Below, piece after piece: positions 1 to 64,000 of a DNA stretch of 64,000 nt (the stretch's first letter is position 1; every line of letters begins with the position of its first letter). The DNA comes from Hemileia vastatrix (taxonomy: Eukaryota > Basidiomycota > Pucciniomycetes > Pucciniales > Zaghouaniaceae), in the NCBI GenBank assembly GCA_030280995.1, contig JASXTE010000002.1, positions 2,778,001 through 2,842,000 of the forward strand. The letters are read 5' to 3'. Under the pieces are notes generated by a model. It saw nothing but the letters and a program-made list of their open reading frames with translations. It made no database searches and was not told where the DNA came from. A program made the position numbers and the translations under genes.

Positions 1-58
1 TTATTGCATGTATATTTTTAATTATGAATTTTTGAAAAAGCAAAAATTTTATGTCACC
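1..58. other. Left flank of element A
   Basis: AT-rich sequence with no recognisable gene. It ends just before the CAACT duplication at 59-63, so before element A arrived it was continuous with the sequence from 9371 onward. It may be the outer part of the Tc1/mariner unit whose transposase lies at 9476-10490, but the window edge prevents a test. Confidence 0.5.
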
Positions 59-63
59 CAACT
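59..63. repeat. Target-site duplication of element A, left copy
   Basis: CAACT stands directly before the TG of the left LTR and is repeated exactly at 9366-9370 after the CA of the right LTR. A 5-bp duplication is what LTR-retrotransposon integrases produce, so both ends of element A are original. Confidence 0.9.
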
Positions 64-1680
64 TGTCAAGGGGTCTTTCAAGTCTAGAAGGTTTTATAGG
101 GAGGTCCAATGGCGGTAACAACGGGTTTTAAGGGACTCAAACTTTGGTACATATTTTCTCATCTTAAAGATTATTTACTCAATAATAAGAGGTAAAAGGT
201 TGTATTATTATTATAATTAATGGATTAGAATTACGGTTAATGTAAATACTAAGGCAGTAATAGATAGTAATAAAGAATTGTAAATAGTTGTAATAAAAAA
301 ATTAAGTAATGAATGAATAAAAAACAACCAAAAGAGAGGCCTTATATAGGCAAAGGAGGGACAAAGCATGGCAATGAAATTCTAAAAACAGTAGTATGAG
401 AGAGAGAGAAAAAGAATATTCCAGAAGGAGTGTTTTCAAATAATAAAGTTGTTCTAAAAAGAAGGCGTCAAAAAGATGTATTTACAGAGTATGTCAGAAA
501 TACATCAATTTATTTAATATTTACTGTAGAAGTCAATTCTAAATAAGAAATTTGAATTTTTTGTATATATTTATTTTTATTTGAACATTAAAATTTTATT
601 TTAATTTAAAATCTATTTTTTAATATAAATCTTTATTTCTTCCAACCTGTCAAATGAGCACGGTGTTAGAGAATAAAAATATAAGGGACAATTTTATATT
701 TAATTTTAATTATTAATTTAATTTTATCATTCTGTAATTAGTTAATTTATTATACGTAATTTTAATGTAACTAATTTATAATTAAATAATTAAAATAATA
801 AGGTGTGGCTTCATCCAGTAAATAATTAATTATTTCACTGGGTAAGTATTACGCGCCACGTGACACTTGAGGCAAAAGCAGCTCATTAAATCAAAAACAC
901 AGAGGTCTAAATCCATACTCGAAGCGCAGAAAGCAATTCTACATAGCAACTGCGACTTTCCTTTGTGTACTCACTATTCGACCGCGCTAGTCTAAACTCT
1001 AAATCTAAATTAGTCAATCTCTCAATAGTGTGTCTCAGTCTTTTCCTCAATAAGCGACACACAGCGCAATAGTCAATGTAATAGTACGCTAAAAGGTTTA
1101 TTAAATGTCTTTGAATTATTAAAAAGGGTAGTGAGCATGGACGGAATGGTTAGTGGAGGATTAAAGGGTTGAGGGATGTTAGTGAGGAGGGTCCAGGTGT
1201 AACGGGTGTATTTTTTAATGGTCTGTGGTGTGCCGAATAGTGGATGGGTATGAGGTCAATGCAAGGAGGAGTAAAGGATATAAAAGGGGTTGGGTTTTTG
1301 GTTTGACATTCTTTAGAATTAAATTATAAAACGTATATATAGTTAATAGTGGTAAAGCTTTAGGTTAAATCATTATTATTGTATCTTTCCTTATTTTTCT
1401 CAGTAATCATTTCTAAATCCTAAATATTTGATTATTGAGTTTCCAACCCTTTGTGAGATCTTAAGAATTTTAATATTACCATTAAATTATATTAGAATTC
1501 TTCATGAACATATCTCAAAGCAGTAGCTCTTCCTTCGAGTCATCTTCGAATCACTTCCTTGAGCATTTCCTCTGTGCATCAAAGAAGTTTCTAAACTCCT
1601 CCCTCCATCTACTTCCAGGAACACCCTCGACCTTGTGCGTAGGTCTTCCGGTGATAGTAAGTCTAGCAGCCTGGCTGACA
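64..1680 (-). repeat. 3' LTR of element A, split by a solo LTR
   Basis: Begins TGTCAAGGGGTC and ends GCTGACA on the plus strand. It matches 8583-9365 nearly base for base except for about 19 extra bases of an ATT-type repeat near 195-220 and an 809-bp foreign block at 848-1656. Without the block and its duplication the LTR is about 802 bp, against 783 bp for the partner. Confidence 0.92.
848..1656 (-). mobile_element. Solo LTR, family J, copy 1
   Basis: An 809-bp insertion in the 3' LTR of element A, bounded by GTAAGT at 842-847 and 1657-1662, a target-site duplication absent from the partner LTR. Read on the minus strand it begins TATCACCGGAAGACC, which matches the TGTCACTGGACAACC start of the copy at 33286-34306. 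Both copies also share a stretch with CTCACAAAGGGTTG. The TG-to-TA change at the end is a point mutation. No coding capacity is seen; a 71-codon open frame at 1504-1719 crosses the boundary and is chance. Confidence 0.85.
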
Positions 1681-1692
1681 CTCCCTCACTCT
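1681..1692 (-). other. Polypurine tract of element A
   Basis: CTCCCTCACTCT on the plus strand is AGAGTGAGGGAG in the direction of element A and abuts the 3' LTR. This is the expected place and composition for the plus-strand primer of reverse transcription. Confidence 0.75.
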
Positions 1693-1713
1693 AAAAAAAC
1701 AATAAAAAAAATG

Positions 1714-1935
1714 CTATGATTTTTTCTTTTTATATTTCTTTAGCAGAGTAGGAAGGTTAGATATCTCCTTCCCAGGTATCCAAGAATCATATTCAGAAGA
1801 TTTATTCTTGAATCTCAATAAGTATTCTGTACCTTTTTCAGCAGTAACTATTCTTTCATTTAGAATCTTATCAATGTCTGCTGTCTTAGTGATCTAATTA
1901 GGGGTATTTTTTGGTCTTCCCCTCCTTTTGGGAAA
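1714..1935 (-). pseudogene. Chromodomain and AT-hook tail of element A integrase
   Basis: In a frame shifted from the integrase at 1960-3780, the minus strand reads a basic stretch with RGRP (plus-strand 1911-1930), one in-frame stop, then an acidic/aromatic module containing EYLLRFKNKSSEYDSWIP, ending at a stop at 1714. The pattern of a Y/F-rich strand, a W-P after a variable loop, and a short C-terminal helix fits a chromodomain, which in chromoviruses steers integration toward modified histones. RGRP is an AT-hook core, which binds the minor groove of AT-rich DNA. Both assignments are from motif reading. The frameshift near 1950 and the stop show that the copy is dead. Confidence 0.7.
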
Positions 1936-1959
1936 TAAATCACTATTGGATGTGTAAGG

Positions 1960-3780
1960 TTACAAAAGAGATATTGGAAAAACAGGATGTTTTCTGTCAT
2001 ATGGAGAATACAAAATAACTTCAACTGCATTATCACCAACCATTCTTCTTACAAAAAATGGGCCAGAAAATGGGTCTTTCAATTTTTTATTACCTTGTAA
2101 ATTGAAGCGGACTGTGGAAATAAACACCTCATCACCCTTATTAAAAGTGTATTCTTTATGGGATTTGTCCCATCTCTTCTTCTCATATTCAAAGGATTTT
2201 TCAATACATTTTTGAGCATGACTTCTGAAAAGTTGTTGCATTTGAAGAAAAGATTTTACACCAGGATGTATATCCAATTTAGGTATTTTATTATTGAGAA
2301 TTCGGGCAGGAGTATTTGGAACATATCCAAGCCAGAGCTCAAAAGGCTTTCTTTGAGTAACAGAATGAACAGTGCTATTATAAGCAAATTCCAACCCAGG
2401 CAGTAAGGTAACCCAATCATGAGTGAATCTGTCATTGTCTTTATACTCAAGGCCAAAGGCACAGTACCTTCTTATCATGTCCTCTAGAGTCTGAATCATT
2501 CTTTCAGCTAATCCATCAGTCTGATGGTGATGGGCAGTAGATATTTTCAGATCACAGCCACAAACATCCATCAGAGACATCCAAAATTCAGAAGTAAATT
2601 TAGGGTCTCTGTCAGAGATTATGGCTTTAGGAAAACCAGCAGTATTAACCATATGAGACCACCATAAGAAAGCTAATTCCTTAGTGGAAACATCCTTGTG
2701 AGTAGGGATAAATTTACACATTTTGGTGAATCTGTCCAAAATAACCCAACAAGAGTTATAACTGTCTTTTCCAGAAATAGGCAATCCTGTTACAAAATCC
2801 ATGTTTATTATCTGCCATGGTGCATCAGGAGGTTCAATATGTTGCATTAATCCAGCTCTCTTACCAGTAAATCTTTTTGATTTTTGGCAAGAATCACAAG
2901 ATTCAACATATAATTTGTTGTCTTCAGACATATTAACCCACCAAGCAGTGTTTTTAATTCTGATCATTGTTTTTTCAAGATCAAAATGTCCAGCTAATAT
3001 GTCATCATGACAAATTTTCAAGATTATTTCATTCATAGAAGGAGGAATAACAATGACATAACTCAAATTTCTTCTATAATATAGATATCCTTCATCAATT
3101 GAAAATTTACCTTTCTCCAAAGCCTTCTGGTACTTTGTTGGAAGGGTTTTAATTAATGCTTGTATTGAAGCATTCTTTGGATCATTTAATATGGTGCATA
3201 ACTTTTTCAAGTCAGTGTCCTTATCATATGAATCCAGAATAAGCTGTAATAGCTCTTCCTCCATATAAACCACATATATCCCATGAATATGAATAATTTC
3301 ATCCTCAGGATCATAAGCAGGATTTGAGTCATCATATGGTAAAGGTAACCTTGATAACATATCCACATTTGAGTGAACAATACCAGCCCTATGAATAATT
3401 GTCATTCTCCCTCTGTATTCCTGAACTGCTAACTGCCATCTGAACATATGTCTGTTAGGGGTTTTCAAGTTTAAAAGGGATTTAACTGCACTGCAGTCAG
3501 TAAAAAGTTCAAATTTCTGGTCATCTAGGTAATAATGTAGATTTTCTAGAGCCCACACTACGGCTAGACATTCAAGCTGAGTGGCACCATATTTCAATTC
3601 ACTATTTCTCAAGGTTCTTGAAATATAACAAATTAATACTTCTGATACTTTATCATTCATCACTTTTTTTTGATGGAGGTCAGCACCAAGACCAATAAAA
3701 CTGGCATCAGTGTACAAAACAAATGCTTGATTAAAGTCAGGTAAATCAAGAATTGGTGCTGACATCAAACAGTGTTTCAT
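1960..3780 (-). CDS. RNase H and integrase part of element A pol
   Basis: A 606-codon open frame, the longest surviving piece of element A. Residues 1-150 are RNase H, with catalytic-type Asp in YTDAS (D25), FTDCS (D95) and NVDMLSR (D140). The integrase follows. Its zinc-binding HHCC set is H258, H265, C295 and C298. The DDE triad is D328 (NMDFVTG), D390 (ISDRDPKF) and E426 (LAERMIQ), a DD35E spacing. The C-terminal part contains the GPF-type module usual in Ty3 integrases and then loses frame before the chromodomain. The ATG at 3780 lies inside a formerly longer pol, so it is an open-frame limit and not a biological start. Confidence 0.9.
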   Translation of the reverse strand: MKHCLMSAPILDLPDFNQAFVLYTDASFIGLGADLHQKKVMNDKVSEVLICYISRTLRNSELKYGATQLECLAVVWALENLHYYLDDQKFELFTDCSAVKSLLNLKTPNRHMFRWQLAVQEYRGRMTIIHRAGIVHSNVDMLSRLPLPYDDSNPAYDPEDEIIHIHGIYVVYMEEELLQLILDSYDKDTDLKKLCTILNDPKNASIQALIKTLPTKYQKALEKGKFSIDEGYLYYRRNLSYVIVIPPSMNEIILKICHDDILAGHFDLEKTMIRIKNTAWWVNMSEDNKLYVESCDSCQKSKRFTGKRAGLMQHIEPPDAPWQIINMDFVTGLPISGKDSYNSCWVILDRFTKMCKFIPTHKDVSTKELAFLWWSHMVNTAGFPKAIISDRDPKFTSEFWMSLMDVCGCDLKISTAHHHQTDGLAERMIQTLEDMIRRYCAFGLEYKDNDRFTHDWVTLLPGLEFAYNSTVHSVTQRKPFELWLGYVPNTPARILNNKIPKLDIHPGVKSFLQMQQLFRSHAQKCIEKSFEYEKKRWDKSHKEYTFNKGDEVFISTVRFNLQGNKKLKDPFSGPFFVRRMVGDNAVEVILYSPYDRKHPVFPISLL

Positions 3781-4660
3781 AGTATCAAAAGCTCTCTGTC
3801 TTTCCCTATTCCAGACAAAAGCAACATCCTTTCTAGTCAGTTGGGTAAGGGGTAAAGCTATGACTTGGTAATTTTTAGTATACTGTCTATAGTATCAACA
3901 CATTCCCAAAAAACTCTGGAGCTCTCTTACTGTGGTAGGAGCCTTCACCTGTTGTATGGCTGCCACTTTATTTTGATCAACACATATCTGTAACCCTGAA
4001 ACTACATGACCCAGCACTTTTAAGGAATGAAAACCAAATTTAAATTTCTTCAAAGCAAGTGTCATATTTATTTCATCCATTTTGTGGAACAATTCACACA
4101 GGTGGTTGAGATGGTCCTCAAATGTCTTTGAGAATATAATGATATCATCAATATAAACCATCATCCATCCTTCAATTATCTTTTGATGGAATGTGTTATC
4201 CATAACTTTTTGAAAAACTGAAGGGGAATTTTTAGGCCAAATGGAATCCTAAAATACTTATAAATACCCATATGAGTAGCAATCATCAGAAAATTCTGGG
4301 AATTCTTTTCAACAGGTACCTGGTGATATCCCTTGTTACCATCCAAGCAGCTTATATATTTAGCACCTTGTAAGGTAGCATGTATAGAGCTAATTCTAGA
4401 TAAAGGGTAGATATCATCAACAGTATAAGTATTCAATGCTCTGTAATCACCACATAACCTGGCTTTATCTTTCTAATAAGAAATTAGAACAGGTGAGATA
4501 ACACAATATTTAGGTGTATCAACTACCTTTTCAATAATATTCATTTTCAAAAGGGTAGAGATATTATCCTCAATATCCTTTCTCTTTGTGGGAAAAGCAG
4601 GGTAAGGCTTCTTCTTTAACTAGGTGGTATGTCAGTTAATGGACAGGATAATGAAAGTTT
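3781..4660 (-). pseudogene. Reverse transcriptase of element A
   Basis: Two overlapping frames on the minus strand (3895-4203 and 4176-4436) carry the RT core. It includes VDDIYPLSR, SCLDGNKGYHQVP with the first catalytic Asp, then MVYIDDIIIFSK with the YIDD catalytic pair, and LGHVVSG. Upstream, to about 4660, a further frame retains a segment of the kind that precedes the RT core and matches element B (KRKDIEDN). At least two frameshifts break the domain. Both active-site Asp of YIDD are still present. Confidence 0.85.
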
Positions 4661-4751
4661 CATTTCTTCCTTAACTAATCCTAGTTCATGTGACCCATGA
4701 GAAAAGGCCATAGGAAAAGATTTTATCAATTTAATGATGGAATCTTTATCC

Positions 4752-5771
4752 TCACCAGAAAGTTGTTCTCCAAAAAAGCATTGTCAATTTCAGACTTAAG
4801 AGCATGCATTTACTTTGTAGACTTTCTTTATATTGAATCACAGAATAACATGTGTTCAATTCTGGTTTTAACAATTTTTTGGGGGAGGAAATCTTAAATT
4901 TTCTCTTCCCATTTATCCCCATTGTGAAGCATTGGTTTGAAGGATCTAATTTTATGCCATATTTGGATAAAATGTCATTTCTTATGATAAACCAACTTCT
5001 TAAATTATCATTTTTCATGACAAAAAAATCACAAATAGCTCTTACAAAACCATGGTTATATTTAAAAAACACTGTGGCTTTGTATTTACCAATGGGGGAC
5101 AAAACAGAGCCTTACCCTCTCCAATTTTCAGAAATGATAGGCATCAGTTTAGATTTATACTCTTGATCTACTGAAGCAAGTGCCCTTTCAGATACTACAC
5201 TTCCTCCAGCTCCAGAATCCAGAACAACTTCAATGCTGGCTCCATTGATCAAGACTGGTGCTTTAAGAGGGGCAATAATGATTGAGTTATCCTCAATGTT
5301 CTTTATGATCTCAGCATCTTCAACTGTAGATAAATCATTATTATCAATGTCAATAGTATTTAAATAATAGATATCCTCTTCCAGCATCAAGATTTCTTGT
5401 TGAGATTCATATGAAATATTTCTGGAACAATCACTTGAAGTATTATCCAGTGCTGTTGTGTCATCAGCCTGCTCCTTAGTTTTTTCAACAAGATTTATCC
5501 TCTTTTCACAAACATGGCCTTTCTGCAAAGGCTTGTTGCACTTGAAGCAAGTGTTTGTTGCATACTTTTCTGGTGAAACAGGGGCAGAAGGTTTGCCAAC
5601 ATTTTCCAGAGGTTTCTGTTGGTAAGTGGAGGATTTCTCCAAAGGGGTCCTAGGAATGAATCTTCTGGAATCATACTTCTTGTTTAGAAGGATCTCATTA
5701 CAAGTATTAATGAAGGAAGAAGGTTCTCTGGAGAGCTCAGTCCTGGCCACTATCAAGTCTCTCAAAGACAT
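4752..5771 (-). pseudogene. Zinc knuckle and protease of element A
   Basis: On the minus strand 5771-5112 encodes a Cys/His cluster CFKCNKPLQKGHVC, an unusual knuckle with CX2C and then H and C far downstream. A long acidic linker follows, then VVLDSGAGGSVVS, the retropepsin active site (DSG). The protease continues after a frameshift at 5102-4752, with a conserved block ending GINGKRKFK. Element B has the same order at 56571-57719. The enzyme would cut the Gag-Pol polyprotein in the virus-like particle. Confidence 0.82.
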
Positions 5772-5798
5772 TGGTAATTTATAAAGGATCCTGTCTTT

Positions 5799-7746
5799 TC
5801 ATAACTCAAACTCCATATTTGGGTCCATTGCCCTCAAGATTTCTACAAGTTTCATTAAGAACTCAATAGGTTTATCAGTAGAAGAACTATATCTAGTTTC
5901 CTCATACTGCCTTTGTTGAGCCATCCTAAACTTGGAGCCACCAAATTGTGCTTTAATCAATTTTTTCCAATCTTCCCATGAGTAGTCATTCCTATCCAGA
6001 AGAACAGATTCATACCACATTAGGGCTACAATGGTAAACAAATAAATTAACTTAGACACAATTTCCTCATCTGGGAGTTTGTAAGAATTTTTTAAGTTAT
6101 CAATTCTGCAAATGAGTTGCTGCCAATCAGAAGAAGAATCACCATCAAATGTTGGGTACTGGTCAAGTTTTGGCCAATTCTTTTGATTTGAAGGAGCCTC
6201 CTTAGTATTAGCTTGTTTCTGAGTAAGAAGAAGCTGTAACTTCTCCAATTGTGCAGTAATCTCATTGTTTAATACTTCTGTTGAAGATCCTGGTGCATCA
6301 TCAATTTTTGATGGAAACTCAGTGGTATCAACAGGCATGTTTGAATCTAATTTTACTTTAGATGAACTAGCAACAGGTAAACTTGGAGCATCCTGTACCC
6401 TATGTTCTTTCAAGGAAGTTTCAAAATATTTTTGATCATTAAACAATGAATTCAATTTTTCTTCAATGGTTGTTAGTCTGGTTTTCTCTCTTGGAAGACT
6501 AGATAAACTCTCATTGATTGTTGCAAAGATAACTGGGTTTTATTTTGAAAAGATGAATAATGATCAATCAATCTTTTCAGGTTCATCTTATCTACCTCTA
6601 GCTCCAGGCAACAGGCAGATACAGTATCTTGCTGTTCAGACAAATCATTTTTGATATTTTGCCATAAAGCAACTTTTTTTTTCATGGGTTGCTTTGTAAT
6701 GTAACAAATCATCAGAAACTCTCTGTAACTCACTCCTCAATGCTTGATAACCCTTTTCAGTTAACAAACTATTATATTTCTGAGTCAATTGCATGTTGTT
6801 CATTATATGATTTTGTTTAGTAATAATATCCCTTAAATATTCATCATTAATGTTAGCTACATCTGGAGTGTTTCTCAATAAGGAAACAGAGTAACTTTCC
6901 AGATTCTCATAAAATCAGGCTCAAGTGTTTCATCAATTATAGCCATATCAGGATTTATCATTGAAGTAGAAATTAGAACTAAAGGATCAGATACATTTGA
7001 AATTTGAGCAATTTGTCTACTGTTCTCAGCCTCTACAGGTCTCACAGTCTCATATCCTCTTCCAGAATTATGTGAAGGAACTGAATCAGTTACAAGATAT
7101 GGTACTTAAGATTCAATAGAGGGGCTTACCATGGTTTGGGCAAGGCTTGGATGTGGTTGTTCTTTCTCCTTCATCCTCCTTGATAGGGATGAGGAGATGT
7201 TGGATTGAACTGATTGGTTCTTGAAGGACCTGCCTGAGGTGCTTGTTGCTGTTGCTGTTGGGAAAGATAATCCCACTGGGTGTTCAGCTAATCCCACTTC
7301 CACTTTGAGACTTTTAACTTTTCTTGTTGCTGGGGGGCCAGTTGTGGTAGGGCTTTGAAGGAGAAGGTTTCTTCTTCTCTTGAAGAAAAGACTCTATGTT
7401 TCTTACCTTGTCTTCTAGACAGTCTATTCTTGACCTCAGCTTGAGGTTTTCTGTCCTCAACTCCTTGATGTGAGTAGAGAGATTTTTTACCTGCTTATTT
7501 AAGGGCATCTTTTTTATCTTGAAGCCTTTAAGAAGCTCTTCTGAAGGGTTTATTGAAGGTTTTTGTTCCTGGGAATTTGTCTCTACCAGAATCTCTACTT
7601 CCTCCATTTCCACATCCTGATTGGTTCAATGATTTATTAATTTGAGCTAATTTTGTTGTTAAAGGAGAACTCACAGAAGTAGCCACACTATAATCAATCA
7701 GATCCATTTTATCTTCACGTGCATCAGAAAAACCTTGGTCAGTCAT
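5799..7746 (-). pseudogene. Gag region of element A
   Basis: The capsid core is at 6455-5799, with the tract WYESVLLDRNDYSWEDWKKL and a downstream FGGSKFRMAQQRQYEETRY, matching element B gag at 56124-56525. Upstream pieces at 6878-6473 and 7613-7314 are rich in heptad-like Leu/Lys/Glu and probably coiled coil. The first ATG of the series is at 7746. Frames shift several times, and a KWKWD motif followed by a Gln-rich stretch near 7230-7290 has a counterpart in element B. A sequence ATGGTAAGC near 7127-7135 resembles a splice donor, and element B has TTGGTAAGT at the equivalent place, so the 5' part of gag may once have been spliced. Confidence 0.75.
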
Positions 7747-8562
7747 TGTTTTAAATCTAACCTGAAGTGAGTGAAAGAAACAATAAGATGAATCAGTTTT
7801 GTTTTTTCCTTATAAAAGAAAAATAAAAAAGAATATAAAATTCTTCAGGACAAAAATCAACTGAAAATAATAATCAATTTTTTATTAATTCAAAATAATC
7901 TTATATCCAGGATTTACAAGAAATCAACTGAAGAAATAAAAATAAAATTTAATTTAACAAATAAATTTATGATAATTATCAGGCTTTAAATCAACTGATG
8001 GATATTTAATTACCAGGACTCAATGTAAACTGAAATAATTTAATATAGTGTTATTTTTTATTAATTATTAAAAATTCTATTTTCAGGAAAATTTGTCAAC
8101 TGGAACAAAAAAAAATTAATTTATTAGGACAAAGTCAACTGAAAATTACAATTAATTTAAAAATAAAAATTTATTACTTCTAGGACTAAGAACATAATTG
8201 CTCTATCTTTTTCAACTAGGAAAATAAACGAATAAAATAAATTTCAATTTACAAGACACCCCCCCCCTGTAAAAATGAGAGAATTAATGCCACTTACAGA
8301 GTGCTGAGTAAAAGGAAATACGTAGAGTATGAAGAGTGCAAAGTGATCCACAAATAGTAATCAATAATTAACACAAAATATATAACTATTAGTTAGTATA
8401 TAAGCCTAAGTTTTGGAGCGCGGTTCGATTCCCGTTTGCAGCAAAAAATAATTCACACGATATATGATGTTCATTGTTTTCGTTGTCCACTTGTCCTTAT
8501 AGGTACCTCAATGGCAGTGGTCCCACGGTCTCCGGTACTCAGGATAACAATGTGCCGTCGAC
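7747..8562 (-). other. Leader of element A with spaced repeat motif
   Basis: No gene. Between about 7838 and 8200 a motif close to CAGGACN(5-10)CAACTGA recurs six or seven times at 35-70 bp spacing, in A/T-rich surroundings. A run of C lies near 8257-8266. GGTTCGATTCC at 8422-8432 equals the consensus B box of RNA polymerase III genes, but the flanking bases do not pair as a tRNA T stem, so no tRNA is called. Confidence 0.6.
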
Positions 8563-8580
8563 AATTTGGAAAGGTTCCCA
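8563..8580 (-). other. Probable primer-binding site of element A
   Basis: Two bases inside the 5' LTR the minus strand reads TGGGAACCTTTCC. Position and the leading TGG fit a site complementary to a tRNA 3' end. Element B has the related TGGGGACCTTCC at 53929. I cannot name the tRNA. Confidence 0.55.
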
Positions 8581-8582
8581 AC

Positions 8583-9365
8583 TGTCAAGGGGTCTTTCAA
8601 GTCTAGAAGGTTTTATAGGGAGGTCCAATGGTGGTAACAATGGGTTTTAAGGGATTCAAACCTAGGTATATATTTTCTTATCTTAAAGATTATTTACTCA
8701 ATAATAAGAGGTAAAAGGTTGGATTAGAATTACGGTTAATGTAAATACTAAGGCAGTAATAGATAGTAATAAAGGAATTGTAAATATTTTTAATAAAATA
8801 AGTAAGTAATGAATGAATAAAAAACAACCAAAAGAGAGGCCTTATATAGGCAAAGGAGGGAAAAAGAACGGCAATGAAATTCTAAAAACAGTAGTATGAG
8901 AGAGAGAAAAAAAGAATATTCCAGAAGGAGTATTTTCAAATAATAAAGTTGTTATAAAAAGAAGGCCTCAAAAAGATGTATTTACAGAGTATGTCAGAAA
9001 TACATCAATTTATTTAATATTTACTGTAGAAGTCAATTCTAAATAAGAAATTTGAATTTTTTGTATATTTTTATTTTTATTTGAATATTAAAATATTATT
9101 TTAATTTAAAATCTATTTTTTAATATAAATCTTTATTTCTTCCAACCTGTCAAATGAGCATGGTGTTAGAGAATAAAAATATAAGGGAAAATTTTATATT
9201 TAATTTTAATTATTAATTTAATTTTATCATTCTGTAATTAGTTAATTTATTATAAATTATTTTAATGTAACTAATTTATAATTAAATAATTAAAATAATA
9301 AGGTGTGGCTTCATCCAGTAAATAATTAATTATTTCACTGGGTAAGTCTAGCAGCCTGTATGACA
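8583..9365 (-). repeat. 5' LTR of element A
   Basis: 783 bp, TG at 8583 to CA at 9365. It is the uninterrupted partner of 64-1680 and shows the pre-insertion state of the family J solo LTR site (GGTAAGTCTAGCAGCC). The CAACT duplication follows at 9366-9370. Confidence 0.92.
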
Positions 9366-9475
9366 CAACTAATAAGATGAAAAATTCACCTTTTCACCAT
9401 TTAACACCCTCCTCTTGATAAATCAATGGAGAAAAAAAATTGTGAAAAAAAAAATTGAAAAAAAAAATACTTTTT

Positions 9476-10490
9476 TCACCAGCGACAGGGTCCACCTCCA
9501 TTTTTGATAACATCCTTCATTCTATTAGGCATAGACGCCAACAAACCCATCAAGTAGTCCTCAGGTATGTCCCCCCAAGCTTTTTGAATGGCTTCATGAA
9601 GTTCTTCAAGTGATTTAGGCTGATAATCTTGATAAATATTGTGTATGATCTGGGCCCATAAATTCTCCATTGGGTTCATATCTGGTTATTGTGGTGGCCA
9701 ATCTGGTAGTTTTTGCAATCAAACACCTTCTTGATAGATACAGGAAATCTTAGCAGTGTGGATAGGTGCATTGTCTTCAATTAACATCAAATTATTCTTG
9801 GGATCTTCATTGTTGAGTCAGGGGAACAAGTTGGATTTGTAAAAATTGCAAATAAAATCTTTTGCTAAGTGTTTTTTTGGAGGCAGAAACACCAAAGGGA
9901 CTTTTAATTTATTAAAAAAGCCCCCCCAAATCATTATGGAAGAGCAACTGCTTCAGAAAGTGGATTGAGGGCAAGATTGCTTGAACTTTTCATCCTTCTT
10001 TCTCCAAACCTTAACCTGACATGATACCTTCCCTAGCTCAAAAGAGGACTCATCTTACCAGATGATCCTCTTCCAGTCATCAACACTTTAGTGCTAATAC
10101 TTTATTGCAAATGTAAGTCTCTTCACTTGAAGTTTCTTGTTGACAAACAGTTTTTTTGAATCTACTTGGTTGAAAATCCCCAAATCACAGGCTCTTCAAG
10201 AGACTGTACAGACAAATATTGGTGCTGTGAGGTTACTTTCAATCTAAATAAGAGAAGCTTTAAAATTGCCTGAAAATAGTGGTGCAGTTTGCAGAGGTCA
10301 TAGTCATTGGTTTTGTGTGGGCAGCCCAATTTTGGTAAATTTTTGACTGTCCCAGTGTAGCAATACTTTTGAAGAATATTGTGCACAGTAGAGTAAGGAA
10401 GCCCAAAATTTCGGGCAACATCCTTTATGTTATTGAGCCTAGCTGCCAAGCCAATGATCTTGGACCTTTCTTCAGGTGTGAGTTGAGGCC
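9476..10490 (-). pseudogene. Tc1/mariner transposase relic
   Basis: Read on the minus strand, the N-terminus (about 10490-10330) is a helix-turn-helix of the Tc1 type, with LTPEERSKIIG, then YSTVHNILQKY, then a GTVKN block. The catalytic domain follows in shifting frames: WxDESSFELGK holds the first Asp, LIEDNAPIHTAK the second, and PDMNPMENLW the acidic third residue, about 35 positions on (Tc1 type is DD34E). The C-terminal frame at 9476-9679 is intact. The total of about 340 codons is normal for the family. At least five stops or shifts make it inactive. Terminal repeats were not established. Confidence 0.88.
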
Positions 10491-10808
10491 TTCAGGCATG
10501 AGCTGGAGACAAATTCCAAAAAACTGCCATAAAAATAAGTGTTTTTCTGACAGTCAATAAAGAAAGAAAAAAATAATGTAAATACGTAAAAAGCTTACCC
10601 AATTAAAAACCAAGAGGGAAGTAACCATATAACAAACCTATATTGAAATAAGAAGGAAGATGGTCAAATGATGAAGGTATTGACATGTGGAAAAAAAATG
10701 CACAAAATAATCCAAAACAATTGGCCGGGCACTGCACACACTACAGCACATGTTTTTTTTGCCATGGGGTACAACAATTATGCAAAATTTGTGCAACAAT
10801 TATGAAAC
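10491..10808. other. Non-coding sequence between Tc1 relic and element H
   Basis: AT-rich with no frame of note. Read in reverse, 10734-10690 begins CAGTGCCCGGCCAATTG and runs into T-rich sequence, which looks like a mariner-type end. Its partner was not found inside the window. Confidence 0.35.
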
Positions 10809-11012
10809 ATGTATTCTGACCAGAAACACCATGTACCATGCCTTGTCATTTCAAAAAATTCACACTCTGCCTTGCCTCTGGATCATGAACCTCCCCTAAA
10901 CCAAGAATCCCCCCCTTCAACACTCCACTCCCTGCCACTGCTGTCATCTCCCCACCTCCTCATTCCAGTGCATGTCATTACCCTGCACCCAAGAGGAGGA
11001 GGTATATGTTAG
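10809..11012 (+). pseudogene. C-terminal tail of a sushi-like pol
   Basis: A Pro/Ser-rich 67-codon frame ending in PRGGGIC and stop. The last codons overlap the TGTTAG start of the LTR at 11007, and AAGAGGAGGAGG just before it is a polypurine tract. A pol frame that ends in a Gly-rich peptide inside the LTR is typical of Tf1/sushi-type Ty3 elements. The tail therefore belongs to an element lying to the left, not to H itself, and suggests two elements in tandem sharing one LTR. The start is arbitrary. Confidence 0.5.
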
Positions 11013-11323
11013 GATTTGGTTGAGAGGTGAGACGGAGGAGCGCTATGGGCACCATGCATTGTGAGAGGTGGAAGTGGGGATATTTCATAAGGGGGTTATA
11101 TGGGGAAAGCTCTGTGGAGCACTCCTCATTGGACAACTTATCCAGTAATCCAGTTACTCTATAGTCTCACTGATAAATTAGCATGACAGTTGCGTCTTCC
11201 CTCACTGTTGGAAGCCTTAAATTTAGTCAGTCTTAGTTAGTCTCATTGCTGTATTTAGCATAGTCAGTCCCATATCAGGCTAGTGTTAGCGCCAGAAGTA
11301 GTCTTCCTTCTTAGGTCTTAACA
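11007..11323 (+). repeat. LTR at the 5' end of element H
   Basis: 317 bp from TGTTAGGATTTGG to CTTAACA. A polypurine tract stands before it and the gag leader of H comes after, so it could serve as 3' LTR of the left remnant and 5' LTR of H. No tRNA-type primer site (TGG...) follows. Tf1/sushi elements often prime from their own transcript, but I found only a 7-base self-complementary match (ATATCAG), too short to claim. Confidence 0.6.
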
Positions 11324-11377
11324 TTTTGTCTGATATTAATTGGCCCACTACTGAAGAAAAATTAATCCCTCAGTTCA

Positions 11378-11463
11378 ACCTGATGCAGCAACCCTTTCTG
11401 CAATGCAAGAAGAAATGGCACACTTTCAAGAAAAATATTCCAGACTCATGAAACATCTAGAGG
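11378..11463 (+). pseudogene. Gag N-terminus of element H
   Basis: A short open stretch with SAMQEEMAHFQEKYSRLMKH, helical and probably coiled coil, as at the start of many Tf1/sushi gags. It is cut by the solo LTR at 11464 and continues after it: the codons of HLE on the left and VEERP on the right join across the LTR. Confidence 0.7.
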
Positions 11464-12564
11464 TGTGGTCTTCCAACATTGGCGGAGCCCTTTTGTTGGT
11501 CTATTTGGCATTATTTTGATATTCCTTAAATGGCATTATTTAATAATTGGGTGTTTTTTTGGAATTATTCAGAAAATATTGGGACTTCAGGGATGCGTAA
11601 ACTACATATAGATATCCCCGATTTTTCTCTATATTTTATGTCTTGATGAAATTTTTCAGATTTTAAGTATTATGGGGATAATTTCTCATTTTTCACTTAA
11701 AAAGGTAGCTGTTTAACTTTGTTTTTCCTGTTTTACGGGCTTATCTTAAGTCTTAGAGTTAAGTGCTTAGTACCATAAGAATGAGCTTATTTTTCTCTAC
11801 ATTTTATGTCTCAATTTTGTTATAGCCTAATTATGTGTTTTAAAGGTTTTAGTAGTTGTAGTAGATTTTTCTAAGTATTTTGAGTATTTTTGGAGGTTTT
11901 CGGTGGTTTTCTGGCTTCAGGGTAGTCTGGCTGCCTCAGGCAGGCCTCCTGACATCAGGTGGCCCGACCGCCTCAGTGCTAGAAGGCTGGGAAGCATTTC
12001 TAGAGGGGTTTTATGGAATTTGGCACTCAAGAACACCAAATTTGTTGGTGTGCATGGGCTTTTAGATAGTGGTCTGTGTTTAAATAGTGAATAAGACATT
12101 TTGGGGCAACTTTAATTATCCTACAACCATCCTGAGGTGATATCATTGTTCCTCACTCAGTTTTCACTGTTTTTTGGCCACAATTGGCTGTGTTTGTTGC
12201 AAGGTGAGTTCTTCATTTAACTTAACTTGGCTACTGGTTTCTCTGGTATAGTCTTACAAGCTAAAAAAAGTATTATTTCTGTCTCTGGTGTAAATTTTCA
12301 ACCCACATCAAGTATCATTTCTTTCTCTGGTGTGCACATTGGCCTACATTTTAGTTCTTTGGTTTGGTAGTCTGTCTGGAGACTAATTTCTTGGCTGATC
12401 AGGCAGTCAAGTGTTTTGTGAAAGGGGCTTTAGCAAACAGGAACCAATTTACTGTAGCAGGTAAATCTCACTTTATTTTTCTAAAGGGACAGGGGATTTT
12501 CTCTCTGGGTTTTCTCCAACTCCCTTGGTCTAGACCTATAGCTAGTACTAAAGGATTGTCTACA
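11464..12564 (+). mobile_element. Solo LTR, family C, copy 1
   Basis: 1101 bp, TGTGGTCTTCCAACATTGG to GATTGTCTACA. It is the same sequence family as 14344-15423, 18164-19249, 29900-30986 and 59695-60767. It interrupts the gag of H with nothing internal left, so it is a recombined solo LTR. The flanking 4-mers are GAGG and GTGG; 4-bp duplications occur in this family (ACAG for copy 2), so this is probably a duplication with one change. Small open frames near 11880-12100 are on opposing strands and chance. Confidence 0.88.
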
Positions 12565-13157
12565 GTGGAGGAAAGGCCCTCATATTGGGGCCCCCCTGAA
12601 GCAAAGGCACAGGCACCACCTATGACACCAGTGTCACTTGTTAAAGCCCAAAGATTGCAGTCCAGAAATCTTCAATGGAAAACAAGGTCCCTTTTCAGAT
12701 AAGTATATGCTGCATGTAACCCTCTATGTTCTGCTCAACAGACATAAGTTCCCAGACAAACAAGCAAAGATTGGGTTTGCAATATTGTACCTCACAGATG
12801 AGGCAGCATTCTGGGCAAGGCCATACACCAAGGAGCTCCTTGAAAATTCTCAGCCAGAAACAATGTTCTTCCAGTTCATGGTGGCATTTGAGTTAGCATT
12901 TGGTGGCCCTGAAATTTTCACAAATTTAGATCATGGGTCTAAAACAACTATGCCAAAGCCATTCAGTGCCAAATTCTGGGGCAATTCCAGCTACATCACA
13001 ACATGGGGAGAAGGAGAGCTCATGTTTCACTTCAGGAATGGGCTCTCATCAAAAACATGAAATGCCCTAATCAGTCACCCTTTTCCAACGTCCCCCCAAG
13101 CACTTATGGAGCTGGCTATCCAAATCAACAACAAGTTTAAACATCAGCAAATAGTTT
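12565..13157 (+). pseudogene. Gag capsid core of element H
   Basis: The frame 12638-13060 carries the Retrotrans_gag-like region, with LNRHKFPDKQAKIGFAI, DEAAFWARPY and a following ELAFGGPE. A stop falls after SSKT, and the frame then resumes with MELAIQINNKFKH before the next insertion. The product would be the structural capsid protein of the virus-like particle. Confidence 0.8.
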
Positions 13158-14342
13158 GTTGGAGTTTTCAGTATGTGCTAGTATCTAAGTATGATTTAAG
13201 AGTAAATATTAGTGGTTTTACTAATTATTGATAAATGAATTAGTGATTAAACCTCAGAGGAAGACTAATAAAATATTTTTCTCAATATAAACTCACAATA
13301 CTTTAATTTTTATGCGTGCTAGTGGTGGAAAATTGATAAATAAAATACAGTTATAGCTTATATATAGATAATATCAATTTGTAAATGCTTTATAATATAT
13401 TTATATATTATAATTATTGTTTAATAGTGCTTATTTGATGTGTAGTAAGTAAGTGATGTCTAAAAACCTTTCAAATCCTCCCTTACTTATATCAAAATCT
13501 GCTGGAGTGCACAGACCTTCAATCCAGATGATGTCACTGCTATCAATGGAAATTACAGCACTGTGAGGGCCCATCACCTCCGCATGGTGTCCACTTCAAG
13601 CATTTTCAACACCCAGACCTCCATTAAGGACCCTCCATCACAATTGATGATAACACAGACCCATACCATAAATAGAATAAACAGATAAAAGCAGATACCA
13701 TAAATAAACAGGTAGAATAACTTATCCAAAGAGTATATAATGAAGCCCAAAGCATTTAAAGGAACCAAATTAACTGTCCAAGCCCCTAATAGCATACCCA
13801 AGCATCCATATTAACCCAGTAATGATATCACAACCTCTAAATCCATGAAAATCCATCAAATGAAGCAGACTAAGTTGTATAACGTGGATATATGCACCTG
13901 AAATAGGTGTATATGCTTTTGCAGGTGTTGTGAGTCCACTATATATGTCCATATGACCTAAAATAAGCAGAAAAATAAAGGTTATAGGCTATTAAGAGGT
14001 TAAAACTCACTTATAGACCTAAATATACATAATATAACTACATATTTCACTGAATATGAAGCTTATGTATACATATAAGCTTATGAATGTCTATAATTAC
14101 TTAATATCATTTAAGATAAGTATATTATGACTTCATTAAGACCTTAATAAGTATTATTAGGCTATGGATAAGCCATTTAAACTACTATAAGTCATATAAT
14201 AGTGTAATAATTATATATATAAGTATTATAACCATATATATAAGTATTTTAACCTTATTTTTAAGTTAGAATCTTAATATAATTAAGGTTATCTTTTTTT
14301 AAACATAAGAATTACTCAGTCCTGGGAATACCTAGGCTGACA
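13158..14342 (-). mobile_element. LTR-like block related to the element B LTR
   Basis: Read on the minus strand from 14342 it begins TGTCAGCCTAGGTATTCCC followed by a GGACTGAGTAA tract. The B LTR at 46718 begins TGTCAGCCTGTATATCCCC followed by AAGACTGAGTAA. The remainder is AT-rich with weaker likeness. It sits between gag pieces of H, so it is an insertion, probably a solo LTR. The left end near 13158 is approximate and no duplication was found. The segment 13488-13640 is less AT-rich and could be coding, but I recognise nothing in it. Confidence 0.55.
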
Positions 14343-14343
14343 G

Positions 14344-15423
14344 TGTAGACAGTCCTATAGTACTAGCTATAGGGCTTGAACAAGGAATTTGGAGTAAATC
14401 TGGAGAAAAAAACCCCTGTCCCTTTGAGAAAATACCAGGTGAGATTTATTTGCTACAGCAAATTAGAGACTGTTACTATACCCCTTCCAACACACTTCTT
14501 GACTGCTTAACAAGTCAAGACAGTAGCCAATAGGAGACCACTGAGAACCAAAGAACCAGAAACCTGAAATGCAGAAAGATCCACACCAGAAAAACAAACA
14601 CTGTGCACTTGTTGCACAGGAAACAGCCATAATAATTGATGCAGGTTGCAAAGCTACACCAGAAAACCAGTTGCAAAAGTTGAGTTAAATGAAGAACTAA
14701 CCTTGGAACAAACACAGCCAATTGTGGCCAAAAAACAGTAAAAACTGAGTGAGAACAATGATATCACCTCCAGATGGTTGTATTATAATTAAATTTGCCC
14801 CAAACTGTCTTATTCACTATGTACACACAGACCACTATCTAAAAGCCCATGCACACCAACAAATTTGGTGTTCTTGAGCGCCAAATTGCATAAAACCCCT
14901 CTAGAAATGCTTCTTAGCCTTCTAGCACAAAGGTGGATGGCACACCTAGAAGCGGCCAGACCTCCCTGAAGCCATAAAACCACCAAAAACCACCAAAAAA
15001 GCCCAAAATACTTATAAAAATACACCATGACTACTAAAACCTTTAAAACACATAATTAGACTATAACAACATTGAGACATAAAATGTAGAGAAAAATTAG
15101 CTCATTCTAAAGGTACTAAGAACTTAAAATTAAGACTTATGGTTAGCCTGTAAAACACAAAAAACAAAATTAAACAGCTATCTTTTAGAAATGAAAAATG
15201 TGGAAATGACCCCTTAAAACTTAGAATATGAATAATTTCAACAAGACATAAAATATAGAGAAAAACCAGAGCTATCCAATGGTAGTACCCACATCCCTGA
15301 AGTCCCAATATTTTCTGAGTAAAACTATAAAAACACCCAATTATTTAACCAATGTCAATTAAGAAATACCAAAACAGCGCCAAACAGCCCAACAAAAGCC
15401 TCTGCCAATTTTGGAAGACCACA
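14344..15423 (-). mobile_element. Solo LTR, family C, copy 2
   Basis: 1080 bp, the reverse complement of the family C LTR: TGTAGACAGTCC at the left and GGAAGACCACA at the right. ACAG at 14340-14343 is repeated exactly at 15424-15427, a clean 4-bp target-site duplication. It landed at the very edge of the older LTR-like block in H. No internal coding remains. Confidence 0.92.
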
Positions 15424-15641
15424 ACAGGTGTGGTGCTTGTCAGTGGTACAACTATGCCCCATCAAGTGGGGCCAGCTCTAGGGACCCAAATGCCATGGAT
15501 ATCAATGCAGTAAATGCATGCAGTGCTATTGGGAGAATTTTTCCTCATGAGGAATACAATAGCTTTATGGGAAGAGGGCTCTGCCTCAAATGTGGGAGTG
15601 GTGGTCATTTGGAAAGAAAGTGTAGGGGAAAAAAGGGTTAG
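15424..15641 (+). pseudogene. Nucleocapsid zinc knuckle of element H
   Basis: Contains DPNAMDINAV and then CLKCGSGGHLERKC, a complete CX2CX4HX4C knuckle that binds element RNA. It ends at a stop right after a basic RGKKG tail. This is the normal C-terminus of gag in the Tf1/sushi group. Confidence 0.85.
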
Positions 15642-16520
15642 CGAGGTGAAGGATAGTGCAGGAAAGGGGAAGGTAAAAGACAGTGCTCAGTAGTGAAGGT
15701 TGTGCCTTCCTTGAGAAGAATAGAGGGAAAGTATAAGGGGTATTTAGTATAATAATTATCAGAATGTAAGCCACTTGAGGTAAATGATAATTGTATTATA
15801 CTGAACTTTCCTTTAATGAACCTTGACACCACAACATATGTACGAGCCCTACTGGACTGTGGGGCCACAGACTAATTTAATTCTAATAAGTTTTTACAGA
15901 GAGAAAAAAGAAAAAATAAAAATTGGACCACCGTAGGCCTCTAATTACGTTTGATGGATCCCCAGGTGGGGGAGGAGAAGAAGTAAGAGAGAAGGTTTTT
16001 TGAAGGCTCTGGTGTGACAGAAGGGGGTCTCAGTGCAAGGAATATTCAACTAAACTGAAGTACTAGTACAAAATGGTAATGTGCATAACATGTCTGGAGC
16101 AATATAAACTGAAAATTTATTGGAAGGAAAGGGGATGCTGGCACTAAATTATCAGCCCCCTGGCCCCTTCAGAGGTCAGGGGCCCATCCTGGCGAGTCTT
16201 CTGATGTTTTTTTATCAGAAAATAGCTTACCACCAGAGGTTATGCTTCCTCTTGATTATAAGAAGTAGGATGGGGATGGGGAATCAATGGGAAGCATTGG
16301 GGGGGAGCATAAAGGGGGCAAAGTGCACCAAGAAGAGGATAAGGCACAACAAAGAAAGGGCAAGACAGAAAATGGAAAGGTGGATGGCACAGAGAAAGAA
16401 TTTATTCCCTAGCCTCTTCAGGTGTAAGGGGTCACTCCCAGAGAGTCTCCTGGTGTCTCATTATCATCAGTATACTTTCCACAAGAACTGAAACTTTCTC
16501 TTGATGCTAAGTTTCAGGAC
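15642..16520 (+). pseudogene. Protease region of element H
   Basis: Near 15826-15870 the plus strand reads TTYVRALLDCGATD, a retropepsin active-site block in which the usual Asp-Ser/Thr-Gly is Asp-Cys-Gly. A stop follows immediately. The rest of the stretch to 16520 has only short disconnected frames; those at 15586-15868 minus and 16120-16491 plus are unconvincing. Confidence 0.6.
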
Positions 16521-18163
16521 TTGGAGGGGGTGCCAGAGGAAGAGGAGGAACTGGAATGCAATGCAACAGCTTGGAACATATCCATCAAGATTTCAGCCAA
16601 GGTCCAGTCTTCAAAGCCAACAAAAAGCCTCAAGGAAATGGTCCCTGAAGCTTATTGGGATTTCTTACTGCTTTTTGAAGATGGAGAAGTCAAGACCCTA
16701 CCACCTCATTGACTGTAAAACTTTGCCATTGATCTGATTCCAGACGCAACCCCTAAATTCAACAGTATAATCCCATTATCAACTCAAGAGTCAACAGCAC
16801 CTAAAGAGATGATTGATTATAATTCAAAGAATTTTTTTATTAGGGAATAAAAATCTCCTGGGGCTACCCCTCTGATTGTTTCAGGAAAAAAGGATGGCTC
16901 ACTAAGACCTTGCATGGATTTCAGAATTTTAAATGCACTGAAGTTAAAGTACAGATATTACCTTCCTTTAGCTAGTGAGCTAATTGATAGTCTTCAAGGT
17001 GCAGAGATCTTCACATCTCTAGATCTTAGAGAAGGTTACCACAATATATGTGTGAAAGAAGGTAATAAAAAAAACTGGAATTCTGCACTAAATTTGGTCA
17101 TTTTGAATGGTTGAGAATTCCATTTGGTCTATGTAATTGCCCTGCGACCTTCCAACACTTCACCAAAAGCATCTTTAGAGAAAGAACAGGGAAAGATGTA
17201 GCAGTATACCTGGACAACATCTTTTTACTCCAGATCAATGGGGGAACACCAGATACATGTAAAGTACTGTTTTAAGTGCTTGAGGAAGACCCAGGTATGG
17301 CTAAAGCTAGAGAAATGTTTCTTATCAGTGAGATAAATCCCCTACATGGGTATACTCATTTCAAAGAATAAGGTGAAAATGGACCAGGAGAAAGTAAAGG
17401 CAGTAAAAGAATGGCTAACACCAGCTTCAGTAAAGGTGTTCCAGTCATTTCTAGTCTTTGCAAATTTTACTGCCATTTTATTGAAAACTACTCCCAAATT
17501 TTCCAACAAATGCATGACCTCAAAAAGAATGAAGCCAAATTTATCTGGACCAGTAGCCAACACAATTTGTTTGACTACCTGAAAAAACAATTTGTGACAT
17601 CCCCTATTCTTGCAATCCCTGACTTATTAAAGCCATTTTTTTTGGAATGCGACTGCTCAGATTTTGCACTAGGTGCAGTATTATTCCAATAAAATTCTGT
17701 AATGTCTTTTACTCAGTAGCTTATCTTTCATGAACACTTCTAGGAACCAAACAAAACTATGAAATATATAATAAGGAGTTATTGGAGCTAGTAGAAGCAG
17801 TATGCACCTGGGGTCACTATTTGGAAGGAGGGCCTGACCAGTTACAAGCTATTATTTACATAGATCATAAAAAAAAAACCCTTCTGATCACTAAAAATTT
17901 TACTTGCTAGCAGGTGTGCTGGGAAGAGCTTCTAAGCAGCATTAATTATGTTGTTAAATTTTGAACAGGGAAGAAAAGTGGCAAAACTGATGCAATAACA
18001 TGACATCCTGACTTAAACTCAGCACTGGGCCAACTACACCCTGTTGGGGCAATGTTGTTGAAGGGGGACCTTGAAGATGTGGAGTTGGTGGATGAGGATT
18101 TGATGTAATGGGTGGGAAGGTGACAGGAAAAGGATGAGGGAGTGAAGGAGTTGATGAAGGTGC
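16521..18163 (+). pseudogene. Reverse transcriptase and RNase H of element H
   Basis: The RT N-terminal part is recognisable in VPEAYWDFLLLFEDGEVKTL and IPLSTQEST, then GSLRPCMDFRILNALKLKYR, FTSLDLREGYHNI (first Asp) and a frameshifted FGLCNCPATFQ. The catalytic box at 17207-17218 reads YLDN instead of YLDD, so one metal-binding Asp is lost. RNase H follows after FVTSPILAIPD, with LECDCSDFALGAVLFQ. The sequence stops at 18163 where element D is inserted and resumes at 30987. Confidence 0.85.
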
Positions 18164-19249
18164 TGTGGTCTTCCAACATTGGCAAAGGCCATTTTTGGGC
18201 TGTTTGGTTCTGTTTGGGTATGCCTTAATTGACATTGGTTGAATAATTGGTTTTTTTTCTAGTTTTATTCTATGAGTACTGGGACTATGGTTATTTAGCT
18301 ACTACCATTGGACAGTACCAGTTTTTCTTTATATTTTATTTCTTGATGACATTTTTCATATTCTAAGTTTTAAGGGGTCATTTTCTCACTTTTCATTTAT
18401 AAAAGATAGCTGTTAAATTTTGTTTTTTGTGATTTATGGGCTAAGCTTAATTCTTAGAGTTAAGTGCTTAGTACCATTAAGTAAACTAATTTGGCTCTAT
18501 ATTCTATGTCTCAATGTTTTCATAGCTTAATAGTGTGTTTTAAGGGTTTTAGTAGTTGTGGTGGATTTTTCATAGTATTTTGGGCTTTATTGGAGCTTTA
18601 TGGTGGTTTTCTGGCTTCAGGGAGGTCTGGCTACTTCTAGGCGGGAAGCCTTCCCACCTTGGTTATAGAAGGCTGGGAAGCATTTCCAGAGGGTTTTTAT
18701 TCAATTTGGCTGTCAAAAGTGCCAAATTTGTTTCTGTGCATGGATTTTTTAGATGGTAGTTGGTGTGTACATACTGAATAAGACAGTTTGGGGCAACTTT
18801 AATTATCATACAACCATCCGGAGGTGATACCATTGTTTCTCACTCAGTTTCCACTGTTTTTTAGTCACAATTGGCTGTGTTTGTTGCAAGGTTAGTTCTT
18901 CATTTAACTCAACTTTGTCAACTGCTTTCTCTGGTGTAGCTTTGCAACCTGCATCAAGTATTATTGGTGTTTTCTGTGCAGCAAGTGCACAGTGTTTTAT
19001 TTTTCTGGTTTGAATCTTTCTGCATTTCAGGTTTCTGGTTATTTGGTTCTCAGTGGTCTCCTATTGGCTACTGTCTTGACTTGTAAAGAATTCAAGAAGT
19101 GTGTTGGAAGGGGTATAGTAACAGTCTCTAATTTGCTGTAGCAAAAAAATCTCACCTGGTATTTTCTCAAAGGGACAGAGGTTTTTCTCTCCAGTTTTCT
19201 CCAAATCCCTTGGTCAAGGCCTATAGCTAGTACTATAGGATTGTCTATA
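18164..19249 (+). repeat. 5' LTR of element D
   Basis: Starts TGTGGTCTTCC and ends GATTGTCTATA, where other copies have TCTACA; the terminal CA has become TA. It is followed by TTTC and the primer-binding site. Confidence 0.9.
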
Positions 19250-19253
19250 TTTC

Positions 19254-19270
19254 TGGCACCTAATGTGGGG
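19254..19270 (+). other. Primer-binding site of element D
   Basis: TGGCACCTAATGTGGGG, four bases after the LTR. The equivalents are TGGAGCCCAACGTGGGG at 60772 and TGGCACCCAACATGGGG at 32933. The leading TGG pairs with the CCA of a tRNA; the tRNA was not identified. Confidence 0.8.
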
Positions 19271-19356
19271 GGAGGATTTGTCAGATTTTTGGACTTTCTG
19301 TTACTTTTGTAATCTCTTCTGTTGTTGGAAATTGGTTTTTTGGAATCTATTGGACC

Positions 19357-21785
19357 ATGGCTTCTGGACTCTCTTTCTCTAGTGGTGGTGGTGGCACTTT
19401 TGGTGCTGCTGAGGATGGTAGTACTTCTGTTTCTTTTATGACATCTGTTAGGATTAAGTCCTGGAAGGGGCCTATGTTTATGGGGGAGGATGTGAATTTG
19501 TTTCTGGAGCTTTTTGAGGCTTCTGGAAATGTGTATGGTTCTTCTCACTTGGACATGGTGAAGCAAGTCATCTTCTATATTGGAGACAAAGATTTGGTGA
19601 AGCAGGTACCTGCTATGGAGGGTTATAGGAGGAAATATTGGAAAAATTTGTGTCTGCAGATGAAAGACAGGTGGGGATCCAGGTCCTTAATGGTGGATCT
19701 CAATATGATTGCAAGTGAATTGAAATCTTATGGAAGTGTGAACAAACTCCATACTTATAGGAAGTTTCTGGCTCAGTTGGAGCCAGTGGTGGATTATTTG
19801 GTGAGTGTGAAGGAGTTGGAGAGTACTGACTCTGCAAGGGATATTTTCTGGTCTGCTCTTGCCAGGAATGTCAGGATTGATGTGTTGAAGGAGTTGGCAA
19901 GGAAGGACTTAATGAAGATTCTTCCTAATGTGAATCAGAAATTGCCTGCTCTTTTTGTGGTGAAGGAGTTTGCGGAGGGTCATCTCAAACTATTGGAAGT
20001 GGATTATTTCCAGGAAGCTAGCACCAATTATGTTAGAAAGGTCAGTGAAGCCTTTGCTGAAGATGTGGAAGAGTCTAGGAAGAAGGAAAGTTTGAACAAG
20101 GGGAAGGCTCCTGAGAAGCCTATAGAGGTTGATCCAGTTGTGGAGCAGTTGGCTGATCTGAAAAAACAGCTACATATTTTTGTTCAAGAGGTTCACAAGG
20201 CCAATAAGGCTCCTTCTCAGCCTAGAGATTTTGATATGAAGGTTGGTAGGAGTGATCCTTGGGTCTGCTCTTATTGGAGCAGGAAGGGCCACAAGTCCAA
20301 TGATTTTTGGGCACTGAATAGGGATGTGTCTGAAGGAAAGGTGGAAGTTGATGGGAAAGTGTTAAAGTTCAAAGATGGTTCTTTTTTGAAGCCTAATGAT
20401 GGTCAGGCTCTAGTGAACTTGGTGAGGAGGAGACATAATGTCAACTCAAGGAGGCCAAGGTTTGAAGAGTTGCCTAATGATGTTCTTCTTCTGGTAAAGA
20501 TGGAGATAATGGCAAGGGAAAGGGAATGGAGGATAATAGAGTCTCATTTACATCTTCCTTTGGTTGTTTGATGTTGTATTCTTGTGGTGTAAAGTCAAGT
20601 GGGGAACGCTTGGCTGGTGTTTTTGATGTGGAACCAGGAAAGGTGGAAAGGCCTAAGAGAAGTGCTCAGTCTCAACCAAAGCCTGAGGCTTCAAAGATGG
20701 ATCCTAAGCTGAGTGCAGCTAGGAAGAAGTACAGAAAAGAGGAGCTGTATAAAATGCAGATAGTTATGTCAGATATGGGCCCCCCTAGTTTTGGAGCATT
20801 GGAAATGAATGGTGAGCCAATGCCTATGGATGTTGATTCTGACTCTGAGGAGAATGTCCCTTTGGCTTCATTTTAAAAGCATTCTGGAGTTAGAGGTTCT
20901 GGTGAGGGATCTGGTTTTATTCCTGTTGATAGTAAATCTGTTGGTGGTTCTGGTCCTCAAGAATCTTCTAGGGCCAAGGTAGTGAGGCAAAGGGCTCACT
21001 TTGAGAGGTCAGTGGTTTCTGGACAAGTTAATTTTATGGACTCTGTCCTGGAAAGGATGAATAAGGGTCAGGTTTCCCTAACTAATGGGGAGATTTATGC
21101 TATCAGTCCTGGGTTGGCTGATAGGCAGAAAAAGTTGTGGACCAGGAAAAGGGTTTCTTCTAAGGAGGTAGAATAAATTTGTGATTATGCTGAAAAATTT
21201 GGTGAGGGGTTGGAAACTCATTTTTCTGCACCTCTGGGTTATTTCAATGTCATTCTGAATGGCAGGGAGGCTAGGGCATTGGTGGACTCAGGTTCTCAGA
21301 TTAACCTAATTTCTTTTTTTGAGGCCACCCATCTGGGCCTCCCCATCAAAACAGGTATTGGTGCAAATTTGAGAGGGATTGGTGGCCATGTCACTGAATT
21401 GGTTGGAACATCTGAGTTTTTTAAGTTAGATGTTGGTGGAGCTTCAGGAAAGGTTCACTTTTACATTGCCAAAGGGACTGTAAGAGCAGCTTTGGGTGGA
21501 CCATTCTTGATGGATTTTCAAGCAAGAATTGGTTATCAGTTTTATGTGGGAATAAGTTTGGAGTTGACTGGTGAAGATGAAAAGAGGCTTCACATGAGGT
21601 TATCATCTCCTGTAGAGGATGGTTGGGAGACCAGGCCTGGTTTATCTTTAATTTACCAGTGCATGGACTGTTGTAGGAGAAGAAGAGAAGTGGGTGCTGC
21701 ATCTGATTTTTTGGAGCATGTCTCAGGCTCTAGTGGGAGTCTGTCTTTTTTTATAGTGATAATGGCTGATAACCCAAGTGCTTAA
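19357..21785 (+). pseudogene. Gag and protease of element D
   Basis: ATG at 19357 (MASGLSF), the same start context as the gag at 60859. The first frame runs to 20571; a frameshift continues it at 20526-20876 and further stops follow near 20876 and 21174. The capsid part matches 60859-63111. The zinc knuckle is degraded: CSYWSRKGHKSNDFW has lost its second and last Cys. The protease active site is ARALVDSGSQINLIS near 21270-21310 (DSG intact). The last frame runs to 21785 and passes the position where the copy at 60859 has a stop. Confidence 0.88.
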
Positions 21786-22620
21786 ACCTCTCCCCATGAT
21801 GAGGAAATCCCAAGTTGTAGTAGGTCAGCTCTGTTAGAGATATACCAAGTGGATTTTCAACTTTCTATTTTTAATGTTTCTCTTCTCTGCAAGTATTCTT
21901 CAAGTTTTTATCAAGTATCTGTTCTCTCACAAAAATTTCAATTAATTTTAATTCAAGTTTGAAAAAGAAGATTGGTCATATATCTTTATTGAAAGATATG
22001 CAGGAAAGCTGTAGAGTGGTGAGATTAAGGTTAAAAAGTAAGTCCTCCCAATTGTGCACTGTTAGGGTTTCTTCTACACCTTTCAAAAAATTACCTTGGC
22101 CACGTCTGTGAGCATTGGGTAACCCCATGGTTATTTTTTGTAGTATAGAATAAAACTCAAGAAAAGAAAAGAAAAATTTCAAGATAACTGAATAAAATCA
22201 AGAAAAAACTCTTATGATAATCAAGAAAGAAGACAAGAATTATTTTTGTGAATTTCATCAAGATCAATTTTTGGGCTTCCAGCACAAGGTTAAACTGCAT
22301 AAATTATTGAAGAATGAAGATCAAAAAGATCAATTTTTGGGCCTTCTGCGTGAGGATAAACTGCAAAATTTTAGAAGATGTGATTCAGAAGATGAATCAA
22401 GATTTGAAGATTTAGAAGATAGAAGTGAAGATGAAGATGTGGAATTGTGGAAAAGTTTTGGAGTGGTGAGATTGGGGAATAAAAGTAAGTCCTCCCAATT
22501 GTGCACCGCTAGGGTTTCTTCTACACCTTTCAAAAACATTACCTTGGCCACACATGTGAGCAATGGGGAGACCCTTGGTTTTTGTTCCAGGTCTGGTGGT
22601 GAAGATTTCCTGAAGATCCC
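21786..22620 (+). repeat. Linker of element D with a 440-bp tandem duplication
   Basis: A segment starting near 22005 with GTGAGATTAAGG and reading AAGTAAGTCCTCCCAATTG recurs near 22447, a period of about 440 bp. Inside the period a shorter unit of about 63 bp (GATCAATTTTTGGGC) is repeated twice. The same arrangement exists at 63480-64000, so the duplication is older than both copies. The second unit is open in the pol frame (KSSQLCTARVSSTPF). Confidence 0.8.
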
Positions 22621-23900
22621 TCAAGTTGAAGGTGGAGCGGCAAAGTATAAGAAGGTAGCGCAGAAGATTAGGCCTGTGGGTTTGAATCTGCCCTTGAAGA
22701 GACCTCCTTTGTTAAGAGATCCGTACTGTACTCCTTTGGTGAAGAATCCTCCAGAATTTGTAGAGACGGCTAGGGTGACTGTGGAAAGGTTGAAAGTTGT
22801 TAATTTTGGTCCTGATGGGTGGTTGTCTGAAGAAGAAAATAAGTTGTTGTTGCACGTTATTGTGCTAAGTGAAAAGGCTGTGGCTTTTGTTGAGGTGGAA
22901 AGGGGTGTGTTGAAGCACACTTATGGGGAACCTTACTTGATTCCTGTGGTTTGTCATGAACCTTGGCAAATCAAACCTATTCCAATTCCAGCTGCTATCA
23001 GATAGGATTTTGTGGAGATTGTTAGGGAAAGAGTCAGAACTGGGTTATATGAACAATCGACATCCAGCTACTCAAGTCCAGTTTTCTGTGTAAAGAAGCA
23101 GAATGGAAAGTTGAGGGTGGTCCATGATCTTAGAGCCTTGAACAGAGTCACTATCAAGGAAGCTGGTATTCCACCAAGTAAAGAGGATTTTGTTGAAGCT
23201 TTTTCTGGAAGGGTGTGTTATGGTTTGGGTGATATTATGGGTGGTTATGATGAAAGGGAACTTCACACCAATTCACAGCCACTTACAACATTTGAGACTC
23301 CTCTGGGAAGATTTCAGCTCACTAGGCTGCCTCATGGAGAAACTAATTCAGTAGCAGTATATCAAGAACAAATGGTTGGATTTTCCAGAATTAGGTTCCC
23401 ACTCATGCTGGTATTTTTATTTATGAAGGTGGAATCAAAGGAGCATCCACTTAATATGGGAATAAGGTGCTGAAGGAGAATTGATGTATAAGGAGGTTTG
23501 TTTGGGAGTATTCAATTACTCTAGAAAGAGTATTGTTTAGGATTGAAGAGGCTGGGTTGACCATTTCTGGGTCAAAATTATGTTGTTTTGTTCCTGCTCT
23601 GGAAATTCTGGGTCATTTGGTGTATAAAGAGGGAAGGATTATGGCAAAGAAAAAAGCTAAATAAATTCAGTCATGGTCAAGGCCTAAAAATACTACTGAA
23701 CTCATGGGATTTTTGGGGGTTTGTGTGTTTCTCAGAATTTTTATTAAAGATTTTTCTTTTTTGGCTTCACTTTTGAGGAAGTTTACCAGGAAAGATGCAG
23801 AGTAGGTATGGACTGAGGAGTGTGAAGAGGCTTTTCTGAAGTTGAAGAGAGTGGTAGGTAAAGATATTATTCTTCACAAGTTGGATTATGGTGTGGGAGC
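22621..23900 (+). pseudogene. Reverse transcriptase of element D
   Basis: A conserved pre-RT block contains VNFGPDGWLSEEENKLLLHV. The RT core follows, with SSYSSPVFCVKKQNGKLRVV, DLRALNRVT, FETPLGRFQLTRLPHG, and at 23416-23430 FIYEG where element E has FIDDG. Both catalytic Asp are replaced, so this RT is dead independently of its stops. A stop at about 23003 and a frameshift near 23400 also break it. The following TISGSKLCCFVPALEILGHL matches the E element. Confidence 0.87.
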
Positions 23901-24710
23901 TGGGAAAGCTTATCTGGCAGTAAACTCATGTTATATTGCTGCAGGTGCTGTTTGTCTCAGGAAGATAAAACTGGGAGGGTTAGACCAGTAAGGTATGAGT
24001 CCGTGGTATTTAATGAGATTGGATCTAGATATTCTCAACCTAAGTTGGAATTGTGTAGGGTAGAAAAAGCTTTGAAGAAGTTGAAAACTGTTTTTTGGGG
24101 GTAGCATTTTGAGCTGCAGGTGGATGCAAAATCTCTGGTTCAAATGATCAATACACCTAGTTCTCCAAATGCTTCAATGACTAGGTGGGTGGCATTTATT
24201 CAGCATTTTTCTTTTGACCTGGTACACAAACCTGGAAAAAATTTTATGATGCCAGATGGATTATCAAGGAGACCAACCACAGATGAAGATTCAGACTCTG
24301 AAGAATTTGATGCAGATGTCCCAGTGGTTAGATCCAGCACAAAGGGTGCTGAAGATTTTTCTCTCCCCCCCATGAGGCTAAACTAGATGATTGTTCTCTC
24401 CTTCACAAGAGTTTAAACTGCCTGGTTCTGATCTTGATTCTGGTGATCAGGATGTTTTTCTTATAAAGATGGGGCTTTCAATTGGGATGGATCAAAATTA
24501 GATAATGGTTTTTCTGTTAGTGAGCTGGATTCTCTTAAGATTCAGTGAAAGAAAAAGGATGTACTAAACTTTAGGGATTGGTTTCCTGGTTGGGCTGGTC
24601 ATGTTGCTCAAGTGGACACTGGAGATTTTAATGACAGGGTTGTACTCTTGGATGTTATTTTATTTGATTTTTAAAATGAGACCCGGGGTCAGACTTAGTT
24701 TTATTTTATT
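23901..24710 (+). pseudogene. RNase H of element D
   Basis: Remnants include SRYSQPKLELCRVEKALKK-like sequence and 24120-24386 with LVQMINTPSSPNASMTRWVA, KPGKNFMMPDGLSRRP and an acidic tail. This is the RNase H C-terminus and linker of the D/E clade; compare 41496-41945. From 24390 to 24710 only short frames remain. Confidence 0.75.
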
Positions 24711-25954
24711 ATGGTTGAATATTTGTTAACCTTGGAGAGGCCAGATAATTTTGATGATGATACTTGGGTGGCAATCAAGAAGAAGAGTCCTGGATTCTAT
24801 GTGTCAGGAAGTAGGTTGATGAGGAAGAGACATCCAAATCATCAAGTAGTGGTGACTCAGAAGAAGGGTCAAGAGTTGGTGTTGAAGTCTTTGCATGAAC
24901 ACCTTGGTCATAGAGGCTTTGGGGAGACTCATATAAGAGTAGAAGATAGATTTTGGTGGCCAGGTATGAAGTTGGCTGTTCAGGGTTGGGTTAAATCTTG
25001 TGAAGAATGTCAAAGAAGAAGTCACTTGAAACCTAAAGAGTTTCACTGTGATACTGGTGAATCAACTTTGTTTTAAATAGTAGGTTTGGATGCCTTCCAT
25101 ACTAAAGAGGGAAGGTATAAATACTTGATTGTTTCCAGGGATGATTTTTCTGGTTTGGTTGAGGAAGTCCCTCTGGTTAATTTGACTTCCAAAAATGTGG
25201 CAGAATTTTTGAATAAGGAATGGGTGTTTAGGTATGGGTTGATGAAGTTGGTGACTGTTGATGGTGGGTGAGAGTTTGAAGCTGAATTTAAAGAAGCTGT
25301 GGAAATTATTGGTTCTAAAGTTATAGTGGCTACAACTTATTATCCTGAAGCTGAAGTTATGGTTGAAAGAGGCCATCAAGCTATCAAGAATGCTTTGGTG
25401 AAGATGTGTGGAGATAGTGCTGAAAAGTGGAGGAATTATTTAAATTTGGTGCTATTTGCTGATAGGGTCACTATGAAAAGGACAACTGGTTATTAACCTT
25501 ATGAATTAATGTTTGGGAAGAAAGCTGTTCTACCAGTGGATTCGGAAGTTGTCTCTTAACTTGGAATTTATTGGGATGATGTGTGCTCAACAGAAGATTT
25601 TCTCTGTGCCAGGATGCAACAGTTGGAATGTAGAGAGGAATGTCAAGAGAAGGCATACTCTATAATGATGCAGATAAGAAATCAATTAGTCAGATACTGG
25701 GAAAAGAAGTTGGCTCATAGACTCAGGAATCCCTTGAAACCCGGTTGCTTGGTTTTGGTCTATAACAGAAGCTTGGAGAGTCAGTGGGGGAAAATGTTTG
25801 CTGACAGATGGAATGGACCTTATAGAGTCAGATATTAGGTTTCTGGAGGTTCTTATGTTTTGGAGGAGTTTGATGGTGCAGTCTTAAAGAAGAGAGTGGC
25901 TTCTCATCAGGTGAAGAGATTATACCCAAGAGGCAATAGAAGTGAGGAAGATTG
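24711..25954 (+). pseudogene. Integrase of element D
   Basis: The zinc-binding part shows HEHLGHRGFGETH, then WWPGMKLAVQGWVKSCEECQ (HHCC). The catalytic core has LDAFHTKEG (first Asp), LVTVDGG and then a stop where E reads TEF (second Asp present), and YYPEAEVMVERGHQAIKNA (Glu). The C-terminal part LVYNRSLESQWGKMFADRW and GGSYVLEEFDGA-like sequence ends near 25954. The same modules stand in order at 39915-41061 in element E. At least four stops. Confidence 0.87.
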
Positions 25955-26092
25955 ACTCCAGGATAAGGATAAACCATTGACCATTCTTTAAATTTTGGAT
26001 TTTGGTGATTCTGTGCATCTGTTTTGTTGAGAGCTTTTGTTTTTTTTGTTAGAATGTACCCATGGGTGGGGCTTCTAGATTTGATCTTGGAA

Positions 26093-26140
26093 AGTGTAGG
26101 GGTAACTGATGAGCTGGCTGCTCTGTAGAATGGTTACCCC
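26093..26140. repeat. Hairpin direct repeat, copy 1
   Basis: GGGGTAACTGATGAGCTGGC continues to GGTTACCCC. The ends pair (GGGGTAAC with GTTACCCC), and an inner GAGC...GCTC can pair too. An almost identical copy lies at 28911-28957, on the other side of antisense gene 2. Confidence 0.8.
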
Positions 26141-26520
26141 ATAATGTCTGTTTCAAGTTTCTGTTTGTCCTATTTGAATCCTAGTTCTGGTTTTTGCTAT
26201 CCAGGTTTCAAGTCCACTATGAATTTAAACTGGCTTACTGGCTTGGGACTGGCTTCTTTGATCTATTGGATTTGTGGTGGATCACTGGTGGTCTCCCATC
26301 ATTTTTACATATTGGGGGGAACCCACCCAGTGATCATTTACTTGGACTGGACTTTCTATGGAGCCAGACTTTTTCTTTTTCTTTCTTTGATTTTTGTGTC
26401 TATGGTTGTGTTAGATAGAAGTTTATGATTATTTTATTTTTTCTCTTTTTTCCTTTTAATTTTTATGGTGGTTATTAGGATGTAAAGAGGAGAAAAATTA
26501 CAAACTATATTATATGGTCT

Positions 26521-26860
26521 CACTACATCAGGGTCACCTGGATGTGGGAAAGCATTGGTGGAAAAAGGCTCATCAATTTGGCAGGCAATGCTTTTTAATT
26601 TTTTATCCTTATCTAATTTTATTATTATCTACTTTAATTTCTATTCATTTCATCTTATCTTTATTCATATTATTTTTCTAAATTTATTTTTCATCTCAAT
26701 TCATTTAAAAATTATTTAATGGTGTATCCACATCAAGGTGCACTTGGATGTGGGTAAGGTATCAGGGGATCATCTCATCAATTGGCTGGGGGATACCATT
26801 TGTAATTATTATTTAGTTAATCTTATTATTGTTCATTTCATTTTGATTTCACAGCTCTCA
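26521..26860. repeat. Imperfect tandem duplication
   Basis: Two units of about 200 and 140 bp, each opening with ACATCAGGGT- or ACATCAAGGT-like sequence and GGATGTGGG, then CATCAATT and a T-rich tail with TTCATTTC. Both are non-coding. Confidence 0.65.
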
Positions 26861-27279
26861 TATTGTTTGGGCAATTTTGTTTAATTATTTTCAAGTTTTT
26901 TTAGTATGTTAGTAGTTTAAGTAAAAATAAAAATAATACAAATTTATATATATATATCTGCTAATTACTATTGTTCTATCTTTTTAGTGATTTATTAATT
27001 TCTTTTTTTTATTTAATATCTTGAAGAAGAAGCCTCCAGTGGTTGGTTTGGATTACGGTGGCATTTTTTCTTTTTAATGGGATTGAAGGAAGAACTGTGT
27101 TCCTTGTGGTGTAAGTGTCTTGAAAGAGTATATGAATTGTAATGGTCAGGAACCGGATTGCAAGGTAATTTTTAGGTAGAAGTAGAAGAGGCTTGGAAAG
27201 AGTGTTGGAAGGTGTGCTTAATTATTCTAGATATCTTCCAGTGGTCATCCAGAAGTTGTTTCCTCAGATTATTCTACAA

Positions 27280-28678
27280 TTAATTCAATGGCCCATGAAG
27301 AGCAAAAACCTTAAGCATGTTTGAACACATCATACTTAGGTGTTGCTTCATATTGGTGTATTCCAGTGTTAATGTGGTTTCTAGAGGTTGGCCAACCCCA
27401 ATAGCAGTTTCAGGAGGCGGGGTTCCAACTAAACAGAAGAATTGGATCATTAATTGTTATCTGTTGAAGAAATTGGATTTATTAATTTGGTACTTACAGA
27501 TTGGAAGCTCATCAAATTTGTAAGTGGCCAGAATCTCAACTGTTGAAGGATTTTGAATGGATATAGTAGGAGGATCAAACAGATGGAGGTATGTATTTTT
27601 ATGGTCATCCTCTAGATGGTGTTGAGAATATGAACAAAAAGGAGGACGTTCCTGGGGCCTGGTTGGAGCAGCAGGTCTGCTGTTGTTGTTTTTGATATTG
27701 TTGCTTGGATCAGTTTGGTTGGTTACTGGTGGTGGAGTACCAGCTTGGTTGTAGGATGGTTCAGGAGAAGGTGACCTGAAAGCTGATTGGAATCTTCTGG
27801 ATGAAGATCTGGAAGAAATTGAGCTGTCAGATGAGTAATTGGATGTCAGAGGAGAGGTGTAGTTAACTCTTCTTTTTTGAGAGGGAGATTTGTGTCTGGG
27901 AGAAGTGTTTGATGCTCTCTTGTCTTCTTGACGTTCTCTGGCAGGTCTTCTAGAAGTTTTGGAATTTTTGGCATTTTTTGATGAAGAAATTGTTGTGCGC
28001 ATTGCTCTGGGAGAGCTAGGAGGTTGTTGTATGGAGTCGTTTGTGTTTACTGGTGTGATGTGACTGTTTTCTAATTGAATTTGGAGGTTTGGAGCCTGAT
28101 TTTTGCTTCCCAGTGAGGTGGGCGGGCCACCTGGAGCTGTCTAGCAGCCTGGGAGCTGGTTTGAAGCTGTTTTAGCTGAGTTTGCAGAGACAAATGCGGT
28201 TTCTTGAGATGATAAAGCAGGTATTTTGAAGACAGTTCTGGAGACAGAGCAGTGTGATCTTCTGGATGGAGCTGAAGATAGAGAAGAGGAAGCAGGACCT
28301 AGCTCTGGGGATTTAGTAGGAGATATAGAGATGTATTTTTGTGAAGGTGAAGGTGGTGGTATAGTATAATTGGGGTCTCTGTCAAATTTTTTCTTTTTTG
28401 GAGTTTCAAGAATCACAGGCTCGGTTGTAGAGTTTGGCTTCAAGATTTAGAAGACAAAAAGTGAAAGGTCTGCACATGTGGATGAAATGTTTGCAAGCAT
28501 AGTCCTTGGTTGAAGTGAGACAAGGAAGGTCTGATGGGTCAAAATCTAAAAATCCGGCTATTATCTTTGATAGGACAACAATGAAGAGAAAAGAGATAAA
28601 AGAAAAATTTTTATCAGTGATGGGTAGATGATGAAGAGAAAGTGGAAGCTCATTAGGGGGGTGCGGAGTATTTTGCAT
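27280..28678 (-). pseudogene. Antisense gene 2 of element D (spliced)
   Basis: A gene on the strand opposite to pol. From ATG 28678 an N-terminal segment contains PCLTSTKDYACKHFIHMC and RPFTF. A frame from 28443 to 27498 follows, rich in Ser, Pro and Arg (SPSPEPSYNQAGTPPP), with a single TAG at 28141-28143. A 69-nt intron at 27429-27497 (GTAAGTACC ... CTGTTTAG) joins in frame to a 49-codon last exon ending TAA at 27280. The join is phase 1, as in element E (38957-39017). How the 28678 frame joins the 28443 frame is unclear; a splice or shift is needed. No known domain is recognised. Length, composition and Cys cluster suggest a regulatory or nucleic-acid-binding protein, but that is only inference. 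Confidence 0.65.
27429..27497 (-). other. Intron in antisense gene 2 of element D
   Basis: Donor CT/GTAAGTACC and acceptor TTCTGTTTAG/TT on the minus strand, 69 nt. Without splicing the frame stops inside this stretch. With splicing it continues for 49 codons, split after the first base of a codon. Confidence 0.7.
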
Positions 28679-28712
28679 GGAATAGGCTCTTTCCTTTTAT
28701 GAAAAGTGTGGA

Positions 28713-29150
28713 AAGTCCATCAAGAATTTAAATTTAATACTGGTCAGTCCATCAAGACTTAAAACTGAAAAATGGTTTAGTACCCCAAGAGTATAAACTG
28801 AAGATGGTTTGATGGTTGAGTCCTTCAGGACTATAAACTGATAATGTGGTGTTGGTGTAATTCTGGCACAGGGTATCCAAAGGGGGAATCTATTAATTTA
28901 TTTAAGGCAAGTGTGGGGTAACTGATGAGCTGGCTGCTCTGTAGAACAGTTACCCCCGAATGTTAGTATATATTTTTGGCCCTTATTGGTTTGATCTCTG
29001 GTTCTTTTTTTATGATTTAAGTTTTGAGTCTTCCAAGACTATAAACTGAGGGTTTTTAGTCCCCAAGACTATAAAATAAGGGATGTCAGTCCCTTAAGAC
29101 TTAAAACTGAGGATGAGTCCTTCAAGACTTTAAACTGAGGAATTTTTTGA
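28713..29150. repeat. Eight mini-palindromic repeats upstream of antisense gene 2
   Basis: A unit near AGTCCTTCAAGACTATAAAC recurs about eight times. The first half is itself an inverted repeat (AGTCC...GGACT or AGTC...GACT), and TATAAACTGA follows. The second hairpin repeat (28911-28957) interrupts the array. It lies just upstream of the gene-2 ATG and may be its control region. Confidence 0.75.
28911..28957. repeat. Hairpin direct repeat, copy 2
   Basis: Matches 26093-26140 except for a few bases. Here the outer arms pair over ten bases (GGGGTAACTG with CAGTTACCCC), better than in copy 1. Confidence 0.8.
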
Positions 29151-29151
29151 T

Positions 29152-29494
29152 GGTTTTCTACATTCAGAAAGTCTGGAAAGTGGTCAAATTTTTTATTTTT
29201 TAGTCAAGAATTTCAGGCAAGAATCAATTACAGAAGAGAATCAAGAGATGAAAGAAAGTGTTGAGAATTAGTGTTGAACTGGTGGATGGGGTGTCTTCTT
29301 TTCTCAATTTCCTGCGGATCTTTAGCAGGAGTGAATTGGAAATAGTTTAGAATGAGTTTTTTTTGTTGAGAAGAGTATTGTTTTAATTTTTACTTGATGG
29401 TGGAAAATTGATTGTGTGGTGGTGTTTCAATGGTTCCCACGTTGTCATCATCACTGTCTGGATGGGAATGAACTGGTACTTCATCAGCTTAAAT
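29152..29494 (-). other. Region between the two antisense genes of D
   Basis: On the minus strand it holds the acidic possible exon (about 29408-29480) and a frame with AKDPQEIEKRRHPIHQF near 29260-29330. These may be later exons of antisense gene 1, but joins could not be fixed. Otherwise there is no feature. Confidence 0.35.
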
Positions 29495-29851
29495 TTAATT
29501 GTGGAGAAGTATAAGTTTTACCATCAGAAGACCGGGTTTGGTAGAGCTAGTGGTGGTAGTGGTGTTGGCACTCTTTTTGGAAGGGTTTAACTTCTTGATA
29601 AATATTGGTATCAAGATTGAAGGACTAGATCTTTTGGCTTTTCTGGAAGAAGGACCAAGTTGAGGGGTAGGTGAATCTTTTGCAGATGATAATGGACCAG
29701 GTCTGGAGCAAGATTTCTTTCTGGAATAGCAGGCATCACAAGCAGTTCTGTATGGATGAATTGGTGGTGTTATTATGCAGATGAGGTTATGTTCAATACT
29801 GTATTGACAGGGACCCCTTTCAGAGATTGATTTTGAAAAATGTGTGAACAT
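29495..29851 (-). pseudogene. Antisense gene 1 of element D, first exon
   Basis: Minus-strand frame from ATG 29851, which begins 50 bp inside the 3' LTR boundary. It contains ACDACYSRKKSC, a CX2CX6C motif with basic residues like the first half of a fungal Zn2Cys6 cluster, then a basic Ser/Pro-rich tract and a Thr run. The second Cys triplet of a true Zn2Cys6 domain is not present. The frame ends near 29495. A donor-like ATGGTAAAAC lies at 29515-29525, and an acidic HPDSDDDNVG stretch follows on the same strand near 29430-29480, possibly a second exon. The counterpart in E is 36955-38000. Confidence 0.5.
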
Positions 29852-29899
29852 GGTGGTTTTGGTGAAGGAGAATTTGGAAATTCTCAATTGGAGTGACGA

Positions 29900-30986
29900 T
29901 GTGGTCTTCCAAAATTGGCAGAGACCTTTTTTGGGCTATTTGGCGCTTTTTTGGTATTTCTTTATTGACATTGGTGGAAGAGTCGGGTGTTTTTCTAGTT
30001 TTATTAAGTGAATATTGGGACTATGGGTGTGAAATTACTACCATTTGATAGCCCCGGTTCCTCTCTATATTTTATGTCTTGATAAAATTTTTCATATTAT
30101 AAGTTTTAAGGGGTCATTTTCTCATTTTACATTTATAAAAGATAGCTGTTTAATTCTGTTTTTCGTGTTTTACAAGCTAACCTTAAGTCTTAGGGCTAAG
30201 TGCTTAGTACCATTAAGTAGAGCTAATTTTTCTCGATATTTTATGTTACAATGTTGTCATAGCTTAATTTTGTGTTTTAAGGGTTTTAGTACTCATGGTG
30301 GATTTTTCTAAGTATTTTGGGCTGTATTAGAGGTTTTTGGAGGTTTTATGGCTTCAGGGAGGTCTGGCCGCTTCTAGGCAGGAGGCCTTCCTGCCTCGGT
30401 TATAGAAGGTTGGGAAGCATTTCTAGAGTGTTTTTGTTCAATTTGGCTGTCAAAAGTGCCAAATTTGTTGCTGTGCATGGATTTTTTAGATGGTGGTCTG
30501 TGTGCACATACTGAATAAGACAGTTTGGGGAAACTTTAATTATCATACAACCATCCTGAGGTGATATCATTGTTTCTCACTCAGTTTACACTGTTTTTTG
30601 GCAAGAATTGGCTGTGTTTGTTGCAAGGTTAGTTCTTCATTTAGCTCAACTTTGGAAACTGATTTCTCTGATGTAGCTTTGCAACCTGCATCAAGTATTA
30701 TTGGTGTTGTCTGTGCAACAAGTGCACAGTGTTTTGTGTTTCTGATGTGAATCTTTCTGCATTTCAGATTTCTGGCTCTTTGTTTCTCAGTGGTCTCCTA
30801 CTGGCTACTGTCTTGACTTGTAAAGCAGTGAAGAAGTGTGTTGGAAGGGGTATAGTAACAGTCTCTAATTTGCTGTAGCAAATAAATCTCACCTGGTATT
30901 TTCTCAAAGGGACAGGGGTTTTATCCCCAGTTTTACTCCAACTCCCTTGGTCAAGGCCTATAGCTAGTACTATAGGATTGTCTACA
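29900..30986 (+). repeat. 3' LTR of element D
   Basis: 1087 bp, TGTGGTCTTCC to TTGTCTACA, matching 18164-19249 along its whole length. No clear polypurine run stands before it; the preceding 15 bases are mixed. Element H integrase sequence follows directly. Confidence 0.88.
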
Positions 30987-31911
30987 GCAATTTTATCTAA
31001 GGAGGTATTGGTAAGGAAAAGATTGGAGTAGTATCACCTGGAAGGGGGAGCCCTTTATTGGAATGGGAAGATAGTGGTGCCAAATGATGAGGGTTCAAAA
31101 GGCAGGTGGTCAAATAAAGGCATTATTACCCAATGGCAGGACACCCAAGACCACCAAAGACTCTGGAGTTTTTGAATTGTAAATTTTACTGGAAGTCCAT
31201 GAAGGCATACATCCATAGCTATGTTGTGGTGTGACTCTTGCCAGAGGAAAAAGGTTAGTCGAAAAAAACATCATTGATGCCACTAGCATTTCCAAGAAGC
31301 CATGGAAGGAGCTCTCCTATGATCTTATAGTGGAATTAACCAAGTCTCAACGAAAGAGTTCTATCCTCACGTTAGTTGACTTCTGCACTAAGATGGCACA
31401 CTTTGTCCCCACCCCTACCAAGGTTACATTTGTGGGTATTGCAGACTTAATGGTGGTGCGTTTCTTTAAATTACATGGATTTCCTGAAAGAATAGTATCA
31501 AATAGGGGAGCTACCTTTAACTCTAATCAGGTAAAAGAAATTTTTGAGCAACTGAAAAGTGAGCCCATCTTGTCAACAGAATGGCATCCACAGACTGACG
31601 GGTAATCTGAGATAGTGAATAAGGCAATTGAACAACATTTGTGCCATTTCATTAACTATCAGAAAGATTATTGGGTGCAGCTGTTACCACTTTCTGAACT
31701 CTCATAAAATAACTTGAAACATGCTGAAACAGGTATTTTAACCTTTCAAACCAACTATGGATATCACCCAACATTCTCAATTGGTACCCCATCCATATTA
31801 CAAGCCCCAGAAGTGGAAGAGAGGATTCAAAGAATATTAAGTATACATTGTGGTAGTCAAAAGTTTAGTATGGAACTTAAGGTTATTAAAAATGGATCTT
31901 TTGGGAATGAT
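30987..31911 (+). pseudogene. Integrase of element H
   Basis: Continues H after element D. There is a LYWNGKIVVPND linker, a decayed zinc-binding part (GHPRPPKTLEFLNCKFYW then CDSCQRKK), and then 31231-31605 with SYDLIVELTKSQ (first Asp), a region GFPERIVSNRGATFN in which the second Asp is Asn (SNRG for SDRG), and TEWHPQTDG before a stop. The frame goes on past SEIVNKAIEQ (Glu) to about 31905. Element I cuts it off. Confidence 0.87.
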
Positions 31912-32928
31912 TGTTGATATTGGAAAGGAAAATCTAATTTTAAAATGGTTATATTAAATAAATTAAGTATTAAAAAATGGTTAAAAAGGGTTAATTTTAA
32001 GGGTTAAGATTTAAGAAATAATTACTGGCACTAAATGCAGGTATAGGTTTAAAAGTGCTTGGAAATTAAATTAAGGAGTCTGAAGAACCATTGGGAATTA
32101 TCATGGAATTTTTACTAGTTTTCTACTATTTTTAATAATTTTATAAATTATTTTTAATTATTTTTGATTTTTTATAATTTGCTTAACTTTAATAATTTTT
32201 ACTGGGTGAATTGGGCTGCGCAGGCTACAAAAATTATAATGGAATAGACTGGAGAAGTAGTTTTATCATTTATAATTTTACCAAATTTTTTATTAATATT
32301 TTAAAGGTTCTAATGGAGTCCATAAGTCTGTATAAGCTCTGGAATGCTCCAGTTAGGGAAAATAGGGCATGTGACATACTATGCATATAAAGCCTGTAGA
32401 CTCAAAATTAGAGAACATCTAGCAGCTTGTATCTTAAAAATCATCATACAACAACCAAAAACAACATCACATATTTAATAATCATTAATTCTTTTTCATA
32501 TAAAATTATTAAAATTCTAATACCTTTATAAATATAACACTTTTACATAACAATATATTAAATTCATTCATCATCATTAATATTAACTTATACGGTACCA
32601 TTTTAAAGGTCTCATCATTAAGGATCAGATTTTATCAACTAAATCTCATAAAAATAAAATCTTCATAAAAATATATTATTCAATCATTTATATAAATTTT
32701 CTAAATGCAGCTTCACTTTTGTGTTTTTAAACCTCATTATAAAGAACATTGATTCTACGTATCAAAACCACTAACAAAAATAGTTTATTGGTTATTTCTT
32801 ATCAAGTAGAGGCTACAGCTTAGATAATTATGAGCTCTTTATTTACTTAAAGGGACAGGGTTTTCTTTGGTTTATTCAACTCCCTTGGATTCTGCTTACA
32901 GCAAAGAAACTGTAAGAGTCTTTCTACA
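31912..32928 (+). repeat. 5' LTR of element I
   Basis: 1017 bp from TGTTGATATTGG to TTTCTACA. It sits between H integrase and a primer-binding site. Its last 100 bases (AAGGGACAGGG...CAACTCCCTTGG) resemble the end of family C LTRs, while the rest differs. Element I is therefore a cousin of family C. Confidence 0.8.
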
Positions 32929-32932
32929 TTGG

Positions 32933-32949
32933 TGGCACCCAACATGGGG
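32933..32949 (+). other. Primer-binding site of element I
   Basis: TGGCACCCAACATGGGG, four bases after the LTR, the same type as in family C. Confidence 0.8.
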
Positions 32950-33067
32950 TTTGAATTTTCTAATTTTTAATTGATCTAACTTGATATCTGGACTATCTTA
33001 GCCTGAAAGAGCCTTATTTAACAAACACTTATCTTATTTTAAAGGTTTTATCTTATATATCTTTGGT

Positions 33068-33285
33068 ATGTCTTCTGCTGCTGGATTTGGTGTTTCTCTT
33101 CCTGTTGGAGCTTCAGTCATGATTTTTTCTTGGGATGGGCCCAAGTTAAATGGGAAAGAAGGTAAATAATTTCTAAATCCATATGAAGCTGCTGCTTCTG
33201 TTGATGGGCTTCCCATTTGGACATGGTAAAGCATGTTAGGTTCATTATTGTTGATAGAGAGGTGGAATTGGAGATTATTGAGATG
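33068..33285 (+). pseudogene. Gag N-terminus of element I
   Basis: ATG at 33068 (MSSAAGF), then a frame with WDGPKLNGKEGK and a stop, matching the WDGTKFDGEDVKW part of the gag at 60859. The solo LTR at 33286 interrupts it after GAGATG. On the other side the frame continues with GYKKWDW. Confidence 0.75.
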
Positions 33286-34306
33286 TGTCACTGGACAACC
33301 TACACATGGAATTGATGATGATTGCAAAGTAAGTGAGATAAAAAAGTGAGGGAAACTAAAACTTTGAAGCACAGAGGATTAATTTGAGGAAGTGATTTGA
33401 AGATATAAATGAGTAACTATAATGGTTCCTAATATTCTTTGAGGAATAATTAATGTATAATGTAGGGACACTAACCATTATGGTGAATCTCACAAAGGGT
33501 TGAAAATTTATAGCCAAAGGAAAGATTTAAGTATTTAGGATTTTAATATAATTTATTATTAAGAGAGAGAAGGATAATTATAATATTAGCCTATAAGAGT
33601 TTAACTACTATTACTATGCAATATAGGGGGTGGGCTTACTAGCAAGTCCCCAACCTGAACTCAGATGGAACTCAGACTGAACTCATACTAAGCCCAAATT
33701 GAAATCTACTTGAACACCCACCTAAAACTGTTCTGCTGAGTGGTGTTCATCCCTGATTGTATGGTTCCTTTTCCAATATCTCAATGTGTTTTCAATCTGT
33801 GGTGAGTTTGGGTCTAAGGTTTCAGACTTTCTAGAAAGTCTGCCCCCAATATTTTGTGGTGTATCACAAGTATATTTTATAATTTAATTCTAATGAATTA
33901 TTGAAGGAAGTAACACCCGTTAAATATCCTATGCCTCCTTGCACTGACCCATTAAACAACCAGCCACCATATTACTCACAGACCCATTTAATCCGCCGGA
34001 GTTCCCAATTACTAATTAATCTAACCTTATAATCCTTCCTTCCTGTTCCTACTTCCCAGACCCACAATTACCCCTTTTGAATATTGACTTGTGTTTAGAA
34101 TTATAGCGTGTGTAGATTGCTTATGTTTGAAAAGTATAAGCATATTTAAATTTAGGATACTTTTTATTTTGAATAGAGCAGCTAATTTGTGAATAAAATA
34201 GAATGTAATCTCCCCACAGTCCTTTTTGCGCATTGCTAGTAGAGTTAGAGTTTAAATAGTGGGGTAATTGAGGTACTTTTTATTGAGTGTCACATAGCCT
34301 GTGAAA
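33286..34306 (+). mobile_element. Solo LTR, family J, copy 2
   Basis: Flanked by AGATG at 33281-33285 and 34307-34311, an exact 5-bp duplication. Removing the element and one AGATG restores the gag frame of element I. About 768 bp of LTR remain when the MITE at 33612-33861 is taken out. It matches 848-1656 in reverse orientation. Confidence 0.88.
33612..33861. mobile_element. CACTA-like MITE, copy 1
   Basis: 250 bp, flanked by TAT at 33609-33611 and 33862-33864. Ends are TACTATGCAATA and TTTTGTGGTG. Next to each end is a G/C run and a near-palindrome (GGCTTACTAGCAAGTCC left, GACTTTCTAGAAAGTC right). The interior matches the copy at 58948-59208, including AACTGTTCTGCTGAGTGGTG. A 3-bp duplication and CACTA-type ends point to the CACTA/CMC group. 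There is no coding capacity. Confidence 0.8.
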
Positions 34307-35523
34307 AGATGAAAGGATATAAGAAGTGGGACTGGTTAAAATTGTCAAAAGATATTTTTGATAGATAAGGAGTTAGGTATAATATGGTGGACCTCAACAA
34401 AATTGTCAGTGAATGGAAAGAAAAAGGTGCTTTTTACTAATATGGTGGACTTCAAGAAGCTATGTAGGCAGTTTACTGAAGTGGTGGATTATCTGATTCT
34501 TATGGAGCAGATTGGCCATGAAAATCAGGAAAATATTTATTTGGTCAGCATTTAGTAAGGAGATCAGAATAGAGGTTTTGAAGGAACTGTCTAGGAACAA
34601 TAAGATGAAGGACATTCCAAATGGAGAACAGAAGCTACCAACTTTAGAGGACATCAAGGACAGCATTCAGGCATATTTTATTTAACGACTTTGGAAAAGT
34701 ATCAAGAATCTTGTACAAAATATTTTATCAAGGTTAGTAAAGCTTTGGTAGAAAATAATGAAATTATTGTCAAGGCTAAATAGGCAAAGAAGGCTCAGTT
34801 GGGTCAGCCTGTTTCTAAGGATGAGGGAGATGTTAATAAAAAAAAGGTGGATCATTAGGCTTACTTAAATAAGCAGCTCAAAATATTTGTTCAATAAACT
34901 CAGAAGGCCACCAGAGTTCCTGTGGCTTCATCTTCCACTTCTTCATCTTATCAATCTAGAGGTTATGCGAGGAGAAACTATGGCTTTAATGGCAATGTTA
35001 ATGATGGTAGTAATGTAAATGGTAATGGTGGAAATGGCTATAAAGGTTGTTATTGTGAGCCTAAGGTGTGCTCCTACTGTAATAGGAGGGTGAACAAGGC
35101 AGCAGATTGTTATTTTTTGTACAAGGACTTTCAGGATGGTAGAGTAAAATTTGATGGAAAGGTTTACAAATTCTTAGATGGATCTTTCATCAAACCCAGT
35201 GATGGGCAAGAACCTTCAGATTTAGTTAGGAGGTTTAAATTCCTGGAAGGAGATCCAGATTTTAAAAATTTACTGTTGATGATGATGATAATACTAAAGT
35301 TGGAAAAAAGAATGGTGGTACTGATGGGGGAAAATAAGATAATGGTAAACAAAAGGAGGTCAGTAAGGCCCTTTTACAACTTCAAATGGTGGATTAGAGT
35401 AGGGAATGGCTGCTGGGGTTGATGGAAACTGTATAATTGGTTAATATGATTTTGATTCTGCTAGAAGATCAGCTGCTACTAAAGATTAAATTAGCATTCT
35501 GAGCCAATTTAGGGCTAAACCGG
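34307..35523 (+). pseudogene. Gag of element I, continued
   Basis: Resumes with KGYKKWDWLKL and MVDLNKIVSEWKEKG in shifting frames. The frame 34922-35422 carries a Gly/Asn-rich stretch and the zinc knuckle CSYCNRRVNKAADC, which keeps the Cys that family C has lost but has Asn for His. FDGKVYKFLDGSFIKPSDGQ follows, as in family C. Element E cuts it at 35524. Confidence 0.82.
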
Positions 35524-36225
35524 TGTAGAGAGTTCTAAAGTACTAAAAAGTAGACACAATGCAAGATGGGTTGGTTCTTCTTTTCAATTTCTGAAAAGAA
35601 GCTGCTGCAACTCTTATTTTAAAGACAGCACAATAATGTGTGATACTAGTATCTGACAAGATAGTTCATGAGTTGAGAGATGAGTTAAAAGATAAGAAAA
35701 ATAAATATTACTATCTTGATATTTCTATTCTTAATAAGCACTAATATTCACAGCTACTCCCTCTTTAAGTGCTCTCTCTGAATATGCCTTATTATAGCAA
35801 TAAAATAACTCTAATAATAGTTTATTCTACTGAATCTATATATTCCATCTGTGTTGCACTTTTTCACTAAAATATATGAAACACACACACAGATGCACAA
35901 ACTTTTTATCAGAATAATTACAAAATAGACAAAATCACTATATATCACAATATATTTCAAAATTATTTAATATAAAGCTCTAATGTTTGTAATCAAAATG
36001 AATGATCTCAATAATAATCTTTTACTTCCCTCTTCTCCCTACACTTATAATATAGCCTTTCCTTCTTATATTTTTCAGCACTCCAGACACAGTTCCCTAG
36101 TGGATCTCCAGTGCTTAATCTAGCACCACACTAGCAAAACACTAACTAATTCATTAGTAAACTAAATACACCGCTTGTAAAAACTACAGCGCCTAAACAT
36201 ACCCTAAGCCTACTATAATTAGTAT
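35524..36225 (-). repeat. 3' LTR of element E (part confirmed by its partner)
   Basis: Starts TGTAGAGAGTTC and follows 46034-46717 closely to TTAGTATT, where the partner is interrupted. The LTR probably continues right of 36225; its inner end cannot be fixed because no partner sequence is in the window. Confidence 0.85.
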
Positions 36226-36829
36226 TTACTTGTTTAACTCATTTTTCACATGCGCGCTTATGACTGTACCTTTACATTGGTTCAGTGCTACTTCTGGAAT
36301 TGTCACCTTTCAGCACTGATCATAGTCTCTTTGACTCTTGGTTAATTTTGTGATTGAGTCCCCATTGTCCTTGTTTCATTACTAAGTCCATAGTTATAAC
36401 AATTGACTTAGCTAGTTAGCCTCTGAAACTTACATTACCTATTTCAGTAAGTTACCACACTAGCCGTGGTGCAGTATACTATGTACTTGAGGCCTTCCTT
36501 GTGCCATAATTTCTTTGTTAAGGCATAAAAAAAAATTATTGTAAAATCCAAATCCATAATTTTCAGCGCTTGAACTCCTAGGTTTATAATTCCTTTATGC
36601 GGCACATCCCTCTTCAAAATCCATGCGCACAGACCCTGAATCCTCTTCTGCACTTCTCTATCCCTATGTTATTCTAAAACCATAATTACATATTTATAAA
36701 AGCGCTATCTTCTGCACTATGCTTCCCATTTGTTCTTCCTGGGATACGCAAGCTGATTGGTCTAAAAGACAAGTTACCTGCTTTGCGCGTACCACATCCT
36801 CCCTCTACTTGTGACAGTCCCCAGGAGCC
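36226..36829. other. Probable rest of the 3' LTR of E
   Basis: No coding motif on either strand. It lies between the confirmed LTR part and the TATA box of antisense gene 1, so the promoter of that gene may lie within the LTR or just inside it. Confidence 0.5.
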
Positions 36830-36837
36830 TATAAATA
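36830..36837 (+). promoter_or_regulatory. TATA box of antisense gene 1 in E
   Basis: TATAAATA, followed at 36858-36912 by a long C/T-rich run, a usual start region for fungal RNA polymerase II transcripts, and by ATG at 36955, 118 bp downstream. Confidence 0.65.
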
Positions 36838-36954
36838 CCCCGCTCCTTGAAGCATATTCTTCCTCCATCTTCCATCTTCTTCTATACCATCATCTTCCTC
36901 TTCTTCAACTTTTTTATACCTTTTTATGTTATCTTAACTATTGTTTTTGAAATA

Positions 36955-38000
36955 ATGAATACAAGGAATACCACAAATAATACGGAAAATACTGCCAACA
37001 TTGTGGACGCCAGTTGACAATTTGTACAAACGCAGACCCCTGCTGCTCCTCCCATGATGCCAGTCACTATGCTGTTGGGTAGGACAAGATGCACCCGCTG
37101 CATCAAAAATGGCATAAACTCCTACCACTTCTCAAAAGCCTGCTGTGGCAACACTTATTTTAACGTGAGTCTTCATTCCTTTTTCTATTATCCTATCATC
37201 ACTAACTTCAATATCTTTCATCCATTTAGTTGTAAAATTTCTGCAAAAGTTTCAAGAAGAAGTGTAGCTATGATGGACCACCCACCATTGCAAGTCTAAA
37301 CCCAGACACTTCCGCCTCAGATATGATGAGTCTAATGACCATCAAATGTCCTTTTCCCAAACAAGCTACTCCTCCAGCCAACAAATGTGACAGGTTTAAT
37401 TTCCAAGCGCCTACTCCTAGTAGTGTTGCTTCCATTCATAGATCGCTTTTTTCAGAAAAGAGTATTCATACTGTAAGTTTCTTTTTTATTTTCTTTCTCT
37501 CCTAACCTAAAACTAATACTATTCTTTCTTTCTTAGGATGCACCAGCCACTACATATGCTGAGACGCCTTCAAAACTGAAAAATTCTCTTCTCCTTCCTG
37601 GTTTGGAAGAAAATCCTGCCTGGGATGCCGCTGCTCCTCCAGAATGCATTCCTTGACCCACAACACTCCTAATTGAGCTTGTATGCACCCAACCCTTAAT
37701 TTCTTTGTCCTGGATGATTGGCTTACTAATTTCCCTTTGCTTGATGACAAAGAAGAGCCGGCCATGGCTTGGAACTTGAAATTTGCAGAGAAAATTGCCT
37801 GCACACCATTTTATGAGACCATGCATTGAATGAATGATATTTTCACTGCCGTCAAGGAATTTCTTGTTGCAGTCCGCGTCTATACTTGCGCTGAGTATAA
37901 CCAACAAACTCAACTCATAACCACCTTGCAATGAAAGATACAAGAAGCTTTTAATGACTGGGCTTTCTACGTCCCAATCTTTGATGTTTCAGAATACTAA
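36955..38000 (+). pseudogene. Antisense gene 1 of element E
   Basis: A plus-strand gene relic inside a minus-strand element. Exon 1 from ATG 36955 has one TGA and the Cys motif RTRCTRCIKNGINS, the counterpart of ACDACYSRKKSC in D with the third Cys changed to Ser. A GTGAGT donor stands at 37165 and an acceptor at 37229, but the join gives an immediate stop, so this exon end has decayed. Exon 2 (to 37472) ends SIHT. A 64-nt intron (37473-37536) joins in frame to DAPATTYAETPSK. The last part, after a shift, reads LDDWLTNFPLLDDKEEPAMA and AVKEFLVAVRVYTCAEYNQQ, ending at a stop near 37998. No domain is recognised. The Cys motif hints at metal binding. Confidence 0.6.
37473..37536 (+). other. Intron in antisense gene 1 of E
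   Basis: GTAAGTTTC to TTTCTTAG, 64 nt, with CTAACC as a fitting branch site 30 bases before the acceptor. Both flanking frames are open and join in phase 0. Confidence 0.7.
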
Positions 38001-38458
38001 AAAAAACTTTTATTTTTAATATTATTTATTGTGTACATAGCCTGTAAAAGTAATAAACATTTTTTCTCTTTTTTTTATATATTTGCATTTAAATTTCCTG
38101 TGTGAGCCCTACATGATGAGTTTCCCCCCAAAAAAAATTCTCCTTCTTCCAAACTTGCCAGCACACCCTTTTTTACTAAGTGTCTCTGAAAGATGAAACA
38201 GCAGAAAAAAACAAAAAAACTTAAGAGCAGCACTACTCCCTATAGCAGCAAATTCATCCTCTGCATAATATACACATGAGTTCCCTTGAAATTTTCAGAT
38301 CTTCGCAATATGAATTTCCCATGACTGTGACATATTCTACTTTTGCCTTGGGTTCCTATTTTTATGACGAGAATAATTCACATGTTCCTTAGAGACTTTT
38401 CAGTGCTCAAGTCAGACATTGCGCAACTGACGCCTTTTCTATTTTTCCATTCTTAGCT

Positions 38459-38466
38459 TATAAATA
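38459..38466 (+). promoter_or_regulatory. TATA box of antisense gene 2 in E
   Basis: TATAAATA, 38 bp before the ATG at 38504. It is the same octamer as at 36830, after an untranslated gap of about 460 bp behind gene 1. Confidence 0.6.
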
Positions 38467-38503
38467 GCTTATCTAACAATCAACATTTCAATTATCTTAG
38501 TAT

Positions 38504-39316
38504 ATGACTCAATACTGCACGGTTCCCAGAGATTAAGCGTGCTCTTTCTGCAAACATTGTGATTTCCATTTCACCTTTTCTAGACCTGGGGGGTATTCCT
38601 CCTTTAGACCTGCATGGGATAATTGTTTCAGATATAATAAGACTTTTAACTCCTCCATAAATCAAAATAATCCTCAGCCTACTGGCTACATTTGTTTCCA
38701 TCCCAGCTCCACCAGTAGTGCTCCTATAATAACCCCACTATTCCTACCAGCATTAATTCTTCTCCCATTACTGATGTGCCTTACAAATCATCATCACTTC
38801 CTGCTTGTTTCAGGCGCAAAATTTCCATTCAGCTTAGCGCTGCGCCTTCCCCTGCCCCAAGCTCCAATGCTTCTATGCATTTAGGTGCCACTACAGCTGC
38901 TCCAGATGCCTTTACTGTCTCCTTGCGGTCAGCATTCCCCAATAACTTATTGGAAAGTAAGTTCCTTTCATTATACTTACACCTACATTACCTACTGACT
39001 CCTGTTCTATCTTGTAGGCTTCAGCGAATCCATCTCCCTGGGATGGGTTCCTATTCCACTACCTTTTGTACATTCAATGCAAATGTTTTCCAGAATTTAC
39101 CTTATATATGAGGCTATGTGTCTATCATTTAATCATAAACAAGCCTTTTTTGATGCTAATCTCAAAGCTTTTTACACCCATGTAGAAATGATAGGTCAGC
39201 TAGTGAATGAGATCAGTTCTTTGACTATTCTTGGATTCCTTGCCAATCCTTGTTGCTTTGTCATACCTAAAGAATGGAAAAGATTTCCTAATAGTTTTAA
39301 CAACAAAAATAAATAA
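38504..39316 (+). pseudogene. Antisense gene 2 of element E (spliced)
   Basis: From ATG 38504 the frame reads a Cys cluster, ACSFCKHCDFHFTF, after one stop, comparable to ACKHFIHMCRPFTF in D gene 2. A frameshift near 38720-38760 leads to a Ser/Pro/Ala-rich middle (LSAAPSPAPSSNASM). A 61-nt intron at 38957-39017 (GTAAGTTCC ... CTTGTAG) joins in phase 1 to a 99-codon last exon with SISLGWVPIPLP and KQAFFDANLKAFYTHVEMIG, stop at 39314-39316. Intron phase, order of regions and convergent orientation to pol are the same as in D. The function is unknown. Confidence 0.65.
38957..39017 (+). other. Intron in antisense gene 2 of E
   Basis: GTAAGTTCC ... TATCTTGTAG, with CTACTGAC as a likely branch site. 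It joins two open frames that otherwise lie in different phases (codon starts 1 and 2 modulo 3). The split falls after the first base of a codon, as in D. Confidence 0.72.
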
Positions 39317-39914
39317 CCCACTAGTGCTTTTTTCCAAAATCTCTGTACATAGTCACTATTTCTGTTATTCCTTTAAATAAAAATCCTAGAAACAGTGCTA
39401 TTTTTTTACACCTGTCTTCAGTATTAGTTGTCCTTTAAAATTTGGAGTGCCTAACATCTCTCCCTCTAATTTCTTTAAAAGACTATAGACCCTGTAAAAA
39501 ATCATAAAATAAACTTTAAACATTAAAGCTTTACCACCTTTACTGCAATAAAAAAATACATGATGTAAATAAGTTATTGAACTGTAGCATGCCCCATCTA
39601 TAAATTGTTATTCCACTCCTGGTTGATTAACCCATCAGCTAAATTCCCAGTTTCTTTTGCGTTCACATGGTACACATCTCCTTCAATCTATTTACCCATT
39701 TTGGAATGTATCCTCAAACAATGAAAATATAAGATTTGGTTTTCTCTATGCCCTCATCTGAGCGCTTATTCCAGTTGCCTGTTCAGTCATTGTCCTTCTA
39801 ACTTTCAGTTAGCGCCCTTTACCTGTCACAAATGTGTCAAAGCCTCCTTTAATTCCTCTTAGAAAAATAAACCTTAAACATAAATATTTAGTTTACTCTC
39901 TTCATAGAGGTTAT
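39317..39914. other. Convergent intergenic region of element E
   Basis: About 600 bp between the stop of antisense gene 2 and the end of pol. AT-rich, no repeat or frame of note. The hairpin repeat found in D is not seen here. Confidence 0.6.
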
Positions 39915-41061
39915 TCTGGTAGTTTTTTGTCATTCCAGAGGTTATTCTGAACTACTGGAGAACTCCTTGGGTAGAATCTTTTGATCTGATCTTCCGCTAC
40001 TCGCAGCTTCAATTCTGCACCATACAATTCCTCCAGTAAATAAGACCCTCCAGTTATTTGCTTCCGTTTCTATAAGGACCATTCCATCTTTCAGCAAACA
40101 TTTTACCCCATTGGCTTTCTAGACTTCTATTATAGACCAAAATCAAATCTCCTGGGTACAATGACTTCCTCAATCTATACGCTAAGTGCTCATCCCAATA
40201 TTTAACTGATTTGTCCCGGATCTGAATCACTCTATCATATGCCTTCTCCATGAACTCATCTTTCCTTTCAAGTTGTGCCACCCTTGCTAAAATTAAATCT
40301 TCAGTCAAGCGCACTTGATCCCAATCACATTCTAGAAACGATCCAGCCTCTAGATCAATAGGTAGTAGCGCTCTTTGACCAAACATAATTTCATACGGTG
40401 AAAACCCAGAAGTTCTTTTAACTGAAATCTTATTTGCAAACAAAACTAATGGAAAATAGTTGTTCCACTTTGCACCATTATTTCCACATAACTTAACAAG
40501 CACATCCTTTATAGCTTGATACTCTCTTTCTATCATTCTTTCTGCTTCAGGATAATATGGTGTTGAAACTTGTAGCTTAGAGCCTATATCTTTTACTACA
40601 TCTTGGAGTTCTCCAGCAAATTCAGTGCCTCCATCCACAGTTACCATTTTCATTACCCCATACCTATAAATCCATTCTCTCTTTAAGAATTCAGCTACAT
40701 TACTTGCCTTAAGGTTTACCAAAGGCACCGCCTTGACCCATCCTGATAGATTGTCCCTGGATACTACCAAGTATTTAAAGTGTCCTTCTTTTATATGAAC
40801 TTCATCTAAACTGATCCTACCAAAAATTGTATCTTGACCCGTCACTCTACCTTTCTCTTTCAGCTTCCTGTAACTCCTGCACTGACATTCCAGACAAGAT
40901 TTAACCCAATCCCTTACCTTGTTCTTCATATTGGGCCACCAAAATTTTTCCCTTACTCTGAAATACATCTCATCCTGAACTCTATGACCTAAATTCTCAT
41001 GCAACTCCCTGAGTATTTTCTCCATCCTTTCCCTAGTTTGAATGACTAAATGAGGAGCCAA
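39915..41061 (-). pseudogene. Integrase of element E
   Basis: The frame 41061-40054 is open for 335 codons. The zinc-binding part is HENLGHRVQDEMYF to WVKSCLECQ (HHCC). The catalytic residues are D in SLDEVHIKEG, D in VTVDGGTEF and E in EAERMIEREYQ. GFSPYEIMFGQRALLPID follows and then LVYNRSLESQWGKMFAERWN. After a frameshift near 40050 the last part (GGSYLLEELYGAELKLRVAE) runs to a stop near 39915. All three catalytic acids are kept. Confidence 0.88.
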
Positions 41062-42453
41062 AGACTGATTCCTCTATAGCTTTCCATTTTTAATAAAATA
41101 ACTTTTAGCCCGCTTATTGATATTGTGCCAAACCTTTTCATCAAAAAAATCTGGTTGACCACTACCTTCCAAATACAACCTTAGCAATTCTGCTTCCTGA
41201 TCAGCAGGTGCATCATATTTGAAATACTATCCATTATCTGAGTGAGTATTACTATCTTGACTTTTCCTTGAGTTGTCTTTGTCATCTGACTCTTCCACTG
41301 TCTCGTCTAGCACACTCCTTGTTGCTACATTAACTTCAGCATTCTCTAAATCCAGTTGCAGACTACCTTTGCTAAAAACATCCTTTGTGTCATAATTACC
41401 TATTTTATTGTCTTCGGGGACTTCCCATAACATTACTGGTTTATCGTCTTTGCGGAGGCCTTTATCAAATACTTCATAACAATAATCTATCCCGCTTACC
41501 CATCTTTTATCTTCTTTGAATTCCTCAGCTTCCAAGTCTTTTCACACAATGGCCTTCTGGATAACAAATCTGGCATCCTGAAGGACTTCCCTTGCTTATG
41601 CACTAAGTCAAAAGAAAAAAAATTAATCTGCGCCACCCACCTAGTCATGGTTGCATCTGGTAAACTCAGGCTACTAATCATTTGAACCAACAATAGCGCA
41701 TCAAACTTCAACTCAAAATGTTGCCCCCAAAGCATCCACTGTAGCTTCTTAAGTATTCTCTCTACTCCACATAACTCCAGCTTAGACTGAGAGTACCTAG
41801 ACTCCACTTTAGTAAAAGTCTTAGATTCGTAAAGGAGAGGTCTTTCATTACCTTCCTCATCCTCCTGCATCAAAACTGTGCTTACTGCAGACAAACTAGA
41901 ATCCACCGCTAGAGTAATTTTCCCAGAGCCTGGCCAATATTCCAATCATTTCAAAAGGATATCTTTTCTTACAATCCCTTTTAATAACTCAAATGACTCT
42001 TCACATTCCTCTGTCCAATCCCATGCAAAATCTTTCCTAGTTAAGTGCCTTAAAGGTGAAGACAGCAAATCAAAATCTTAAATAAACATTCTTACATATG
42101 TACAGATGCCTAAATACCCTCTAACTTCTGTAGTATTTCTTGGTCTCAGCCATGCAAGCACCTTATTCTTCTGCTTTTCAGAACTGTTCCTCCCTTCCTT
42201 ACATACTACATTTCCCACTATATCAAGTGCTGGAACAAAACAAGCAAATTTGGAACCTGAGATTGTTAATCCTAACTCCTCTATCCTAAATAGCACTCTC
42301 CAAGGTAATCACATATTCTCAAACAAACCTTCTAATATACGGATTCTCCTCTAACACTTCCCCATCATGATCACTGGCTGGTCCTTTTATACCGCCATCA
42401 TCAATAAAAATTCCCACATTCTCTGAAATTTTGTCTGACAGTATCCACATCAT
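41062..42453 (-). pseudogene. RT C-terminus and RNase H of element E
   Basis: The RT box FIDDGGIKGP lies at about 42384-42415, then 42296-42078 with ELGLTISGSKFACFVPALDI and the connection. RNase H at 41945-41496 has ITLAVDSSLSAVSTVLMQED and ends RMPDLLSRRP. A further acidic linker lies at 41535-41227. Several shifts. Confidence 0.82.
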
Positions 42454-43242
42454 CTATGCTTGGTGTACCACCACAGAATTTGTTGTGCCTTGTGGTAACC
42501 ATTTCAACCTAAAACGTCCCAGTGGCATTTCAAAGGTAGTCATGGTCCTGGATAATTCATCCAATTCATGCTCATTATATTCTCCCATGATATCACCAAA
42601 TCCATAAAATGTGCACCCAGCAAATGAATCTAAAAACTCTTCTGGCGTTGTTGGCATTCCTGCATCTTTTACTGTAACCTTGTTCATCTCCCTAAGATCA
42701 TGAACAACCCTCAGTTTACCACAGTGCTTAACAACACAAAACACTGGACTTGAATAACTAGACATAGACTGTTCATACAAGCCAGACCTTAACTTTTCTC
42801 TAATTAATTCTTTATACTCTTCTCTTATAGCTGCTGGTATTAGAAAAGCCTTCTTCTGCCATGGTGCATGAGGTATAACTGGAACAATATAAGTTTTACC
42901 ATAAGAGTGTTTCAACAAACCTCTTTTCTCTTCAGAAAACACAATAGACTTCTCCCTAAGAACCATAACATGTAACAACAACTTCTTTTCTTCCTGAGAT
43001 AACCAATCCTCTGGTCCAAAATTAACCATCTGAAGCCTTTCCATCTTGATTCTACTATTAAGTGGAAATTTAGGCAGAAACTTTGTTAAAGGACTATAAT
43101 AAAGATTCCTAGACAGTTTCAGCCTCTGCAAAGGAGGATTCAAATCTGTAATTGGTACATTTACTGGTTTAACCTTGAAAGCTACTGGTTTATACTTTGA
43201 TGCAAAACAGCACTTGATGCCTCCTTCATTTCTTAAAATCAA
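42454..43242 (-). pseudogene. Reverse transcriptase, N-terminal part, of element E
   Basis: A 262-codon open piece with VNFGPEDWLSQEEKKLLLHV, IPAAIREEYKELIREKLRSG, SSYSSPVFCVVKHCGKLRVV and FEMPLGRFRLKWLPQG, in step with D at 22621-23400. It ends at a stop just before the catalytic box, which is in the next frame. Confidence 0.88.
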
Positions 43243-43670
43243 ACCCTTTCAAATATAACTACAGGTTTTACCTAAATCCTGTTTTTTCCTTTTCTTTTTA
43301 ATATAAGTATAACAAAATACATAATCAAAGAAGTCAAAAAGCCTAGGTATTATACATTCTATAGTAGTATTACCAAGACACCTATGAAGTACCACTTTAT
43401 GTATCCCCTCTTGTTGGACTGACTGGTCACTCTCTGGGTTCCTCTCATTCTGGGAGATAGTAACACCTAAAATGCCAGCCCCTGATGAAAATTTTGGTGC
43501 CTTCCTGGTGGTTTCCCCATATCATCCTCTGAGACTTACTTATAAATCTCTCTTTCTTTCTCCAATCTTTCAGCTCCAGAGTACTTACTTTCCCAGCCAC
43601 CATCATTAGGTGCTACTAAGACTGCTGTTACTAGAATACCATCATCACCAATAATCCTTATTCCAATAGT

Positions 43671-44012
43671 CTAATTCAAAAAATAATCAATAGTTGCAGA
43701 ATAATAAATTAAAAATGGTGTGCCTAAAACTGGTTTAACTACACCCATTGGAACATAAAGATGATTATCTCTGGTTGCTCCTGCAACTCTAGTGCGTACA
43801 TACTCTGCTACACCTATAACAGGCAACCTACCTCCACCAATTCCTGCGACAGTGCCATCAACATCTTTTACAGGAAGACCTAGCTCTACGGCATCATCCA
43901 CTGAAAACACATTGATTTGTGAACCTGTATCCACTAATGCTCTAATCTGCTTACCATTTACAGTAATTGTCAAATACCCTAAGGGACCTGCAAAATGTGG
44001 CACCCTAGGCAA
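43671..44012 (-). pseudogene. Protease of element E
   Basis: GPLGYLTITVNGKQIRALVD, then TGSQINVFS: the retropepsin DTG active site is intact, followed by the IGGG stretch and VLGTPFLI. It matches the protease of D and of the gag at 60859. The region 43243-43670 between it and RT has only broken frames. Confidence 0.85.
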
Positions 44013-44030
44013 TCCAATGACTGTCTGTAA

Positions 44031-45725
44031 TTACTGCTCTCCAACATCAAACTCAGCGCAATCAGCAATCCTTTTCTTCCTACACTTATCCACAATTACA
44101 TTCACTACATCTGGCGCTACTACCATCAGCATCCCCAATGGAGCTGAAACCATAGTTTTTAAACACTGCGCAACTAATTCCTCAGCTGACTTAGAAAAAT
44201 CAGAGTGAACTTGGAACTGCATTTTCCATTTAGGTTGTGTTGCCTTTGCACCAGCCTTTGCTCTTCCAGGTGGGTTCTTTGGAGTATTATGCCTTGCTCC
44301 TGGCATTCCTTAAGCAGGTACCACCCTTTTTCTGTACTACTTCTGGCTTCTCCACAATCACAGGTTGTGCTTCTCCTTGATGATCCACACCATACCCATC
44401 AGGTTCCATACCTTCCATATTAACATCTTCCATAGACGCAGGTGTATTTTCTCTAGTAGTATTCCCTACTTCCTCCATATCCTCTGCATTCACATACCTA
44501 GCACCAGCTCTTTTTGGCCCACTAATTGTTGGTGGGGCCATTTTCTTGTGTTTTGCTGAAAACATCTCCAGATGCGCTGCAGTAAGTGGAACTGTAACTT
44601 CTCCATCTTTTACTTTAAAATTTAACACTGCAAAAGTAACTACAAAATTAACTGACTTCGCATCGTTTCCTTTCTCTTTTTTTTCAGGCTTTTTGCCCTT
44701 GCTTGACTTGCCTTCCATAGATTTCTTATTAATATAATCAATGACCATGGCTCACATCCCTCCATCCTTGTCTTTAACAATCTTAGTCCCATTTTCCAAC
44801 ATTAGCGTGAATCCATCATTGTAAACTACCCTCTCCACCTTATCCTTTTGAAGCGCATTACAACTCATCCTAATATGCCCTTCTTTATTACAATAGTAAC
44901 ATACCATTGTAGAAAAGCGCAATGGTTGGGAAGAACTCTTAAGCCTAAACACCTCCTTTGCCTTCACTTCTTCTGTTGTTTTCTTCTCCAATTTTTCAAT
45001 CCTTGCCATAACAGAATCTGGCTGCTCTTTAGTTAAAATTTTGGCTTTAGGGGACAACACCTGAGGAGACAATCAAAAATCAGACGCATCCTCATCCATT
45101 CCCTTATTATTCAAAGCGACTCTAACTGCGCAGCACTCAGCTCAACACAACTTCATTTCAGCTTCCACCGCTGTCTCTACTTTCTATAATCTAGGGTACT
45201 TATAACTACTGTCCCTCTTCTTGACTAATTTCCCTTCATTATCCAAGTTCCTCTTTTCCCAGTCTTTAACTTCTGGTGCTAACGCTTCACAAAACCAAGG
45301 TAAAGATGCATTATTATCACTATATTCATCATTACTGATCAAATACCCAACCATTTGATAAACTCTTCCCTGAAATATTTAAATTCTTTAGGGTCCCAAA
45401 CATCCCCTCCAGCTTTGGCCTTCTTAACCAAGACATCTAGACCCTTAACTGTGTACCTAGTTTCCTCAGTAATCTTTGTCCATCACTTAAGTATCTGTTC
45501 CTTTAGCACTGACCAATCATGTTCTTTGTCACCCTTTAGATCCTCCAGATGGTCCTTGCACTCATTTGGTACAAAGAACGATACTTGGGGCACCATATCA
45601 TATTCTGTTGCTCCATGAACTTCAGCAGCTTCTTCAAAGCTATGTAAGAACTTCTTGGTATTAATTACCACAAAACGCAACCTTTCATATTTACACCTGA
45701 TAATAGTAGTTACCCTCTGTGGCAA
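44031..45725 (-). pseudogene. Gag of element E
   Basis: Pieces at 45725-45483, 45072-44752, 44748-44287 and 44306-44031 on the minus strand in order. The second piece has CYYCNKEGHIRMSC, a perfect CX2CX4HX4C knuckle, followed by FTLMLENGTKIVKDKDGG. Downstream is an acidic/Pro-rich linker. The N-terminal capsid part is fragmentary (HDWSVLKEQ). Multiple frames on the plus strand here are shadows. Confidence 0.75.
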
Positions 45726-46033
45726 AGATGCTGATTTATTGGGAAATTTAACTCTCTCCTGAAATCCCCTAGATTAGTCACAGTAGGTTACATCTTTGAA
45801 ATAAAGAATTGAAACAAAATTCAAAAATAAACACACATTTGATAATTTAAGCCATCTATATCCACGATACAGTCCTAAACTATCCTTTGATTACAGATAT
45901 TGATCCACTTGTTGTGAACCCTATTACTTTTCCACTGAAGCTCCGGCTTGATTAGGCCTACTTGACAAAACCCTGAAAACAAACAATCTAATCAAAACAC
46001 TAGTTACAATTATGCCACTGTTGGAAAACCAAT
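45726..46033 (-). other. Leader and primer site of element E
   Basis: No gene. Next to the LTR the minus strand reads TGGTTTTCCAACAGTGGC (46031-46014), a possible primer-binding site two bases from the LTR end. Confidence 0.55.
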
Positions 46034-46717
46034 TATAGAGAGTTCTAAAGTACTAAGAAGTAGACACAATGTGAGATGGGTTGGTTCTTCTTTTCAATTT
46101 CTAGAAAGAAGCTCCTTCCACTCTTATTTTAAAGACAGCGCAATAATGTGTAATATTAGTATCTGACTAGATAGTTTATGAGTTGAGAGATGAGTTAAAA
46201 GATAAGGAAAAATAAATATTACTATCTGGATATTTCTATTCTTAATAAGCGCTAATATCCACAGCTACTCCCTCTTGAATTGCTCTCCCTGAAAATGCCT
46301 TATTATAGCAACAAAATAACTAATAATGGTTTATCCTACTCTGTGTTGCGCTTTTTCACTAAAATATGTGAAATACACACACAGACACACAAAATTTTTA
46401 TCAAAATAATCACAAAATAGACAAAATTGCTATATATCACAATATATTTCAAAAGTATATAATATGAAGCTCTAATTTTTGTAATCAAAATGACTGATCT
46501 CAATAATACTCTTTTTCCTCCCTCTTCTCCCTACTCCTATAAGATAGCCTTTCCATCTTAAATTTTTCAGCGCTCCAGACAAATCTCCCTAGTGGATCTC
46601 CAGTTCTGATTCTAGTATCACATTGGCAAAACACTAACTAATTCATTAGTAAACAAAAGACACTGCTTGTAACAACTACAGCGCCTAAACGTACCCTAAG
46701 CCTACTAAAACTAGTAT
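46034..46717 (-). repeat. 5' LTR of element E, cut by element B
   Basis: Begins TATAGAGAGTTC (TG changed to TA) and follows 35524-36225. At 46718 it is broken by the TGTCAGCC start of element B; the rest of this LTR should lie beyond the window. Confidence 0.88.
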
Positions 46718-48141
46718 TGTCAGCCTGTATATCCCCAAGACTGAGTAAAAAGCACTTATAAGCTATGTTAAACACACGGAGTATACATGGGAGCAATAAA
46801 TTAGAGTACACAAATAGTATACATAAGTAAATTTATGATAATATACAAAATATGCCATTATAACAACTTATATACATGCATATATCCACTTTTTATAAGT
46901 CTTATGTACTTAATATTAAGTTGAAATATGTTAGGGTAAATTTAAGAACCTTAAATATCAGGCTAAATAATTTTTAAGTAGACTTAAAGCTGTTGTTTTC
47001 ATTGTTTTATGTAAAAAACAAGAAATGCACTCTAAATCACTTAAAAGTTGATTATATGTGCTATAAATTTAATAATATTAAAAATGTGCTTAAACAGATA
47101 AATTTGGATTAATTGGGACTATTTATTTGGCTACTCAAATGCATAAAAATAACACTTTTCCACTTTTGTGTTTTTTATGTCAGAAATGGCTTCTGTGTAC
47201 TGGCCACATACTGCCTGCATTTTTCCTGAGTGAATAGCTTCAATTTTAGAAAATTTAGCTTTTTCACACTATAATTACCCCACATTCTACGCCCACTTTG
47301 GGGAAAAACACTAAAATAGGCAACAGGCGCTTATTTAGTGTCCTAGCTTAATTATAAATGCATTGACCATCTTTATATGCACTAATTACATTAATAACCT
47401 CAATCTTGGCGCTTTAATTCACTACCATGCTTAAACTTTTCTAGATTAGTCAAGGATTTATCCATTTAAGCACCTGCCAAGGACTGCATGTAGTTACCCC
47501 ACATCTCATGCCTTTTTTTTGGGTTTTTAAGTGGTTTCTCAGTCGATTCTGGTTATTTTTGAATGGGGATTTCACATAGTATAATGTCATGATTAGCCCC
47601 AAAATTTCTACGGTTATTCCTCCTTATTATTAAGTAATAATTAGTCTTAATTTTCTCTTTTTAGTTATTTATTTTTATGTATAATACACATATACTCTCT
47701 TTTTTACTTATTCTTTATTTTTGATGGATTATCCCTATTACTACAGGATTTTGGTGAGTGATATCATTCTAATTATGTTACTGGTCACTCTTTTTGTTGC
47801 TTTATATTTCTATTAGCTGGAATGAGGTGTCAGTAACTTTTTATAGTGCAGTTAAATCAGTGGGCTCATTGGGGAGGTAATTGTGTATTAAAGGAGGGGG
47901 TTTTTGGTCTTGTTTTCTGCATTCTTTGTCATTACAATTAAAAATATAACCAATACAATTACAATACATATCAATAGTAATTATAAAAGTCTTTGAATAG
48001 TATCTGAATTTATTAAATCTATTTCTCTACCAACTATAAAATTGTAAGCCATATATAATTAGTGAGATTAAAATTACTGGGACCCTTATATTGAGTTATA
48101 TTTTAATACTTATTGGATTTGTACTACAGTATTCATATAGG
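46718..48141 (+). repeat. 5' LTR of element B, left part
   Basis: TGTCAGCCTGTATATCCCC at the start, AT-rich. It is interrupted at 48142 by the Copia element; ATAGG at 48137-48141 is the duplicated target. No frames of note. Confidence 0.75.
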
Positions 48142-48251
48142 TTTTAGGTTCCTACTATGCTGCAGCGTTGTATATAGTCTGTGTCACAGTGATAGTAATG
48201 AATTAATCCGTTTTGACCCCTTTCTCCTAAATAATTGCCGTTGCGCCAATA
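48142..48251 (+). repeat. 5' LTR of element G
   Basis: 110 bp, TTTTAGGTTCC (TG changed to TT) to GCGCCAATA. Very short for an LTR. Confidence 0.9.
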
Positions 48252-48263
48252 GGTTATGGGCTC
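48252..48263 (+). other. Copia-type primer-binding site
   Basis: GGTTATGGGCTC directly after the LTR. Drosophila copia has GGTTATGGGCCC at this place and primes from an internal fragment of initiator methionine tRNA. The match suggests the same half-tRNA priming here. Confidence 0.7.
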
Positions 48264-49189
48264 TTGTGCCTAAATTTTTCTCTTAGTCTTGTCTCTCTCT
48301 TGTTTTTCATCTAAATCGACTAAAACGGTCTAGTCAGCCTTTTTTTTTCTCTCTCTTTCTGTTTTTTCTTTGGACTCAAGAAATATCGTCGTCTATTTTT
48401 TTCCTTTGGTTCACTCGTGTACCTTTATCCTATTGTCAATCACCTCTCAATTTTTTTTTCTCCTTTCTCCTACTCTTTTTTTTCTTTTCCTTTTTCTTTC
48501 TACTAGCGATTCATCTCGCTTTTCCTCTCACTTCTTATTTTCCTTTCTCTTTTTTCTTCTTCCTTTTTTTTTCTTTCTCCTCTCACTAGAGTTCTCTTAT
48601 CTTTTTTTTTCCTTTTCCCTTTCTTCTTCACTCCCAATTAAAAATATATATATTATAATAAAAAAAAATTAAATTTAAAAAATAATAATAAAATTATAAA
48701 AATAATAATAATAAAAAAACAAATAATAATATAAATATAACATTGATTTTACAAGCAATTATCTCAACTTATAAAAGAATATATTAATAAAAAATTAAAA
48801 ATTATATTATATAAAAAAAAAAAATAATATAAATATAACATCAATTTTATAAGCGATTAGGTTGGTGCTCTCGCCAAGCATCAAAGCAAGATAGTGGCAC
48901 TATATCTCTGAAAGCAAAATTTAACCAATAAAAAATAAATTAAAAAATAAAATAAATAAAAATAATAACAAAAAAAAAACCTTTTATTAATATATATATC
49001 CCTCTATTTTACCCCGTTTCTCGTTCTCGTTCTCTACTTTTTCTCTATTTTTTTTCTTTTTTCCTTATTATTTAATTTTTTCTTCTCCTTTTATCTTTTT
49101 CTTTTCTTCTATTTTTTCCTCTCCTTTCTTTTTTCTTTTTTCTTCCTTTTTTCTTCTTCATTCTCTCCACTTCTTCTCACTCTACTTCA
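48264..49189 (+). other. Leader of element G with pyrimidine tracts
   Basis: Non-coding. Two strongly C/T-biased tracts (about 48290-48640 and 49010-49188) flank an A-rich stretch with AATAATAATA-type repeats (48650-48990). A 100-codon frame at 48370-48672 is a Phe/Leu/Ser low-complexity artefact of the first tract. Confidence 0.75.
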
Positions 49190-50350
49190 ATGATGCCGTC
49201 CAATTAACAACCGACCCCTCAAGACTACGATACACCAACCTCTCGTCCAATACCAAGTTATCCACAACAACCACCTCAAGACAATAATACAAACAAAAAC
49301 GAAGCTCAAATTCATAATGAAGATGTGACGTCTGACATGGAGGATGCACCTAATCCGCGTGTACTACTGCATATTCAAGAAAACTCATATATTTGGGACA
49401 GCATTGTTAAGGCAAGGATGCTTTTTAAAGACTGGCAACATACATTAAAAGACAATGGTTCAAATTTCCGTGAATGGCATAGAGAACTGCAAGGCATCAT
49501 CAGTGACTTCACTGGTGAAACCAACTTCCTAGAGTGAAAAGGGGCCTCAAAAATTTCCATCAAAGAGCGAATAGGTTGAGCGATACTGATCAATTCTGTT
49601 GGTCCGGAAATGAAATCTCAAATCATTGATGTTACACCAAGCAAGACTGCATTTTGCCATATCAAAAGTGTCTTCAACACTGTTTATAGAGTGGCTCAAC
49701 TGAATGCTATAGAAAGAGTGATCAATCTTCGTTCTAAAGAATGCGACAACTCCATAGAGTTAATGAACGAATTTCGAGATGCGTGTGCTTGTTTTTGGGC
49801 TCAAGGACTCAGTGAAAAGGACATCTTAGGATGTCTTATAATTCAAGACAATCCACAGTTCAGCTCAGAAGTTCTCAAAGAAACAGAACAACTATGCAAA
49901 TAAGACAAGTCAATTACTGTTGCAGTTCTCAACAAAATCTTTTGTACTACTTGGGAAAGACTTAAACATGATGATAAACTTCTGAATACTACTACTACTA
50001 ATACTACTGTCACTGCAAATAAATCTTCTGCTTCTCTTTCTGCTAAACTACCTCTCTCTGATTCTGGTTCTGGTTCTGTCAATGTCTATGAATCTAATGC
50101 TGCTACTCAAAGATCTCCAGAGAACTGCTATATCTGTAACTCATAAAGTCATCTGCAAGCCAACTCTCATAAAAGAACCCTCAACAACCGTTCCAATTAC
50201 AATTCTATTTTCCAAAACAGGCAAGCCGGCTACAGTACACACTATCCAATAGTAGTACTGCCCTCTATCATACAACCAACAATCGTCCCTAACAGCAATC
50301 CTCCACCCAAACCAAATATACCCATCCACCAGAGGCCTATACCACAGAAA
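49190..50350 (+). pseudogene. Gag of Copia element G
   Basis: ATG at 49190, in frame with the later pol but with a stop at codon 6. It contains WDSIVKARMLFKDWQ and WHRELQGIISDFTGE, typical of Copia gag (UBN2-like). Then comes a CYICNSxSHLQANSH knuckle with a stop at one position, and Ser/Thr- and Pro-rich linkers. Stops at 49536, 49578, 49901 and 50144 or so. Confidence 0.8.
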
Positions 50351-51840
50351 ATGGATTCTTACCGCCCAAATTATCCTAAACGACAAACAAACCGTCACAA
50401 CACCTCACAACCACCTCAAGCAAAATCTGCTTCAGCACAAATTGTAGAACTCACTGATGTCTCCCCAGAAGCATCTGCAGCTGCTTTTTCTAGAATGCAA
50501 CTATCAGACAATGAGGCATACTCGGCAAACCCTATTTTTGACACAGGTGCAACTCATCATCTTTCTGGTAATCTGAATGAGTTAGTTGAATTTCTCCCTC
50601 TAATAAATCCCATTGCTTTGAAAGTGGCCACTAATGGTTCCTCTCCTCTCATTACAGGCAAAGGGAGGATACGCTTCCATGGTCTCAATGGGGATATCAT
50701 CAATATTAGACCAGTATACTACTGTGAAGATGCTAGAGGTAAGCTAATCTCTCCAGCATCCCTAATCAAGAGTGGTGCTAACTTTTCCTGTGTTAACTTC
50801 AATGATTTTCTCATCAGCTATCACAGCCTTCCAATTCTGTCAGCCATGTTCATCAATAGGAAATGGAAATTTAATAGTCCAATGCATAACAATAATTTAA
50901 ATATATCTTCTGATGTAACTACTAAATTATTATATGCTGACCATAATAAAAATGAATTAAATGTTTTACCTATACAACCAGCGATATTTAGTTTTGAGAT
51001 CCCAACTAAGTATCCTGAATTAAGAAAAAGAAACAAAGATGAAGAAATCATCTACACTTGGCACTGTCTACTCGTCCATGCGAGTCTGAGACAAATACGA
51101 AAGATGTGCAAAGAGAAAATGGTTCATGGATTACCTGATAAATTGCCTAATGGAAATATTATATGTGATTCTTGTCAAATGTGCAAAAGTAGAAGACAAT
51201 GTTTTCTTGAGTCAACTGGTAGAAAAGTTGACAAACTTGAAATAGTAACTACGGACTTAATCGGCGCAATTGAAGAAGAATGAGTTGACGGTGGTTTATA
51301 TGCTTTAACCTTCAGAGATTTGGCTACAAGATACAGTGAGTGTCACGTCATAAAAAACAAATCTGAATCAACACATACAGTCATCAACATCATAACAAGA
51401 TTGGAGAAACAGAAAAATCAGAAGGTCAAAATAATTAGATCAGACAATGGAGGAGAATTCAACAATAAAATGATGGACATGTTCACAACAAAAAACGGAA
51501 TAATACATGAAAAATCTTTACCATATTTTCATCAAGAAAGTTGAAATATTGAAAGATTTAATTGTACTTTTACAGAAATGGGAAGAACTATCCTATTTGA
51601 CAGTCGTCTTGGAAAAACCTTCTGGTCTTTTGCTTTCAAATGGGCTTCATATCTCCTAAACAGAATACCCAACACTATTTGCAACTCAATTACAACCTAT
51701 GAAGCACTCTTCAACACTAAACCGCAAATAGATATTCTTAGGAAATTCGGTGAAGTAGCTTATGTACACATACCTGAAGAGAAAAGGAAAAAGCTAGATG
51801 TCTGAGAAAGAAGATGTTACACTGTAGGTTTTCCAGCTGG
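50351..51840 (+). pseudogene. Protease and integrase of Copia element G
   Basis: Protease active site DTGATHHLSGN near 50540. The pre-integrase zinc part has WHCLLVHASLRQIRKMC then CDSCQMCKSRR. The integrase core shows TTDLIGAIEEE (Asp) and then a stop, IRSDNGGEFNN (Asp), and, after a TGA, NIERFNCTF (Glu). WASYLLNRIPN follows. Placing integrase before RT is the Copia order. Confidence 0.88.
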
Positions 51841-53610
51841 TATGAAAGGCTGGATTTTTTGGGACCCAATAGAAAAGAAATTCTTAACATATGCGTGGGC
51901 CAGCTTCAAAGAATGCGAAACAAGAAGTGAAAATAAAATGTCCCTCGACTTTGTAATGAACAGTGCAAACACTCTAGCCAACAGCAATCTCATACTAGGA
52001 AATTTTGATCTGGAAGAGAAAATGATTGAACAAGATTGTCTAGTGGAAGACATCCAAATAAATTGTGAATAATTTGCAACACAGCTACCTAAAACATTTA
52101 AAGAAGCCTTACGATCTGAGAAGGGTGATGAATGGAAAAAAGCTTGTCAACAAGAAATAGATAACTTAACAAACATGAAGGTCTGGGAGAGAAAAGAACC
52201 ACCTGAAGGAGCCAGAATACTGGATGCTAGATGGGTTTTTTCAGAAAAGAAAAATGCATCAGCAGGAAACACAAAACTGAAGGCTCAATATGTGGCAAAA
52301 AGATTTAAACAAGTAAAAGGTATAGATTACTCTTCCACTTTTGCTCCAACAGCCTCATTTACAGCCCAAAGAATCATACTCACAATTGCAGCAATGTATA
52401 ACTGGCCAGTCCATGCCTTTGAAGTCACAGCAGCATACCTGCACAGTCCAATCGACAAAGAAGTATGGGTAAAGGACCCACCTGGCTTTGAAAGAAAAGA
52501 TGGAAAAGTTTTCAAATTGCTCAAAGCTCTTTACGGCACATGTCAGGCAGCAAGTTGCTGGTGGCAACATTTTGGACAACAACTAAAAACCTGGGTTATG
52601 AAATTTCATCCTATGACAATAGCGTTTATTTTTTGAAGAATAACAACACAAAGGCTATGCTTTGGGTTCATGTTGACGATGGAAGCGTAACTGGCAACAA
52701 AAATGAATTTCTGAAACAACTTGAAAAAGATTTAAGCCAAACTCTCATCATCAAATGGCAAGATAGACTGGATGCAATAGTAGGCATCAAGATAGAAAGG
52801 AATGAATGAGGATTTCAACTTAGTCAAGAAAATTTGATTGATAGAATTTTAAAAACTCATCATATAACAGGAATATGTCACCATCAACCACTGCCAACCA
52901 ATATAGACCTTTCCACAGCCCCACCAAACCACCCAGCTATTAATCCAGGAGATTATCTGTCGATTATTGGTTCCTTGACTTATCTTACCACAGATACTCG
53001 TCCTGATCTTAGTTTCTCTGTAAATAAATTGGCCAGACACTCAAAAAACCCCACCAACGAGCACTGGAGAGCGTTGAAACACTTACTTGGTTATTTACAA
53101 TATACATCCACAAAGAAACTACACTTATATCCACTATCAACCTCACATACCATCAATATGGATGTCTACTCAGATGCGAACTGGGGCGGGGAATTTTCAA
53201 GATCAACTGGAGGCATGATTATCAACATTCAAGGTCCCTTAATATTCTGGTCCTCAAAATGCATGCCATCTGTTGCTTCCTCAACATGCCATGCAGAATA
53301 CATGGCTCTTGGGGGTGCCACTAGAATGGGCTTGTGGATTCAAAATTTACTCAATGATTTGATTAATTTCACAGGCCCATTCCATTTAAAATGTGATAAT
53401 CAAGCATCTATAAAGGTATCAAATGACGAAAGCTCAAATAAAAGGACCAGACACAGCAACAAGGAATTCTTTTATGTAAATGAACAACTACACAAAAGAA
53501 AAGCTACAATATCATGGGTATCTACATCAGAACAACTAGCAGATATAATGACAAAACAACTAAACAAACAGTTACATGACAGAGGATGTGAAAACTTAGG
53601 TATCAAATAA
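51841..53610 (+). pseudogene. RT and RNase H of Copia element G
   Basis: RT begins about 52080 with TFKEALRSEKGDEWKKACQQ, has LDARWVFSEKK, TFAPTASFTAQRIILTIAAM, AAYLHSPIDKEVWVKDPPGF, a frameshift near 52590, then WVHVDDGSVTGN (YVDD box read as HVDD). RNase H contains DVYSDANWGG, SSTCHAEYMAL, LKCDNQASIKVSND and EQLADIMTKQ. The last frame, 52834-53610, is intact for 258 codons. Catalytic Asp residues of both enzymes are kept. Confidence 0.9.
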
Positions 53611-53740
53611 TAACAATTTTAACTTCTTTATCATCATTAATTTTTCTTCTCTTTTATATTCCTAATAGCTATCATAACAAAATTTAACAAATGGTGAATA
53701 GTTTTATATACTGGAATCAGCATCTTGTCGGAGGGGTGGG

Positions 53741-53850
53741 TGTTAGGTTCCAACTATGCTGCAGCGTTGTATATAGTCTGTGTCACAGTGATAGTAATGA
53801 ATTAATCTGTTTTGACCCCTTTCTCTTAAATCATTGCCGTTGCGCCAATA
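53741..53850 (+). repeat. 3' LTR of element G
   Basis: 110 bp, TGTTAGGTTCC to GCGCCAATA, followed by the ATAGG duplication and the rest of the element B LTR. Confidence 0.92.
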
Positions 53851-53855
53851 ATAGG

Positions 53856-54572
53856 ACCATTAAAATCTTCTAGAAAACTGACCATTTAAGCTAGTTCACA
53901 TCTCTGTACTTGGCCTCAGCCTGAAAATTGGGGACCTTCCTCAAGAATTCTGTTGGTTATCTTTCAGTAAGTAAAAATTTAAATAAAATTAAATAAAATC
54001 TCAATAGAAATATTTGGATAATACAACAGGTTGGGGTCATTTAGCTAGTGATTTTAGAAAAAGAAGCCATGTCATATAATAAAAATGTGATATTTAATCA
54101 ACAGTTTTACTACTAATTTAAAATATAATTGTTATTAGTGGGAGTCTGTCAATAGACCAATTAATACTGTGATCTTTTCCAATAAAATTTTTTACCACTA
54201 ATTTAACATAAAATTGTTATTAGTGGGAGTCTTTCAAAAGACCAATTAATTTTGTGATCTTTGCAGATAATAAACCCGTTAAACTGATTAATTGTTTTCT
54301 TTTAACAGGACTTTTAATCCCTTTTTATTGGTTTGTGAAGTTCATTTAATATTTCGAAAGAATCTTACTGACGGATTTTCTTTTTTAAATATAAAAACGA
54401 GGCTACATATTGTAGGCCAGTTAAATCAAGTGACCACATAAAAGCATATTTGAATTTTGGCACTTACAAATTCACTTAATACCTACAAGTAAGCAATAAA
54501 ATTGTCTTCAATGGTATTGATAAATACTGATAAAACTCCTTCTGAAGGTTTAATATCTCAAATTTAAATTCT
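53856..54572 (+). other. End of the B LTR, primer site and leader
   Basis: The LTR ends at about 53926 (CCTGAAA). TGGGGACCTTCC at 53929 corresponds to the primer region of element A. At about 54108-54270 two units of about 75 bp follow each other, each with ATTGTTATTAGTGGGAGTCT and GACCAATTAAT. No gene up to the gag start. Confidence 0.65.
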
Positions 54573-56525
54573 TTGATTGAATTCCATGTAAAAATGTGTG
54601 ACAAAAATGATATTGTAAGTAATAAGGCAAAACCTTATATCTTAAGACCTATACCAGAAAGACCTGTTACAGGACATTCAAATGGAAGGCCAGGTTTCCC
54701 CGACAAACAGCAAAACTCCACAAATGTCTCTGGAGGAAAGGGAAAAATTGTTAAAACAGTTATCAATAAAGAAAACAAGAAATACCTTACAAGAACTAGT
54801 TCACTCCCTATCCACTCTACTGAACACCTTAACATTAAGAGTCAACAACATAGTAGAACAGATAAACAATCAGGAGAAAAGAGCAGCTCAGGGTTTCATA
54901 GAAGTCAATCAAGCTCTAGTGGAAGTAAAGGCTCAACCAACAACAGTTGCACCCAACAATTCCATAGCCACACCTCCATCCCAAGAGGAGGATTAAAAGA
55001 TTACTGTAAGCAAATGGAAGTGGGACTGGCATGCCCAAAAATACAACAACCCTCAACAGCAGGGCTCCAGAAGTCACCCTTACAGAGGAAATCTAAGGAG
55101 AGGCTGGGGAAATTGAATAAGACCTTGGTAAGTCATCCATCTTCTCAGGATCAATTATATAATCCTAACAATGAATTACTTATAGGTAATGAGATTGATA
55201 GAGATTTACTGGATATAATTGATAAGGATTTAAAAAATTATTCATTTGAAAATAACATGTTAAACTTGTCTTTAAATGATGAAAATGTACATAGCTTTAT
55301 TGACCACCAGGATAATGCTATTAATATAAAAATGGAACCAAAAAAATTAAATCTTGAGCCTGATAATGAGTCTTCTGAATCGGAAACAGAAAAAATTGAA
55401 TATTTTCTAAAAGAAAATCCAATGGAATCAAAAATAATTAGCAAATTATTATTAAGAATTGAAAAATTGGAAGAATTCTCTAGAGAGTCAAACAAAAATA
55501 CAGAAAGTGTATTATTTAACCTCACACAATAATTGAGTACAACAGCCAATAGGTTAAAAATTATTGAGAATTCAAACAATGAATTAACCAATGAAAATAA
55601 AAGATTAAACTCTGAGATTAAGAATTTAGAAAATAAATTGGAACATTCTCAGAATATTATGGCTACCATAAAGGGACATGTAAAATTGCCTTTTTCAAAT
55701 GTGAATGATACATTAACTCATGTACCTGTAATAAAAGATAGGTTAAAAAGATTAGAAATTGAAATAGAGAAAATTTTGGAAAATACTGATAAAGTAAAAT
55801 TTACTACCTCTTATGTGCAAAAAGTACCAGTTTTTACAAAACACTCAGATGATAAACCAATGATTGAACATGAACATAGTGTCATAGGCTCTGAGAATAT
55901 AAAAACAGTAAAGGATGAAATAAATGATCATCTTTCTAAATTAAGTGAATAACTTAATATTCCTCAGGTTAGGGAAGCAAAAACTAACCAAAAGAGCTTG
56001 CCTAAAATATATCAGTACCCTTCTTTTTAAGGGGATTCAAAACCTGATTGGCAACAATTCATTCAGAGAATTGATAACTCAAAAGTTTCATACAAATTAA
56101 CTGATGAGGAAATTACATCAAAATTGATATCTTTATTTAAATATGTGGCATTATTATGGTTAGAATCTGTATTTAGAGAGGGAATTAACTACTCCTGGAA
56201 TGAATGGAAGGCACTAATTAAAAGGCAATTTGGTGGCCCAAAATTTAGAATCACTCAAAAAAGATTGTATGATAAAGCCAGATATAAACCAAATGCTGGA
56301 GATAAACCTATGGTATTTTTAATTAATTTAATAAAAATCATGAAAGCCAAGGATCCAAAAATGGATTATGATGAGTGGAAAGAAAAAATAATATGTAAAT
56401 TGCCTATATCAGTCAGAGACATTATTGTAGCTAGAACTGAAACCATCAAAGATACTTGTGGATCTATTAATATATGCAATGAAATATTATTGAACCACAA
56501 ATATGAAACCAGGTATAATAATTAA
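54573..56525 (+). pseudogene. Gag of element B
   Basis: The first true-looking frame is 54682-54996 (MEGQVSP...), strongly helical with LxxL spacing, matching the first gag piece of A; the overlapping frame at 54573 is a shadow in its first part. After a KWKWDWHAQKYNN block the frame moves to 54991-55952, with a coiled coil (EKIEYFLKENPMESKII) and acidic segments. The capsid core at 56124-56525 has WLESVFREGINYSWNEWKAL and FGGPKFRITQKRLYDKARYK. Stops at 55531, 55951 and 56028. A donor-like TTGGTAAGT near 55124-55132 matches a similar site in A. Confidence 0.78.
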
Positions 56526-56570
56526 AAGTAAAGTCTTGAGGTAGTAAAACCTACTACAAATAAGTTACCA

Positions 56571-57719
56571 GTGGAGAAGAAAAAACTTTCAGCTCCCCTT
56601 GTTCCTAAAAGACAAGAAAATAACCTTTGCTACAAATGTAATGAAACTTGCACTAATGGTAATACTTGTAAGAAAAGAATAAATTTTATTGAAAATTCAC
56701 AAGATTCTGGAGAAAGTAATCATGAAGATGAAAAGGAGGAATTTAGTGAGGATTGTAAAAGTAACATTTCTTGCAGTGATGATGAAAATGATATATATGT
56801 ATTAGAGCAGGATATTATGTTCCTGAATGATGCAATAACTCATACAGATACATCTTTAACTTCCATTGAATAAGCTGAAATTATCAAAGATGTATCTCAT
56901 GATACTTACAAAATCACACCTAATTGAGTGCCTGTTATTATATATGGAAAAGAAATGAATTCCATTCTTCACAGTGGGGCTGCAAGTAGCGTAGTTTCTA
57001 TTAACACTTTAATGAAACTAGATAGTAAGTATAAGGAAAAACTAGAATCTGTACAGACAAAGAACTGGAGGGGTTTTGGTTCAGTATTAAATCCAGTTTT
57101 AAAATACAAAACTGCTGTATTCTTTAAATATCATAATGGATATGTAAGAAAAGTGTGTGAATTTGTGGTAATGGATAATTATAATTGTAGTGATTGGCTT
57201 ATTATTGGCAATGACTTATTGACCAAATTTGGCATCAAACTAAATCCTGAAAATATTTGCTTCACTATAGGCATAAATGGGAAAAGAAAATATAAAAATT
57301 GCTCTGAAAATTTAGTTTATTCCATTGCTCCTAAAGAAGAACAACTGCAAGGTGGAAAAACCACCTCTGAAGTGGTAGAATTGGAAAATGAAATCCAAAA
57401 AGCCTCCTTCAGTCCTCAACTCTCAAAAATTGAAGAAAAAAATATTTTGAGATTTAAAAAATCTTATCCTATGGCATTTGCTCATGGTTCAAATGAACTA
57501 GGATTGGTAAAATACCACAAGATGATAATCTCTTTAAGTTGTGATATGGATAATATTCCTGGCATCTTGAAAAAGATACCTTACCCAGCTTCTCCTGCAA
57601 AAAGGAAAGACATTGAAGACAATATTAAAATGCTGTTAGAGATGGTTATTGTTGAAAAAGTTGACACAGCACCTAAGTATTGTGCTATTTCACCATTTTT
57701 AAGAAAGATTATGTGGTGA
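56571..57719 (+). pseudogene. Zinc knuckle and protease of element B
   Basis: The knuckle CYKCNETCTNGNTC has lost the His seen in A. The protease reads ILHSGAASSVVS where A has VLDSGAGGSVVS: the catalytic Asp is His, so the enzyme is inactive. The frame 56928-57719 (263 codons) goes on through GINGKRKYK and into the pre-RT segment PASPAKRKDIEDNIKMLLEM, then breaks at 57719. Confidence 0.85.
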
Positions 57720-58947
57720 TTAAAGAGCTCTGCATACATTCACTGTGGATGATATTTACCCTCTACCAAGGATAGCTTCTTTCCATGCTACCTTACAAGG
57801 AGCAAAATATATTTCATGTCTGGATGGAAACAAAGGTTACCACTAAATTCCTTTTGAAAAGAATTCTTGGAATTTCTTACTCATAACCACACACATGGGG
57901 ATATATAAATATGTGAGAATGCCTTTTGGCCCAAAGAATGGGCCTTCAGTCCTCCAAAAATTGATGGATAGTATTTTTCATCAGGAAATGATTGAAGGAT
58001 GGCTTTTAATTTATATTGATGACATCACAGTGTTCTCAAAAAAATATGATGAACATTTAAATCACCTAAAAAGAGTATTTCAAAAAATGGATGAAATTAA
58101 TATGACAATTGCATTAAAGAAATGGAAGTTTGGGTTTCAATCCTTGAAAGTACTTGGACATGTTTTATCTGGATTAAAAATTTGTGTTAACCAGAATAAA
58201 GTGGCAGCAATAAAAAACATTAGTATACCTAAGAATGTGAAAGATTTTCAAAGTTTTATAGGTGTGTGTTAATATTATAGGCAGTATATAAAAAACTACC
58301 AATCCATTGCAGCCCCTTTAAAAAAATTAATCAGGAAAAATGAAGCTTTCCTTTGGAATAATGAAAGACAAAACACCTTTTATAAATTGAAGTAGTGTTT
58401 AATGTCAGCTCCAATATTGGGACTGCCAGATTTTAACCTACCTTTTATCTTGTACAGGGTTAGGTGCTTCCTTACAGCAAAAACAGATAATAAATGGAAA
58501 ATTATGTGAAGTAGTTATCTGTTATATATCCAGAACCTTAAGAAAGACAGAATTAAGGTATGGTTCCACCCAACTGGAATTTATAGCCGTTGTGTGGGCC
58601 TTGGAGAAACTTCACTACTATCTGAAAGACCAGAGGTTTGAATTAATAACAGATTGCAGTGCAGTGAAATCATTACTAAACATGAAAACACCTAAAAGGA
58701 ACATGTTTAGATGGCAAATAGCTGTACAAGAGTACAGAGGAAGAATAAATCACTTATAGAGAAGGAACATTGCATTCTAATGTGGATTTATTATCCAGAA
58801 GCCCTTTGCCAAATGATTCTGACAACCCAGCTTATGTACCTTAAAATGATGTTATACATGTTTTTGGGATTTACATAGTGGATTTAAAGGAAGAGTTTAT
58901 TCAAAATATATTGGAAAATTATTCATCTGATAAATATTTGTCTAAAT
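57720..58947 (+). pseudogene. RT and RNase H of element B
   Basis: Pieces: TVDDIYPLPR, ISCLDGNKGYH followed by a stop, then 57895-58272 with MGIYKYVRMPFGPKNGPSVL, LIYIDDITVFSK (catalytic pair intact) and LGHVLSGLKICVNQNKVAAI. The RNase H part 58380-58880 is spread over frames (SAPILGLPDFNLPFILY, CSAVKS-like, RMFRWQ-like) and ends at the MITE. Confidence 0.82.
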
Positions 58948-59208
58948 CACTATGCAATATAGGGGGTGGACTTGCTAGCAAGTCCTCAACCTGAACTCAG
59001 ATGGAACTCAGATGGAACTCAGACTGAACTCAGACTGAACCCATACTGAACTCTACTTGAACACCCACCTAAAACTGTTCTGCTGAGTGGTGTTCATCCC
59101 TGATTGTATGGTTCCTTTATCAATAGCTCAATGTGTGTTCAATCTATGGTGAGTTTGGGTCCAAGGTTGCGGACTTGCTAGCAAGTCCGCCCCCCATATT
59201 GTGTGGTG
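58948..59208. mobile_element. CACTA-like MITE, copy 2
   Basis: 261 bp, flanked by AAT at 58945-58947 and 59209-59211. Removing it with one AAT restores the frame DKYLSKLCTILND, which aligns with element A (DTDLKKLCTILND). The left end is CACTATGCAATATAGGGGG and the right end in reverse is CACCACACAATATGGGGGG. Inside each end stands the perfect palindrome GGACTTGCTAGCAAGTCC. The two CTCAGA(C/T)(T/G)GAAC-type repeats near 59000-59040 account for the extra length over copy 1. No coding. Confidence 0.87.
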
Positions 59209-59211
59209 AAT

Positions 59212-59694
59212 TATGTACCATTTTAAATGATCCAACTAATGCCTCTATTAGTGCATTAATTAAAACCTTGCCTGCAAGGTATAAAAATCCATTGGAAAAA
59301 GGTAAACTTTCAATTAAAGATGGATATATATATTACAGAAAAAAGCTAAGTAATTTAATATTTATATCACCTTCTATGAAATAGTTAATATTGAGTACTT
59401 GTCATGATGACATCTTAGCTGTTCATTTTGATTTTAACAAATCATTAACCAGAGTTAAAAATACTGCCTGGTGGATAAACATGAAAGAAGATGTACAAAA
59501 ATACATTGAAACATGTGACAATTGTCATAAATCTAAAAGATTAACTGGGATGAGAGCTGGGTTGTTACAACAAAGAGAGCAGCTAAAAGCTCCATGGGAA
59601 ATTATAAACATGGATTTTGTCACTGGCTTGCCATTTTCAGGAAAAGAAAGTCTCAATTCTTGCTGGGTAATTGTAGATAGATTAACAAAAACGT
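59212..59694 (+). pseudogene. Integrase start of element B
   Basis: TLPARYKNPLEKGKLSIKDG, then after a stop the HDDILAVHFDFNKSLTRVKN zinc part (second His kept) and CDNCHKSKR. The first catalytic Asp is in INMDFVTGLPFSGK. It ends in VDRLTKT at 59694 where the next LTR begins. Confidence 0.88.
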
Positions 59695-60767
59695 TGTGGT
59701 CTTCCAACATTGGCAGGGGCCTTTGTTGTGTGATTTGGCGCAGTTTGTGCATGTCTTAATTGACATCTGTTAGGGAATAGGGTATTTTTCTGGTTTTATT
59801 CGGCAGATATTGGGTCTGCGGGTATGTGGGTACTATCATTGGATAGCCCTGGTTTTTCTCTATATTTTATGATTTGAAGACATTTTTCATATTCTGAGTT
59901 TTAAGGGGTCATTTCCTCATTTTTCATTTATAAAAGATTGCTGTTTAATTTTGTTTTTTGTGTTTTACAGGCTAACCTTAAGTCTTAGGGTTAAGTGCTT
60001 AGTACCATTGGATAGAGCTAATTTTTCTCTATATTTCATGTCTCAATGTTGTTATAGTGAAATTCCGTGTTTTAAAGGTTTTAGTAGTTGTAGCTAATTT
60101 TTCTAAGTAGATTAGTGGTTTTTATTGGTTTTCTGGCTTCAGGGAGGCCGGGCCACTTCAGGCGGCCTGCCCGCCTCTGTTTTAGGAGGTTAGGGAGCGC
60201 TCCAGGAGGGTTTTTTATGCAATTTGGTGGGTACAGGCGCCAGATTGGTGGGTGCGCATGGGCTCTTAGTTAGTGGTCTGTGTGTACATAGTGAATAAGA
60301 CAGTTTGGGGCAACCTTAATCATCATACAACCATCCGGAGGTGATCTCATTGTTCCTCACTCAGTTTTTACTGTTTTCTGGCCACAATTGGCTGAGTTTG
60401 TTGCAAGTGAGCTCTTCATTTAACTTAACTTTGGCAACTGTTTTCTCTGTTATAGTCTTGCAAGCTATAGCAAGTATTATTTCTGTCTCTGGTGTGGATT
60501 TGCAGCCTACATCAAGTATCTTTGCTGTCTCTGGTGTGGACTTTGTTCTACATTTCAGTTCTTTGGTCTGGTAGTCTATCTGGGGACTACTTTCTTGGCT
60601 CATCAAGCAGTCAAGTGTGTTAAATAGGAGCTTTAGCAAAACAGGAACCAACTTACTTTAGCAAGTAAATCTCACTTATTTTTATAAAGGGACAGGGGAT
60701 TTTCTCTCTGGTTTTTCTTCAACTCCCTTGTTCAAGGCCTATAGCTAGTACTATAGGATTGTCTACA
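59695..60767 (+). repeat. 5' LTR of the rightmost family C element
   Basis: 1073 bp, TGTGGTCTTCCAACATTGG to GATTGTCTACA. It interrupts element B integrase. A short direct repetition around TCTGTCTCTGGTGTGGA lies at 60470-60545. Confidence 0.9.
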
Positions 60768-60771
60768 TTTC

Positions 60772-60788
60772 TGGAGCCCAACGTGGGG
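60772..60788 (+). other. Primer-binding site of the rightmost element
   Basis: TGGAGCCCAACGTGGGG, four bases after the LTR end. Confidence 0.82.
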
Positions 60789-60858
60789 TAGAACTTGCTA
60801 GTTCTTTGGAATCTCTGTTTTCTTTGGTTGGCTCTTTTTGGTGTTTTGGTCTGGAGGA

Positions 60859-63111
60859 ATGGCTTCTGGTTCTGCTATTCCTGTGGTGACTGTCAGTGGG
60901 GGAGATGGTCCTCCTTCTGTGATGGTTAGGGAGTGTGTGAGAATTAAAACTTGGGATGGTACCAAGTTTGATGGGGAGGATGTCAAGTGGTTTCTAGAGA
61001 AGTATGAAACTGCTGCTGGAGTGGATGGTGCTTCCTACCTGGACATGGTGAAGCAGATTATCTTCTTCATTGGGGATAGCTCAGTGGAGAAGGAGATTGT
61101 GGCCATGTCTGGCTACAAGAAGAGGGATTGGAAATTGTTGTGTAGGGAAATGGTGGATAGATGGGGTGTCAGGTTCACTATGGTGGATCTGAACAAGGTT
61201 GTCAGTGAATGGCAATCTTATGGTGGTGTTGGTAACTTACATAGTTACAGGAAGTTTCTGCTACAGTTTGATCCTGTGGTGGAATATTTGGTGGAAGTGG
61301 AGGAGCTGGCACATGAAAATGCTGCCAAAGATGTTTTTTGGTCTGCCCTGGCTAGAGATGTCAGGATGGATGTGTTGAAGGAGCTTTCAAGAAAGGAATT
61401 GATGAAGACTCTTTCTAATGGGGACCAGAAGTTGCCTGCCTTGGATAAGGTGAAGGAGGCTGTTGAGGCCCATTTGAAGTTATTGGCTGTGGACACCTAT
61501 CAGGAGGGGTGTGCCGAGTATGTCAGCAAAGTCACTGAGGCTTTAACTGAAGAGGAAGTTAGGGAGAAGAAGGAGGAGAAAAATTTGGTGCAGGTTCCCA
61601 AACAGGAGAGGGACCCAATGGTGGAGCAGTTAGCTGACCTGACAAAACAGCTTCACATTTTTGTGCAGGAGGCTAAGAAGGTTAATAAGGCACCTTCTCA
61701 GCCCAGAGAGTTTGAAAGGAGGGCTGGTAGGAGTGATCCTTGGGTTTGCTCTTATTACAGTAGGAGGGGGCACAGGTCCAATGATTGTTGGGCACTGAAC
61801 AGAGATGTGTCTGAAGGAAAAGTGGAGTTTGATGGCAGGGTTTTTAAGTTCCCTGATGGTTCTTTTGTGAAGCCCAGTGAGGGGCAGGCTCCTGTGGATT
61901 TGGTCAGGAGAAGGGGTGGTCTCAATCAAAGGAGGCCAAGGTTTGAGGAGATTCCTGATCAGGGGAAGTCTTCTGGTAAGGAGGATGATGACGTCAAGGG
62001 AAAGGGGAAGGAGGTCAATAAGGTCTCTTTTTCTACTTCCTTTGGTGGTTTGGAGTTGTATTCTTGTGGTGGACAGTCAAGTGGTGAATGCTTGGCTGGT
62101 GTTTATGATGTGGAAGCAGGAAAGGTGGGAAGGCCTAAGAGCAGTACTCAGGCCCAACCAAAGCCAAATTCTTCAAAGGGGGATCCTAAGCTGAGTGCAA
62201 CTAGGAATAGGTACAGCAAAGAGGAGCTGTACAAGATGCAGAAGGGTATGACTGAAATGGGCCCCCCTAGTTTTGGTGCATTGGACCTGAATGGTGAGCC
62301 AATGCCAATGGAGGTGGATTCTGACTCTGAGGAGGATGTCCCTTTGGCTTCATTGCCAAAGCCTGTTGGAGTCAGAGGTTCTGGTGAGGGATCTGGTTTG
62401 GTTCCTGTTAATGGTAAATCTGTTGGTGGTGCTGGTCCTCAAGAAGCTTCTAGGACCAAGGTTGTGAAGCAAAGAGCTCACTTTGAGAGGCCAGTAGTGT
62501 CTGGTCAAGTTAATGTTATGGACTTTGTCCTGGAAAGGATGAATCAGGGTCAGGTTTCCCTATCTTATGGGGAATTGTATGCTATCAGTCCAGGGTTGGC
62601 TTATAGACAGAAAATGTTGTTGACCAGAAGAAGGGTGTCTTCTGGGGAGGTGATATACATCTGTAATTCTGCTGAAAAGTTTGGTGAGGGGTTGGAAACT
62701 CATTTTTCTGCTCCTCTGGGATATGTCAATGTCACTCTGAATGGCCGGGAGGCAAGGGCATTGGTGGATTCAGGTTCTCAGATAAACCTGATTTCTTTGT
62801 TTGAGGAAAATCATATGGGCCTCACCATCAAAACTGGTATTGGTGGGAATTTGAGAGGGATTGGTGGCCATGTCACTGAATTGGTTGGAACTTCAGAGTT
62901 TGTGAAGTTAGATGTTGGAGGAGCCTCAGGGAAGGTTCATTTTTACATTGCTAAAGATAATGTAAAAGCAGTTTTGGGTGGGCCATTCTTGATGGATTTT
63001 CAGGCAAGAATTGGTTATCAATTTGATTTGGGAATCAGTTTGGAGTTGACTGGTGAAGACGAAAGGAGGCTTCACATGAGGTTATCATCCCCTGGAGAGG
63101 ATGATTGGTAG
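60859..63111 (+). CDS. Gag-protease polyprotein of family C
   Basis: A 750-codon uninterrupted frame. I start it at ATG 60859 (MASGSAIP) because it aligns with the ATG at 19357 in D and no ATG lies further upstream in the frame. Capsid region: about residues 30-260, with WDGTKFDGEDVKWFLEKYE and MVDLNKVVSEW. A knuckle-like CSYYSRRGHRSNDC at about 310 has Tyr for the second Cys; D has Trp and element I has Cys. An acidic linker with PMEVDSDSEEDVP follows. Protease at about 620-740: ARALVDSGSQINLIS with the DSG catalytic motif, IGGHVTE and VLGGPFLMDF. It stops at TAG where D reads GAG and goes on for about 50 codons, so the stop may be a lesion or a genuine gag-pro end. Confidence 0.9.
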   Translation: MASGSAIPVVTVSGGDGPPSVMVRECVRIKTWDGTKFDGEDVKWFLEKYETAAGVDGASYLDMVKQIIFFIGDSSVEKEIVAMSGYKKRDWKLLCREMVDRWGVRFTMVDLNKVVSEWQSYGGVGNLHSYRKFLLQFDPVVEYLVEVEELAHENAAKDVFWSALARDVRMDVLKELSRKELMKTLSNGDQKLPALDKVKEAVEAHLKLLAVDTYQEGCAEYVSKVTEALTEEEVREKKEEKNLVQVPKQERDPMVEQLADLTKQLHIFVQEAKKVNKAPSQPREFERRAGRSDPWVCSYYSRRGHRSNDCWALNRDVSEGKVEFDGRVFKFPDGSFVKPSEGQAPVDLVRRRGGLNQRRPRFEEIPDQGKSSGKEDDDVKGKGKEVNKVSFSTSFGGLELYSCGGQSSGECLAGVYDVEAGKVGRPKSSTQAQPKPNSSKGDPKLSATRNRYSKEELYKMQKGMTEMGPPSFGALDLNGEPMPMEVDSDSEEDVPLASLPKPVGVRGSGEGSGLVPVNGKSVGGAGPQEASRTKVVKQRAHFERPVVSGQVNVMDFVLERMNQGQVSLSYGELYAISPGLAYRQKMLLTRRRVSSGEVIYICNSAEKFGEGLETHFSAPLGYVNVTLNGREARALVDSGSQINLISLFEENHMGLTIKTGIGGNLRGIGGHVTELVGTSEFVKLDVGGASGKVHFYIAKDNVKAVLGGPFLMDFQARIGYQFDLGISLELTGEDERRLHMRLSSPGEDDW

Positions 63112-64000
63112 ACTAGGCCTGGATTATCTTCAATGGTCCAGTGCATGGACTGCTGCAGGAGAAGGAAGGAAGTGGGTGCTGCCTCTGGTTTTTTGGAGTG
63201 CGGCTCAGGCTCTATTGAGAGTCTGTCTTTTTTAGAGTAATGAGGGCTGATCACCCTAGTGCTACAACCTCTCCCCAAGATGCAGAAATCGTAGGTTGTA
63301 GTAGGTCAGCTCCCTTGGAGATATACCAAGTGGATTTTCAACTTTCTCTTTTTAATGTTTCTCTTCTTTGCAAGTATTCATCAAGTTTTTTATCAAGTCT
63401 CTGTTCTCTCTCAAGATTTTTAATTATTTTTAATTCAAGTTCAAGGAAGAATATTGGTTATATATCTTTATTGAAAGATATGCGGAAATGTTTTGGGGCG
63501 GTGAGATTGGGGTCTAAAAGTAAGTCCTCCCAATTGTGCACCGCTAGGGTTTCTTCTACACCTTTAAAAACATTACCTGGGCCACACCTGTTAGCATTGG
63601 GGAAACCCCTGGTTATTTTTGTAGGTCAGAAGTAAACTCAAGAAAAGAAGATAAAAATTTCAAGATAATTCATGAAAATCAAGAAAAAAATCTGAAGATA
63701 ATGAATAAAGAAGACGCAAAATATTTTTGTGAAGATCGTCAAGATCTATTTTTGGGCCTCCAGCATGAGGTTAAACTGCATAAAATTTTGAAGAGAGAAG
63801 ATCATCATGATCAATTTTTGGGCCTCCAGCATGAGGATAAACTGCACAATTTTAGAAGATGTGATTCAGAAGATGAATCAAGATTTGAAGATTTGGAAGT
63901 CGGAAGTGAGGATGAAGATGTGGAATTGCGGAAAAGTTTTGAAGTGGTGAGATTGGGGTGTAAAAGTAAGTCCTCCCAATTGTGCACCACTAGGGTTTCT
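63112..64000 (+). pseudogene. Linker after protease with tandem duplication
   Basis: Continues RPGLSS and VQCMDCCRRRKEVGAAS, then stops; a second frame 63240-63635 has the EIYQVDFQLSLFNVS block also found in D. AAGTAAGTCCTCCCAATTG occurs near 63519 and again near 63964, a period of about 440 bp, with two inner units of GATC(A/T)A/TTTTTGGGCCTCC near 63740-63860. The second unit is cut by the window end. Confidence 0.75.

What the first reader, a model, noticed from the sequence alone, without database searches (positions are those of the whole stretch)
36830..39316. Two antisense, TATA-driven, intron-containing genes inside Ty3 element E
Seen: on the strand opposite to gag-pol, between the end of integrase and the 3' LTR, there are two ordered gene relics (36955-38000 and 38504-39316). 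Each is preceded by TATAAATA (36830 and 38459) and has introns with good donors, acceptors and branch sites. At 38957-39017 and 37473-37536 the splices join open frames exactly. Known: antisense ORFs in this position occur in a few plant Ty3 elements, but they are not part of the standard set. Inference: the clade carries a pair of accessory genes with their own promoters.
Basis: partly seen in the sequence, partly recalled or inferred. Interest (0 to 1): 0.88.

Follow-up and report, generated by a model that had tools for sequence, protein, structure and literature searches.

The report
Antisense gene pair in fungal retrotransposon
An abundant Ty3-type jumping element in what looks like a rust fungus carries, on its back strand, two real intron-containing genes that show signs of selection, each coding for a cysteine-rich protein that resembles fungal DNA-binding zinc clusters.

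Summary
Opposite gag-pol, between integrase and 3' LTR of element E, lie two spliced gene relics (36955-38000, three exons; 38504-39316, two exons). The host looks like a rust fungus, not a plant. A strict scan finds three mini-introns here against 0.07 per shuffle (0 of 400). The 747.6-Mb host genome gave 1,086 first-look candidates for part of gene 2. In 39 fetched copies, starts, acceptors and TATA boxes are mostly kept and gene 1 indels avoid exons. Shared variants favour codon position 3 (171/125/217, p=4e-6) while singletons do not; the nonsynonymous ratio (0.54) matches integrase (0.55), though two noncoding controls also dip. Both proteins show six-cysteine arrays near Zn2Cys6 spacing; Pfam stays below cut-off. 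Sister element D has a conserved antisense intron and frame. Best reading: antisense, probably DNA-binding accessory proteins that regulate the element. Expression and function are untested. Antisense accessory genes are known in plants and Botrytis; a spliced, zinc-cluster-like pair is a new variant.

The parts
35526..36226 (-). 3' LTR of element E (element lies on the - strand)
   Evidence: self-alignment with 46036-46718, 88%; 64 mismatches in 682 aligned bases
46036..46718 (-). 5' LTR of element E
40054..41061 (-). integrase part of pol (335 aa open)
   Evidence: 36 homologues at E <= 0.001; 5 of the 6 named by organism are Puccinia or Austropuccinia; most carry Pfam PF00665
36830..36837 (+). 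TATAAATA upstream of antisense gene 1
   Evidence: exact in 28 of 36 copies, 2 of 284 flank windows as conserved
36955..37164 (+). antisense gene 1, exon 1 (first three cysteines of the array)
   Evidence: ATG in 24 of 33 copies; no majority stop; 13 of 32 sequences open over the whole exon
37165..37229 (+). gene 1 intron 1
   Evidence: GTRAGT in 25 of 38, CTAAC in 27 of 37, TAG in 33 of 37 copies; indels 30.0 per kb
37230..37472 (+). gene 1 exon 2 (last three cysteines of the array)
   Evidence: 11 of 39 copies open over the whole exon; indels 3.2 per kb
37473..37536 (+). gene 1 intron 2
   Evidence: GTAAGT in 17 and GTAAGC in 8 of 37, TAG in 35 of 37 copies; indels 20.7 per kb
37537..38000 (+). 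gene 1 exon 3 and stop
   Evidence: shared variants 52/22/51 by codon position, N/S ratio 0.39; 4 of 39 copies open over the whole exon; stop begins TAA in at least 26 of 30 copies
38032..38040 (+). TGTACATAG 32 nt after the gene 1 stop, possible 3'-end signal
   Evidence: 5 in window against 0.35 expected; exact in 21 of 36 copies, not above flanks
38459..38466 (+). TATAAATA upstream of antisense gene 2
   Evidence: exact in 29 of 38 copies; not distinctive against flanks
38504..38956 (+). antisense gene 2, exon 1 (151 codons in most copies; six-cysteine array, then S/P-rich linker)
   Evidence: ATG in 37 of 38 copies; 28 of 38 copies share one exon length; array counts; 2,890 first-look candidates genome-wide, 150 scored
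38957..39017 (+). gene 2 intron
   Evidence: GTAAGT in 26 of 39, TAG in 39 of 39 copies; implied length 61, 60, 53 or 45 in 29 pairs of exon hits
39018..39316 (+). gene 2 exon 2 and stop
   Evidence: shared variants 22/9/28 by codon position; stop TAA in 35 of 39 copies; 1,580 first-look candidates, 150 scored
39344..39352 (+). TGTACATAG 28 nt after the gene 2 stop
   Evidence: exact in 26 of 38 copies, not above flanks
27280..28446 (-). sister element D: antisense frame with an intron at 27429-27497; one common stop lies inside the drawn upstream exon, and the stop at 27280 is the window's alone
   Evidence: 8 loci, window included: 3 common stops in this frame against 22 and 17 in the others; GTAAGT and the TTA before the final G in 8 of 8
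29495..29887 (-). sister element D: antisense exon with a C-x2-C-x6-C stretch like gene 1 exon 2
   Evidence: Pfam Zn_clus 14.5 bits, E 0.04, cut-off 21; 7 of 500 shuffles match gene 1 exon 2 as well, one of eight comparisons; conservation in copies not tested

Best explanation
Element E belongs to an abundant Ty3 family of a rust-like fungus whose region between integrase and 3' LTR carries two antisense, spliced, protein-coding genes. Shown at DNA level: structure, recurrence in copies, and constraint of protein type. Inferred: each is transcribed from its own TATA promoter; its introns survive because they are introns only on the antisense RNA, so the genomic RNA that is reverse transcribed is not spliced there; each protein carries an N-terminal binuclear zinc-cluster-like DNA-binding array, a serine/proline-rich linker and a C-terminal domain, enters the nucleus and regulates the element (LTR or antisense promoter) or guides its DNA.
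For: Three introns against 0.07 per shuffle. Starts, acceptors, TATA boxes mostly kept in copies. Indels avoid gene 1 exons. Shared variants 171/125/217 by codon position (p=4e-6) against flat singletons 376/339/357; N/S ratio 0.54, integrase 0.55, shifted + frames 0.84 and 0.95. No majority stop in the gene frames. The implied gene 2 intron is 61, 60, 53 or 45 nt in 29 pairs picked by eye, all remainders modulo 3, while both exons stay aligned as protein. Six-cysteine arrays (window counted): gene 2 C-x2-C-x6-C-x14-C-x2-C-x6-C, cysteine in 31, 24, 35, 29, 35 and 34 of 39; gene 1 C-x2-C-x7-C-x14-C-x2-C-x6-C, 31/38, 29/38, 24/34, 27/38, 15/37 and 35/39. Zn_clus E 0.0034 for one copy. Sister element D has an antisense frame with a conserved intron.
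Against: No RNA evidence. Zn_clus never reaches its cut-off in what was scanned; its best match lays the second half of the profile on the first half of the array; the 14-residue loop is longer than the usual 5-12 (recalled); other columns also hold recurrent cysteines, so the choice of six is mine. The pol-strand frame sharing the third positions scores as well on N/S (0.53). Noncoding controls are not all clean: 36240-36820 is phased (ratios 0.69, 0.38, 0.57) and one frame of 39360-39960 gives 0.50 (p=0.006); the integrase codon positions alone are only at p=0.08; gene 2 as a whole is not significant on N/S (0.75, p=0.19) and its exon 1 shows no codon bias (all). Gene 1 is open over all exons in 0 of 30 sequences and gene 2 in 1 of 39. 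No CGG/CCG pair lies in either E LTR. D shows no third-position bias (24/43/38).
Confidence: 0.6

Rival explanations
1. The antisense genes code for proteins, but these act in another step: nuclear entry of the element's DNA, RNA binding, or tethering of integration to chromatin; the cysteines are structural.
For: Protein constraint is indicated without any function; Zn_clus is below its cut-off. The plant review discusses nuclear roles for such proteins (PMC7264820, sections 5, 7 and 8 read).
Against: Six-cysteine spacing in both proteins is near that of DNA-binding zinc clusters.
Confidence: 0.25
2. The product that matters is the antisense RNA (dsRNA and silencing of the element), and the open frames matter little.
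For: Antisense retroelement RNAs without coding role exist; PMC7264820 section 8 lists them.
Against: Indels and shared variants follow exons and codon positions; starts, acceptors and the gene 2 stop are mostly kept.
Confidence: 0.06
3. A host gene pair captured as a passenger, now only decaying.
For: Both genes have introns and promoter-like boxes; the fetched copies are worn.
Against: 1,086 to 2,890 first-look candidates and N/S as low as integrase suggest selection after capture.
Confidence: 0.06
4. The open frames belong to the pol strand (for example the 151-aa frame at 37533-37988).
For: That frame is longer than chance (1 of 500); N/S cannot separate the strands (0.53 against 0.54).
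Against: The order position 2 < 1 < 3 appears only in the proposed + frames; introns of varying, non-triplet length interrupt a pol-strand reading; the strict intron pattern occurs only on + in this region.
Confidence: 0.02
5. Chance: a C/T-rich strand with few stops and splice-like words.
For: The + strand is G-poor, which lengthens frames; the longest single frame is ordinary (40 of 500).
Against: 0 of 400 shuffles give three introns; conservation, indel and codon signals in 39 copies.
Confidence: 0.01

Closest known systems
Antisense accessory genes (aORF-3R) of plant Ty3 elements: Grande gene23, RIRE2, Retand
   Same: antisense, between pol and 3' LTR, kept in most copies; Grande gene23 has its own promoter and a nuclear protein (PMC7264820, sections 5, 7 and 8 read)
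   Different: here two genes in tandem, with introns, and zinc-cluster-like arrays; no Transposase_28 match listed in Pfam scans
brtn of Boty-like elements in Botrytis cinerea
   Same: antisense extra gene in a fungal LTR element (Zhao et al. 2011, not read; seen as citations in PMC7264820 and PMC8365987)
   Different: one gene, ascomycete host; the brtn sequence was not at hand, so homology was not tested
Fungal Zn(2)-Cys(6) (GAL4-type) binuclear cluster proteins
   Same: six cysteines, C-x2-C-x6-C twice in gene 2
   Different: loop of 14 residues; Pfam score below cut-off; no other domain of such proteins found

Membership tests
Ty3-type LTR retrotransposon | paired LTRs and an integrase of the Ty3 kind | tested here: met
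   LTR pair; integrase homologues with PF00665/PF17921; no tree was built
Antisense accessory gene of an LTR element (aORF-3R) | lies between pol and 3' LTR on the opposite strand | tested here: met
Antisense accessory gene of an LTR element (aORF-3R) | present in most copies with conservation like other element proteins | tested here: inconclusive
   39 copies, N/S ratio 0.54 against 0.55 for integrase; the copies were found with gene 2 DNA, so the share of elements lacking the region was not measured
Antisense accessory gene of an LTR element (aORF-3R) | transcribed from its own promoter | not testable with these tools
   TATA boxes exact in 28 of 36 and 29 of 38 copies; no RNA data
Zn(2)-Cys(6) zinc cluster | six cysteines C-x2-C-x6-C-x5-12-C-x2-C-x6-8-C (pattern recalled) | tested here: inconclusive
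   spacing met except the loop (14) and, in gene 1, one x7; the fifth gene 1 cysteine in 15 of 37 only
Zn(2)-Cys(6) zinc cluster | Pfam PF00172 at or above its curated cut-off | tested here: not met
   best 17.9 bits against 21, E 0.0034, one of three gene 2 exons scanned alone; 1 of 11 gene 1 exon 2 sequences at E 0.028
Retand-type TRP28 protein | Transposase_28 domain | tested here: not met
   no match listed in Pfam scans
Boty brtn | sequence homology to brtn | not tested
   no brtn sequence available

The most novel reading that the evidence does not exclude
Two abundant Ty3 families of a rust-like fungus carry antisense, spliced genes for zinc-cluster-type transcription regulators, so that thousands of element copies have put self-encoded DNA-binding regulators and their target sites across the genome, a retroelement equivalent of retroviral regulatory genes with possible reach into host gene control.
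Probability: 0.35. Interest if true: 0.8.

Novelty: new variant of a known kind. Interest (0 to 1): 0.62.

Why it matters
Antisense accessory genes of LTR elements are known in plants, but what their proteins do is not. A spliced pair with a zinc-cluster-like array in a fungal family with over a thousand first-look candidates gives the question a testable form: does a retroelement encode its own transcription regulator on its back strand? It would also explain how introns persist in an element that copies itself through RNA, and it warns that gene predictors may count such genes as host transcription factors in large, repeat-rich fungal genomes.

Tried and rejected
Protein searches with a gene 1 piece and with a D antisense frame found no homologue; short pieces and the length filter make this weak. 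Viral and genome collections gave no relative of the integrase. PDB profiles of gene 2 exon 2, gene 1 exon 3 and gene 2 exon 1 gave nothing up to E 10. DNA-level paralogy of genes 1 and 2 is not established: whole-gene score reached by 7 of 100 shuffles; by segment 111, 4, 53, 162 and 94 of 200, only the N segment low. Protein similarity of their middle pieces is weak (5 of 500, one of 16 comparisons). Codon-composition scoring put the proposed frame first among + frames in 7 of 8 pieces (in one of these a pol-strand frame scored higher; gene 2's first piece failed). With a null that selects open frames the sum is 23.5 against 15.0 +- 3.8, and the highest of 60 shuffles exceeds it (24.8). My note and one search's first reading said 8 of 9; that was a miscount. 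A search for CGG/CCG pairs in the E LTRs was empty. Ten paper searches listed, by title and start of abstract, nothing describing this; three papers were opened.
Full report
Element and host. Element E runs from 35526 to 46718 with LTRs of about 700 bases (88% alike; 64 mismatches in 682 aligned bases) and lies on the - strand. Its integrase (40054-41061) has 36 homologues; 5 of the 6 named by organism come from Puccinia or Austropuccinia, and the sixth is in a Xanthomonas assembly. The window lies in an unnamed assembly of 747.6 Mb in 791 contigs. I infer a rust-like fungus with a large, repeat-rich genome; the species was not tested.

The observation. On the + strand, opposite gag-pol, the stretch 36227-39966 holds more open frame than dinucleotide shuffles give (sum of the five longest 533 aa against 395, 2 of 500; six frames of 80 aa or more, 1 of 500), although the longest alone is ordinary (40 of 500). 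The pol strand is enriched as strongly (longest 151 aa, 1 of 500; sum of five 461 aa, 0 of 500). A strict scan for mini-introns (GTRAGT, CTRAY branch, YAG, 48-81 nt) finds three here, at 37165-37229, 37473-37536 and 38957-39017, against a shuffle mean of 0.07 (0 of 400 reach three). The whole window on both strands holds seven. The 9-mer TGTACATAG stands 32 and 28 nt after the two stops; the window holds five against 0.35 expected. Two of the five lie in LTRs. A 3'-end signal is possible, but the word was picked after the fact.

Copies. Gene 2 DNA (38776-39316) gave 1,086 first-look candidates in the genome, of which 40 were scored, at 84-100% identity, the window included. The 39 others were fetched with about 5.1 kb each and aligned to the window. 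They were chosen by similarity to gene 2, which biases indel counts in 38776-39316 but not codon positions. Sites kept, of the copies with sequence there: TATA boxes 28 of 36 and 29 of 38; ATG 24 of 33 and 37 of 38; donors GTRAGT 25 of 38, GTAAGT 17 of 37 (GTAAGC in 8 more) and 26 of 39; acceptors TAG 33 of 37, 35 of 37 and 39 of 39; gene 1 stop beginning TAA in at least 26 of 30; gene 2 stop TAA 35 of 39. Against their surroundings the first TATA box (2 of 284 windows as conserved) and the splice cores taken together (68 of 5,000 random draws, mostly through the acceptors) stand out, and the second ATG somewhat (26 of 294). The second TATA box (49 of 284), the first ATG (80 of 294), both 9-mers (59 and 64 of 282) and the gene 2 stop (77 of 294) do not.

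Constraint. Indels per kb of copy: gene 1 exons 5.9, 3.2 and 4.7; introns 1 and 2 30.0 and 20.7; spacer 16.4; gene 2 exons 2.8 and 0.8 with intron 0.0 (inside or near the query, so biased); downstream 9.7; 3' LTR-proximal stretch 12.5; integrase 7.4. Variants carried by four or more sequences fall 171/125/217 on codon positions 1/2/3 of the proposed frames (p=4e-6), while singletons fall 376/339/357 (p=0.38). The nonsynonymous to synonymous ratio of shared over singleton variants is 0.54 (p=3e-7), as in the true integrase frame (0.55, p=1e-4; there codon positions alone give 91/102/123, p=0.08). The two shifted + frames give 0.84 and 0.95. Taken alone, gene 1 is clear (0.46, p=9e-8). Gene 2 is weaker (0.75, p=0.19; positions 51/34/59, p=0.03), its second exon being the clear part (22/9/28; ratio 0.50) while its first exon shows nothing (12/11/12 and 17/14/19). 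The three pol-strand frames give 0.69, 0.53 and 0.85, so this ratio cannot choose the strand; only the proposed + frames have the order position 2 < 1 < 3. Noncoding controls: 38045-38450 shows no phase (p=0.26 to 0.54; ratios 0.76 to 0.90); 39360-39960 shows no phase (p=0.26 to 0.37) but one frame has ratio 0.50 (p=0.006); 36240-36820 is phased (p=0.0008 to 0.004; ratios 0.69, 0.38, 0.57) without an open frame, which I cannot explain (all; frames). The codon test therefore supports, but does not alone prove, selection; with the indel map and splice sites the case is strong.

Frames. The other + frames contain stops shared by most copies; in the gene frames no stop is shared by more than 13 of the 37-39 copies compared. 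The stops of the window copy are carried by a minority of other copies or by none. Counting codons aligned to the window, 3 of 37 sequences have no stop in gene 1, 13 of 40 none in two pieces of gene 2, and 2 of 40 none in integrase. With indels counted, 0 of 30 sequences are open over all three gene 1 exons and 1 of 39 over gene 2 (window included): the fetched copies are worn. Protein searches of the genome scored gene 2 exon 2 at 150 of 1,580 first-look candidates, about 100 of them without a stop by my count of the listing, and gene 2 exon 1 at 150 of 2,890, about 55 without a stop; such listings favour intact frames. For 29 places where I matched both exons by eye, not all that could be matched, the implied intron is 61 nt (20), 60 (4), 53 (3) or 45 (2), that is, all remainders modulo 3. 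That is what splicing predicts and what a read-through frame would not allow.

Proteins. Counting the window with the copies, gene 2 exon 1 shows C-x2-C-x6-C-x14-C-x2-C-x6-C, with cysteine in 31, 24, 35, 29, 35 and 34 of 39 sequences. Gene 1 shows C-x2-C-x7-C-x14-C-x2-C-x6-C across its first intron (31/38, 29/38, 24/34, 27/38, 15/37, 35/39). Several other columns hold cysteine in up to 18 sequences, so the choice of six is mine. The usual Zn2Cys6 pattern has a loop of 5-12 (recalled). Pfam Zn_clus gives 17.9 bits (E 0.0034) for one of three gene 2 exons scanned alone, laying the second half of the profile on the first half of the array; E 0.028 for one of 11 gene 1 exon 2 sequences; and 14.5 bits for the D exon. 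The cut-off is 21. Serine/proline-rich linkers and C-terminal domains follow, which gave only sub-threshold Pfam matches and nothing in the PDB. Membership in the zinc-cluster family is therefore not claimed, while a zinc-cluster-like mode of action is the favoured inference. No CGG/CCG pair lies in either E LTR, so a classical GAL4-type site is not evident there.

The sister element. Element D (18164-30984, LTRs 88%) shares two pol stretches with E at 66-67% DNA identity and gave 3,955 first-look candidates for one antisense frame, 40 scored. Eight held loci, the window included, keep one antisense frame with three common stops (one of them inside the exon as I drew it, one inside the intron) against 22 and 17 in the other two, and an intron (27429-27497) with GTAAGT, and the TTA before the final G, in 8 of 8. 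The window's own stop at 27280 is absent from the 7 others. Indels are 4.2 and 2.9 per kb in the two exons, 2.1 in the intron and 10-11 in the flanks; shared variants do not favour third positions (24/43/38). An exon near its 3' LTR has a C-x2-C-x6-C stretch like gene 1 exon 2 (7 of 500 shuffles as similar); its conservation lies outside the held loci and was not tested. D has no TATAAATA on its antisense strand.

What is known. A plant review (PMC7264820; [quoted passage not shown] PMC8365987 (passages) cites Zhao et al. 2011 on brtn, which I did not read. PMC11963269 (abstract and one passage) finds TRP28 in 97% of Retand clusters. Ten paper searches listed no description, by title and start of abstract, of such genes in rust fungi or of zinc-cluster arrays in antisense element genes; the library is only open-licence papers. 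I therefore file this as a new variant of a known kind.

How it may work. Shown: antisense position, splicing signals recurring in copies, constraint of protein type. Inferred: own promoters fire on the inserted DNA; the antisense mRNA is spliced, and the genomic RNA is not, since the introns are introns on one strand only; the proteins return to the nucleus and bind the element's DNA, tuning LTR transcription or the fate of new DNA. Why two genes are kept is open: related arrays suggest partners or paralogues, but DNA similarity between them is not above chance as a whole.

Noticed in passing
18164-30984: Element D, sister of E on the + strand, has its own antisense region on the - strand with a conserved intron; 3,955 first-look candidates genome-wide.
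   Followed up: partly
35526-46718: Element E is unusually rich in GCGC (31 of its 96 CpG; 2.6 per kb in 39 copies against 0.10 in 8 D loci); in copies these sites are often GTGC or GCAC. Cause unknown, possibly a binding motif.
   Followed up: partly
36240-36820: Shared variants between 3' LTR and gene 1 are phased by three (84/97/130 in one frame, ratio 0.38) although no frame is open there.
   Followed up: partly
37533-37988: A 151-aa frame on the pol strand overlaps gene 1 exon 3; 1 of 500 shuffles reaches its length. Probably a shadow of the antisense codons.
   Followed up: partly
1-64000: CpG is strongly depleted (observed/expected 0.16; 0.09 inside element D), as in a methylated or RIP-like genome.
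   Followed up: no
14817-14825, 60283-60291: TGTACATAG also sits inside LTRs of D-like elements, in the same sequence surroundings in both.
   Followed up: no
40054-41061 (homologue P0008): A rust-type integrase 65% like E's is filed under Xanthomonas sp. A2111 on a 21.9-kb contig, perhaps fungal contamination of a bacterial assembly; it was not found in genome contigs.
   Followed up: partly
57-9347: Another LTR element with LTRs 94% alike and pol on the - strand; only about 1.1 kb lies between its long pol frame and the LTR.
   Followed up: no
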